IMG/VR virus record: IMGVR_UViG_3300030333_004111
Coordinates: 1-33,832 of that record
Source of the DNA: a virus
Length of the DNA: 33,832 nucleotides
Reading direction: 5' to 3' (one strand)
The position numbers and the translations under genes were made by a program. Positions 1 through 33,832 of this stretch are shown here, piece by piece. Below the pieces are notes generated by a model that was not told where the DNA came from, ran no database searches, and saw only the letters and a program-made list of their open reading frames with translations. The first letter of the stretch is position 1. Every line of letters starts with the position of its first letter.

Positions 1-95
1 CTTAGTTCTTTTGCTAATCTATCTACTGTTATACGACTGGGCTTTCTTGTATATTCTTCTACAATATACGATGTTTGCTCTGAGGTATAGTTCAT
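1..95 (-). CDS. Helix-turn-helix-like phage protein, third paralogue (cut by left edge)
   Basis: Only the first 31 residues are inside the window; they begin MNYTSEQTSYIVEEY and continue with a region reading RITVDRLAKEL. The pattern (Y-T near the start, then a helix, then 'R-x-T-V/A-x-x-L-A-x-E') matches the starts of the two complete small proteins at 2329-2667 and 6139-6432, so I read it as a third member of one family. Such proteins in phages look like small DNA-binding helix-turn-helix proteins, but that is inference. The ATG overlaps the stop of the upstream gene by ATGA, which indicates translational coupling. The rest of the gene lies off the window. Confidence 0.6.
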   Translation of the reverse strand, partial: MNYTSEQTSYIVEEYTRKPSRITVDRLAKEL

Positions 96-322
96 TCAAG
101 GCCGCTCCAATGGTTGTTGGATTTAAATTGCCCACTAATTACTTCTAGCTTATCTTGGGCTTCCGCAATAATTTCGATTTGGGACTCTATTGCTGCTAGG
201 ATTTCTGGATGTTCTCCAATCCCAGCGGGGTTTTCTAAATATACGCTTACATTGGCTTTGGCAATAGCAATCTCGCCCTCTAACTTCTTTTGTAAGGCAT
301 CTATTAAGTATAGGTGTTTCAA
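92..322 (-). CDS. Small hypothetical protein, predicted helical
   Basis: This 76-residue acidic protein has no motif I can assign. It is almost entirely alpha-helix-forming: an Ala/Ile/Glu-rich N-terminal helix, a short PAGIGEHP turn near residue 35, then a second long helix with heptad-like Ile/Ala spacing, so a helical hairpin or coiled coil is likely. It lies one base beyond the stop of the 324-647 gene and overlaps the start of the next gene by ATGA, so all three form one leftward operon driven from the promoter at 670-698. Function unknown. Confidence 0.7.
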   Translation of the reverse strand: MKHLYLIDALQKKLEGEIAIAKANVSVYLENPAGIGEHPEILAAIESQIEIIAEAQDKLEVISGQFKSNNHWSGLE

Positions 323-323
323 G

Positions 324-647
324 TTACGCTCCTTCTGGCATTTCAGGTGGTTCGAAAGATATAGTTATCTTTCCGGTGGTAGGGTCTTTCTCGATGCCAA
401 CATAGGTACAGTACTCTAACCATTCCGCTGTTATATTCTCGCTACCTATAATACTAGCATAGAGCTTCATAAGCTCTTGATAACAGTCCTCTACTGACAT
501 GGTTTGCTCTTGCAACATCTGTTGCCCTAGCTCCACTTTTCTCATAGCATCGTATAGTTCTTGTAGAGTGTTTTGCATTGTAGAAAGTTCTTTTTCTACT
601 TCTACTTGCTTTCTTCTGCGATCAGGAAACTGAATTACATTTGACAT
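324..647 (-). CDS. Hypothetical protein with coiled-coil N-terminal half
   Basis: I start this 107-residue protein at the ATG preceded by a strong AAGGAG Shine-Dalgarno, giving MSNVIQFPDRRRKQ; a longer in-frame extension upstream would run through the promoter's -10 region and is rejected. After a basic N-terminus (RRRKQ) comes a Glu/Gln/Leu-rich stretch of about 60 residues that should form a coiled coil, then a mixed C-terminal segment ending in a Pro-rich acidic tail. No enzymatic motif is visible. It is the first gene of a three-gene leftward operon with a consensus sigma70 promoter 20 bp upstream. Function unknown. Confidence 0.75.
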   Translation of the reverse strand: MSNVIQFPDRRRKQVEVEKELSTMQNTLQELYDAMRKVELGQQMLQEQTMSVEDCYQELMKLYASIIGSENITAEWLEYCTYVGIEKDPTTGKITISFEPPEMPEGA

Positions 648-669
648 AGTTTTCTCCTTAATACTGTAT

Positions 670-698
670 ATTATACAAGACATAGCAAAAAATGTCAA
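670..698 (-). promoter_or_regulatory. Sigma70 promoter for the 647-1 operon
   Basis: On the minus strand: TTGACA (698-693), 17 bp spacer, TATAAT (675-670), a perfect consensus match. It lies between the terminator of the large RNA and the start of the 324-647 gene. Confidence 0.9.
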
Positions 699-718
699 GA
701 AAAATTTTCTGAAGGTAT

Positions 719-754
719 AAAAAAATCCCCTAAGGCCGAAGCCCTAGGGGATTT
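719..754 (-). terminator. Intrinsic terminator of the large structured RNA
   Basis: On the minus strand the sequence folds into a GC-rich stem of about 14 bp capped by a UUCG tetraloop (loop at 740-737) and is followed by seven U residues. This is a textbook rho-independent terminator for leftward transcription, ending the transcript that starts near 1278. Confidence 0.93.
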
Positions 755-1278
755 GCATTAGACAGAGTACTCCTTGATGGGTCTTATCTCACGATAAGCA
801 AGTCGGATTCCCAATTTTAAGCTGTGGCTCCAGGTTATCTGGATTTGGCTTTTTAAAATCTCAACAACTCCGTCGGTATACTATTACTTCTTTTTGGGTT
901 AGCCGTCGGCGAATAGTATACTGTCTAATTACTCCTTTTAACATTAAGTGAGCAAGCACCTCCTTCTTTATCCCTTGCTCGATGAGAGACTCACAAGACT
1001 AGTCTGGACCTCTCCCCTGCTCAGTAACGTGGGGTAATGGTACTGAGTGTAAGTTTGCCGTTCCTAGGAATTGATACCAATTTAACGAACGGGAGTATTT
1101 AACGATGATACTCAAACGATTCCAACACTTTTTTAGAGTACAACTCTTGGAACAAGAACCCTAACTCCCCTCATTTTCAGGTTAGAGGTGAGGGAATCAC
1201 CCGAGATCCGCTATAGCAGCATCTCCTTAACTAGGGCACTTGAACGCGTATTCTCTATGCTCTAGCCCCGATTTCTTA
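719..1278 (-). ncRNA. Large (~560 nt) highly structured non-coding RNA of unknown class
   Basis: The segment has a consensus promoter (1314-1285), a strong terminator (754-719) and no credible reading frame, but many helices. Seen directly (plus coordinates of the two strands): 876-885 with 912-921 (10 bp); 923-929 with 757-763 (7 bp, long-range, closing a 3' domain); 814-820 with 853-859 (7 bp); 783-788 with 793-798, a 6 bp hairpin closed by a GUGA (GNRA) tetraloop; 950-956 with 974-980 (7 bp); 1020-1026 with 1041-1047 (7 bp); 1120-1125 with 1147-1152 enclosing a small hairpin; 1203-1207 with 1221-1225. Its size, density of structure, phage setting and closeness to a tRNA gene resemble the ornate large RNA classes GOLLD and ROOL, known from phages and often beside tRNA genes. 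Membership is inference; I recognise no diagnostic sequence. It is not RNase P RNA. Confidence 0.8.
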
Positions 1279-1284
1279 ACATAT

Positions 1285-1314
1285 ATTATACTTGATTTAA
1301 GCATTAAAAGTCAA
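1285..1314 (-). promoter_or_regulatory. Sigma70 promoter of the large structured RNA
   Basis: On the minus strand: TTGACT (1314-1309), 18 bp spacer, TATAAT (1290-1285). Transcription should start near 1278. It sits 37 bp downstream of the tRNA-Trp gene, so the large RNA is a transcription unit separate from the tRNA operon. Confidence 0.85.
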
Positions 1315-1350
1315 GAATTATTTTTTGTAATGCCTAAAAAATTTAACTTT

Positions 1351-1425
1351 TGGCAGGGCACCACGGATTCGAACCGCGACCGCAAGGATTTGGAGTCCTG
1401 CATCATACCATTAGAACAATGCCCT
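1351..1425 (-). tRNA. tRNA-Trp (anticodon CCA)
   Basis: Read on the minus strand the sequence folds as a complete 72-nt tRNA plus encoded CCA. The acceptor stem pairs AGGGCAT with GTGCCCT (one U-G pair), the discriminator is G, the T loop is TTCGAAT, and the anticodon loop is CTCCAAA, giving anticodon CCA for UGG (Trp). CCA is encoded at 1353-1351. It starts 11 bp after the stop codon of the small basic gene 1436-1585 and is probably processed from the same transcript as the tmRNA. Confidence 0.95.
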
Positions 1426-1435
1426 AGAACCTCTA

Positions 1436-1585
1436 CTACCTTCCCTGTCCTTTATACTTTTTATAGTTAGCTTTCTTACTCTTATTCATAGAAGAAAACT
1501 TAACCCTAGCAGGCTTCCCGCTACTACTGGACTTCTTAGGGGCTTTTGGTTCCCAAGCTCTTCCTAGTGTCACTCTTTTAGCCAT
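1436..1585 (-). CDS. Small very basic protein (49 aa)
   Basis: This 49-residue frame begins MAKRVTLGRAWEPK and is rich in Lys, Arg and Ser, ending NYKKYKGQGR. Its start is supported by GGAGG nine bases upstream and by an 8 bp overlap with the end of the 1578-1778 gene, so translation is likely coupled. The product is about one third Lys/Arg with no hydrophobic core, which suggests nucleic-acid binding. It recalls the basic proteins of the right arm (11570-12419) in composition though not in sequence. Its stop codon lies 11 bp before the mature tRNA-Trp. Function unknown. Confidence 0.65.
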   Translation of the reverse strand: MAKRVTLGRAWEPKAPKKSSSSGKPARVKFSSMNKSKKANYKKYKGQGR

Positions 1586-1778
1586 TCTTCATAACCTCCA
1601 TACATAGATAAAAAGTGCGTTCGTATAGACCACTATTTCCTTGAGATTCATGGAAAGCGTACTTTTGGCACTCTTTTTGCATATCAATCTCAATAGGCTC
1701 TTCTCCTATATTACCGCTTAATGGTATAAATAGGCAAAATACTACTAAAGGTATTCCAACAATTACTTTCATTTTCAT
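1578..1778 (-). CDS. Small exported or membrane-anchored protein
   Basis: I choose the internal ATG at 1778 (MKMKVIVGIPLVVFCL...) because an AAGGGA ribosome-binding site lies just upstream and because the longer frame would run into the tmRNA region. The 66-residue product starts with two Lys and a hydrophobic stretch of about 17 residues, a signal peptide or anchor, followed by a short hydrophilic domain with two Cys (in QKECQK and YLCMEV) that could form a disulfide outside the cytoplasm. It lies between the tmRNA and the basic gene 1436-1585. No family recognised. Confidence 0.6.
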   Translation of the reverse strand: MKMKVIVGIPLVVFCLFIPLSGNIGEEPIEIDMQKECQKYAFHESQGNSGLYERTFYLCMEVMKNG

Positions 1779-1894
1779 ACTCTTCCCTTGTAAGGTGGGG
1801 CTGCGGCTGGGCACCAGTTTTACCGCGATCTTTACTGCCTTATCCCACTATCTAACTAGGAGCTACCTAGCAATATTGAGTCCCTGGCTTCCCC

Positions 1895-2312
1895 GTAAAC
1901 TTTATTTAAGTGCTGTCCCCAAGCCATAAGGATGAAGGGTTGCTTTTAGGAGGCTTGTATTTATCCCCCAGCACTTAAATAAGGTGGCTCTCCTTTGGAT
2001 AACAAGGCGAGAGCCTCTCCCCGCTAGCTTATGCAGCTAGTTGATAAACGTCGTCGTTTGCGTTTATATTTAGGTTTTGCACTGTAACGGGTGCTCCCGA
2101 TTCTCCACTAACCTCTGATCCCTTGTCGAAACCTGACTCCCCCATCAGAAACATACTAGCTGGGACTTAGAGTTCTTTGTCATGCCCATGAACCTCGGCT
2201 TCTCCATTCTAAGATGAATCCGCGACACTATGTCTAACGTGCAGCTGACCTTGGTTACTAGTATGCTTTTGGTGGAGGAGGGGGGAATCGAACCCCCGTC
2301 CACTGAACCGTA
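1895..2312 (-). ncRNA. ssrA: Circularly permuted two-piece tmRNA (transfer-messenger RNA)
   Basis: tmRNA rescues stalled ribosomes: its tRNA-like part enters an empty A site and its message part adds a degradation tag. Order on the minus strand is permuted. First the acceptor piece: strand 2305-2309 for helix 2, T arm with TTCGATT loop (2297-2281), 3' acceptor strand CTCCTCC (2280-2274), discriminator A and encoded CCA (2272-2270). Next an intervening segment (2269-2144). Then the coding piece: 5' acceptor strand GGGGGAG (2143-2137), which pairs fully with CTCCTCC, the tmRNA-typical TTTCGAC, a small pseudoknot-like element, and the tag frame at 2061-2029. After the tag come hairpins including GGCTCTC/GAGAGCC and a 14 bp helix (1902-1915 with 1969-1982). 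The order is that of alphaproteobacterial ssrA, giving two RNAs after the loop is removed. Outer ends are approximate; the coding piece may reach about 1810. Confidence 0.9.
2029..2061 (-). other. tmRNA proteolysis-tag reading frame, ANDDVYQLAA
   Basis: From the resume codon GCA the frame reads ANDDVYQLAA followed by TAA. It has the usual tag layout: an Ala-Asn-Asp start (SspB/ClpA-type contact region) and a hydrophobic Leu-Ala-Ala end, the ClpXP signal. With the Ala carried on the tRNA part, the tag added to stalled proteins would be 11 residues. Confidence 0.92.
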
Positions 2313-2328
2313 CTTTAGCTTCATCGAA

Positions 2329-2667
2329 TTAGCTGAGTACAGTTACTCCCAACACTTTCTCTTTAAGGATGAGAAGGTCAATCTTTGAAGCTTTAGCAAG
2401 CGTAGGCATTTCAGTACCTAGTGCAGCTTCGATTTGATTAACAATGTCAGCCTTGCGAATGATGGGGGCACCTGTCTTAGTCATACGTGCCTGTGCTTTG
2501 TAGATGCCCATGCTGGACAACTTAGCAATTACGCTTCTTACTGGCTTGTCAAACTCTTCTGCCAGCTCTTCCGCAGTAGCGCGAGTTGGGTTTGCAGAGT
2601 AAACTTGCTCCATTCGCTCTACCATGTCGTCGGTGTAGTTCTTTGCTACGTCAACGTCTTTAGTCAT
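2329..2667 (-). CDS. Helix-turn-helix-like phage protein, paralogue
   Basis: The start chosen (MTKDVDVAKNYTDDMVERM) has a CGGGAGA Shine-Dalgarno seven bases upstream, giving 112 residues; another ATG at 2706 lies right at the promoter's expected start point and would add 13 residues as a leaderless product. The central part (AEELAEEFDKPVRSVIAKLSSMG) looks like a helix-turn-helix, and the C-terminal half has Lys-rich segments ending KIDLLILKEKVLGV. The protein at 6139-6432 shares the same plan (YT-x-MV, RSVI-x-K-x-x-S-x-G, then a helical tail), so the two are paralogues, likely DNA-binding regulators. The gene is directly upstream of the tmRNA acceptor piece, whose helix 2 begins about 20 bp after its stop, and the two are probably co-transcribed. 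Confidence 0.75.
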   Translation of the reverse strand: MTKDVDVAKNYTDDMVERMEQVYSANPTRATAEELAEEFDKPVRSVIAKLSSMGIYKAQARMTKTGAPIIRKADIVNQIEAALGTEMPTLAKASKIDLLILKEKVLGVTVLS

Positions 2668-2712
2668 AAAAAATCTCCCGAAAAATAAGTTGTTTATCCA
2701 ATTCATATGTAT

Positions 2713-2741
2713 ATTATAGTGGTTTCAGTTTGTAATGTCAA
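2713..2741 (-). promoter_or_regulatory. Sigma70 promoter for the HTH paralogue, tmRNA and tRNA operon
   Basis: On the minus strand: TTGACA (2741-2736), 17 bp, TATAAT (2718-2713), a perfect match. The -35 box overlaps the last codons (Leu-Asp-Ile) of the 2725-3168 gene. No terminator is evident before tRNA-Trp, so this promoter may drive 2667 to 1351. Confidence 0.9.
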
Positions 2742-3168
2742 GAACTTTTTTTGGTCTTGCTGCAATCGCTTCAATTCGATCGCTCCCATAATACAGGTAA
2801 TGATTCAAGAAAGCACATTCATAGCCTCGTGCTTCACATTCCCATGGGGAAAACCAATATTCGCCCAACCACTTTGATCCTTTCCAAAAATTTCCATCTT
2901 CTGACAGGTCAAGATCATCTAATTCGTATTGCTTTACATGAACCATTTCATGCGCTGTGATACATATTATATCACTTTCTGTCGCAGTACGCAAGAACTT
3001 TTTATCAAATTCAATAACATATGAACCTATACATTCCTGCCCTACTTCAGCTTGATGCCCTCCACCGAGTTTTCCTACTGCTATCTCCACATCTACGTCT
3101 AGGTCAAAATAACCTGCGACTAGCTGTATCACATCCTCGATTAAATTTAGGCGTTTCTTCATTTTCAT
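2725..3168 (-). CDS. Putative zinc metallopeptidase (HExxH)
   Basis: The 147-residue protein contains HEMVH at residues 73-77 inside a hydrophobic helix (IICITAHEMVHVKQY), the zinc-binding and catalytic motif of gluzincin and SprT-like metallopeptidases. A candidate third ligand is one of the Glu residues in PWECEARGYE (residues 108-117). Small HExxH proteins are common in phage early regions and could act on host proteins; the substrate is unknown. It has its own consensus promoter, and the ATG lies only about 7 bases after the -10 box, so the message would be leaderless or nearly so; ATG codon 3 is an alternative start. The 3' end overlaps the next promoter. Confidence 0.75.
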   Translation of the reverse strand: MKMKKRLNLIEDVIQLVAGYFDLDVDVEIAVGKLGGGHQAEVGQECIGSYVIEFDKKFLRTATESDIICITAHEMVHVKQYELDDLDLSEDGNFWKGSKWLGEYWFSPWECEARGYECAFLNHYLYYGSDRIEAIAARPKKVLDITN

Positions 3169-3175
3169 AATGTAT

Positions 3176-3204
3176 ATTATACTTGATTATGCAAATGATG
3201 TCAA
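3176..3204 (-). promoter_or_regulatory. Sigma70 promoter for the metallopeptidase gene
   Basis: On the minus strand: TTGACA (3204-3199), 17 bp, TATAAT (3181-3176). The ATG at 3168 falls at the predicted start point. The -35 box overlaps the stop codon of the 3201-3359 gene. Confidence 0.88.
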
Positions 3205-3359
3205 GAGGTTTTTGCCTGCTTTAGTCTATCAATTAGCCATGCAATATCTTCCGCAGGCTCTTCCATAACCATAATAGCCGCAATAGCTTGTGCAGATGAC
3301 ATCCCATCTTGCATCATGCCTCCGTGCATTATTAGTAACTCGAATTGATTTTCTGTCAT
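3201..3359 (-). CDS. Small hypothetical acidic protein (52 aa)
   Basis: The ATG at 3359 (MTENQFELLIMHGGMMQDG...) is preceded by CGGGAGA and lies behind a perfect promoter; the longer upstream extension would run through that promoter and is rejected. The product has an N-terminal amphipathic helix, a Met/Gly/Ala-rich middle (MSSAQAIAAIMVMEEPAED) and a C-terminal helix ending in KQAKTS. The MSSAQAIAAI stretch resembles a short helix-loop-helix found in small phage proteins but gives no function. Confidence 0.65.
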   Translation of the reverse strand: MTENQFELLIMHGGMMQDGMSSAQAIAAIMVMEEPAEDIAWLIDRLKQAKTS

Positions 3360-3383
3360 GCTATTCTCCCGATTTATGTACAT

Positions 3384-3412
3384 ATTATATTCGCTCCGGC
3401 ATTTAATGTCAA
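3384..3412 (-). promoter_or_regulatory. Sigma70 promoter for the 3201-3359 gene
   Basis: On the minus strand: TTGACA (3412-3407), 17 bp, TATAAT (3389-3384). Perfect consensus. Confidence 0.9.
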
Positions 3413-3578
3413 GAAGTTTTTTCGTTAAGGTCAACGCACCCCAATTCCGGGGGGCCGCGTGCGGGGTTTGCAAGTCAAGTTTTATTTTCACGAATTGTCT
3501 AAAATTTTCTAAGATTTACGCACCCGTACCAAGACCTGCACGGGTTTGAATTAATTTGGCCAATCGTGCAAATAAAGC

Positions 3579-3607
3579 TTGACATGCGCACCCGTTGCGC
3601 GTATAAT
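3579..3607 (+). promoter_or_regulatory. Array promoter 1 (rightward sigma70)
   Basis: TTGACA (3579-3584), 17 bp, TATAAT (3602-3607), perfect consensus. The spacer contains GCGCA...TGCGC, an inverted repeat that could be an operator. Confidence 0.85.
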
Positions 3608-3660
3608 GGCGCGGGGAGACTTGTGGTTTGATTTAATTTGGCCAATGGTGAAAATAACAC

Positions 3661-3689
3661 TTGACATTGCATCGCTTTGGCACTATAAT
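3661..3689 (+). promoter_or_regulatory. Array promoter 2 (rightward sigma70)
   Basis: TTGACA (3661-3666), 17 bp, TATAAT (3684-3689), perfect consensus; 82 bp after promoter 1. Confidence 0.85.
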
Positions 3690-3785
3690 CGGCGCGGGGC
3701 ACTTTACTTTGATTTAGCACTTGCACTTTGGCGCCAGGAGACTTGCGCCTTTTGATTTAATTTACTGCACACCCGCAAAAAAGAC

Positions 3786-3814
3786 TTGACTTTCTTAGCA
3801 CTTGCACTTAAAAT
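3786..3814 (+). promoter_or_regulatory. Array promoter 3 (rightward sigma70)
   Basis: TTGACT (3786-3791), 17 bp, TAAAAT (3809-3814), one mismatch in each box; 125 bp after promoter 2, with the defective unit between them. Confidence 0.75.
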
Positions 3815-3854
3815 GGCGCAGGGGGCATTTAGGGTAGATACTTCACTTTGCCAC

Positions 3855-3906
3855 TGGCGCCCGCGCGCCAAAATTTTCAAGCGACGCGCTTTTGGGTGGG
3901 TTTTTT
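3855..3906 (+). terminator. Possible terminator of the array transcripts
   Basis: Two hairpins follow the array: TGGCGC-CCGC-GCGCCA (3855-3870) followed by AAATTTT, and AAGCG-ACG-CGCTT followed by a GT-rich stretch and six T (3901-3906). Neither is an ideal intrinsic terminator. If active, array RNAs would be roughly 50-280 nt; if not, they run antisense into the leftward operon. Confidence 0.35.
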
Positions 3907-3914
3907 CCGGAGAG

Positions 3915-3930
3915 TGTTTCACGTGGAACG
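3915..3930. other. parS: parS-like centromere site
   Basis: TGTTTCACGTGGAACG matches the chromosomal parS consensus (TGTTTCACGTGAAACA and its GTTCCACGTGGAAC variants). The 14 bp core GTTTCACGTGGAAC is a near-perfect palindrome around CACGTG. ParB proteins bind such sites and spread. No parA or parB gene is visible here, so a partner would be elsewhere in the phage genome or be the host ParB. Confidence 0.75.
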
Positions 3931-3937
3931 CGGCCCA

Positions 3938-4105
3938 TTATGAGCCGCTCAAAATTTCGTATCGCTTGCCGTTTGGAGCAACCAAAATATCGCCGGTCCG
4001 AAATTCAAAGCCGGCTTGTCTAGCGCGAGCCGTAGCCGCATCGCCAGAGCCAGCCTCTACAACAAAGCGCTCGCCTGATTTTGTGATAATTGTGTATTCG
4101 TTCAT
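3938..4105 (-). CDS. Small hypothetical beta-rich protein (55 aa)
   Basis: The start MNEYTIITKSGERF follows an AGAGG site and a consensus promoter; longer frames would cross the promoter. The product alternates short beta strands and turns (YTIITKSGERFVVEA, FRTGDILVAPNGKRYEIL), with an Ala/Arg-rich helix in the middle (GDAATARARQAG). The fold could be a small nucleic-acid-binding or SH3-like barrel, but nothing in it is diagnostic. It is monocistronic, and its stop codon lies 8 bp from the parS-like site, so it could be linked to that locus. Base composition is richer in GCGC words than the genes to its left. Confidence 0.65.
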   Translation of the reverse strand: MNEYTIITKSGERFVVEAGSGDAATARARQAGFEFRTGDILVAPNGKRYEILSGS

Positions 4106-4132
4106 TTTTATAACCTCTGATTTAATAAAGCC

Positions 4133-4162
4133 ATTATAAGCCGCGCGCGGGCAAATTGTCAA
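4133..4162 (-). promoter_or_regulatory. Sigma70 promoter for the 3938-4105 gene
   Basis: On the minus strand: TTGACA (4162-4157), 18 bp spacer containing GCGCGC, TATAAT (4138-4133). Confidence 0.85.
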
Positions 4163-4201
4163 GCATTTATTTTACCTATTTTTGGCGCCGCCAAACGAGA
4201 A

Positions 4202-4849
4202 TTATTCTCGTTTGGATTCGAGGCGGTCGCAGAGCCTACGGATTAGCTCAAGCCGTCCCACGCCTTTTTGGTTGTAGTCGATAACGTCCCAACCGCCGCG
4301 AGAAATTACGCGCTCTTTAAGCAGAGTCATTTCGTCATAGTATGAAAGCGCGCGCTCGTCATTTGGCGATAGCTTCCAATATTTTAGAGGCGAAATTCTG
4401 CGCTCCTCAATTCGTCGCGCTTGCTCATCTTCAGAAATCGAGAGCCAGAATTTAATAAACCGAGTGCCGAATCTAACAGTCTGGTTTATCTCCCATGATT
4501 CAACGTCTCGCATAAAATTGCGATATTGCAAATCAGAGCACCAGCCGTTGATTTTCTGAACCAATGCGCGAGAATACCAAGAGCGATCATAGAACACGAT
4601 TCCGCTGTCTGGCATTTTCTTCGTCCAGTAACCAAGCCAATTTTCCATGGTGGATTTGCTAGGCTTAGTCGATAGAACAACCGAGAAAAGCCGAGGCGGT
4701 AGGTATTGAGTTAATGCGCGAATAGTGCCAGATTTTCCAGCCGTGTCGCGCCCCTCTAAAACAACCGCGACAGGCTCGGTTAGAGCCTCCGCGATTTCGT
4801 TTAGTCGCGCTTGCTCGCGCTCCATTTCGTTTAGTTTAAGATCAGCCAT
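4202..4849 (-). CDS. ppk2: PPK2-family polyphosphate kinase
   Basis: PPK2 enzymes move phosphate between polyphosphate and nucleotides, usually making NTP from NDP (or NDP from NMP) at the expense of polyphosphate. With the GGAGG-supported start at 4849 the protein has 215 residues. The whole family core is present: Walker A loop EGRDTAGKSGT (residues 32-42), Walker B and lid-base motif YDRSWYSRA (87-95), FIKFWLSIS (131-139), the Arg-rich lid RRIEERR (145-151) and PLKYWKLSP (154-162). It is somewhat shorter than typical bacterial PPK2 (230-300), losing mainly terminal parts. It is the last gene of a leftward operon and overlaps a tiny membrane-protein gene. Donor direction and nucleotide preference cannot be read from sequence. 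In a phage it may supply NTPs or dNDPs from host polyphosphate, matching the phosphate transporter at 7391-8329. Confidence 0.88.
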   Translation of the reverse strand: MADLKLNEMEREQARLNEIAEALTEPVAVVLEGRDTAGKSGTIRALTQYLPPRLFSVVLSTKPSKSTMENWLGYWTKKMPDSGIVFYDRSWYSRALVQKINGWCSDLQYRNFMRDVESWEINQTVRFGTRFIKFWLSISEDEQARRIEERRISPLKYWKLSPNDERALSYYDEMTLLKERVISRGGWDVIDYNQKGVGRLELIRRLCDRLESKRE

Positions 4850-4935
4850 ATAATGCCTCCGATTACAATTAGATCCGCGCAAATGGAATAAACCATATAA
4901 ACGCGGAATAAGATTTTAGCTAGTTTTTTTGACAT
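4831..4935 (-). CDS. Tiny single-pass membrane protein (34 aa)
   Basis: A 34-residue frame begins MSKKLAKILFRVYMVYS and ends in a hydrophobic run (LIVIGGIIWLIL). The basic N-terminus followed by about 20 apolar residues gives one transmembrane helix with its N-terminus inside. A GAGGAA site lies 8 bases upstream. It fills the gap between the 4916-5488 gene (overlapping its end by 20 bp) and ppk2 (overlapping its start by 19 bp), which fits the tight packing of this operon. It is small enough to be chance, so moderate confidence. Confidence 0.5.
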   Translation of the reverse strand: MSKKLAKILFRVYMVYSICADLIVIGGIIWLILN

Positions 4936-5488
4936 AATTTGGTTCCTCATTTTTTCCTAGTGGAGTCGGACACCCATGAATCCCATTTTCGCGCTTTTGG
5001 GTTACGATGTCAAGCCCTAAATCAAGATTTTTTTGCCGCCATGAATTAGCGAATCTTGAAGCCGCCTGAATTTTAGTCATATTGTAAAATTCAGAAGAGC
5101 CGCCGACAGGCTTTTCGCCCTTGGTTCTCAAATCTTGAAATAAGCCAGTAACGCGAAAAGGCTTATTCCGAGAATGAAAAAATTGTTCAGCCGATAAAGT
5201 TTTATCGAACGTGCCAAGTTTAGCAAAGTGAAGCCGCCCGATTAGAACGCCCCTATCTAGCGAAAATGAACGCTCCATATCCGCGAGCGTGTTAATGATG
5301 CGAGATTGAACGCCATTAAAGCCGCCCGAATAACATTCTTTCGCAAAGCCGTCCTTAAAAATCTGCATCCCAACAAATGCGGGGACGTAATCGCCAAGGT
5401 TAAGCAATTCCCAAAGATAGTTATATCCTAGATCGGCATAGGGTGAGCCGTTTGAAGTTTCTGGTTTTGAGTTAGATGTAATTTCCAT
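4916..5488 (-). CDS. Hypothetical protein (190 aa)
   Basis: I do not recognise this soluble 190-residue protein. It opens with a polar Asn/Ser/Glu-rich tail, then has aromatic-rich segments (YNYLWELLNLGDYVPAFVG, FFHSRNKPFRVTGLF) and a Lys/Asn-rich C-terminus ending YVKKTS. No signal peptide, membrane segment or Walker motif is visible. Its stop is followed by the tiny membrane gene, and its start overlaps the stop of the HAD gene by one base (ATG/TAA sharing A), so it is co-translated within the PPK2 operon. Confidence 0.7.
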   Translation of the reverse strand: MEITSNSKPETSNGSPYADLGYNYLWELLNLGDYVPAFVGMQIFKDGFAKECYSGGFNGVQSRIINTLADMERSFSLDRGVLIGRLHFAKLGTFDKTLSAEQFFHSRNKPFRVTGLFQDLRTKGEKPVGGSSEFYNMTKIQAASRFANSWRQKNLDLGLDIVTQKRENGIHGCPTPLGKNEEPNYVKKTS

Positions 5489-5955
5489 TAGGCGATTGCC
5501 TCCATATAGTTATTGTAGGATTCGGGAGCGACAACGCGAACCCGATTTTTTCTTAGCGTTTCTTGAACGTCTAAATCGTCATCAAAAAGAATAGTATTCT
5601 TGGTGAAAGTATCCCATTCGATTCCATTAGTGCGAGCCAATAAAAGCAATTCGGCAAGTTTGAATTGGCCGCATGGCAAATTGTTATGCTTAGATCGTGA
5701 CATAATCAGCCGAGGCGTTAAGCCGTGATGATCTAAGAAAGCGTAATCGATAGCGGAAAGAACGCGCGAAGTTAAAATTCCGCAATCCAAACCCTCTGCC
5801 ATTGCGTTCCGCAATACGTTAGCATACGGGAGCAAAGTATCAGCCCAAATATTTTTGGCCGTGTTCATTCGCTTCCAATCGTCTAGCGTTTCGCCTTGGC
5901 GGTGTGTCGAGTCGATGCAAGTGCCATCGAGATCAAATAAGAAGAGATGTCGCAT
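5488..5955 (-). CDS. HAD-superfamily phosphatase
   Basis: The 155-residue protein has the four HAD motifs in order: FDLDGT at residues 7-12 (Asp8 nucleophile, Asp10 acid/base), LTSR at 61-64 (motif II), Lys99 in FKLAELL (motif III) and FDDDLDV at 124-130 (motif IV Asp pair). There is little cap insertion, as in the small phosphatases of phages, including the 3'-phosphatase half of T4-type polynucleotide kinase. There is no P-loop, so it is a stand-alone phosphatase. The substrate (nucleic-acid 3'-phosphate, nucleotide or other) cannot be told. It overlaps the upstream small membrane gene by 23 bp. Confidence 0.8.
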   Translation of the reverse strand: MRHLFLFDLDGTCIDSTHRQGETLDDWKRMNTAKNIWADTLLPYANVLRNAMAEGLDCGILTSRVLSAIDYAFLDHHGLTPRLIMSRSKHNNLPCGQFKLAELLLLARTNGIEWDTFTKNTILFDDDLDVQETLRKNRVRVVAPESYNNYMEAIA

Positions 5956-6133
5956 AACCGATGATTCCTATAGTGTTTAAGATGATAAGATTATAGCATT
6001 GTTTGTGCCACGCTTGCAAGCATAATAATGCCAGCCCTAGCATAGCCATAACCTTGCCGATGTTCGTGTCGATTAGGAAAGGAGCCGCGCATAATAGCGC
6101 GGTTCCAGTCCAAGCGATTAGAGCCGAGAGCAT
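5933..6133 (-). CDS. Small multi-pass membrane protein (66 aa)
   Basis: Nearly all of this 66-residue protein is hydrophobic: three membrane segments at about residues 3-20, 26-42 and 47-65, separated by short loops (LIDTNIGK; WHKQCYN). It could be a small transporter-like or modulator protein, or a holin, but no family is recognised. It lies 5 bp after the stop of the HTH paralogue and overlaps the HAD gene, inside the PPK2 operon. Confidence 0.65.
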   Translation of the reverse strand: MLSALIAWTGTALLCAAPFLIDTNIGKVMAMLGLALLCLQAWHKQCYNLIILNTIGIIGYATSLLI

Positions 6134-6138
6134 AGGGG

Positions 6139-6432
6139 TTACCCTATGTTCTCAAGAACAGAGCAAAGCTCTGCTTTGGTGAGGTCACCCTCACGCTCTG
6201 GCAAAGCCAACGCTTTGCGAATCGCTCCAAGGTATTCAGCCTTGGTAGGATCAACGCGCTTAGAAGCCGCGCGCTTAGGTTGCGCGATGTATTCTAAGCC
6301 AAGGCTTTTCGCCTTAGAGATAACCGAGCGATGGCTCAAGCCAAAGTCAGCCGCAAATTCCTTAGCCTTAGCAAGGTTAAGGGGTTGAGCCGCGCCCAAT
6401 TTCGCGACCATTTCGGGAGTATAATTAGACAT
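6139..6432 (-). CDS. Helix-turn-helix-like phage protein, paralogue
   Basis: This 97-residue basic protein begins MSNYTPEMVAKLG and contains AKEFAADFGLSHRSVISKAKSLG (residues 24-46), a helix-turn-helix-like stretch that aligns with the 2329-2667 protein (YT-x-MV ... RSVI-K-S-G) and with the partial gene at the left edge. The C-terminal half (KAEYLGAIRKALALPEREGDLTKAELCSVLENIG) matches the paralogue's tail in layout. AGGAGA lies 5-10 bases before the ATG. A perfect 10 bp inverted repeat in its leader (6453-6477) is a candidate operator, which would fit self-regulation. Codon use is GC-richer than in the other two paralogues, as in the rest of its operon. Confidence 0.75.
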   Translation of the reverse strand: MSNYTPEMVAKLGAAQPLNLAKAKEFAADFGLSHRSVISKAKSLGLEYIAQPKRAASKRVDPTKAEYLGAIRKALALPEREGDLTKAELCSVLENIG

Positions 6433-6452
6433 AAAAGTCTCCTAAAGTTAAG

Positions 6453-6477
6453 AATTAATCGACCCATTCGATTAATT
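6453..6477. promoter_or_regulatory. Candidate operator: 10 bp inverted repeat
   Basis: AATTAATCGA, 5 bp, TCGATTAATT: a perfect palindrome located between the promoter and the ribosome-binding site of the HTH gene. In RNA it could also form a hairpin just upstream of the Shine-Dalgarno. Confidence 0.6.
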
Positions 6478-6486
6478 TATAAAGCC

Positions 6487-6515
6487 ATTCTCTCATAAAA
6501 AACGCAAAAAGTCAA
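6487..6515 (-). promoter_or_regulatory. Likely promoter of the HTH-to-PPK2 operon
   Basis: On the minus strand: TTGACT (6515-6510), 17 bp, GAGAAT (6492-6487; 4 of 6). Weaker than the other promoters, perhaps needing activation. Confidence 0.55.
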
Positions 6516-6541
6516 GCATTTTTTTATACCGATTTGTCATA

Positions 6542-6742
6542 TCAAGCCGCCTTCATATAACCAAAAATCGCCGCGCCAAATGCAATCATTCCGTTGGCAA
6601 TTAGACAGCCGCCGAAAATTTTGCCGCCTATAGGCGAGGCCATAGTAGCCGACGCTTCCCAAGCTAACAAGCCGGTGAACGTAAACGCCACGCCTACCGA
6701 GATCAAAAAGATTCCGATGGTGATATTGATAATCATTCTCAT
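6542..6742 (-). CDS. Small two-pass membrane protein (66 aa)
   Basis: The 66-residue product has two hydrophobic segments, about residues 3-24 and 42-62, joined by a polar loop (EASATMASPIGGK). It starts MRMIINITIGIF and ends GYMKAA. No family is recognised; the layout fits a holin-like or superinfection-type membrane protein but also many others. It is the first leftward gene after the divergent control region, with a weak promoter 40-65 bp upstream and an ATG preceded by no strong ribosome-binding site. Confidence 0.6.
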   Translation of the reverse strand: MRMIINITIGIFLISVGVAFTFTGLLAWEASATMASPIGGKIFGGCLIANGMIAFGAAIFGYMKAA

Positions 6743-6778
6743 TTAGCCGTACCCTCGAGTATCGATTGACAAGCCCCT

Positions 6779-6807
6779 AGTATGGGGGAAGCCGCCCCGA
6801 AAGTCAA
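6779..6807 (-). promoter_or_regulatory. Possible promoter for the 6542-6742 gene
   Basis: On the minus strand: TTGACT (6807-6802), 17 bp, CATACT (6784-6779; 4 of 6). A TTGACA at 6766-6771 faces it on the plus strand, so the two -35-like boxes form an imperfect inverted repeat. Confidence 0.4.
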
Positions 6808-6875
6808 GCCCCAATCATGGAGATATAATGGAAAGAAAAATAAAATAAAAAATCCTTATAGATCAAGGAGTTACG

Positions 6876-6940
6876 GCGGGGCCTGCCTGTATGGGGGCGG
6901 TTCTTTGACTTGACGCCCGCCCGCCTCGCGGGCGACCCCC
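6876..6940. other. GC-rich structured block in the divergent control region
   Basis: Within an otherwise AT-rich gap (6743-7088) lies a GC-rich block: a perfect hairpin GCCCGC-CTC-GCGGGC (6919-6933), flanked by GGGGG (6893-6897) and CCCCC (6936-6940) that can pair outside it. No U tract follows, so it is not an intrinsic terminator. It could be a protein-binding site or a transcript-end structure. No gene is seen in the gap. Confidence 0.45.
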
Positions 6941-7030
6941 ACATGTACGACTTTGGGTATTTTTTAAACTAATCTTTACAAAAATTTAACAAAATTTTAA
7001 CACTATCTTCATCAAATTGTAATATTTTTA

Positions 7031-7039
7031 TGATATAAT
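7031..7039 (+). promoter_or_regulatory. Extended -10 promoter for the rightward arm
   Basis: TGATATAAT at 7031-7039 is an extended -10 element (TGnTATAAT) without a good -35 but with A/T tracts upstream (AAAATTTAACAAAATTTTAA). Transcription would start near 7046 and give a leader of about 43 nt before the AAGGAG of the first rightward gene. Confidence 0.6.
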
Positions 7040-7088
7040 ATACCAGAAATCAATGGAGATTTCAAGAAGTATTTTAAGGAGAGCTTAA

Positions 7089-7400
7089 ATGAAAGCAATA
7101 TTTGCCCTATTCTTTCTTTTATTGTCAGGCGCATGCGCCTCAGCAGATCCGTACATAGAGTACAAAAATGAGTTGAAGTATAGAGATACCGACTTCAGAG
7201 ACGACATCCATCACTTTAGACTTGGGTATAACTTCGAAAAATTTTATTTTGAAGGAGGCCCCCGCTCTGATGGCTACGCTACTGAGGTAGGGTATAAGAT
7301 TAAACAAGGCCCACTCACGTTTAAAGGCAAATGGGAAGGATCAAAAACTGAAGATTTCGATCATAAGTTGGAGACCGAGATTAGATACACATGGAACTAA
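7089..7400 (+). CDS. Exported small beta-rich protein, possible outer-membrane barrel
   Basis: The 103-residue protein starts with a clear signal peptide (MKAIFALFFLLLSGACASA, cleavage after ASA near residue 19). The remaining 84 residues alternate polar and aromatic residues as beta strands (YIEYKNELKYRD, HHFRLGYNFEKFYFEGG, EVGYKIKQGPLTFKGKWEG, KLETEIRYTWN), ending in an aromatic residue plus Asn, like small outer-membrane barrels or periplasmic beta proteins. AAGGAG precedes the ATG. It overlaps the transporter gene by 10 bp, so the two are coupled: it may be a partner of the transporter (for example an envelope-side helper) or a surface-modifying protein. Confidence 0.7.
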   Translation: MKAIFALFFLLLSGACASADPYIEYKNELKYRDTDFRDDIHHFRLGYNFEKFYFEGGPRSDGYATEVGYKIKQGPLTFKGKWEGSKTEDFDHKLETEIRYTWN

Positions 7401-8329
7401 TATGGATGACGATAGGCTTCTTCCTAGCGTCATACGCTGTAATCGCAAATGATTCAGTACAAACATTAGGAACATGGATAGCTTCTAATAAAGAACGTTT
7501 TGATTGGAGAATAATGTGGGGCGCAGCTTCGGCTGTCCTCCTATGGGCCATTTGGTATGGTTGGACAGTATACGGAGGGGATATCTCGTATGGGAGATTA
7601 ACAAGAATCCCGTATGTAGAAGTCCAATGGTACCATGCTTTAGCTCCGGGAATACTTCTTATACTTACAAGATTTGGTATACCCGTATCAACTTCCTTTT
7701 TAGTACTAAGTGCTTTTGCAAGTACTTTCGTACTCGAGAAGATGTTGCTAAAGAGCGTGGCAGGATACGCGATTGCGGCCGTAGCCGCATACGTCATATG
7801 GTGTGCAATCACACGATACTTCGATGAAACCAAAAAAGTTCCCGAAAACCAAGAAGGTTTTTGGAGAACAACACAATGGATAGTTACAGGCTTCCTATGG
7901 TGGACTTGGTTGTCGCATGATATGGCGAATATGGCAGTTTTTCTTCCACGAGAAATACCTTGGGAAGTAATGATTGGCATTTCTACGCTATTTGTATCAG
8001 GACTAGGCTGGATGTTTTACGAACAAGGAGGTAAAATTCAGCAAATTGTTCTGTCAAAGCAAAATACGCGCTATGTACGAAGTGCAACTTTGATTGATTT
8101 AGTATATTTAGCTATATTATTCTTCTTTAAAGAGTACAATAACATACCTATGTCTACAACTTGGGTGTTTATTGGTCTTTTATCAGGAAGAGAGCTAGCT
8201 CATGCTACTTTTTCTAACAAGGTTCAATTTAAAGGAGTATTTCCTATCGTGGCAAGAGACTTCTTTAAGTTAATGGTAGGTGTTGCTGCATCTATTGGGA
8301 TAATAATTTCAATCCATACGCTTTCTTAG
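7391..8329 (+). CDS. PiT-family inorganic phosphate transporter
   Basis: The PiT (PHO-4, PF01384) family imports phosphate by cation symport across the inner membrane. This 312-residue protein has 8-9 membrane segments and the two inverted family signatures: ANDSVQTLGT at residues 19-28 and, in the second half near residues 172-182, WLSHDMANMAV; each half also has its Ser/Thr-rich helix motif (GIPVSTSFLVLSAFAS and NNIPMSTTWVFIGLLSG). It is shorter than E. coli PitA (about 500) because the central cytoplasmic loop is missing, as in compact bacterial members. It is coupled to the upstream exported beta protein and followed by a terminator, so the pair forms a separate transcription unit before the packaging genes. 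Sulfate transport is a less likely alternative. It would raise phosphate uptake during infection. Confidence 0.82.
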   Translation: MELIWMTIGFFLASYAVIANDSVQTLGTWIASNKERFDWRIMWGAASAVLLWAIWYGWTVYGGDISYGRLTRIPYVEVQWYHALAPGILLILTRFGIPVSTSFLVLSAFASTFVLEKMLLKSVAGYAIAAVAAYVIWCAITRYFDETKKVPENQEGFWRTTQWIVTGFLWWTWLSHDMANMAVFLPREIPWEVMIGISTLFVSGLGWMFYEQGGKIQQIVLSKQNTRYVRSATLIDLVYLAILFFFKEYNNIPMSTTWVFIGLLSGRELAHATFSNKVQFKGVFPIVARDFFKLMVGVAASIGIIISIHTLS

Positions 8330-8337
8330 CTTTTTTC

Positions 8338-8368
8338 AATGCTGCTAGCTCCGGTTAGCAGCATTTTT
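8338..8368 (+). terminator. Intrinsic terminator after the phosphate transporter
   Basis: ATGCTGCTA ... TTAGCAGCAT stem with a 7-nt loop followed by TTTTT. Rightward. Confidence 0.9.
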
Positions 8369-8391
8369 CCTACCCCTCCCAAAAACAGTTC

Positions 8392-8420
8392 TTGACTTTA
8401 CACCCTTGTTAAAGTATAAT
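8392..8420 (+). promoter_or_regulatory. Sigma70 promoter for the packaging/structural operon
   Basis: TTGACT (8392-8397), 17 bp, TATAAT (8415-8420). The ATG of the next gene at 8428 coincides with the expected start point, so the first message would be leaderless. Confidence 0.88.
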
Positions 8421-8427
8421 TTCTCTC

Positions 8428-8889
8428 ATGGCTAAAGAAGTGACTACAATTTCTCCAGAAGGACTGGAAATAGCAAACTCGTACCTTACTTTCGGAAATA
8501 TTCGAGGAGTTGTCGAGCATCTTGGCGTTAATGAAAATGCAGTAGTGGAAATCCTAAATAAACGAGAGGTCAAGAGATACATTGATACTGTCTATTTGGA
8601 TATGGGCTATCGTAATAAGAATAACATTGCTTCCGTATTGGATAATATGATACAAACCAAACTAGAAGAAGCAGAAGAAACTGGAGTTTACTCTAACAAA
8701 GATTTAGCAGACTTATTACAAATGGCTCATAAGATGAGAATGGACGAGATTAAAGCACAATCAGATCTCGAAAAAGCTCATACAGCCAATATTAGAAGTC
8801 AGACTAATGTACAAATTAATGAAGGTGTACCTTTCGGCCAGGGCAACTACGGTAAGCTCATGGAAAAGTTGATGAAGGATGTCGAATAA
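8428..8889 (+). CDS. terS: Terminase small subunit (putative)
   Basis: Small terminases bind the packaging site and load the large subunit. This 153-residue protein has an N-terminal helix-turn-helix-like region (residues 8-50: GLEIANSYLTFGNIRGVVEHLGVNENAVVEIL), a central helical region, and a long Lys/Glu/Gln-rich helix (KMRMDEIKAQSDLEKAHTAN) as in the oligomerisation part of the family. The C-terminal GKLMEKLMKDVE is typical of the TerL-contact tail. It is the first gene of the rightward structural operon, although TerL follows only after eleven small genes, an unusual separation. The ATG lies 7 bases after the -10 box, without a Shine-Dalgarno. Confidence 0.75.
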   Translation: MAKEVTTISPEGLEIANSYLTFGNIRGVVEHLGVNENAVVEILNKREVKRYIDTVYLDMGYRNKNNIASVLDNMIQTKLEEAEETGVYSNKDLADLLQMAHKMRMDEIKAQSDLEKAHTANIRSQTNVQINEGVPFGQGNYGKLMEKLMKDVE

Positions 8890-9082
8890 AAGTGTTGACG
8901 ATGTTGCTAACGAATTATCTCGTCATGAGGTCCAATGCGAAGAAAGATGGAAAACTACCTTCAATCGATTGGATGATATTGACAGAAAATTAGATGAAAT
9001 GTTTAAACGCCAGCTCCAAATCGGAGGCGGTGTAATAGTATTTTTGGCTGGGTTAGTTGTAACCCTAGCTCTTAATAGCTAA
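8879..9082 (+). CDS. Small coiled-coil plus transmembrane protein (XhlA-like)
   Basis: The 67-residue protein has a charged N-terminal half with heptad-like spacing (EERWKTTFNRLDDIDRKLDEMFKR), followed by a C-terminal membrane helix (GGGVIVFLAGLVVTLAL). This layout matches XhlA/holin-accessory proteins of phages, which anchor at the membrane and help lysis. It overlaps the end of the small terminase gene by 11 bp. Assignment rests on architecture only; it could also be an unrelated membrane-tethered coiled coil. Confidence 0.6.
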   Translation: MSNKSVDDVANELSRHEVQCEERWKTTFNRLDDIDRKLDEMFKRQLQIGGGVIVFLAGLVVTLALNS

Positions 9083-9083
9083 A

Positions 9084-9785
9084 ATGAAACGATGGTTACT
9101 TCTTCTTTTATTATTAGTTCCAGCCTCTGCTCTTGCAGAGTACCCGGATATTGATAATATTGAGATTCCGGACATTAGTTCAGAAGAAGACAATAATTCA
9201 GGAGATAACCAAAGCGGAGATCAGGAGGGTAGCCTAAATACCAATAACCAGAATAGTACTGTAAATAGTAATAACAGGACAAATACTAACTCAAAAACAT
9301 ATAACGGGGCTGGAAGTTCTGGTATGCCGCCATATTCAGCGATCTCCCCAACCTTTATGAGTACAGGACCTGAGACCTGTCTTCAAGGAGGAAGTCAAGC
9401 ACTACAAAGTAGTGTGGTAGGGCTAAGCAGAGGGGCCTATAAAGAAGACCCTAACTGTAATAGACGAAGAGATGCAAAAGTTCTTAGTGATCTAGGAATG
9501 AAAGTGGCAGCAGTTGCTAGAATGTGTCAAGAGGTTGAAGTTTGGAGAGCAATGTTTATTTCCGGCACCCCTTGTCCAGTTCTACAAAGCGGTAAGTTAG
9601 TTGTAGGAAAGCGAGCTTACTTAGCTTTGAAGCTAAATCCCACTGTTCATATCCCCGATTACAAAGACAATAAAGACTGGTACGATAAAATACTAGGATT
9701 AGGAGAAAATGAAGGTGAAGAAGCTGATAATAACGGCGATGATAGCCGGTCTCTTTCTGATAAGTACAGAACCAGCAAACGCTGA
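9084..9785 (+). CDS. Exported Asn/Ser-rich protein
   Basis: The 233-residue product begins with a classical signal peptide (MKRWLLLLLLLVPASALA, cleavage after ALA), followed by an acidic, low-complexity Asn/Ser/Asp/Gln-rich linker (about residues 35-75), then a folded region with four Cys (ETCLQGG, DPNCNRR, RMCQEV, TPCPVL), probably disulfide-bonded in the periplasm. The C-terminal tail is acidic and its last 25 codons overlap the signal-peptide codons of the next gene. No family recognised. It may act at the cell envelope or be part of the virion. Confidence 0.65.
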   Translation: MKRWLLLLLLLVPASALAEYPDIDNIEIPDISSEEDNNSGDNQSGDQEGSLNTNNQNSTVNSNNRTNTNSKTYNGAGSSGMPPYSAISPTFMSTGPETCLQGGSQALQSSVVGLSRGAYKEDPNCNRRRDAKVLSDLGMKVAAVARMCQEVEVWRAMFISGTPCPVLQSGKLVVGKRAYLALKLNPTVHIPDYKDNKDWYDKILGLGENEGEEADNNGDDSRSLSDKYRTSKR

Positions 9786-10572
9786 CCCTCTTGACGACCT
9801 AGTTACTACTAGTGGCGATATTGTTGGACAGCTTAATTTAGCTATACTAACTGTTGCAGGACAAGGAGCTAATGCTGCAGATGGATACGTTTCTCCTACT
9901 GGAATGGCGTCCGATGCTCATATTTCTCAAGCCCAGGTTCAAGCATATAATAATGCAATTAGTGTAGTAGCCGGTGCTTCTTTTTATGGAGCACAAGAAT
10001 TTTTACAGGAACAAGGCGATGATGCTTTGGACCAAATGGAACTGGCCGTTGGTGACTTTGTAGACGCTGCAACAGAGATAGCTACAATTCTTGAGATAGC
10101 TGAAATGGCAGAAGAAGCTCAGTCCTCTGGCACAGCAGAAGACGCACAAGAAGTGGCGGAGTTTGTAGAACAGAACGAAACTACCCTAACACTACAACAG
10201 GATACTGTTGACGAGTATAATGACTCTCTTGACGAAATCGAAGAATACGCTCAAGAGGCAGCAGCCTATATAGGGTTAGCAAATAACCAGGATGCAGTTG
10301 ATTTTTTCGATACAGGAGCTGATAACAATAATGCCAGCTTCGTGGATGAAGCAGTAGCTTCTTTCGATATAAGTAATAATAGAATAGTAGTACAGTGGCA
10401 AACTACAAATAATGGTAGTGCCGTATATTTCGATGGCACAGATGGACTAAATATAGACTTATTTAAAACTAGTGCTCAAATTTTAACAGACGGAGAGTCA
10501 GAATTGTTTTATTTAACTAGCCCTACTTATCTAGGGTATGATTGTTTCTTCAATCAACAGAATTGTGAATAA
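9709..10572 (+). CDS. Exported acidic helical protein
   Basis: AGGAG lies close to the ATG. The first 25 residues (MKVKKLIITAMIAGLFLIS..., cleavage near ANA) form a signal peptide. The mature part is rich in Ala/Glu/Gln/Asp and largely helical (for instance EIATILEIAEMAEEAQ, VDEYNDSLDEIEEYAQEAAAYIG), then a beta-rich end with two Cys (YDCFFNQQNC) that may pair. The gene's first 77 bp overlap the previous gene in another frame. No family is recognised; as a neighbour of another exported protein it may be a periplasmic or envelope factor. Confidence 0.65.
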   Translation: MKVKKLIITAMIAGLFLISTEPANADPLDDLVTTSGDIVGQLNLAILTVAGQGANAADGYVSPTGMASDAHISQAQVQAYNNAISVVAGASFYGAQEFLQEQGDDALDQMELAVGDFVDAATEIATILEIAEMAEEAQSSGTAEDAQEVAEFVEQNETTLTLQQDTVDEYNDSLDEIEEYAQEAAAYIGLANNQDAVDFFDTGADNNNASFVDEAVASFDISNNRIVVQWQTTNNGSAVYFDGTDGLNIDLFKTSAQILTDGESELFYLTSPTYLGYDCFFNQQNCE

Positions 10573-11069
10573 TGTCATTAGAAGATACTGAAATAAATGT
10601 TGGTGGAGTTAAGTTCAAAGGAATCTACTTAGCTGTAGTTTTTGGCTTCGTAACTACTATTTCAGGAGCTATTTGGACAGCAAGTGAGTTGTACAGCAGA
10701 TTAGAGGCAGTCGAAGCATACGACATTCCTGATACCACTGAATTACACGAACAGGTAGAGTTAATTAAACAAGAGTTAGAGGACCAAAATATTAGTGAGT
10801 TACAAGGTAAGCTAACAGAGCTAGGAGTTAATCTAACTACTATTATTGACCAACAAAAAGAGTTGCTCTTAATTAAAGAAAGAGTCGTTCAAGCAGAAAA
10901 AGACGTAGAGTCTATGAGAACGACCGTGCAGGAGGCTAAGCTAGTAGTCAAGCAAGTAGAAGACTTTGATAGTTTTTTGAAAACTTTTGATCCAAAGTTC
11001 AAAACCTTAGACAGGGAAGTTAATGATATTTGGGAGGCTTTGGACGAAGTAGCTAATCCTTTGAACTAG
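10572..11069 (+). CDS. Membrane-anchored coiled-coil protein
   Basis: The 165-residue protein has a short polar start, one membrane helix at about residues 18-40 (IYLAVVFGFVTTISGAIWTAS), then about 100 residues of heptad-rich coiled coil (LHEQVELIKQELEDQN ... VVQAEKDVESMRTTVQ) that would project from the membrane. ATG overlaps the previous stop (TAATG). The architecture resembles an inner-membrane spanin (i-spanin) or another envelope-bridging lysis protein, but no lipoprotein partner is seen. Function inferred from layout only. Confidence 0.6.
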   Translation: MSLEDTEINVGGVKFKGIYLAVVFGFVTTISGAIWTASELYSRLEAVEAYDIPDTTELHEQVELIKQELEDQNISELQGKLTELGVNLTTIIDQQKELLLIKERVVQAEKDVESMRTTVQEAKLVVKQVEDFDSFLKTFDPKFKTLDREVNDIWEALDEVANPLN

Positions 11070-11077
11070 GAACTTAA

Positions 11078-11302
11078 TTGAATGAACTGATAATGGCGTT
11101 TGTTTTAATTACAACCGTTGAAGGCACTAAATTAGAGGACGAGTTTTATTTCAGGAATGTACACCGATGCAATCAATTCGCACATTGGATTGAACATGGA
11201 TCAACATTTCCTGATAATAGAAGGTGGGTGGATAGGCAGCTAAATATTAGCGCATATTGTATACCACGAAGACTTCCTAGAACGAGTAAGTTCTGGGATT
11301 AG
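11078..11302 (+). CDS. Small hypothetical protein (74 aa, TTG start likely)
   Basis: The TTG at 11078 has AGGAA five bases upstream, while the in-frame ATG at 11093 has none, so I favour TTG; the shorter form would have 69 residues. The protein is a mixed beta/alpha globule with two Cys (RCNQF and YCIPRR) and Trp-rich segments, and ends RTSKFWD. No recognised motif. It belongs to the run of tiny genes between the exported proteins and TerL. Confidence 0.55.
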   Translation: MNELIMAFVLITTVEGTKLEDEFYFRNVHRCNQFAHWIEHGSTFPDNRRWVDRQLNISAYCIPRRLPRTSKFWD

Positions 11303-11311
11303 GAGATAGAA

Positions 11312-11413
11312 ATGGACTTAAAATGTCATAGATGCGGCCACGATTGTCACTGTGGCAAAGAGTGCGACAAATGTATAAATGAAGTTTGTCACGACTGCGA
11401 TTGTGAGGAGTAA
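11312..11413 (+). CDS. Cys/His-rich microprotein (33 aa), probable metal binder
   Basis: This short frame, with AGGAGATAG directly before the ATG, encodes 33 residues of which nine are Cys (5, 8, 12, 14, 18, 21, 26, 29, 31) and four are His. Spacing gives CxxC, CxC, CxxC, CxxCxC clusters, enough for two tetrahedral metal sites, as in zinc-knuckle or metallothionein-like proteins. It starts MDLKCHRCGHDC. The frame is too short for standard gene callers, but codon use, ribosome-binding site and packing (3 bp before the next gene's ATG region) support it. Function unknown; metal storage or nucleic-acid binding are the main options. Confidence 0.65.
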   Translation: MDLKCHRCGHDCHCGKECDKCINEVCHDCDCEE

Positions 11414-11416
11414 ATT

Positions 11417-11566
11417 ATGGTCATGGAAATAAATGGTAAATGGTGGGGCTTTGGAGCTGAAGGTAAGCAGTTATTTGATACTAAAAAAGCTGCCGAAGAC
11501 TTCGAGAAAGGCAAAGTAACCTCAGAAAAGAAAGAAAAAGTAGAGGAAGAAAAAGACGGAGAATAG
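11417..11566 (+). CDS. Small acidic/lysine-rich protein (49 aa)
   Basis: A 49-residue frame behind GAGGAG begins MVMEINGKWWGFGAEGK and ends in a highly charged Lys/Glu tail. The WWGF stretch followed by a charged helix is a pattern seen in many tiny phage proteins (short N-terminal beta hairpin, disordered end). No function can be assigned. It sits 3 bp before the next gene. Confidence 0.55.
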   Translation: MVMEINGKWWGFGAEGKQLFDTKKAAEDFEKGKVTSEKKEKVEEEKDGE

Positions 11567-11569
11567 CTT

Positions 11570-11752
11570 ATGGCAGTTCGACGACGAAAGAAGACTTCTA
11601 AGAAAAAGAAGCCTATTCCTACTAATAAAAAACTTTACGCACGAGTGAAGGCCCAGGCAAAACGAAAGTTTGCTGTTTACCCCTCTGCTTATGCAAATGG
11701 TTGGCTTGTAAAGACTTATAAAGCCAAAGGCGGTAAATATCGCATGGGATAA
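11570..11752 (+). CDS. Small basic conserved protein (60 aa)
   Basis: The product opens with a run of Arg and Lys (MAVRRRKKTSKKKK), then a compact domain YARVKAQAKRKFAVYPSAYA followed by GWLVKTYKAKGGKYRMG. The 'KRKF..(Y/W)PSAYANGWLVK.YK..GG.YR' pattern is one I associate with a small conserved domain of marine phages and large DNA viruses; its role is not established. Highly basic composition suggests DNA or RNA binding, possibly packaged in the virion. First of four consecutive basic genes. Confidence 0.7.
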   Translation: MAVRRRKKTSKKKKPIPTNKKLYARVKAQAKRKFAVYPSAYANGWLVKTYKAKGGKYRMG

Positions 11753-11756
11753 AACT

Positions 11757-11846
11757 ATGCCAGCAGGTAAAGGAACTTATGGAAAGAAACGAGGACGCCC
11801 CGCTAAAAAAGGTAAGAAGAAAAAGGGCAAGAAGTATAAGCGCTGA
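11757..11846 (+). CDS. Tiny Lys-rich AT-hook-like peptide (29 aa)
   Basis: A 29-residue frame, MPAGKGTYGKKRGRPAKKGK followed by further Lys residues, contains one AT-hook core (RGRPAKK), the minor-groove DNA-binding motif. Over half of it is Lys/Arg, so it is an obvious nucleic-acid binder. It has no strong Shine-Dalgarno, but is nested 4 bp after one basic gene and 11 bp before the next. Too short for routine annotation. Confidence 0.55.
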   Translation: MPAGKGTYGKKRGRPAKKGKKKKGKKYKR

Positions 11847-11857
11847 GGGAGAAAATA

Positions 11858-12139
11858 ATGCCGAAGCCTCGTGGAGGTTTGACAAAGTGGTTTGGAGAGA
11901 ATTGGGTTGATATTTCTCGGCCCAAAAAGGGCGGCGGTTTTGAAAAATGTGGAAGAACTAAATCAGGTAAGAAAAGTTATCCAAAGTGTCTTCCCGCTTC
12001 TAAAGCCGCCCGCCTTACCGAAAAACAGAGAAAATCCGCTATTCGAAGAAAAAGAGCAGCGGGTAATCCAGGCGGGAAGCCGACTAACGTCCGCACCTTT
12101 GTGAAGAGAAAAAAGCGTGGCAGTAAGAAGAAGAGGTAA
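11858..12139 (+). CDS. Basic conserved phage protein (93 aa)
   Basis: GGGAGA precedes the ATG. The 93-residue product has a conserved-looking globular part (GGLTKWFGENWVDISRPKK, FEKCGRTKSGKKSYPKCLPA) with two Cys, then a Lys/Arg-rich helix and a basic tail. I recognise the pattern 'GGLTKWF.E.WVDI.RPKKGGGFE.CGR' from marine phage and virus genomes as a conserved protein of unknown function. It is suited to binding nucleic acid, perhaps as an internal virion protein. It overlaps the next gene by 23 bp. Confidence 0.72.
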   Translation: MPKPRGGLTKWFGENWVDISRPKKGGGFEKCGRTKSGKKSYPKCLPASKAARLTEKQRKSAIRRKRAAGNPGGKPTNVRTFVKRKKRGSKKKR

Positions 12140-12419
12140 GAAAGATTCACGATTAAAAAGAGCAGGGGTTTCTGGTTATAATAAACCTAAGCGAACACCA
12201 AGTCACCCGAAGAAGTCTCATATAGTTGTTGCAAAAGTTGGTAATAAAGTTAAGACCATTCGATTTGGACAACAGGGAGCAAAAACGGCTGGAAAGCCTA
12301 AGAAAGGCGAGAGCACGGCCATGAAAAAGAAGCGGGCCTCCTTTAAGGCTCGACATGCCAAGAATATAGCAAAGGGAAAGATGTCCGCGGCATACTGGGC
12401 AAATAAGGTGAAGTGGTAA
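12117..12419 (+). CDS. Basic conserved phage protein (100 aa, GTG start)
   Basis: The GTG start (MAVRRRGKKDSRLKRAGVSG) overlaps the end of the previous basic gene. The 100-residue product has about one third Lys/Arg, a central beta-like segment (SHIVVAKVGNKVKTIRFGQQG) and a C-terminal helical part (KAKRASF-type: KKRASFKARHAKNIAKGK, then AAYWANKVKW). The pattern is known to me from marine phages and virus metagenomes as a conserved protein of unknown function. Probable DNA/RNA binder. Its stop overlaps the next ATG (TAATG). Confidence 0.72.
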   Translation: MAVRRRGKKDSRLKRAGVSGYNKPKRTPSHPKKSHIVVAKVGNKVKTIRFGQQGAKTAGKPKKGESTAMKKKRASFKARHAKNIAKGKMSAAYWANKVKW

Positions 12420-12886
12420 TGATTGCAGAAGTGAGTGCCGTAATAGGAGCTCTTAACGCTGTAAATGGTGCGATAAATACCATTCGAGAGACAAAAGGGA
12501 ATGTTCAAAGTTTATCAAAAGTTTTTCAGAGAGTAAATAGTGCAGCAGAAGGGATAGCTACTATTGAAGGTCAAGTTGCTTCCGGTAAAAGATCTCTTTC
12601 GGCAAAAGAAGCTATGGATTTAGCTTTTGCTAAAAGACAACAAAGAGAGCATGAAAGGCAGCTTAAGGATCTCTTTTTGATTGCTGGAGAAATGAAAACT
12701 TATGAGGACATGAAAAAGATCCAAGCCAAGTCAGTAGCTAACGCTAAAAAAGCTGCTGCAAAGGCTTCAAGACGAAAAGCTGCACGAAAACAAGAGTTAA
12801 AGCAAGCCCTATCAATAGTTTTGATAGCTGCAGGAGTATTTCTTCTTGTAGGAATGGGACTATTCCTATACCTCGAAATGAGATAA
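12419..12886 (+). CDS. Helical protein with C-terminal membrane anchor
   Basis: I use the ATG at 12419, which overlaps the preceding stop (TAATG); an in-frame GTG two codons earlier is possible. The 155-residue product is helical: an Ala/Val-rich N-terminal amphipathic region, a Lys/Ala/Glu-rich middle (KKIQAKSVANAKKAAAKASRRKAARKQ) and a single membrane segment near the end (LSIVLIAAGVFLLVGMGLFLYL). The basic coiled-coil-like middle plus tail anchor suggests membrane association; it may take part in lysis or in DNA injection. No family assigned. Confidence 0.6.
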   Translation: MIAEVSAVIGALNAVNGAINTIRETKGNVQSLSKVFQRVNSAAEGIATIEGQVASGKRSLSAKEAMDLAFAKRQQREHERQLKDLFLIAGEMKTYEDMKKIQAKSVANAKKAAAKASRRKAARKQELKQALSIVLIAAGVFLLVGMGLFLYLEMR

Positions 12887-13216
12887 ATGGAGACCACTTT
12901 GACTAAAAGTCTGCAAAAAGGTTCGGAGTACAATCAGTTCGACTTAGATGGTGATGGTACTGTAACAGATGAAGAGATAAAAAGATCTCAAGATATGATG
13001 GAACTTGAGCTTCGCGAAGAAAAAAGTGAAGCACAAAAGAAAATGGCTTGGGTAGCATTAGGAACCATGATAGTTTTTACTGGAATACTATTTACTCCTA
13101 GTGTTTCTGAAGGAAGGGTGTCTGCACTAGCAGACTTATTAGGACTATTCTACATTGCGCAGGCTGGCGTTGTAGGAGCTTACATGGGAGTATCAGCGTG
13201 GATGTCAAGGAAGTAA
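12887..13216 (+). CDS. EF-hand membrane protein, holin-like
   Basis: The 109-residue protein has a canonical calcium-binding EF-hand loop at residues 19-30 (DLDGDGTVTDEE: Asp19, Asp21, Asp23, Thr25, Glu30), then a charged helix, then two membrane segments (about 53-70: MAWVALGTMIVFTGILF; 80-103: ADLLGLFYIAQAGVVGAYMGVS). Small membrane proteins with an EF-hand are seen in phages beside lysis or packaging genes, and could be calcium-gated holins or sensors. The gene starts immediately after the stop of the previous one. Confidence 0.65.
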   Translation: METTLTKSLQKGSEYNQFDLDGDGTVTDEEIKRSQDMMELELREEKSEAQKKMAWVALGTMIVFTGILFTPSVSEGRVSALADLLGLFYIAQAGVVGAYMGVSAWMSRK

Positions 13217-13359
13217 CGAATATAACGACTTTAATAGAAGAGATTAAAAGAGTTATTAAGCGGCCCGGAAAAATAGAAGTAGAAGAAGAAGACTCACAGC
13301 TCACGGAGTGGGAACTTTGCAGAAAGTACAGTAAAACGAGATCAATGGAACAAGACTAA
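13198..13359 (+). CDS. Small hypothetical protein (53 aa, GTG start)
   Basis: A GTG at 13198 with GGGAG eight bases upstream opens a 53-residue frame that overlaps the end of the EF-hand gene by 19 bp and ends in TAATG, sharing its last base with the TerL start. It begins VDVKEVTNITTLIEEIKRVIK and continues with an acidic part (EVEEEDSQLTEWELCRKY). Predicted helical; no motif. Coupling to TerL suggests it affects TerL expression or is a packaging partner. Confidence 0.6.
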   Translation: MDVKEVTNITTLIEEIKRVIKRPGKIEVEEEDSQLTEWELCRKYSKTRSMEQD

Positions 13360-14663
13360 TGGCAGTAGAAATCAGTCGCAGAGATATAGTGTCCGACTAT
13401 ATTTTTGACTACACATCTGAAGATAAATTCTTAAAGCTCCCTGTAGAACCTTACATGGAGCTTTTGGGCATAACTCCTTTAGCCTCTCAGATGGGGATTA
13501 TAAATGCAGTTAATAATCCTAAATATCGTTTTATATGTGCCGCACTTTCTAGAAGGCAGGGCAAAACTTACATTGCCAATATAATAGGGCAGCTGGTGTC
13601 CCTTGTGCCTAATTCCAACATACTTATAATGTCTCCTAATTATGCATTATCTCAAATTTCTTTTGATTTACAAAGAAACCTAATTAAACATTTTGACCTA
13701 GAAGTAACTAGGGATAACGCAAAAGACAAAGTAATAGAACTATCAAACGCATCCACTATAAGAATGGGTTCAGTTAATCAAGTTGATTCTTGCGTTGGTC
13801 GTAGCTATGATCTTATCATTTTTGATGAGGCTGCTTTGGCTGATGGAAGAGATGCTTTTAATGTAGCTCTTCGTCCAACCCTAGATAAAGACAATTCTAA
13901 GGCAATTTTTATTTCTACTCCCAGAGGGAGGAATAATTGGTTTTCAGAATTTTTTGACAGAGGTTTTCAGGATGAGTATTCAGAGTGGGCGTCCATCAAA
14001 GCAACTTATAGAGACAATCCTCGTATTTCTGATTTAGATATACAAGAAGCAAGAAGAACAATGTCTGAAGCAGAGTTTCGACAAGAGTACGAGGCAGACT
14101 TTAATATTTATGAGGGGCAAATTTGGAATTTTAACCATCAGGAATGTATATTTAATGCAGATGGTATGGAAACAAAAAACATGGATGTATTTGCAGGACT
14201 AGACGTAGGATATAGAGATCCTACTGCTTTCTGTGTAATTGGGTATGATTGGGACGAAGAAAAGTATTACTTACTAGATGAATACTTAGATGCGGAAAAA
14301 ACAACTGAGCAACATGCTAATAAAATACAAGACTTAGTAGATAAATGGGATATTGACTATATCTATATTGATTCAGCCGCACAGCAAACTAGGTTTGACT
14401 TTGCGCAAAATTATGACATATCAACTATAAACGCTAAAAAGTCAGTACTAGATGGTATTGCTCATGTAGCAGCTATAGTTGATAATGATAGGCTACAGGT
14501 AGATCAATCTTGCTCAGAAACTTTGCAATCTTTGGATCAGTACCAGTGGGATGCTAACCCGAATTTGGCTAGAGAAAAGCCAAAACACAACAGGGCATCT
14601 CATATGGCGGATGCACTCCGCTACGCATTATATTCCTTTGAGACTAGTAACAGTGGGTTTTAA
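13359..14663 (+). CDS. terL: Terminase large subunit
   Basis: TerL is the ATPase-nuclease motor that fills the prohead. In 434 residues: Walker A-type loop SRRQGKT at 64-70 (GKT kept, preceded by Arg residues, as is usual in terminases), Walker B DLIIFDEAA at 151-159 (Asp156, Glu157), coupling motif region FISTPRGRN, and a C-terminal RNase H-fold nuclease with its acidic residues in FAGLDVGYRDPTAF, YIDSAAQQT and HMADALRYALY. Length is normal for the family. It is followed by its own cluster of HNH and portal genes. Confidence 0.95.
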   Translation: MAVEISRRDIVSDYIFDYTSEDKFLKLPVEPYMELLGITPLASQMGIINAVNNPKYRFICAALSRRQGKTYIANIIGQLVSLVPNSNILIMSPNYALSQISFDLQRNLIKHFDLEVTRDNAKDKVIELSNASTIRMGSVNQVDSCVGRSYDLIIFDEAALADGRDAFNVALRPTLDKDNSKAIFISTPRGRNNWFSEFFDRGFQDEYSEWASIKATYRDNPRISDLDIQEARRTMSEAEFRQEYEADFNIYEGQIWNFNHQECIFNADGMETKNMDVFAGLDVGYRDPTAFCVIGYDWDEEKYYLLDEYLDAEKTTEQHANKIQDLVDKWDIDYIYIDSAAQQTRFDFAQNYDISTINAKKSVLDGIAHVAAIVDNDRLQVDQSCSETLQSLDQYQWDANPNLAREKPKHNRASHMADALRYALYSFETSNSGF

Positions 14664-14686
14664 CGATACCTGCTCAAAAATAGTTA

Positions 14687-14715
14687 TTGACATTGTACCT
14701 TAACTTTAATATAAT
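14687..14715 (+). promoter_or_regulatory. Sigma70 promoter inside the head module
   Basis: TTGACA (14687-14692), 17 bp, TATAAT (14710-14715). The predicted start near 14722 leaves about 8 nt before the ATG of the HNH gene and no Shine-Dalgarno. Confidence 0.8.
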
Positions 14716-14729
14716 TTCGGTATTAAAAA

Positions 14730-15092
14730 ATGGATTTGAAACGAGACATCGTAAAATACATAAGAGATAAAGCAAAAAATAAATATGAAAAAGGGACTGA
14801 GTGTTATATTTGTGGCTCTCAAGAAAAATTAGATTTTCACCACTATTATACTTTAAGCCCTTTAGTGCATGCTTATGTTAAAAAGAACAAGTTACTTCCC
14901 GAACATATTTTATCTTTTCGGGAAGATTTTATTCAGGATCACTGGGCGGAATTATACGAGCATACAGTAACCCTATGTCATGAACATCACTTGTTGCTAC
15001 ATAAAGTATACGGCAGAAACCCTGGCTTAGGAACAGCAACAAAGCAGGAAAACTGGGTAGAGATTCAAAGAGAAAAACATGGCATGGTATGA
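14730..15092 (+). CDS. HNH endonuclease (packaging-associated)
   Basis: The 120-residue protein has the zinc-site pair CYIC (residues 25-28), the HNH core with DFHHY (residues 35-39) and LCHEHHLLLH (82-91). HK97-type phages often encode an HNH protein between terminase and portal that works with the terminase in DNA cutting; the position here fits. It is driven by its own consensus promoter and overlaps the portal start by 14 bp. A homing endonuclease is the alternative, but the conserved position argues for a packaging role. Confidence 0.85.
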   Translation: MDLKRDIVKYIRDKAKNKYEKGTECYICGSQEKLDFHHYYTLSPLVHAYVKKNKLLPEHILSFREDFIQDHWAELYEHTVTLCHEHHLLLHKVYGRNPGLGTATKQENWVEIQREKHGMV

Positions 15093-16281
15093 TAGATTTT
15101 TTGGCAGACAGGCTGATGTGGAGGAAAAGTTAAATCCTGCACAACCATACTACGACCATAAAATCGTATCTTCTAGAGAGGATACGTTCTCTTACGAACA
15201 AGCCTACGAAGATTTAGAAATTGTAAATAGGGGCGTAAATTTAATTGTAGACGATACCGCAGAGATACCTTCGGTAGTTGGCCCTCAAATACAAGGAATA
15301 CAGAATGTTGTAAAAGGTCTGAAAAGAAGTAGAGTTGATCTTCTTTTGAATAAAGAACCTAATCCTTTTCAGGATATTAGTACATTCAAAAGAAACTTAA
15401 TTACAGACTTCATTTTAGACGGAAACATTTTTGTTTATTTTGATGGAGTTCATTTATATCATTTACCCGCCACAAAGATTAAAATTCATTCTAGCGAAAG
15501 CACTTATATAGATCACTTTTCTTATAATGACGCAATTGATTATAAGACTAGCGAAATAATACACATAAAAGATAATTCTTTTTATTCAATCTATAGAGGA
15601 GTTTCACGATTAAAGCCTGCACTTAGAACCATGGTTCTTATGAAGAACATGAGAAAGTTTCAGGATAACTTTTTCAAGAATGGAGCGGTTCCCGGCTTAG
15701 TTCTTAAAAGCCCTAATACTTTGAGCGAAAAGATAAAAGAAAGAATGATCCAATCGTGGACAACTCGATATAGACCAGATTCCGGAGGAAGAAGGCCTTT
15801 AATACTAGATGGAGGAATAGAAATAGACCAAATCTCTAATACTAATTTTAGAGACTTAGATTTTCAAGATGCAATTCAAGAAAATGAAAAAATTATTTTA
15901 AAAGCTCTGGGAATTCCTCCTATAATGTTAGACTCTGGCAACAATGCTAATATTCGTCCTAACATGAGAATGTATTATTTGGAAACTATACTTCCAATAG
16001 TAAAGAAGGTAAATTATGGTTTTGAAAGGTTCTTTGGATTCGATCTTAGAGAGGACATAAGCGATGTTCCTGCTTTACAACCTGAGCTTAGAGATGCTGC
16101 GGCATACTATACTGCTCTTGTAAACGGAGGAATTATTTCCCCTAATGAAGCCCGAGATCATATGGGCTTCGAAGTCGCAGAGGGACATGATGATATAAGA
16201 GTACCTGCAAACATTGCAGGTAGCGCAGTAAACCCAGATGAGGGCGGACGCCCGGAGGAACAAAATGCCGATGAAGATTAG
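15079..16281 (+). CDS. Portal protein (HK97 type)
   Basis: The portal is the dodecameric ring for DNA entry and tail joining. The 400-residue product shows typical features: an N-terminal MAWYDRFFGR, a wing with EIVNRGVNLIVDDTAEIPS, a clip/stem region (SGGRRPLILDGGIEIDQIS), and a C-terminal part KALGIPPIMLDSG-NANIRPNMRMYYLETILPIV that is characteristic of the HK97 portal family, followed by FRxGGIISPNEARDHMGF-like LVNGGIISPNEARDHMGFE. It overlaps the HNH gene upstream and a small gene downstream. Confidence 0.93.
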   Translation: MAWYDRFFGRQADVEEKLNPAQPYYDHKIVSSREDTFSYEQAYEDLEIVNRGVNLIVDDTAEIPSVVGPQIQGIQNVVKGLKRSRVDLLLNKEPNPFQDISTFKRNLITDFILDGNIFVYFDGVHLYHLPATKIKIHSSESTYIDHFSYNDAIDYKTSEIIHIKDNSFYSIYRGVSRLKPALRTMVLMKNMRKFQDNFFKNGAVPGLVLKSPNTLSEKIKERMIQSWTTRYRPDSGGRRPLILDGGIEIDQISNTNFRDLDFQDAIQENEKIILKALGIPPIMLDSGNNANIRPNMRMYYLETILPIVKKVNYGFERFFGFDLREDISDVPALQPELRDAAAYYTALVNGGIISPNEARDHMGFEVAEGHDDIRVPANIAGSAVNPDEGGRPEEQNADED

Positions 16282-16543
16282 GCTGCGACAAAAGCAGTCC
16301 ATAGCAAATCAAATTGCAGATTTTCTTAAAGAAGAAGGAGAGCTGCTTAACAAAGTGACTTATAGTGCACATACAGGAGCTCCTGTTCGGTATGCACTTA
16401 TTCAAAAGTTTTTTGGGACGTATGAAGGCTTACTTGCCTACTTAGAAACATTTCGTCCAGATGCCTTCCCTTCCTTGGAAGAGGATGCAAGAGCAGAAGA
16501 TCCTTTAGAGTCCCTATCTAAAAAATCTACTGCTACAGGATAG
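16265..16543 (+). CDS. Small hypothetical protein between portal and protease
   Basis: I choose the ATG at 16265 because GGAGG lies 6-10 bases upstream; a longer frame begins within the portal. The 92-residue product is helical and basic at the N-terminus (MPMKIRLRQKQSIANQIADF), with a conserved-looking central stretch (HTGAPVRYALIQKFFGTYEGLLAYLE) and an acidic tail. It overlaps the portal's end by 17 bp. Function unknown; head-assembly position only. Confidence 0.65.
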   Translation: MPMKIRLRQKQSIANQIADFLKEEGELLNKVTYSAHTGAPVRYALIQKFFGTYEGLLAYLETFRPDAFPSLEEDARAEDPLESLSKKSTATG

Positions 16544-16548
16544 TTTAA

Positions 16549-18558
16549 ATGAATAAAATCTTTAATCTAACTTCAACCTTTAAAAGTTCAGCTTTAGAAG
16601 ATGGTAGTGCAATGATTCGAGGGATGGCGAGCACTTCAGATTTTGATAGGGCCGGTGATACAATCATGCCTGATGCATGGACTAAAGGAAATGGTTTGAA
16701 GAATTTTGAGAATAATCCCATAATTCTTTTCAATCATGATTACAATAGACCTATAGGTCGAGCAACCGGACTAAAAGTTACTGATAAGGGCTTACAACTT
16801 GAAGCAAAAATTAGTAAAGCCGCTAAAGACGTGGTAGATTTAGTTAAGGACGGTGTCCTTGGAGCCTTTTCTGTTGGTTTCCGAGTCAAGGATGCTGATT
16901 ATATAGAGGAAACCGATGGATATAAGATAAAGGACGCTGAATTGTTTGAAGTGTCGGTAGTTTCCGTACCCTGCAATCAAGCAGCTACTTTTTCTCTGGC
17001 GAAGTCTTTTGACTCTATGACAGAGTATGAAGAGTTCAAAAAAACTTTCACTAATAGTGTCGAACTAGCCGGTCAGTCTCTGGCTAAGAATGGAGATATA
17101 TCTTCAAGCATAGCTAGTGACGCACCGGATGGGACTAAAAAAGTCCAAAAGGAGACCAAAATGTCGGAAGATGTAAAAACTCCCGAAGTCGACTTGGAAG
17201 CACTTGCTAAGAAGGTAGCAGAGGAAACTGCTGCTAAACTTGCAATGAAGCAAGCCGAAACTAAAGCTGCAGAAGAAAAAGCAGCGCAAGAGGCTGAGGC
17301 AAAAGCTCAGCAAGAGGCTGAGGAAAAAGCTCAGCAAGAAGAAGAAGTTCAGAAAGCAGTTGTAACTGCTGTTGAAACTGGTACTGAGAAGCTCATTGCT
17401 GATGTAGAAGAAAAGATGCAGCAGAAAGATGCTGATCTTGCAGAAGTTGTGGCTCAGTACAAGAAAGAACTTGAGGAAAAGAACGACGAAATCACGAAGA
17501 TGCGCGAATCTAAGCGTGTGTTTGCTGATCGTGCTGCTGAAGAGAAAGGTATTTCTGCCTTTGCTCAAGACTTCATGTATGGACACGTTCTTGGTGTTGT
17601 TACTGGTAAAGGTTGGGAAACTGACTATTCTAAGTCTATCTTTGAAAAAGCCGGTATTACTTACACAGCAACTACAACCGCAGGTATCGACGTAGAAGTT
17701 TCTAACTCAATCGAGAAAGAAATTATGAATGAGCTTAAAGTTGCTCGTTTGTTCCGTGAAATTCCTGTAAATGGTGGTGCAACAGTAATGCCTATCCAGC
17801 CTGATTCAGATAAGGCGGAGTGGACCTCAACTGGTGCAGACATTAGCTTGCAGAACAAGGGCGGAAGTGGTAACAACTTTGCCTCTGCTCAAAAAATCCT
17901 CAATGCTTATCGTTTGATTTCTATTACTGCAATCGATAATAATACTGAGGAGCAAGTTCTTGTTAACTTGATGCCTATGCTTGTAGATGCTATCGCACGA
18001 GCCCACGCACGTGCTGTTGAGGATGTAGTCCTTAATGGTAACGGTACTATTGCTGGTCTTGCTGGCGAAGCAGACAGCGCCGCTTTCGATTATGATCTTA
18101 GCGGTAACGGTTCTTCTCCTCACACCAATAAGCTGACTTCAGCTAACTTGCTTGACTTACGACAAGGAATGGGTAAATATGGTATGAATCCTTCTGATGT
18201 TGTATACATTGTAAGCCAGCAAGGTTACTACGATTTGCTTGATGACGCTTCCTTCCAGACTTTGGATGAAGTTGGTAGTGATCTAGCAGTACGAGTAACT
18301 GGTACTCTCGGAGCGGTTTACGGTTCTGCCGTAGTTGCTTCCGAAGAAATGGCTATGACAGCTGGTAACGAAGCTGCCTTTGCTGTAAACACTCGTAACT
18401 ATGTGATTCCTCGATTAAGAGGTGTTACGGTTGAGCAAGACTACGAAGTACGTAACCAGCGTAAGGTTCTCGTAGCTTCTCAATCACTTGGTTTCGAAGA
18501 GTTGGTTGCTGCCTCTGGCGGAGACAAGCCTTCAATCAAGATTACTAACGTTGCTTAA
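16549..18558 (+). CDS. Prohead protease - scaffold - major capsid protein fusion
   Basis: One 669-residue frame carries three parts. Residues 1-150 are an HK97-type prohead protease (family U35): AMIRGMASTSDFDR, catalytic-type His63 in FNHDYNRPIG and Ser108 in GAFSVGF, then ELFEVSVVSVPCNQ. Residues 205-325 are a Lys/Glu/Gln/Ala-rich coiled coil, the delta/scaffold domain. From about 330 follows the HK97-fold capsid protein (FAQDFMYGHVLG..., EKEIMNELKVARLFREIPVNGG, ending LGFEELVAASGGDKPSIK). Codon use shifts to highly expressed codons after residue 205, and an AAAAGGAG lies just before Met205, so a separate scaffold-capsid protein of 465 residues is probably also made. Protease and capsid are separate genes in HK97 itself. 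Confidence 0.92.
   Translation: MNKIFNLTSTFKSSALEDGSAMIRGMASTSDFDRAGDTIMPDAWTKGNGLKNFENNPIILFNHDYNRPIGRATGLKVTDKGLQLEAKISKAAKDVVDLVKDGVLGAFSVGFRVKDADYIEETDGYKIKDAELFEVSVVSVPCNQAATFSLAKSFDSMTEYEEFKKTFTNSVELAGQSLAKNGDISSSIASDAPDGTKKVQKETKMSEDVKTPEVDLEALAKKVAEETAAKLAMKQAETKAAEEKAAQEAEAKAQQEAEEKAQQEEEVQKAVVTAVETGTEKLIADVEEKMQQKDADLAEVVAQYKKELEEKNDEITKMRESKRVFADRAAEEKGISAFAQDFMYGHVLGVVTGKGWETDYSKSIFEKAGITYTATTTAGIDVEVSNSIEKEIMNELKVARLFREIPVNGGATVMPIQPDSDKAEWTSTGADISLQNKGGSGNNFASAQKILNAYRLISITAIDNNTEEQVLVNLMPMLVDAIARAHARAVEDVVLNGNGTIAGLAGEADSAAFDYDLSGNGSSPHTNKLTSANLLDLRQGMGKYGMNPSDVVYIVSQQGYYDLLDDASFQTLDEVGSDLAVRVTGTLGAVYGSAVVASEEMAMTAGNEAAFAVNTRNYVIPRLRGVTVEQDYEVRNQRKVLVASQSLGFEELVAASGGDKPSIKITNVA
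17147..17163 (+). promoter_or_regulatory. Internal ribosome-binding site and start codon for the capsid protein
   Basis: AAAAGGAG (17147-17154), 6 bases, ATG (17161-17163), in frame at codon 205 of the fusion. It decides whether capsid protein can be made in excess of protease. Confidence 0.7.
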
Positions 18559-18582
18559 TAGCTTTAAATAGCTAGAGTTAAA

Positions 18583-18612
18583 AGCCGGGGGAGTTCGCTC
18601 CCCTAGGTTTTT
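18583..18612 (+). terminator. Intrinsic terminator after the capsid gene
   Basis: GGGGGAG-TTCG-CTCCCC stem with a UUCG loop, extended by flanking CC/GG, followed by TTTTT. Confidence 0.9.
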
Positions 18613-18627
18613 ACTAATTGACTTATT

Positions 18628-19215
18628 ATGGCTGACTTAATAACACTTGCGAAATATAAGGAATTCGAAGGGATAGACTCGACTACGAACGATTTAAAGT
18701 TCCAGACGCTTATACCTTCTATAAGTCAATTTGTAAAAACCTATTGTGGTAATTCTTTTGTTGATTTCGTTTCAACAAATAAAACAGAAACTTTCACTAT
18801 CGATTGGGATACTCATATAGTTCATCTAGATGAGACTCCTATCGTAAGTATTGTCAGTGTGTCTGAACGATCTTCTTACAGTAGCTCGTATACAGCTCTT
18901 TCAACAGCATCTCAAGAATACTTTGTAGATACTGATACTGATGCAATACTTAGAACTACTGCAAGTGGTTACAAAAATTGGCCAAAAGGAGTAGGCGCAG
19001 TTCAAGTAGTTTATAAAGCAGGATACTCGGATCTTCCGGGAGACCTGTCTTTGGCCGTTGTAGATTTAATAACCTACTACTTTAAAAAAGAACACAAAGA
19101 AAGGAGAACTTTAGGAGGTGCTTCTTTACAAAATCCGGGAACTACCTCGGATAAAAATAACATTGGACTGCCTGACCATATTAAACGAGTCCTTGATATG
19201 TATAAGCAGCTATAA
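18628..19215 (+). CDS. Head-tail connector (adaptor) protein
   Basis: The 195-residue protein has the layout of the HK97 gp6/gp15-type adaptors that extend the portal: an N-terminal helical part (MADLITLAKYKEFEGI, KFQTLIPSISQFVKTYCG), a beta domain in the middle (TFTIDWDTHIVHLDETPIV), the typical KGVGAVQVVYKAGYSDLPGDL segment, and C-terminal helices DLITYYFKKEHKERR. Its position right after the capsid gene agrees. There is no clear Shine-Dalgarno before the ATG. Its stop overlaps the next ATG (TAATG). Confidence 0.85.
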   Translation: MADLITLAKYKEFEGIDSTTNDLKFQTLIPSISQFVKTYCGNSFVDFVSTNKTETFTIDWDTHIVHLDETPIVSIVSVSERSSYSSSYTALSTASQEYFVDTDTDAILRTTASGYKNWPKGVGAVQVVYKAGYSDLPGDLSLAVVDLITYYFKKEHKERRTLGGASLQNPGTTSDKNNIGLPDHIKRVLDMYKQL

Positions 19216-20645
19216 TGGAGAGTGAAGTACGAAAAAAATTATCCGAAAAGCTTCTTAAATCAGTTAATGCAGAAGTAAATAGGAAAAATAGAAGAAGTCT
19301 ATTTGGAAGACCTCAAGTTTTATTTTTAGAAGATTTAAACTTTATTCAAGAAGCTATAGACGAGTTAAATAGCAGATATGTTCAAGAGTTTGGAAAGTTC
19401 GGAGCTATAAAAGTAGGCGCCGAAGAACTAAAAATCGCAAGGGATCTAGCAAAGCCTTTTCAAGAGAGGTATGCTAAAAAGGGTAAAAGATTTAAGGACG
19501 GTCCCGATAGTGTTCAAAATACTATTGCATATAATAGATTGGAACATTTAAAAGATGGAACTACTGATAAAATTAATGCAGGTAAGGCTTTTATTGTAGG
19601 AAGTTTTTATAGTTTAGGAACCTTAAAAAGAAAAATTGTTGATGCAATTGCATCAGGAGTTTTAACAGATGCCCAGCTAAAGAAGTTAAAGTCCAGTATT
19701 GATAGGGGCCACGGCGGAGGAAAAGGAAACGCTGTCTCAAATATGACTTTGCAGGGTGGCTTGAAAGCTTTATCAACAGCAGTTGGGGACGACGAAAGGC
19801 TAGATGGAATAAAGGAAGCTTTCAAATCCTTTATTCAAGCAGGCATAGATGACGGTACAATAGATGAGCAAATAGGAGACGAGGTAGCAAAAGTCATAAT
19901 TAATTATGATACTAATGTTACTAAAACTAGTGGGATTAGTGCAAAATACGTCCCATTTATTGTTTATCAAAATAAGTATGAAAATAGAGGTGTAGAGGCA
20001 GCAAGGGATAAGCAAATTCTAAAAATTGCCAGAGACTTCTTCGAATCAATAGGAGCCGAAGAAATAGTTGGACTAGAAGGCTCTAGCAGTGTTAGGGATA
20101 AAGTAATAGCTAGGGCTATAAAACCGATTATAGATGTAAAAATGGCTGGAAAGTCTATAAAATTAGAAAAAAAGATAGACCCCAGAAAAATAAAATTTAG
20201 TACTAAAGGACGAGCAGAAGCAAAAAATAAAGCTTCAGGCAAGCCAGGTGGAAGAGGAGTTACCCCTAATAAAAAACAAGCTGCCAAGCCTGCGAGAGGA
20301 AGAGTAGCTCAGGCAAAACAAAGTACAGTTTCTTTAGCGACTATACTAGCAGTTTTAAATTCAAGACTGCCAGATACTGTAGCAGGTAATATGGGTGAGC
20401 CCGCACTTGTAAACAGAACTGGAACTTTTGCAGGTAGTGTACGAGCAACAGATGTTACTCAAACTCCTCAAGGGTTCCCTAGTGTAGGGTATACCTATGA
20501 GAAGCAGCCTTACCAAGTCTTTGAGAGTACCAGCGGAACTAAATTTGCTGATCTTCGAAGAGACCCAAGACCTCTAATTGATAAGTCTATTAGAGAAATA
20601 ATGGCCGAATACTTTATAGGAAGAATTTATACTAGGAGAGAATAG
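19215..20645 (+). CDS. Large neck protein with gp10-like C-terminal domain
   Basis: The 476-residue protein has a C-terminal part (about residues 380-476: LVNRTGTFAGSVRATDVTQ, GFPSVGYTYEKQPYQVFE, DPRPLIDKSIREIM) resembling HK97 gp10-type head-closure/tail-completion proteins. The first 330 residues are helical and unlike any connector I know, including Gly/Lys-rich patches and a Lys/Ala/Pro-rich linker (GKPGGRGVTPNKKQAAKPARG) before the C-terminal domain. Typical gp10 homologues have 110-160 residues, so this is an unusual extension. It sits between adaptor and tail terminator, as expected for a neck protein. Confidence 0.7.
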   Translation: MESEVRKKLSEKLLKSVNAEVNRKNRRSLFGRPQVLFLEDLNFIQEAIDELNSRYVQEFGKFGAIKVGAEELKIARDLAKPFQERYAKKGKRFKDGPDSVQNTIAYNRLEHLKDGTTDKINAGKAFIVGSFYSLGTLKRKIVDAIASGVLTDAQLKKLKSSIDRGHGGGKGNAVSNMTLQGGLKALSTAVGDDERLDGIKEAFKSFIQAGIDDGTIDEQIGDEVAKVIINYDTNVTKTSGISAKYVPFIVYQNKYENRGVEAARDKQILKIARDFFESIGAEEIVGLEGSSSVRDKVIARAIKPIIDVKMAGKSIKLEKKIDPRKIKFSTKGRAEAKNKASGKPGGRGVTPNKKQAAKPARGRVAQAKQSTVSLATILAVLNSRLPDTVAGNMGEPALVNRTGTFAGSVRATDVTQTPQGFPSVGYTYEKQPYQVFESTSGTKFADLRRDPRPLIDKSIREIMAEYFIGRIYTRRE

Positions 20646-21097
20646 TGGCAACAAGAGATTATGTATCTAAGCGAGCAAATATTATAGCAGCTCTTGCCAC
20701 GGAGCTAAAGAAAATAAATGGAGCAGGTCAATTTTTAGTTGATCTTAATAACAATGTTTCTACTCGGTTGATGTTTTGGGATGAAGTGGATGATTTTCCC
20801 TGTGTACATTTAAATGCCGGAAGTGAGACCAGAACATATCAAGGAGCAGGGTATAAAGACAGGTTCCTTGCAGTTACAATACGATGTTATGTAAATGAAG
20901 AAGATGCGCAAATGTCGCTGAACGCTTTAATGGAAGATATTGAAACAGTAATTGAAAATAGCAACACTCTTCAATATACAGATAAGCAAAATCAAATATA
21001 TAATGTCCAACAAATGTCGATCATCAGTATCGATACTGATGAAGGCGTACTAGAGCCATACGGTGTAGGAGAAATCTTAATCGAGGTTCGTTATTAG
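20645..21097 (+). CDS. Tail terminator protein
   Basis: A GTG start overlapping the previous stop (TAGTG) opens a 150-residue frame. It has an N-terminal helix (ANIIAALATELKKIN), a central beta strand segment FPCVHLNAGSETRTY, the pattern KDRFLAVTIRCYV, then a helix (DAQMSLNALMEDIETVIE) and a final EVRY strand: the alpha/beta plan of gpU-type tail terminators, which cap the tail tube and join it to the head. Position between neck and tail-tube genes supports it. Confidence 0.8.
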   Translation: MATRDYVSKRANIIAALATELKKINGAGQFLVDLNNNVSTRLMFWDEVDDFPCVHLNAGSETRTYQGAGYKDRFLAVTIRCYVNEEDAQMSLNALMEDIETVIENSNTLQYTDKQNQIYNVQQMSIISIDTDEGVLEPYGVGEILIEVRY

Positions 21098-21158
21098 AAA
21101 ATACTGGCACGAACAAACGTTCACGTCCAAGTCTTTTCAAGTTTCATAGGAGAAAACT

Positions 21159-22436
21159 ATGGCACAACAATTATACTTTAGCCGCGACTCCAAAATGTGG
21201 ATTGAGTTCGACGGTGTAGTATGGGAAGTACCTGTTCTAGACGGTTTTAGCTTTTCTCAATCTACTAATAGTTCGGAAATAACGTTGGCAGAAATGGAGA
21301 GCTCGGCAGGAGTTAGTAGAAGGGGTCGTAGAGCTTTTAACGACTCTTTGGCACCTGGCGAATGGTCTTTCTCAACCTATATTCGTCCGTTTGTATCTGC
21401 AGGTAATGGGTTCGCAGGTAGCAACAGAGACGCGGACGGGGCAGCAGAAGTTCATGCTGTGGAAGAAATTTTATGGGCAATGCTAGCAGGAGCTAAAAAC
21501 TATAACACTAGCACTTACGCATACGATGCAGCAGACACAGGTCCTACAGCGGTTACTACACCGGCTGCAACACAGAGTGTTGTTAGTTTCGCAGGATCCA
21601 ACTCTTCTACTCTTGGTACTTTTAATATTTACTTTGTACTAGGTAACGCTAACCAACTTGTATATAAATTAGAAGGATGTACAGCAAACGAAGCGTCTAT
21701 TGATTTTGATATTGATGGTATTGCTACTGTTGCATGGTCAGGTAACTCTAATCAAGTTATTGACTTTACTGCTAACACAAGTTTTGCTACCTCAGCTCCT
21801 ACAAGTGGTGCAGGTTCAGCAGTTGGGGATGTACACATCGATACTGATGATTCTAATAAACTGTCAGTAGTATTAACCGCAAACGGCGGCTCTCATACTC
21901 CAGTTATTAGGGAAGCTGTTTTAGATACTACTAACTTTATTCGTAATCGACTTACTCAGTTAACTATAGTCCCTGCTTCTACCGACCCGGACGGTGATGG
22001 CGCTAACGAGCTGGCAGCAAGCTATACGGTAACACTTACTGGTGGAAACATTACAATAAGTAATAATATTACTTATATCACTCCAGAAGAATTGGGTCAG
22101 GTAAACATACCTATTGGTCATGTAACAGGAACAAGGGCAGTTTCCGGATCCATGACTTGTTACTTAGTAGATGATACTTCGAACGCAACTTCGTCAAGAG
22201 ATTTGTTTAATAATTTGCAGGCTTTGCAGAATGTTGTAACAAATGACTTTACTTTGACATTTAAGATTGGTGGATCTACGGCAAGCACTAAGAGATTGGA
22301 AGTAGCTATGCCTAACTGTCACTTGGAAATACCCACCCACTCTGTGGAAGATGTTATTTCTCTTGAGACTAACTTTATGTCTCTACCAACTACTATTGAT
22401 GATAAAGACGAAGTAACCTTAACCTATAAGGTTTAA
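21159..22436 (+). CDS. Major tail (tube) protein, large form
   Basis: The 425-residue protein begins MAQQLYFSRDSKMWIEFDG with VPVLDGFSFSQSTNSSEITL, a typical tail-tube start, and has PGEWSFSTYIRPF. Two Ig- or beta-sandwich-like stretches follow in the middle (about 140-270), and the C-terminal part GTRAVSGSMTCYLVDD ... LEIPTHSVEDVISLETNFMSLPT is again typical of tube proteins. Standard tube proteins are near 150-250 residues, so the middle is likely an added surface domain. It is followed by a terminator, so it is transcribed as an abundant unit. AGGAG lies near the ATG. Confidence 0.85.
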   Translation: MAQQLYFSRDSKMWIEFDGVVWEVPVLDGFSFSQSTNSSEITLAEMESSAGVSRRGRRAFNDSLAPGEWSFSTYIRPFVSAGNGFAGSNRDADGAAEVHAVEEILWAMLAGAKNYNTSTYAYDAADTGPTAVTTPAATQSVVSFAGSNSSTLGTFNIYFVLGNANQLVYKLEGCTANEASIDFDIDGIATVAWSGNSNQVIDFTANTSFATSAPTSGAGSAVGDVHIDTDDSNKLSVVLTANGGSHTPVIREAVLDTTNFIRNRLTQLTIVPASTDPDGDGANELAASYTVTLTGGNITISNNITYITPEELGQVNIPIGHVTGTRAVSGSMTCYLVDDTSNATSSRDLFNNLQALQNVVTNDFTLTFKIGGSTASTKRLEVAMPNCHLEIPTHSVEDVISLETNFMSLPTTIDDKDEVTLTYKV

Positions 22437-22457
22437 TACAAGCAGTGTATTAAGGAT

Positions 22458-22482
22458 AAAAGGGGCAAAAGCCCCTTTTTTC
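22458..22482 (+). terminator. Intrinsic terminator after the tail-tube gene
   Basis: AAAAGGGGC-AAAA-GCCCCTTTT with further T residues. Confidence 0.93.
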
Positions 22483-22504
22483 TTATACCTATAAAAAATA
22501 ATTC

Positions 22505-22533
22505 TTGACTTTTATGCTCCTGTCCAGTATAAT
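22505..22533 (+). promoter_or_regulatory. Sigma70 promoter for the second tail-tube gene and tail operon
   Basis: TTGACT (22505-22510), 17 bp, TATAAT (22528-22533). It gives a leader of about 40 nt before the ATG at 22580, without a clear Shine-Dalgarno. Confidence 0.88.
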
Positions 22534-22579
22534 GTACGTTAGATTAAAAGTGAGAAAAGACTTCTCGTAGAGTAAAAAT

Positions 22580-23473
22580 ATGGCTACCTATAATTTTAAA
22601 AGAGAAGCACAACTTTTCATCCTAAGTGGAGGAAACCGATACGATATAGATATAAGTAGTGTTAGCTTCAGTCAAACATTTTCTGGGCAGAATTATGCAG
22701 TTAAAACACTGCATGCTCAGTCAGATGTTTTTGAAGGTAGTGTAATAAATAAAGCCAATACTGCTAATTTTTCATTTATGTCTCCTGCTCTGCGAGAAGC
22801 AGATTTTACAGTATTAGAAACACTTTTAATCAATGCAACTAGTTTTGATATTTTTGTAAAGACAGAAGCTGATATTTTTAAACTTGAAACTTGTGTACTG
22901 ACAAATGGGACGTTTGTAATTAATAAATCACAACCCCTGAGTCTCGAACTACAAGGACAGGCAGTTAAGCTTACTAGAGGTGCAACTTTATCAGGAACTT
23001 TACAAAATAGATCAGCTACACGATCCTATACTATTAATCCCACAGTGGAGGCAACAGTAGGGGGATCAAGTCTAACAGACGTTGTTGCTGTTAACATGGA
23101 ATTACAAAACAGTATTGAATGGACTCCTTACACTACTGTTAATGCAGCGTTAGACGTAACTAATGCTGCAACTTCTATGTATCCTGCAGGTTTCACCATT
23201 TCTAAGAAAATCCTTTCCGGTTCCGTTACTCAATATCTTACCGACGCTAATACTAGTGGGGTACAGAGTTGGGGCACTGCCACTAGTATAACTATTAAGG
23301 CAGGCAATGGTTTATCGGGAGCGAGCTTTAAAGGCTTTTCTTTTGGGCCTGCTAATTGTTCGTTTACTAATAGAATGGGTGCAGGGGGAGATCTTTTCCT
23401 CCAAACTTATGATTGGAGACTAGTAGATAATTCTTCTAGTCTTTCTAGTATACTTAAATATGAAACTGACTGA
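22580..23473 (+). CDS. Second tail-tube-like protein
   Basis: The 297-residue product, MATYNFKREAQLFILSGG..., contains VSFSQTFSGQNYAVKTLHAQ (a tube-type first strand pair) and near the C-terminus KILSGSVTQYLTD, parallel to AVSGSMTCYLVDD in the 21159 protein, so it is a distant relative. It may form a different part of the tube, for example the distal end or the baseplate hub initiator. It starts its own promoter-led unit, while the G/T chaperones and tape measure follow. No domain outside this fold is visible. Confidence 0.7.
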   Translation: MATYNFKREAQLFILSGGNRYDIDISSVSFSQTFSGQNYAVKTLHAQSDVFEGSVINKANTANFSFMSPALREADFTVLETLLINATSFDIFVKTEADIFKLETCVLTNGTFVINKSQPLSLELQGQAVKLTRGATLSGTLQNRSATRSYTINPTVEATVGGSSLTDVVAVNMELQNSIEWTPYTTVNAALDVTNAATSMYPAGFTISKKILSGSVTQYLTDANTSGVQSWGTATSITIKAGNGLSGASFKGFSFGPANCSFTNRMGAGGDLFLQTYDWRLVDNSSSLSSILKYETD

Positions 23474-23487
23474 GGAGGTCATTCTTA

Positions 23488-23940
23488 ATGGAACTTAAAA
23501 AATTAATGGTAGATTCTAAATCCGTTTGGGTAGAATTTCCAGGATTAGATGGATTTGAAGTAGAAGTAGTTAATTTATCTAGAAAAGAGCTAACTAGCCT
23601 TAGAAAAAGATGTACTACACAAAAATTCGACAGAAAAACAAGACAACTTGTAGAAAATTTAGATGAAGACAAGTTCGTGGAAGAGTTTTCTAGGGCGAGT
23701 ATAAAAAATTGGAGAGGTCTAAAGTTACAACACCTTGAGACCTTAATATTAATTGACACCGAGGGACAAGACTTAGAAGCAGAAGTAAACTTTACTGCAG
23801 AAAATGCAGAGGCATTAGTCTCCAACTCCGCAGAATTTGATACTTGGCTCAACGAGGTAGTCTTTGACCTTGATAACTTTCGTAGCAAGTCAAAAAGAGG
23901 AGTGCCTAAAAAGACTGGAAAAGCTGTTTCAGAATCTTGA
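23488..23940 (+). CDS. Tail assembly chaperone (gpG-like)
   Basis: GAGGAGG precedes the ATG. The 150-residue protein fits the G chaperone in position: it lies between tail-tube genes and tape measure and overlaps a second frame at its 3' end. It starts MELKKLMVDSKSVWVEFPGLDGFEVEV (beta-rich) and continues with helices. G-type chaperones coat the tape measure and recruit tube proteins. Confidence 0.8.
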   Translation: MELKKLMVDSKSVWVEFPGLDGFEVEVVNLSRKELTSLRKRCTTQKFDRKTRQLVENLDEDKFVEEFSRASIKNWRGLKLQHLETLILIDTEGQDLEAEVNFTAENAEALVSNSAEFDTWLNEVVFDLDNFRSKSKRGVPKKTGKAVSES

Positions 23941-24277
23941 TACCGGAATGACTCAAGAAAGATATCTTGAGATGATGGAACAATTAGGACGAGAACCAGT
24001 GGAAGAAGAGATACCTCCAGGGTGGCAGGATCTCCCAGATACAGTAATTGATGCTATTTCTTGTTTTAATGCATTAGGGGATAGAGTTTACCCTGATATT
24101 GGGTACATGGGAAAAGATTATACCAATTTAAAATATTGGATGGAACTACATGAACCGGCAAATAAAGAATTATACCTAGAAGTCCTTGGTTGGTTGGACT
24201 CAAGAGCTATTAAAAAATCTTCTGAACAAATGAAAAGGGAGATGGAAAAGCTAAAAAGAAAATCTAGTGGCAAGTAA
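23864..24277 (+). CDS. Downstream frame of the tail chaperone pair (gpT-like), likely frameshift product
   Basis: The open frame runs to 24277 and is shifted +1 (or -2) relative to the G frame. Sequence from about residue 11 on looks like real protein (KRLEKLFQNL, MTQERYLEMMEQLGREPVEEEIPPGW, a central DAISCFNALGDRVYPDIGYMG and a Lys/Glu-rich end). Either ribosomes shift frame near the A tract at 23892-23896 to give a G-T fusion, as in most siphoviruses, or it is started from a weak ATG at 23948. The 10 bp overlap with the tape measure and the order G, T, tape measure are as in lambda. Confidence 0.7.
   Translation: MTLITFVASQKEECLKRLEKLFQNLDTGMTQERYLEMMEQLGREPVEEEIPPGWQDLPDTVIDAISCFNALGDRVYPDIGYMGKDYTNLKYWMELHEPANKELYLEVLGWLDSRAIKKSSEQMKREMEKLKRKSSGK
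23892..23896 (+). other. Candidate +1 slippage site for the G-T fusion
   Basis: Five A residues; in the G frame TCA AAA AGA. A tRNA-Lys paired to AAA (23893-23895) can re-pair perfectly one base on (23894-23896), after which GAG is read in the T frame. The next A run, CCT AAA AAG (23905-23913), is an alternative site. Confidence 0.45.
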
Positions 24278-27200
24278 CGAAGTAACCTTAACCCTTAAAA
24301 TTAATGATAATGGGACTTTAGATGTCGTTCAGAAAAAAGCTGAAGGAGCTGCGCGTTCTACAGAAAAGTTAGCGGGCGCAACCTCCAACCTAGACAAGGC
24401 TGCAAAGCCTACCTACCGCACCCTCCAAGGAACTGCGGGCACTTCCTCAAACCTTACCAAAAATTTCGCTAAACAAGCACAAGGCATACAAAACGGTCTT
24501 GTACCTGCTTATGCAACTCTTGCTGCCAATATTTTTGCTATAACAGCAGCATTCGGAGCCCTTCAGAGAGCAGAAGCAGCAAGAAAACTAGAAGAAGGTT
24601 TGACCCGAGTAGGTGATGCCGCAGGAAGAAATCTTCCTTTGGTTGCGGAGGGATTAAGAGAAATTACAGGAGCTGCCATTTCTACTGCGCAAGCAATGGA
24701 GACGGTAGCTTTTGGGTCAGGCTCAGGGTTTAGCCGAGAAACTTTAGAGGGTTTAACAAAAGTTGCTACAGGAGCTTCTCGTGCTTTGGGCAGGGATATG
24801 ACAGAATCCCTAGATAGGGTACTAAAAGGTACTGCAAAGCTAGAGCCAGAATTATTAGACGAATTAGGTATTATTGTTCGGCTTGACAAAGCTTCTGCTG
24901 AGTTTGGTGCCACTATTGGAAAAACCGCCGATCAGCTTACAATATTAGAACAACGACAAGCTTTTGCTAATGCTGTTTTAGATCAAGGTATAGAGAAGTA
25001 TGGAAGATTGGCAGAAGAAATGGATCCAAATGCTTATGACCAGTTGTCCGCTGCATTTGAAGATTTAAGTAAGAGTGCTCTTAATCTCCTTAATAATGGC
25101 CTCACTCCTATTGTCTCTACCATAGCCGGAAATAAAGCTGCTCTTACAGGAGCAATAGTACTATTTAGTAGCACAATTTCTAAACAAATGCTGCCTGCCT
25201 TATATGAAGGTGCTCAAGCTAGTGCTGAATCCGCAAATGCTTTAAAAGAGCAAGCAGAGCAGATGCAGGCAAACATTACTTCAGGCGGAAATTTACCCAA
25301 AGTTTATGATGATTTAACTAGCAAAATTAAAGACGGTACAGCTAGTCAAGACGATTACGATAAAGCATTAGGTTCTTTAAATCGTTCTATGAAAACTCAT
25401 GAATCTCAATTACATACTTTAACTAGTGCGGAAGAAATTGACACAGCCGCTATTGAGAGAAAACGAGTAAAAATGAATGAAGTGCGAGGCGCCAGAGCTG
25501 CTCTAGTAACTACTATGGAAACTCAGCTCAAAGCGAGCGCTAAAGCTACTTCTGCGACTGCAATAGAGGCAGCTTCTCAAGGTAATTTAAGAGGCGCGTA
25601 TAGGCAAACTACAGCAGCTATTGGTCAGTATATAGCTGCTCAAAAGATGGCGGCTGTAGCAGCTGGCGGAACTATAGGCGTTATGGCTAAGTTACGAATA
25701 GCTTTATTTTCTGCTGCTCTTTCCTTTAAAGTACTTGGTGCCGCAATACTAAATGCAATTCCTATAATTGGACAAATTTTATTTATAGGATCTTTACTGA
25801 TTGATTTCTTAGTCAACTGGATTGATTGGACTAATAAGACTCAAGAAGCTTTAGATAGAGCTACAGAAGCTATGGGCAGAATGGGAGATGCAGCAGAAGA
25901 CCTACAGTCCCGCATACAAATGGACCCGAGCGCAGAGTTATTAGAAACAGCTAAAACTATGGCGGGAACTTATGAGACTGCTTCTGACGCGTTCAAACAG
26001 TTAAATAAAGATATAGCTGCAATCCATACTGATGAGTTACAAGAACTTCAAGATCAAATGCTAGAAATGCAACAGATACTAGAAGGAAATCTTGATTTTG
26101 ACTGGTTCGATGCTACTCATTGGTATATGGCAGCTGCAGGGCCTCGAACTATCGGGAACTCGATGATGGAGCTGCAAGAAAGAATAGCTGCAATGAAGGC
26201 CCAAGAGAATATCAAAGGAAAAGATGTTATAGATGTTGATAAGACAAGAGCTTTTATAACTGAGTATATTCACAATTTGAAAGCATTTGGAGTTACAACT
26301 CTAGGCGCCCGAAATGATTTAGCTAAGTTAAAAGCTGACTTAAATGAAAAGACTTCGGTCGAAACTATTCAAAAAGCTTTAGATAATATAGGGGCTTCAG
26401 ACAAAGCAGTAGTGACCGCATTAGCAAACTCCGAAGGAGCCTTTACTAAGGTTCAAGAAGCAATCGCTAAATTTAAGAAAAATACAAATACTCCTTTTGA
26501 TGACGTAATTAAAGAAGTAAATACTCTTCAGAAGGAATTAACCGGATTAAACGACGCAGAAAAATCTCAAGCAATAATTGATAGGCTAGGAAAATCTTTT
26601 AAAGATGTATTTGGAAAAGACGAAGCAGCATTAACAGAGTTTAAGAATAAGTTACAGAAGAATAATGATATATTGTTAGAGTCTCCTGGACTAATAAAGA
26701 AAGCCCAACATGAACAAAAGCTCTTGAATAAGATAGCAAGTTCAGGGGGAGACGCACAAGAGGCTGCTTTAAAGAAATCAAATGAAATAGTCACTCTAAA
26801 GCGAGCTGAGTTAATAGCAGAAAAAGAAAATATTAATATGCTATTAACAGAGGAACAAGATAAAGGTAGAATAGTAGAAATAGATAAAGAATTATTAGCT
26901 TTAAAGAGACAGCTAATTAGTGATACTGAAATACAGTTACAAGCTAATATTGCTAATTTAAACTCCGAAAAGAAATTATTAGGCATTAATCATAAGATCG
27001 GTCAAGCTAAGAAAGTAATTGCAGAGGCCGAGTTTAAGCAGGCTCGTACAAACCTTAAGTTAGCAAATGCTGCGGATAAGAGTCGAAGCAGCATGGAGAT
27101 TACTCCTAGACAAGAATTCGAACTTTTCCAAAAAGAAATAGAACAAAGAAAGGGAATTATTGAAGATGAGTTTGAAAGGAAAGGCGAAGCCATTGATATG

Positions 27201-28490
27201 GAGTATAAGTTATTAGACGCCCAAGCTAGGCTACTTAGAGAGAGGTTATTAGCTGCAGGGGTAGAGACTACTAATATTGATGAATATATTTCTAAACTTG
27301 GGGAAGCCAAGCAAGCGTCTTTAGATGCAAATAAAGCTCAGTTAACACAGGCCTTAAATGAGGTAGATATACAAGCGGCTCAAAATAAAGAGAACGCAAG
27401 AAACTATGCTTTAGAGCAAGCGCAGCAGGGAGACTCAGTATCTGCAAGAATGCAGAATTTTTCTGAAGCTGGGGGAATGGAGGCTTTAGATAAGACCAGC
27501 CAAAAAGTACAAGCAGTAAGAGATATTATGAACCCAATGTTCGAGGATATGAAAAAACTCGGACCAGATGGAGAATTGCTTGCAGCTATAGGAGAAGGCG
27601 CAGGTATAATTGCATCTTCATGGACTACTGCGTTCGAAACAGCAGGTAGTAGCATGGAAAAAGCAGCAGGTATTGCCCAAGCGGTTGGGGATACTATCGG
27701 TGCTGTTAATAACATGATTCAGAAGAGTATTCAAGCTTCGATTGCTAAACTTGATAAGCAAATAGCTGCAGAGAAGAAGAGAGACGGTAAGAGTGCACAA
27801 AGTGTTGCTAAAATTCAAGCGATGGAAAAGAAAAAGGAAGCCATGCAACGAAAGGCTTTCGAAACGAACAAGAAGATGTTGATGGCTCAGACTATAGCAA
27901 ATACTGCTGCAGGTATAATGAGAGCTATTGCTGAAGGAGGTATCGCAGGAATTGTAATAGGAGCTATTATTGCTGCAATGGGTGCTGCTCAATTAGCAAT
28001 TATTGCCTCTCAGAAATTTGAAGGAGGAGGAACCTCTGCACCTCCACCTCCAAGCAAAATCAATGTTGGTAAGAGACAAACCTCAGTTGACTTAGCTACT
28101 TCTAAATCAGCATCAGGAGAGTTAGGATATTTACGAGGAGGCATGGGCACGGGCGGTCCTGAAAACTTCAAGCCTACTGGTAGGTTCTCTGGAGGAGACG
28201 CTACTGCAGGGGTAGGAGTTGTAGTGGGAGAGCAGGGTCCTGAGTTGTTTGTTCCTGAAATTCCAGGTAGAATAGAAACAAGCCCTGAAGCTGTAGTGTC
28301 CCCTCCTACGAATGTAAACTTCTCTATAAATGCAATAGATGCTGCAGGAGTTGAAGAGGTGTTAGTAAACCAAAGAGGAACTATTATAGGCATGATAAGA
28401 GAGGCTTCAAATGCCTACGGGCAACCCTTTATGGAGGATGTAGATACTTCTGTATATACGCCCTCGTCTGCAGGAGCCAGGAGCTACTAA
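24267..28490 (+). CDS. Tape measure protein
   Basis: The 1407-residue protein sets tail length; at about 0.15 nm per residue the tail would be near 210 nm. It is helical throughout, with a Lys/Ala/Thr-rich N-terminus (TLKINDNGTLDVVQKKAEG), a central hydrophobic cluster (AALSFKVLGAAILNAIPIIG, near residues 490-520), long charged coiled coils, a second hydrophobic stretch near residues 1220-1260 (GGIAGIVIGAIIAAMGAAQ) and a Gly/Pro-rich C-terminus. The hydrophobic regions probably form the channel in the host membrane. No lysozyme or peptidase motif was noticed. GTG start, overlapping the T frame by 11 bp. Confidence 0.93.
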   Translation: MASNEVTLTLKINDNGTLDVVQKKAEGAARSTEKLAGATSNLDKAAKPTYRTLQGTAGTSSNLTKNFAKQAQGIQNGLVPAYATLAANIFAITAAFGALQRAEAARKLEEGLTRVGDAAGRNLPLVAEGLREITGAAISTAQAMETVAFGSGSGFSRETLEGLTKVATGASRALGRDMTESLDRVLKGTAKLEPELLDELGIIVRLDKASAEFGATIGKTADQLTILEQRQAFANAVLDQGIEKYGRLAEEMDPNAYDQLSAAFEDLSKSALNLLNNGLTPIVSTIAGNKAALTGAIVLFSSTISKQMLPALYEGAQASAESANALKEQAEQMQANITSGGNLPKVYDDLTSKIKDGTASQDDYDKALGSLNRSMKTHESQLHTLTSAEEIDTAAIERKRVKMNEVRGARAALVTTMETQLKASAKATSATAIEAASQGNLRGAYRQTTAAIGQYIAAQKMAAVAAGGTIGVMAKLRIALFSAALSFKVLGAAILNAIPIIGQILFIGSLLIDFLVNWIDWTNKTQEALDRATEAMGRMGDAAEDLQSRIQMDPSAELLETAKTMAGTYETASDAFKQLNKDIAAIHTDELQELQDQMLEMQQILEGNLDFDWFDATHWYMAAAGPRTIGNSMMELQERIAAMKAQENIKGKDVIDVDKTRAFITEYIHNLKAFGVTTLGARNDLAKLKADLNEKTSVETIQKALDNIGASDKAVVTALANSEGAFTKVQEAIAKFKKNTNTPFDDVIKEVNTLQKELTGLNDAEKSQAIIDRLGKSFKDVFGKDEAALTEFKNKLQKNNDILLESPGLIKKAQHEQKLLNKIASSGGDAQEAALKKSNEIVTLKRAELIAEKENINMLLTEEQDKGRIVEIDKELLALKRQLISDTEIQLQANIANLNSEKKLLGINHKIGQAKKVIAEAEFKQARTNLKLANAADKSRSSMEITPRQEFELFQKEIEQRKGIIEDEFERKGEAIDMEYKLLDAQARLLRERLLAAGVETTNIDEYISKLGEAKQASLDANKAQLTQALNEVDIQAAQNKENARNYALEQAQQGDSVSARMQNFSEAGGMEALDKTSQKVQAVRDIMNPMFEDMKKLGPDGELLAAIGEGAGIIASSWTTAFETAGSSMEKAAGIAQAVGDTIGAVNNMIQKSIQASIAKLDKQIAAEKKRDGKSAQSVAKIQAMEKKKEAMQRKAFETNKKMLMAQTIANTAAGIMRAIAEGGIAGIVIGAIIAAMGAAQLAIIASQKFEGGGTSAPPPPSKINVGKRQTSVDLATSKSASGELGYLRGGMGTGGPENFKPTGRFSGGDATAGVGVVVGEQGPELFVPEIPGRIETSPEAVVSPPTNVNFSINAIDAAGVEEVLVNQRGTIIGMIREASNAYGQPFMEDVDTSVYTPSSAGARSY

Positions 28491-29242
28491 TGGCAGTTTT
28501 TACTAGTTTTCAAGATATTTTACCTGATCCTAATAATCAAATAGGAGATGCGGGTCATGCTACAGGAACGGCAGGGCCGGGCTTTGCTAGTGTTAATCTA
28601 TCTTCTGACAATAAAGTTTCTAAAAATCTTACTAACTCAGGAAGATTAGTTGCTAGAGCTATTGCTTATCATTCTTGGAAAATTAATATTAAGTATAATC
28701 CTATGACTCGTGCACAGTTCGAACCAGTTTATAATTTTTTAGTTCATAGAAGAGGCAGTATTAAGCCTTTTTATATTTCTTTGCCCCAATATAAATTGCC
28801 TCAAGATTCAAACTTTAGTAGTTATATAAATACAAATTCGTACCTTGAAGCTACTGCAAATGGGGCAGCCGGAGCAACTTCAATAACTTTAGCTCGTACT
28901 GGGTATAATCCTTCGGGTCATGGGTATCCAAAACCAGGAGATATGTTTACTATTACTAGTACTTTGAGTTCTAATCATACAAAAGCATATAGAGTAACAA
29001 GAGTAGAGACAAATTCGGACTGGTATGACTCAGATGGAGTAAATACTTCAGCAACTCAACCGGGCACCGCTCAAGCAAGAATTCATTTTACTCCTGGACT
29101 TCAAAAAGCAACGGCTAGTGCCGATGACTTTGTATTTAAGAATCCTCTTATTAAGGTTATTCTTAGTTCTGATGTTCAGCAGTATAGTTTAAATGTTAAT
29201 AATTTATACCAATTTGGGTTATCGTTAGAAGAGGTTCAATAA
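28490..29242 (+). CDS. Distal/minor tail protein
   Basis: The 250-residue product shows a typical minor-tail sequence: WKINIKYNPMTRAQFEPVYN, FLVHRRGSIKPFYISLP (the 'rrG..KpFy...P' pattern of distal tail or gpM-like proteins), then a beta-rich second half with GTAQARIHFTPGLQKA and a C-terminal LYQFGLSLEEVQ. It connects the tube to the tail-tip protein. ATG overlaps the tape measure's stop (TAATG) and AGGAG lies upstream; its own stop overlaps the next ATG. Confidence 0.78.
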   Translation: MAVFTSFQDILPDPNNQIGDAGHATGTAGPGFASVNLSSDNKVSKNLTNSGRLVARAIAYHSWKINIKYNPMTRAQFEPVYNFLVHRRGSIKPFYISLPQYKLPQDSNFSSYINTNSYLEATANGAAGATSITLARTGYNPSGHGYPKPGDMFTITSTLSSNHTKAYRVTRVETNSDWYDSDGVNTSATQPGTAQARIHFTPGLQKATASADDFVFKNPLIKVILSSDVQQYSLNVNNLYQFGLSLEEVQ

Positions 29243-32200
29243 TGACATTACGAACTTTACCCGCTAATTTAACAGAGTCATTGTTAGAAAACGATGCTTT
29301 CGTCTACGCTCATCTAGTAAAATTTGAAAAAGCTATAAAAACTTCCACTGGTAGTAGTGCACGAAATGCAAATGACTACGCATACATTAGTGATGGATCT
29401 CATGATATTGTATTTGATGATGGATCAAAAAATGCTGGTGGAACATCAAACGGGGCTCAAACATATTTAGCTAATAAACTACTACAAGTAGGAACAATTA
29501 GTGAAACTATAGAAGCGCGCGTTAATAACATTAACTTAACATTATCTGCAGATGCTTTATATACATCCGCTTCTTTTTCTTTTACAACGACTTCTTCTAC
29601 AATAGCAACAGATGTTGACTTAGTGGCTTCCGGTTTTCAAGAGGGTGATACTGTAAAGTTAGTAGCTTCCGCAGGAGCAAATAGTAATAAAAGAGTAAGA
29701 ATAGACGCATTTACTAATAATAATAAAACAGCAAATATAACCGCAATTTCTTCCTCAGATACTATTGCAGCCGATTCTACCAGCAGGAATGGAAGCTTCA
29801 CTTTTGACTCTGAAGAAGTAATAGGATTATTAAACCCTAAAGGTAGCGGGAGCTACGCAGGGTATATTAATAGGGACGTTGAAATTTATAAGGCTCATAT
29901 TAATCCTGAAACCGGAGGAATAATAGGGGCTCCTTTTCTTATTTTTAAAGGTATAATAGGCACTTCTAAATTAACTGAAGATCCTATGAAGGGGTCTAAA
30001 ATTTCATGGGGAATAACAAGCCATTGGGGGGATTTTCAAAGTGTAAATGGAAGATTAACTTCAGACCAGCATCATAGAGCTTTGGACGGAAACGCAAGAC
30101 CTGATCGCTCCGCTTTAGTACGAAAAGAATATGCTAATGACTTAGGATTCTTACACGCTGAACAAGCAATAAACTTGGTAGCAATCTATCAAGTTATGGA
30201 AACAAAGTACAAACTAGTAAAGAAAAAGAAGTGGTATGGATATAGTAAATATAAGCAAGTAGAGTACGAAGAAGAAGTCGATCGAGAAACCGATTTAAGG
30301 TTCAATCTTTCTTCTAAATATTTGCCTGTAGTTTACGGTGTGCAAAAAATAGATAGCATACCTTTCTTTGTAGATACAGATAAGAATGACTCTAAACAAG
30401 TATTTGTTGCCTATGCTCTTTGCGAAGGAGAGATTGGTGGTGTCTATGATATGTACATTGATGACACCAGTTCTATTTGTATAGACAAAAACGATTTTGA
30501 TACTCGTAGCACACAAACTGAAGAAAATACTATTGAAGTTCTTTGTAAAGGAAGGATGGATAGAGGCGATGTAATGGGGTCTATTGCTACTACAAGCACT
30601 ACTAATCAGACTTTAACCGACTTTGTTCCAAGATCATGGATGCCCGGAGTAGGCTCCATCGAAGTCAATAGATATGAAGATAGAATAAAGGAGCTAGCAT
30701 CTCAATATCAAAATGCAGGAGAAACGGGCGTCTCTACTGCAGCAGGTATTGGTCATGAAAAAAGTCATGTTATTACCGACCCTATTGATGCTAAATTTAC
30801 TATGCATCTTGGAAAGCGGGGACAATCAGCTAATCCTCTTTTAGTATCCAAGGCACAAAGTAATTCTTTTAAAATACAAAATGATTACTTCGATAAAAAA
30901 CAAGAATACTGGGGAACCAATCACAGAGTATTAGATACTGCTTATATGGTTGCTCATTACACTATTGGGGAGGGAGAGACTACAATTCCCGAGATAGATT
31001 TTGTTGTTCGAGGAAAATTAGTTAAGTGTTATAATTATGATTGGGCGTATGGAAGAGACGTGTCTGGAACCTCTTCGGCTCTTAGTAATTTTGAAATCGG
31101 AGATGAAGTCACTATTAAGAAAACTTCAGATAATTCTACTCTAGCGAGTAATGTAGTTATTAATGATATTTTTTCCTTCTTAGGGCAAGACGGTGAAAGC
31201 TTCGAACGAATTCAGTTTCAAAATAATCCTGGTTTAGGGACTACTACTGCTTTTTATATGCAAAAAGGCTCAGATAAATATTATCTTGAAACTTGGGATA
31301 ATGAAACACACTCAGGTACCGTCCCAGCAAAATTAGAGGAAACAATTACTTCCAACCAATCAGGGACTAGTAGCGGTGTACAAATTAGCGTAAATCAGAA
31401 TGGTCTTTCTGCAAAAGCATGGCAGCATTTTCCTGATCTTCATGTCAATCCTTATAATAGCAGTGATTATAGTCCAGAGTTCGACTGGCAAACTTACTAT
31501 GAGTTTATGTACGATTATAATAATGTTCAAGGAACGATTGATAATGTAGGAGACGATACTAACGCTAACTTTAATTCTGCGAATATAGATAAAATAGTTA
31601 CAAAAGACGCTATTGCTTTAGACAGCGGTGCTAGCGGTACAGACGATTCTTACAATGGTAAAACTATAATTGTTACTAAGTTAGAGTCAGATGGTACAGA
31701 GTATGTACAAACAAGAGAAATTATAGACTATGACGGAGGAGATAAGATAGCGAAAGTCAATATGTCCTTCGATGGGGATCATATTCCTGATAATACTTAT
31801 ACTTTTAAAATAGTAAACCCAGGCGATAATAGGGTAACCATTAATCCTGCCATGCAATTGCTAGATTATTTAATGGATAAAAGGTATGGAAAAGGATTAG
31901 ACCTTGAAAAAGATATTGATTTAGAGGGCTTTTCTAGAGCAGGAAGAGACTGTGATACTCAGTCTGACGTTACAGTACAATTTGCTTCTTCCGCTTCTTT
32001 TTCAGTAGGAGATAAGTATAGGTTCCCCGCAACAGGTACTAAGATTTGGCAAGGGGAAGTAAAAACAGTAGAGACTAAAAATAGTAAAAAACAAATAACT
32101 TTTACTAACTGTGTAGGAAAATTAGGTAATAAATGGACTGACTGGAAGACTTATACAGATGGAGACTTAGTATGGCATGACGGAAATGTATATATTAAAT

Positions 32201-33832
32201 CCGGCACAGGTACTTTGTCGGACGCTCCCACAGGAACTTCAGCTACTGTAACTTTGAGAAAAGTAGGAACATCTACTGATGTTAATGTGGATACTTCTGC
32301 AGCTTCTTTTGAGGGCAACCCTCTTATCCGTACTTATGATTCTGACGCGGAAAGCTATCTTAGCGGGTATTCTCTTTATGATTGTGATTTTGTAAAGTAT
32401 TGGAAATATTTAGGATGGGAGTCCCAACATCAGCGTCATGTAACTAGACATCAAACTAATTGTGTTATTGATACAGGTAGTCCTGTGTTTAATAACATAA
32501 ATGGTATGTTGGCTCAATTTAATGGCCTATTGCGATATACTTCAGGAAAGTATTCTTTAGAGATAGCAGGCGCAGCAGGAGCAGATGACTCAATAACTAT
32601 AGGGTCTACAACATACTACCCTGCAAAAATTACAGATGACGATATTATAGGAAGCATACAAGTTGATGATGCAGGAATTAAAGGTACTTTTAATACTGTA
32701 ACTGTTGGGGTTCCCGATCCCCAAAATAGGTATGAAGATCGCTCTGTAACTTTTTTTAATTCTACTTATTTAAAGGAAGATCGGAATGTTCCTAAGAAAG
32801 GAGATATAAAAACTCCTCATGTTACTAACTACTTTAATGGAAGAATTAATGCAAAACAATACTTAGAGCGATCACGATATGGTTTAAGTGTTAACTTTAA
32901 GCTTCCTCCTAAAGGGTTTCTTTTATTAGCAGGAGAAATTATAAAAATTACTTATCCTCGTTTTGGGTGGACAGACAAAATGTTCCGCATTTCAAACCTA
33001 AATCTGGATAAAGATTGTTTAGTTCAAGTTAGCGCTGAAGAGCATAATGATGCCGCTTTTATAATTAGTGAAACAAACAGGCAGATAAAGTACGAAGGAA
33101 GCGAAGCTACTGTAGGTCCGGTTGCAACCCCTCCAGGTCCTACAGGTCTGTCAGCAACTACAGGGGACCGAGGTGGCGTTGTCTTAAACTGGACTAATCA
33201 CGCTAACTTTAATAGAGCAACTCATTCGGTAGAGATTTGGAGACATACTAATCAGTCTTTTACTCATGGTACTGGTGCAAAACAAATCGCAATGGTTAAG
33301 AGCGATACTTATACTGACCAGATAGTTACTTCTGGCCTTACAGATAGATACTATTGGATACGTTATGCAGTTAGTAGACCGTCTACAGGAAGAGCTGCTA
33401 CACAGTTAAAAGATGTTTTTTCTTTATATAATCCTACAAAAGGAAGTAATGGTATCCATGGCTCTGCTACAGGTCACATTGATGGTTTGAGTATGGAGTT
33501 AAGTAATTTAAACGCAACTGTTGCGACTAATAGTGATAATAGTTTAGATTTTACTAATACCGGAACAGACTTAGAAGTTTTTATAGGTTCTACACAACTA
33601 GATTATGATGCTAGTTCCCCTTACACCGTACCTAGTTTTAGAGTAACAGGAATTCAGGCACATAATGTTACTGCAGGAACTCCCTCTACTACTAGTGATA
33701 AGTATGTTTTGCCTGCAATTACTGGCATGTCCGCAAACGTTGGAAGAATTGAAATAACTATAGTTGTTACAGATAATAATGGTGAAGAAACTACTTTTGT
33801 AAAAACTCAACGATTTACTAAAAGCTTAAGGG
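29242..33832 (+). CDS. Tail-tip / host-specificity protein (open at the right edge)
   Basis: From the ATG at 29242 (overlapping the previous stop) one frame stays open to the end of the window, giving at least 1530 residues. The start MTLRTLPANLTESLLENDAFV and the early part (VSTAAG-type sequence) resemble lambda J/gp27-like tip proteins: a baseplate-hub-like N-terminal part, beta-rich middle, and, near residues 1300-1390, a fibronectin type III domain (GPTGLSATTGDRGGVVLNW, SVEIWRHTN, SGLTDRYYWIRYAV). It probably forms the tip complex that contacts the host and opens the tail. The C-terminal receptor-binding part is off the window. Confidence 0.85.
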   Translation, partial: MTLRTLPANLTESLLENDAFVYAHLVKFEKAIKTSTGSSARNANDYAYISDGSHDIVFDDGSKNAGGTSNGAQTYLANKLLQVGTISETIEARVNNINLTLSADALYTSASFSFTTTSSTIATDVDLVASGFQEGDTVKLVASAGANSNKRVRIDAFTNNNKTANITAISSSDTIAADSTSRNGSFTFDSEEVIGLLNPKGSGSYAGYINRDVEIYKAHINPETGGIIGAPFLIFKGIIGTSKLTEDPMKGSKISWGITSHWGDFQSVNGRLTSDQHHRALDGNARPDRSALVRKEYANDLGFLHAEQAINLVAIYQVMETKYKLVKKKKWYGYSKYKQVEYEEEVDRETDLRFNLSSKYLPVVYGVQKIDSIPFFVDTDKNDSKQVFVAYALCEGEIGGVYDMYIDDTSSICIDKNDFDTRSTQTEENTIEVLCKGRMDRGDVMGSIATTSTTNQTLTDFVPRSWMPGVGSIEVNRYEDRIKELASQYQNAGETGVSTAAGIGHEKSHVITDPIDAKFTMHLGKRGQSANPLLVSKAQSNSFKIQNDYFDKKQEYWGTNHRVLDTAYMVAHYTIGEGETTIPEIDFVVRGKLVKCYNYDWAYGRDVSGTSSALSNFEIGDEVTIKKTSDNSTLASNVVINDIFSFLGQDGESFERIQFQNNPGLGTTTAFYMQKGSDKYYLETWDNETHSGTVPAKLEETITSNQSGTSSGVQISVNQNGLSAKAWQHFPDLHVNPYNSSDYSPEFDWQTYYEFMYDYNNVQGTIDNVGDDTNANFNSANIDKIVTKDAIALDSGASGTDDSYNGKTIIVTKLESDGTEYVQTREIIDYDGGDKIAKVNMSFDGDHIPDNTYTFKIVNPGDNRVTINPAMQLLDYLMDKRYGKGLDLEKDIDLEGFSRAGRDCDTQSDVTVQFASSASFSVGDKYRFPATGTKIWQGEVKTVETKNSKKQITFTNCVGKLGNKWTDWKTYTDGDLVWHDGNVYIKSGTGTLSDAPTGTSATVTLRKVGTSTDVNVDTSAASFEGNPLIRTYDSDAESYLSGYSLYDCDFVKYWKYLGWESQHQRHVTRHQTNCVIDTGSPVFNNINGMLAQFNGLLRYTSGKYSLEIAGAAGADDSITIGSTTYYPAKITDDDIIGSIQVDDAGIKGTFNTVTVGVPDPQNRYEDRSVTFFNSTYLKEDRNVPKKGDIKTPHVTNYFNGRINAKQYLERSRYGLSVNFKLPPKGFLLLAGEIIKITYPRFGWTDKMFRISNLNLDKDCLVQVSAEEHNDAAFIISETNRQIKYEGSEATVGPVATPPGPTGLSATTGDRGGVVLNWTNHANFNRATHSVEIWRHTNQSFTHGTGAKQIAMVKSDTYTDQIVTSGLTDRYYWIRYAVSRPSTGRAATQLKDVFSLYNPTKGSNGIHGSATGHIDGLSMELSNLNATVATNSDNSLDFTNTGTDLEVFIGSTQLDYDASSPYTVPSFRVTGIQAHNVTAGTPSTTSDKYVLPAITGMSANVGRIEITIVVTDNNGEETTFVKTQRFTKSLR

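Follow-up and report, generated by a model that had tools for sequence, protein, structure and literature searches.

The minus strand from position 1278 to ~718 of the window, the 33,832-nucleotide stretch of viral DNA analysed here, is a stand-alone transcription unit, and its product almost certainly represents a real and new structured RNA family. The large structured RNA (718 to 1278, minus strand) is ~560 nt in length, with ends inferred from its promoter and terminator, and was characterized using covariance models and covariation. The sigma70-type promoter, TTGACT-18-TATAAT, is located at 1285 to 1314 (minus strand) and scores 11/12; similar promoters precede the RNA in syntenic relatives. 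At the intrinsic terminator (717 to 754, minus strand), a 14-bp stem (754-723) precedes a T-run. The unit contains no ORF of at least 60 aa on its minus strand, and when the longest frames of 16 homologous RNAs are compared, they are not common to the whole family. The earlier note on this DNA had described a unit of ~560 nt with its own promoter and terminator and without a reading frame, and it was correct on each of these points. The single-sequence fold of the window RNA is modestly better than that of shuffled sequences (z = −1.98). A fold energy of this size alone would not settle the structure and was therefore not taken as proof; the homologues settle it.

The RNA is found in a phage beside tRNA-Trp, as the earlier note had stated. 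The gene for tRNA-Trp (cca; 1351 to 1425, minus strand) is upstream of the RNA on the same strand, as is the permuted two-piece tmRNA (1938 to 2366, minus strand), which carries the tag ANDDVYQLAA; the tags of relatives are slightly different. The syntenic downstream neighbour is the FP ORF (MSNVIQFP...; 324 to 647, minus strand), which has its own 12/12 promoter at 698-670. The order shared among relatives is tmRNA/tRNA, promoter, RNA, terminator, and FP gene, with the FP gene immediately downstream of the RNA or one small gene further. A low-confidence prediction for the FP protein gives one long helix and two short strands and no functional clue. The phage terminase is nearest to those of T5-like phages (~49%). 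The window also encodes a polyphosphate kinase 2 at 4202-4882 on the minus strand (PPK2, E 9e-46). In L114, an abiF RNA match (3180-3211; 45.4 bits, above the gathering score) appears just downstream of two tRNAs, and the large-RNA promoter of that phage is ~200-300 bases further on.

Protein-guided scans provided four contigs with the order tmRNA, promoter, and structured region, three of which continue to the terminator and the FP gene or its promoter. The motifs X (GGGAAGYC...GATAAGRCAGTAAAG) and Y (AAATTGNTANYRATTNCTA) were read from these four contigs and subsequently used for searching. With both motifs, an FP-protein scan, and a 3′-domain pattern, the number of related records from T5-like phage contigs rose above 40, and most of them share the locus; these records contain near-duplicates, and some subtypes are tied to the window only by X, the promoter, and position. 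The related RNAs range from ~285 to 654 nt. The closest relatives, which share the Y-Z-W part, are L183, L184, L185, L200, L211, L213, L214, L216 (cut within Y), and L218.

Covariance models R1 (Y-Z) and R2 (W) were built from the relatives alone, with the window excluded. A single match to each model was obtained in the 33.8-kb window, in both cases where it was expected, at 947-1092 for R1 (48.5 bits, E = 2.1e-11) and at 758-938 for R2 (46.3 bits, E = 4.2e-10). Model R1 additionally matches L083, L086, L088, L096, L104, L171, and L175 and does not reach the L187 or L090 types. In the subtype comprising L187, L189, L191, L195-L197, L199, L201, L202, L204-L206, and L208-L210, X comes first and is followed by a different middle; RNAs of the L187 type end, by eye, in similar three-hairpin and GGAGG-rich elements. 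Nucleotide searches of annotated phages with the RNA, and with positions 1-12000 of the window, returned no useful match and no cultured relative.

In the window RNA, a 5′ part that evolves fast is followed by a conserved Y-Z-W part with at least nine helices. The 5′ domain (1093 to 1278, minus strand) is variable among relatives and, in the window RNA, has no close relative; its own helices include 1203-1225 and 1093-1113, and covariation does not support them. A candidate H-type pseudoknot in this domain (1159-1194, minus strand), combining the stems CCCUCA/UGAGGG and CUCUAAC/GUUAGGG, was read from the sequence, and the comparison gives it no support. The conserved part begins with the Y hairpin (1058 to 1092, minus strand), in which the stem CCGUUC/GAACGG surrounds the conserved core AAAUUGGUAUCAAUUCCUAG; the Y-Z model and covariation (helices 1 and 2) identify this element. 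Three hairpins follow on the minus strand: Z1 (1020 to 1047), with a conserved ACCCCAC in the loop and covariation at 6/6 pairs of helix 3; Z2 (984 to 1014), with a conserved (C)UUGUGA and covariation in helix 4; and Z3 (950 to 980), with the purine loop GGAUAAAGAAGGAGGUG and covariation in helix 6. The Z3 loop of the window contains the Shine-Dalgarno-like sequence AAGGAGGUG at 957-965.

The 3′ domain, W, is enclosed by a long-range helix formed by the 5′ strand UUAGACAG (921 to 928, minus strand; W covariation helix 1) and the 3′ strand CUGUCUAA (758 to 765, minus strand), which also covaries within W. This helix is CAGUCG/CGACUG in most relatives, whereas it is UUAGACAG/CUGUCUAA in the window. 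Within the domain, the W1 hairpin UAUACUAUU/AAUAGUAUA (876 to 920, minus strand) varies in size and sequence among relatives. The conserved core CGACGGAGUUGUUG (862 to 875, minus strand) pairs through its AGU with the ACU of the downstream GAGUACUC (W helices 2 and 3). The small hairpin UCCAG-AUAAC-CUGGA (829 to 843, minus strand) is found inside an insertion of variable length. The W helix CUUG/CAAG (773 to 803, minus strand; W covariation helices 4 and 5) is stacked on the GUGA-capped hairpin CUUAUC-GUGA-GAUAAG (783-798, minus strand), where GUGA is constant and the stem changes in relatives. The earlier note had proposed a long-range helix pairing 923-929 with 757-763 and a GNRA-capped hairpin; the former is found as 921-928 with 758-765 and the latter at 783-798, and both are accompanied by compensatory changes in relatives.

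The earlier note had proposed a covariation test among homologues, and the helices of the family covary above the shuffled and slid controls. In the alignment of Y-Z (17 sequences), 93% of the cells pair, and both sides change at 23/33 pairs. The covariation score is 0.609, compared with 0.185 for shuffled alignments and at most 0.093 when the partners are slid by 1-3 columns. For the W 3′ domain, 94% of the cells pair, two-sided changes are found at 13/25 pairs, and the score is 0.354 versus 0.178 shuffled; the covarying set includes the long-range helix and the GUGA-capped hairpin. The pair counts rest on model-guided alignments because MAFFT, used by itself, places the window wrongly in several helices, and the Y-Z and W alignments, being fitted to the models, lean towards the structure. 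An unfitted MAFFT alignment of the relatives displays the same kind of pair changes. Four helices covary in the X domain (24 sequences), arranged around single strands that are strongly conserved; 10/15 pairs covary, and the score is 0.554 versus 0.170 shuffled.

The X domain of ~100 nt was located in the window at 1792 to 1899 (minus strand) by a model built without the window (76 bits, E 8.8e-20). It sits between the tmRNA and tRNA-Trp, just downstream of the tmRNA. Exactly one X is present in 20/20 records with lengths up to 101 kb, and its position differs among the phages. X is at or near the 5′ end of the RNA in L083, L086, L088, L090, L096, L183, L185, L200, L211, and the L187 type. The RNA starts without X, and X follows the tmRNA, in five phages (the window, L184, L213, L214, and L218). 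In L171, X precedes tRNA-Cys. The Y hairpin is located before X in L091 and L099/L103, and a Y-like hairpin is found by eye before X in L092/L098. At 18/37 X loci, a Y hairpin appears within 1.3 kb of X on the same strand, in both the X-Y and Y-X orders; elsewhere in 380 kb, no Y hairpin was found on either strand. X was detected in 3/20 of the TerL relatives checked, one of these being a weak match at a non-RNA site, and most of these relatives are short fragments. Bacterial genomes were scanned once with the X pattern, with six matches that look like chance; the only one that was read (L221) falls at the end of a coding region.

We interpret X and the large RNA, from their arrangement in these sequences, as one functional RNA with parts that have been permuted and split. 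A two-piece architectural RNA, in which X moves among the RNA 5′ end, the tmRNA flank, and a permuted site that follows Y, and combines with the large RNA in trans, is a tentative reading that is somewhat against the odds. Action of X in trans is suggested by its position, and a transcript reading through from the tmRNA into the RNA would leave X in cis. In the window, X is followed directly by a gene (1578-1780, minus strand) for a small protein that contains cysteine and is probably located in the membrane, and a similar small protein follows X directly in L099/L103/L106. Since a small-protein gene directly follows it there, X may also act as a leader.

Many other phages that appear unrelated also carry the Y hairpin by itself, either at terminators or between genes. 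The consensus of the lone hairpin is [stem]-RCGWAAAUUG.UANYRAUU.CUAWGR-[stem], in which the two pairs closing the 8-nt loop covary. Examples are L109:2009-2030, L113:1789-1810, L126:1397-1418, L136:3129-3150(-), L142:3467-3488, and L138:1134-1155. This hairpin is absent from Rfam and has the appearance of a small RNA motif that is widespread in phages.

The earlier note had left it undecided whether the RNA belongs to GOLLD, to ROOL, or to a new class. Rfam scans at gathering and permissive thresholds gave no family on the RNA, X, or Y. Within 719-1278 only subthreshold matches appear, mostly on the terminator hairpin; neither RNase P, which the note had also raised, nor tmRNA nor another ordinary RNA is matched there. 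Ideas of an RNase P RNA and of a group I intron, based on short word matches, were dropped in the absence of a model match. No large-RNA family was reported at 600-2450 with E up to 5. The GOLLD (RF02032) model gave one 5-bit chance match on 11 family records, located elsewhere in the window. The ROOL (RF03087) model gave no match on the same 11 records, though control genomes gave no match either, and ROOL was also absent from whole-Rfam scans with Rfam's own cmscan. As far as sequence allows, the RNA is a separate family from both. A previous description of this RNA was not found in the literature, within a search limited to open-licence PubMed Central papers.

The RNA resembles known large RNAs in several respects. 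GOLLD and ROOL are phage RNAs found near tRNA islands that form cages, and GOLLD has a conserved 3′ part and a variable 5′ part (PMC12286853). The window RNA is likewise a large structured phage ncRNA near tRNA genes with a conserved 3′ and a variable 5′ part; it differs from GOLLD in the lack of a covariance match, in having different helices, and in its relocatable X domain. ROOL is a similarly large and ornate phage or prophage RNA near tRNA islands, about 600 nt in length, and the new family differs from it in giving no match to the ROOL model. The resemblance in habit to GOLLD and ROOL is real, but membership is not. OLE, HEARO, IMES, and other large bacterial RNAs are comparable in size and complexity; OLE, HEARO, and, provided that the library includes it, IMES are set apart only by the Rfam scan of 600-2450. 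A glnA glutamine riboswitch has been reported in the tmRNA 3′ domain of the marine phage Melnitz (PMC9004378); like X in the window, it is structured and adjoins the two-piece tmRNA of a phage, in the same place. X is a different element with its own conserved core and covarying helices, and no glnA match was obtained in the Rfam scan of the window and relatives.

Several other explanations were weighed against these results. GOLLD assembles into a 14-mer cage, and the window RNA could be an RNA-only homo-oligomer or nanocage that shares a function with GOLLD and ROOL and is unrelated to them in sequence. The shared habit (large, ornate, phage-encoded, beside tRNAs, with a variable 5′ and a conserved 3′ part; PMC12286853) favours such an assembly, and the conserved exposed loops, ACCCCAC and the purine loop of Z3, could serve as kissing sites. 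No consistent or fixed partner for the Z3 loop was found within the RNA. The missing covariance match to either family counts against a cage, as does the spread in length among relatives, which is hard to reconcile with a fixed one, and this explanation is considered unlikely. The Z3 loop might instead offer its Shine-Dalgarno-like sequence to 16S rRNA while X cooperates with the tmRNA, so that the RNA would bind or sequester ribosomes. AGGAGG is found in 10/16 Z3 loops (read by eye), with AAGGAGGUG in the window, X directly follows the tmRNA in the five phages whose RNA is without X, and the locus is a tmRNA-tRNA cluster. The Z3 loops of other members carry AGGCGG, AGGUUGG, AGGUGG, or AGGCAGG, so complementarity to the anti-Shine-Dalgarno sequence is not strictly kept, and we regard this role in translation as a rather improbable one.

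The location of the RNA directly upstream of the FP gene, or one small gene away, would fit a long 5′ leader or riboswitch of that gene, and X, which precedes a small ORF in some phages, has a size and conservation resembling those of a ligand-binding aptamer. The RNA is ended by a strong terminator, however, the FP gene is served by a promoter of its own in an arrangement that is repeated in relatives, and X can be missing from the RNA; a leader is thus very improbable. Even less credit is given to a CsrA-type sponge with many GGA sites: the window RNA contains 14 GGA, near the expectation of 9.5, and several relatives are at or below expectation.

We therefore return to a phage-encoded, stand-alone ncRNA of a new family as the preferred explanation. 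It would be transcribed from a host-type promoter and stopped at its own terminator, and its conserved part comprises the Y hairpin, the hairpins Z1 to Z3, and the 3′ domain, which the long-range helix closes and which contains the GNRA-capped hairpin. X either forms the 5′ end of the RNA or, as in the window, would be produced by the adjacent tmRNA-tRNA unit and would then need to act in trans. Most likely the product, synthesized during infection, would serve as an architectural RNA, either by itself or together with protein, and would have a connection to the tmRNA/tRNA cluster. Expression of the RNA during infection is expected, and by analogy a scaffold role may be assigned to it. The statement as a whole, combining a new stand-alone family, X in the same functional RNA, and an architectural role like that of GOLLD and ROOL, is considered moderately probable.

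To our knowledge, only a handful of RNA classes with such size and complexity are found in phages. Two of them, GOLLD and ROOL, have been imaged and were seen to form RNA-only cages whose purpose is unknown. An unrelated RNA class at a locus conserved among relatives provides an independent case for the comparison of large ornate phage RNAs. With its single-copy, relocatable X, the family allows one to test directly whether two transcripts can build a large RNA, and its position beside the tmRNA and tRNAs opens a link with translation to testing. If true, the two-piece RNA would be a phage ncRNA that has undergone fission and permutation, as in the two-piece tmRNA, and that is physically linked to trans-translation.

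Follow-up and report, generated by a model that had tools for sequence, protein, structure and literature searches.

Why should a phage carry tandem sigma70 promoters that lead into no gene and point against every gene around them? The question arises in a 33,832-nucleotide stretch of viral DNA (positions 1 to 33,832 of the IMG/VR record IMGVR_UViG_3300030333_004111; hereafter, the window), in which a gap of about 580 bp (~3361 to ~3937) holds an array of rightward promoters, and every gene on its two sides, between 92 and 6742, is read leftward (Table 1). The sequence-only reading had described three consensus sigma70 promoters and one damaged unit in a gene-free block with leftward neighbours. 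The block, the orientation of its neighbours and the damaged unit were all recovered; two of the promoters are perfect, and the third is better described as near-consensus. Units 1 and 2 lie 82 bp apart and are 71% identical across 80 nt, and the decayed unit between promoters 2 and 3 retains the unit tail, TTAGCACTTGCACTT-TGGCGCCAGGAGACTTG. Three elements had escaped that reading, namely, a parS-like site, a palindrome and a box, GGCCCCCCGGAATT. Ahead of this box lie an upstream element and a TTGACA-like -35 but no -10, and the box is conserved as a single copy in many relatives. The window region, used as a DNA query against cultured phages, gave no match, and the search with the small gene at 3938-4162 returned zero relatives.

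Table 1. Features of the promoter array and its surroundings in the window
Feature	Position	Strand	Description
Divergent ordinary early-gene promoter	3384-3412	-	12/12; discriminator ATGTAC
Box GGCCCCCCGGAATT	3443-3456	-	Single copy, on the flank of the array opposite parS
-35-like hexamer TTGACT	3478-3473	-	Upstream of box GGCCCCCCGGAATT
Upstream element of promoter 1	starts ~3545	+	A+T-rich; from the unit logo
Array promoter 1	3579-3607	+	TTGACA-17-TATAAT, 12/12 consensus; discriminator GGCGCG
Array promoter 2	3661-3689	+	TTGACA-17-TATAAT, 12/12; discriminator CGGCGC
Decayed array unit	~3707-3745	+	Repeat families D2-D4; neither -35 nor -10
Array promoter 3	3786-3814	+	TTGACT-17-TAAAAT, 10/12; discriminator GGCGCA; closest to parS
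Palindrome TGGCGC-CCGC-GCGCCA	3855-3870		Promoterless unit end, kept beside parS in relatives
Pre-parS spacer	3874-3914	+	T run only in the window; weak terminator likeness
parS-like site TGTTTCACGTGGAACG	3915-3930		15/16 match; chromosomal parS type
Fur-box-like palindrome	4194-4212		2 mismatches; at the 3' end of PPK2, not directly after parS
PPK2 (polyphosphate kinase 2)	4202-4882	-	PF03976, E 9e-46; neighbour outside the module
HAD phosphatase	5488-5955	-	Syntenic marker; its relatives and T5 dmp relatives on the parS side

The adjacent PPK2 protein, used as a query, gathered 80 viral loci, many of which contain two to four tandem consensus promoters, and the array recurs with equal anatomy in dozens of related uncultured phages. 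The expectation that close relatives would keep it was borne out: the array is conserved there, and non-coding. With 71 such units present in 35 non-redundant related loci, the array is a genuine feature and not a product of chance. The 12-base core of parS was found in 47 of the 80 loci, usually adjoining the array, and in 45 of these 47, the promoters are directed at it. Promoters often lie ~112, ~240 and ~300-380 bp from parS, the nearest -10 being ~112 bp away in many loci, and relatives carry a promoter at the same distance from parS as promoter 3 of the window (112-113 bp). Between the array and parS sits a conserved palindrome, TGGCGC-N4-GCGCCA, and these elements together are referred to here as the module.

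As an independent approach, all IMG/VR contigs were scanned for ACTGGCGC-N4-GCGCCAAAA without recourse to PPK2 or parS, which yielded 99 stretches with 93 distinct sites, 89 of them with room for a parS check. parS (at most one mismatch) was present within 200 bp of 70 of the 89 sites, mostly 40-45 bp off, and upstream consensus promoters were identified at 82 of the 93, where 67-69 bp often separate the palindrome from the nearest -35. The other 19 of the 89 palindrome loci, about a fifth, have no parS, and in three loci (L002, L003 and L054) the array is present without it. Thus, parS is not obligatory, and because arrays persist in its absence, the array can be regarded as the core of the module and parS as one attachable host-protein site among several.

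The logo of the 71 array units comprises an A+T-rich upstream element, CTTGACAT, a 17-bp spacer, TATAAT, and a discriminator such as CGGCGC or GGCGCG. The G+C count in the six bases past the -10 is 5.5 for the array promoters against 2.2 for other promoters of these phages, a contrast for which the p value (~1e-72) is only indicative, the sequences being related. By sequence, with their A+T upstream element, perfect hexamers and G+C discriminator, the array promoters are rRNA-promoter-like, and they are probably active as promoters. The tandem rRNA-type promoters of rrn P1 likewise combine an upstream A+T element, consensus hexamers and a G+C discriminator; the array differs from them in having no downstream gene or rRNA and in ending at parS. 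Farther downstream of the start sites, conservation is absent from the array units, and a role in cis is therefore likely; it seems that binding, or transcription as an act, matters more than the RNA product. About half of the pre-parS spacers are predicted to fold more stably than shuffled sequence, in several cases into terminator-like hairpins, with z scores of -4.1 to -6.4 in L065, L049 and L032 and of +0.3 in the window, where the search for structured RNA in the arms gave z near 0 for most pieces. Capture of RNA polymerase and the production of short transcripts at the array are both plausible.

The second component of the module, parS, is a 16-bp chromosomal-type palindrome, TGTTYCACGTGRAACA, with one mismatch in the window copy, which ends 8 bp before the start of the next gene. 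Among the 72 module loci having parS, the site is exact in 54 and carries one mismatch in 18. Its conservation across 50 sequence clusters is 1.75 bits per base, compared with 0.17 and 0.07 in the flanks, and information is lost mainly at the known degenerate positions and at the last base. Exactly one parS was detected in 22 of 30 records, which reach 101 kb in length, and two in none; a reversed control pattern matched 0 of the 30. Conservation above that of the flanks, the single copy and the lack of matches to the control argue that parS is under selection in the module. Alphaproteobacterial genomes contain two to four clustered copies of the identical parS, and host ParB would be expected to load on the phage site. 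No phage ParA or ParB scored over the cut-off in any record searched; sub-threshold ParB_N fragments in G002 and G003 were set aside as candidates for a phage-encoded ParB, and both of these records are without parS. Extrachromosomal mycobacterial prophages reportedly possess parABS cassettes with their own ParA and ParB. The module resembles such phage and prophage cassettes in placing a parS-type centromere on a phage genome, but differs from them in that no ParA or ParB of its own was found.

parS also varies and occurs elsewhere. In L332, L333, L350, L353, L362 and L363, its central CG is changed once (CACGTG to CATGTG or CACATG), as if decaying. An exact chromosomal-type parS is present in at least 120 viral contigs (L164-L283), many of them unrelated, some with multiple copies and most without the array; among the matches listed, 2 of the 120 parS-bearing contigs have a clear array. 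parS occurs in phages for other reasons too.

The phages of this group are T5-like, given their T5-type portal, DNA polymerase A, split NAD-dependent ligase and a relative of T5 dmp. No Phage_integrase was found in 15 records, and signs of a plasmid-like prophage are lacking. The tmRNA of the window is permuted, a type common in Alphaproteobacteria, which points to an alphaproteobacterial host, and the hosts of the group appear, from sequence, to be marine Alphaproteobacteria; the search for the closest host by tmRNA produced short alphaproteobacterial matches only, none of them specific. Permuted two-piece tmRNA and tRNA are located in the window at 2029-2330 (-) and 1354-1425 (-), with tmRNAs also at 6005-6384 of L019 (tag ANDDVYSLAA) and at 10278-10606 of L062; two-piece tmRNAs were already known from some marine phages (PMC9004378). 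The window also encodes a fusion-like 669-aa protein (16549-18558, +) that matches the head maturation protease family as well as that of the major head protein, and in a 95.8-kb relative (L288) the structural genes are preceded by one open reading frame (5037-18980, +) encoding 4647 residues.

The neighbours of the module differ in how firmly they keep their side. All 72 loci in which dmp was identified have it on the parS side, with dmp read toward the module in 71 of them; terS occupies that side in 37 of 37. In the 59 loci with both PPK2 and the array, PPK2 is on one side in 44 and on the opposite side in 15. Because PPK2 switches sides, antisense control of the PPK2 operon, one of the functions proposed by the sequence-only reading, is not the general function of the array. 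PPK2 itself is found widely among these phages, in 163 viral stretches, is ~40% identical to the PPK2 proteins of SAR86 and other bacteria, and possibly contributes to nucleotide supply.

The explanation that we prefer, with about as much belief as doubt, is that the module, non-coding and single-copy, is a control locus that works in cis by giving DNA-binding proteins of the host a place to dock on the phage DNA; its composition suggests that these phages use such proteins to hold or steer their own DNA. Under this explanation, the two to four rRNA-type sigma70 promoters would recruit RNA polymerase of the host and send short transcripts one way, toward parS, where the host's own ParB clamp would load; beyond these elements, some members of the family add a Fur-box-like palindrome and a sigma54 promoter. 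The array separates parS from the early genes. Polymerases, whether bound or in motion, and ParB, as a sliding clamp on the side opposite the polymerases, would together create a one-sided block that divides the terminase and dmp side from the early genes. Such a block could hold entering DNA, position the genome via host ParB, or shield early promoters from ParB clamps. The likeliest use would be holding or timing the phage DNA in the manner proposed for the T5 injection stop, with ParB sites replacing DnaA boxes.

The T5 injection stop signal has been described (PMC13250531) as a set of repeats, palindromes and DnaA boxes to which components of the host may bind. Like this region (iss; AY543070 9140-10149), the module belongs to a T5-like phage, is a single non-coding region with direct repeats and palindromes, and lies at the far end of the dmp-bearing segment, beside the late genes; in contrast to the module, T5 iss has DnaA boxes, no parS and no sigma70 promoter array. 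Indeed, neither a parS site (up to 2 mismatches) nor a tandem sigma70 promoter array like that of the module is present in the first 30 kb of T5, on which grounds the presence of the module in T5 itself was rejected. DnaA boxes are rare in the modules (30 in 57 kb of module sequence, ~0.3 per module), and the module of the window has zero. Fur-box-like palindromes are common to both regions. In about a fifth of the 93 loci, such a palindrome, AATGAGAAT-nn-TTCTCATT, is located just past parS or replaces it, and perfect Fur-like palindromes are ~177-fold denser just past the palindrome element than elsewhere. In the first 30 kb of T5, Fur-like matches (up to 3 mismatches) are confined to the annotated injection stop signal, and in the T5 relative Yersinia phage phiR2-01, a Fur-like cluster is found at the end of the terminal repeat. 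A sigma54-type -24/-12 sequence is present near the module in 13 loci, mostly immediately past parS. In the pre-early segment of Vibrio phage pVp-1, a non-coding region pairs a Fur-like palindrome with a sigma54 promoter; this phage also shares 25 identical nt with L340, located immediately past parS, and a sigma54-type sequence lies within them.

Relative to dmp and terminase, the module is positioned as the inner edge of a first-entering long terminal repeat would be. Around the module, contig ends are dispersed to either side (12 within 1.5 kb versus 5.1 expected) and mark no common end, and a fixed genome end at this site was rejected. The T5 second-step transfer protein, A1, had no match in 21 records, in a search run without a positive control. 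By analogy, the module may work like an injection stop, a role that we consider speculative and propose tentatively. Slightly more tentative is the specific version, in which virulent T5-like phages of Alphaproteobacteria would use the ParB clamp and stacked RNA polymerases to brake or tether their own DNA at entry or in early infection, the docked protein being swapped between lineages (DnaA boxes in T5 and Vibrio phages, parS here).

The main competitor of the docking locus is hijacked partition, a possible but doubtful reading in which the lone parS would recruit host ParB, the host ParABS/SMC machinery would move or place the genome, and the array would stop ParB from spreading onto the early genes and silencing them. 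The parS site is near-perfect and single-copy, with no phage ParA or ParB found, and the array, directed at parS, separates it from the early genes, all of which suits this reading. In Pseudomonas aeruginosa, ParB represses the promoters adjoining parS3 and parS4 (PMC5521831), an arrangement that is alike in having promoters beside a chromosomal-type parS but differs in lying on the host chromosome and involving ordinary genes. A precedent for exploitation is the mobile element SGI1, whose parS-like sites hijack the ParABS system of IncC plasmids (PMC10954446). SGI1 similarly carries parS sites for a ParB encoded elsewhere, but these are plasmid-type sites on an integrative element without a promoter array, whereas the phages described here are integrase-free and have chromosomal-type parS. 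Against hijacked partition, the arrays remain in loci without parS, and, with neither an integrase nor any plasmid-like prophage sign, stable partition would be of little use to a virulent phage.

An origin of replication switched on by transcription of the array, also raised by the sequence-only reading, is improbable: single-copy non-coding repeats, palindromes and predicted strong promoters would befit an origin, but GC skew turns at ~6-7 kb together with gene orientation, away from the array, and DnaA boxes are few in the module. Calling an origin by GC skew was itself abandoned, as the skew tracks gene direction. Harder still to credit is a decoy, in which replicated phage parS copies would strip ParB from the chromosome and disturb segregation and division; one intact parS per genome copy and no detected phage ParB are compatible with it, but a single site per genome would make a weak sponge, and the fixed coupling of parS with the array is left unexplained. 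Least probable are short regulatory RNAs, sponge or antisense, as the product of the array, since the predicted strong promoters and the terminator-like hairpins ahead of parS in some relatives are offset by the unconserved sequence past the start sites and the lack of a credible Rfam match, for which a trans-acting RNA was rejected, and by PPK2 lying on the opposite side in 15 of 59 loci.

For the preferred docking locus, the consequences depend on which host proteins bind. If ParB loads at the phage parS, widespread marine phages would exploit a bacterial centromere without encoding partition proteins, a strategy for which we found no description in the open-access literature. If the injection-stop role is true, the module would provide a handle on the old question of how T5-like phages halt DNA transfer part-way, and its docking sites would let the candidate stopping host proteins be read off.
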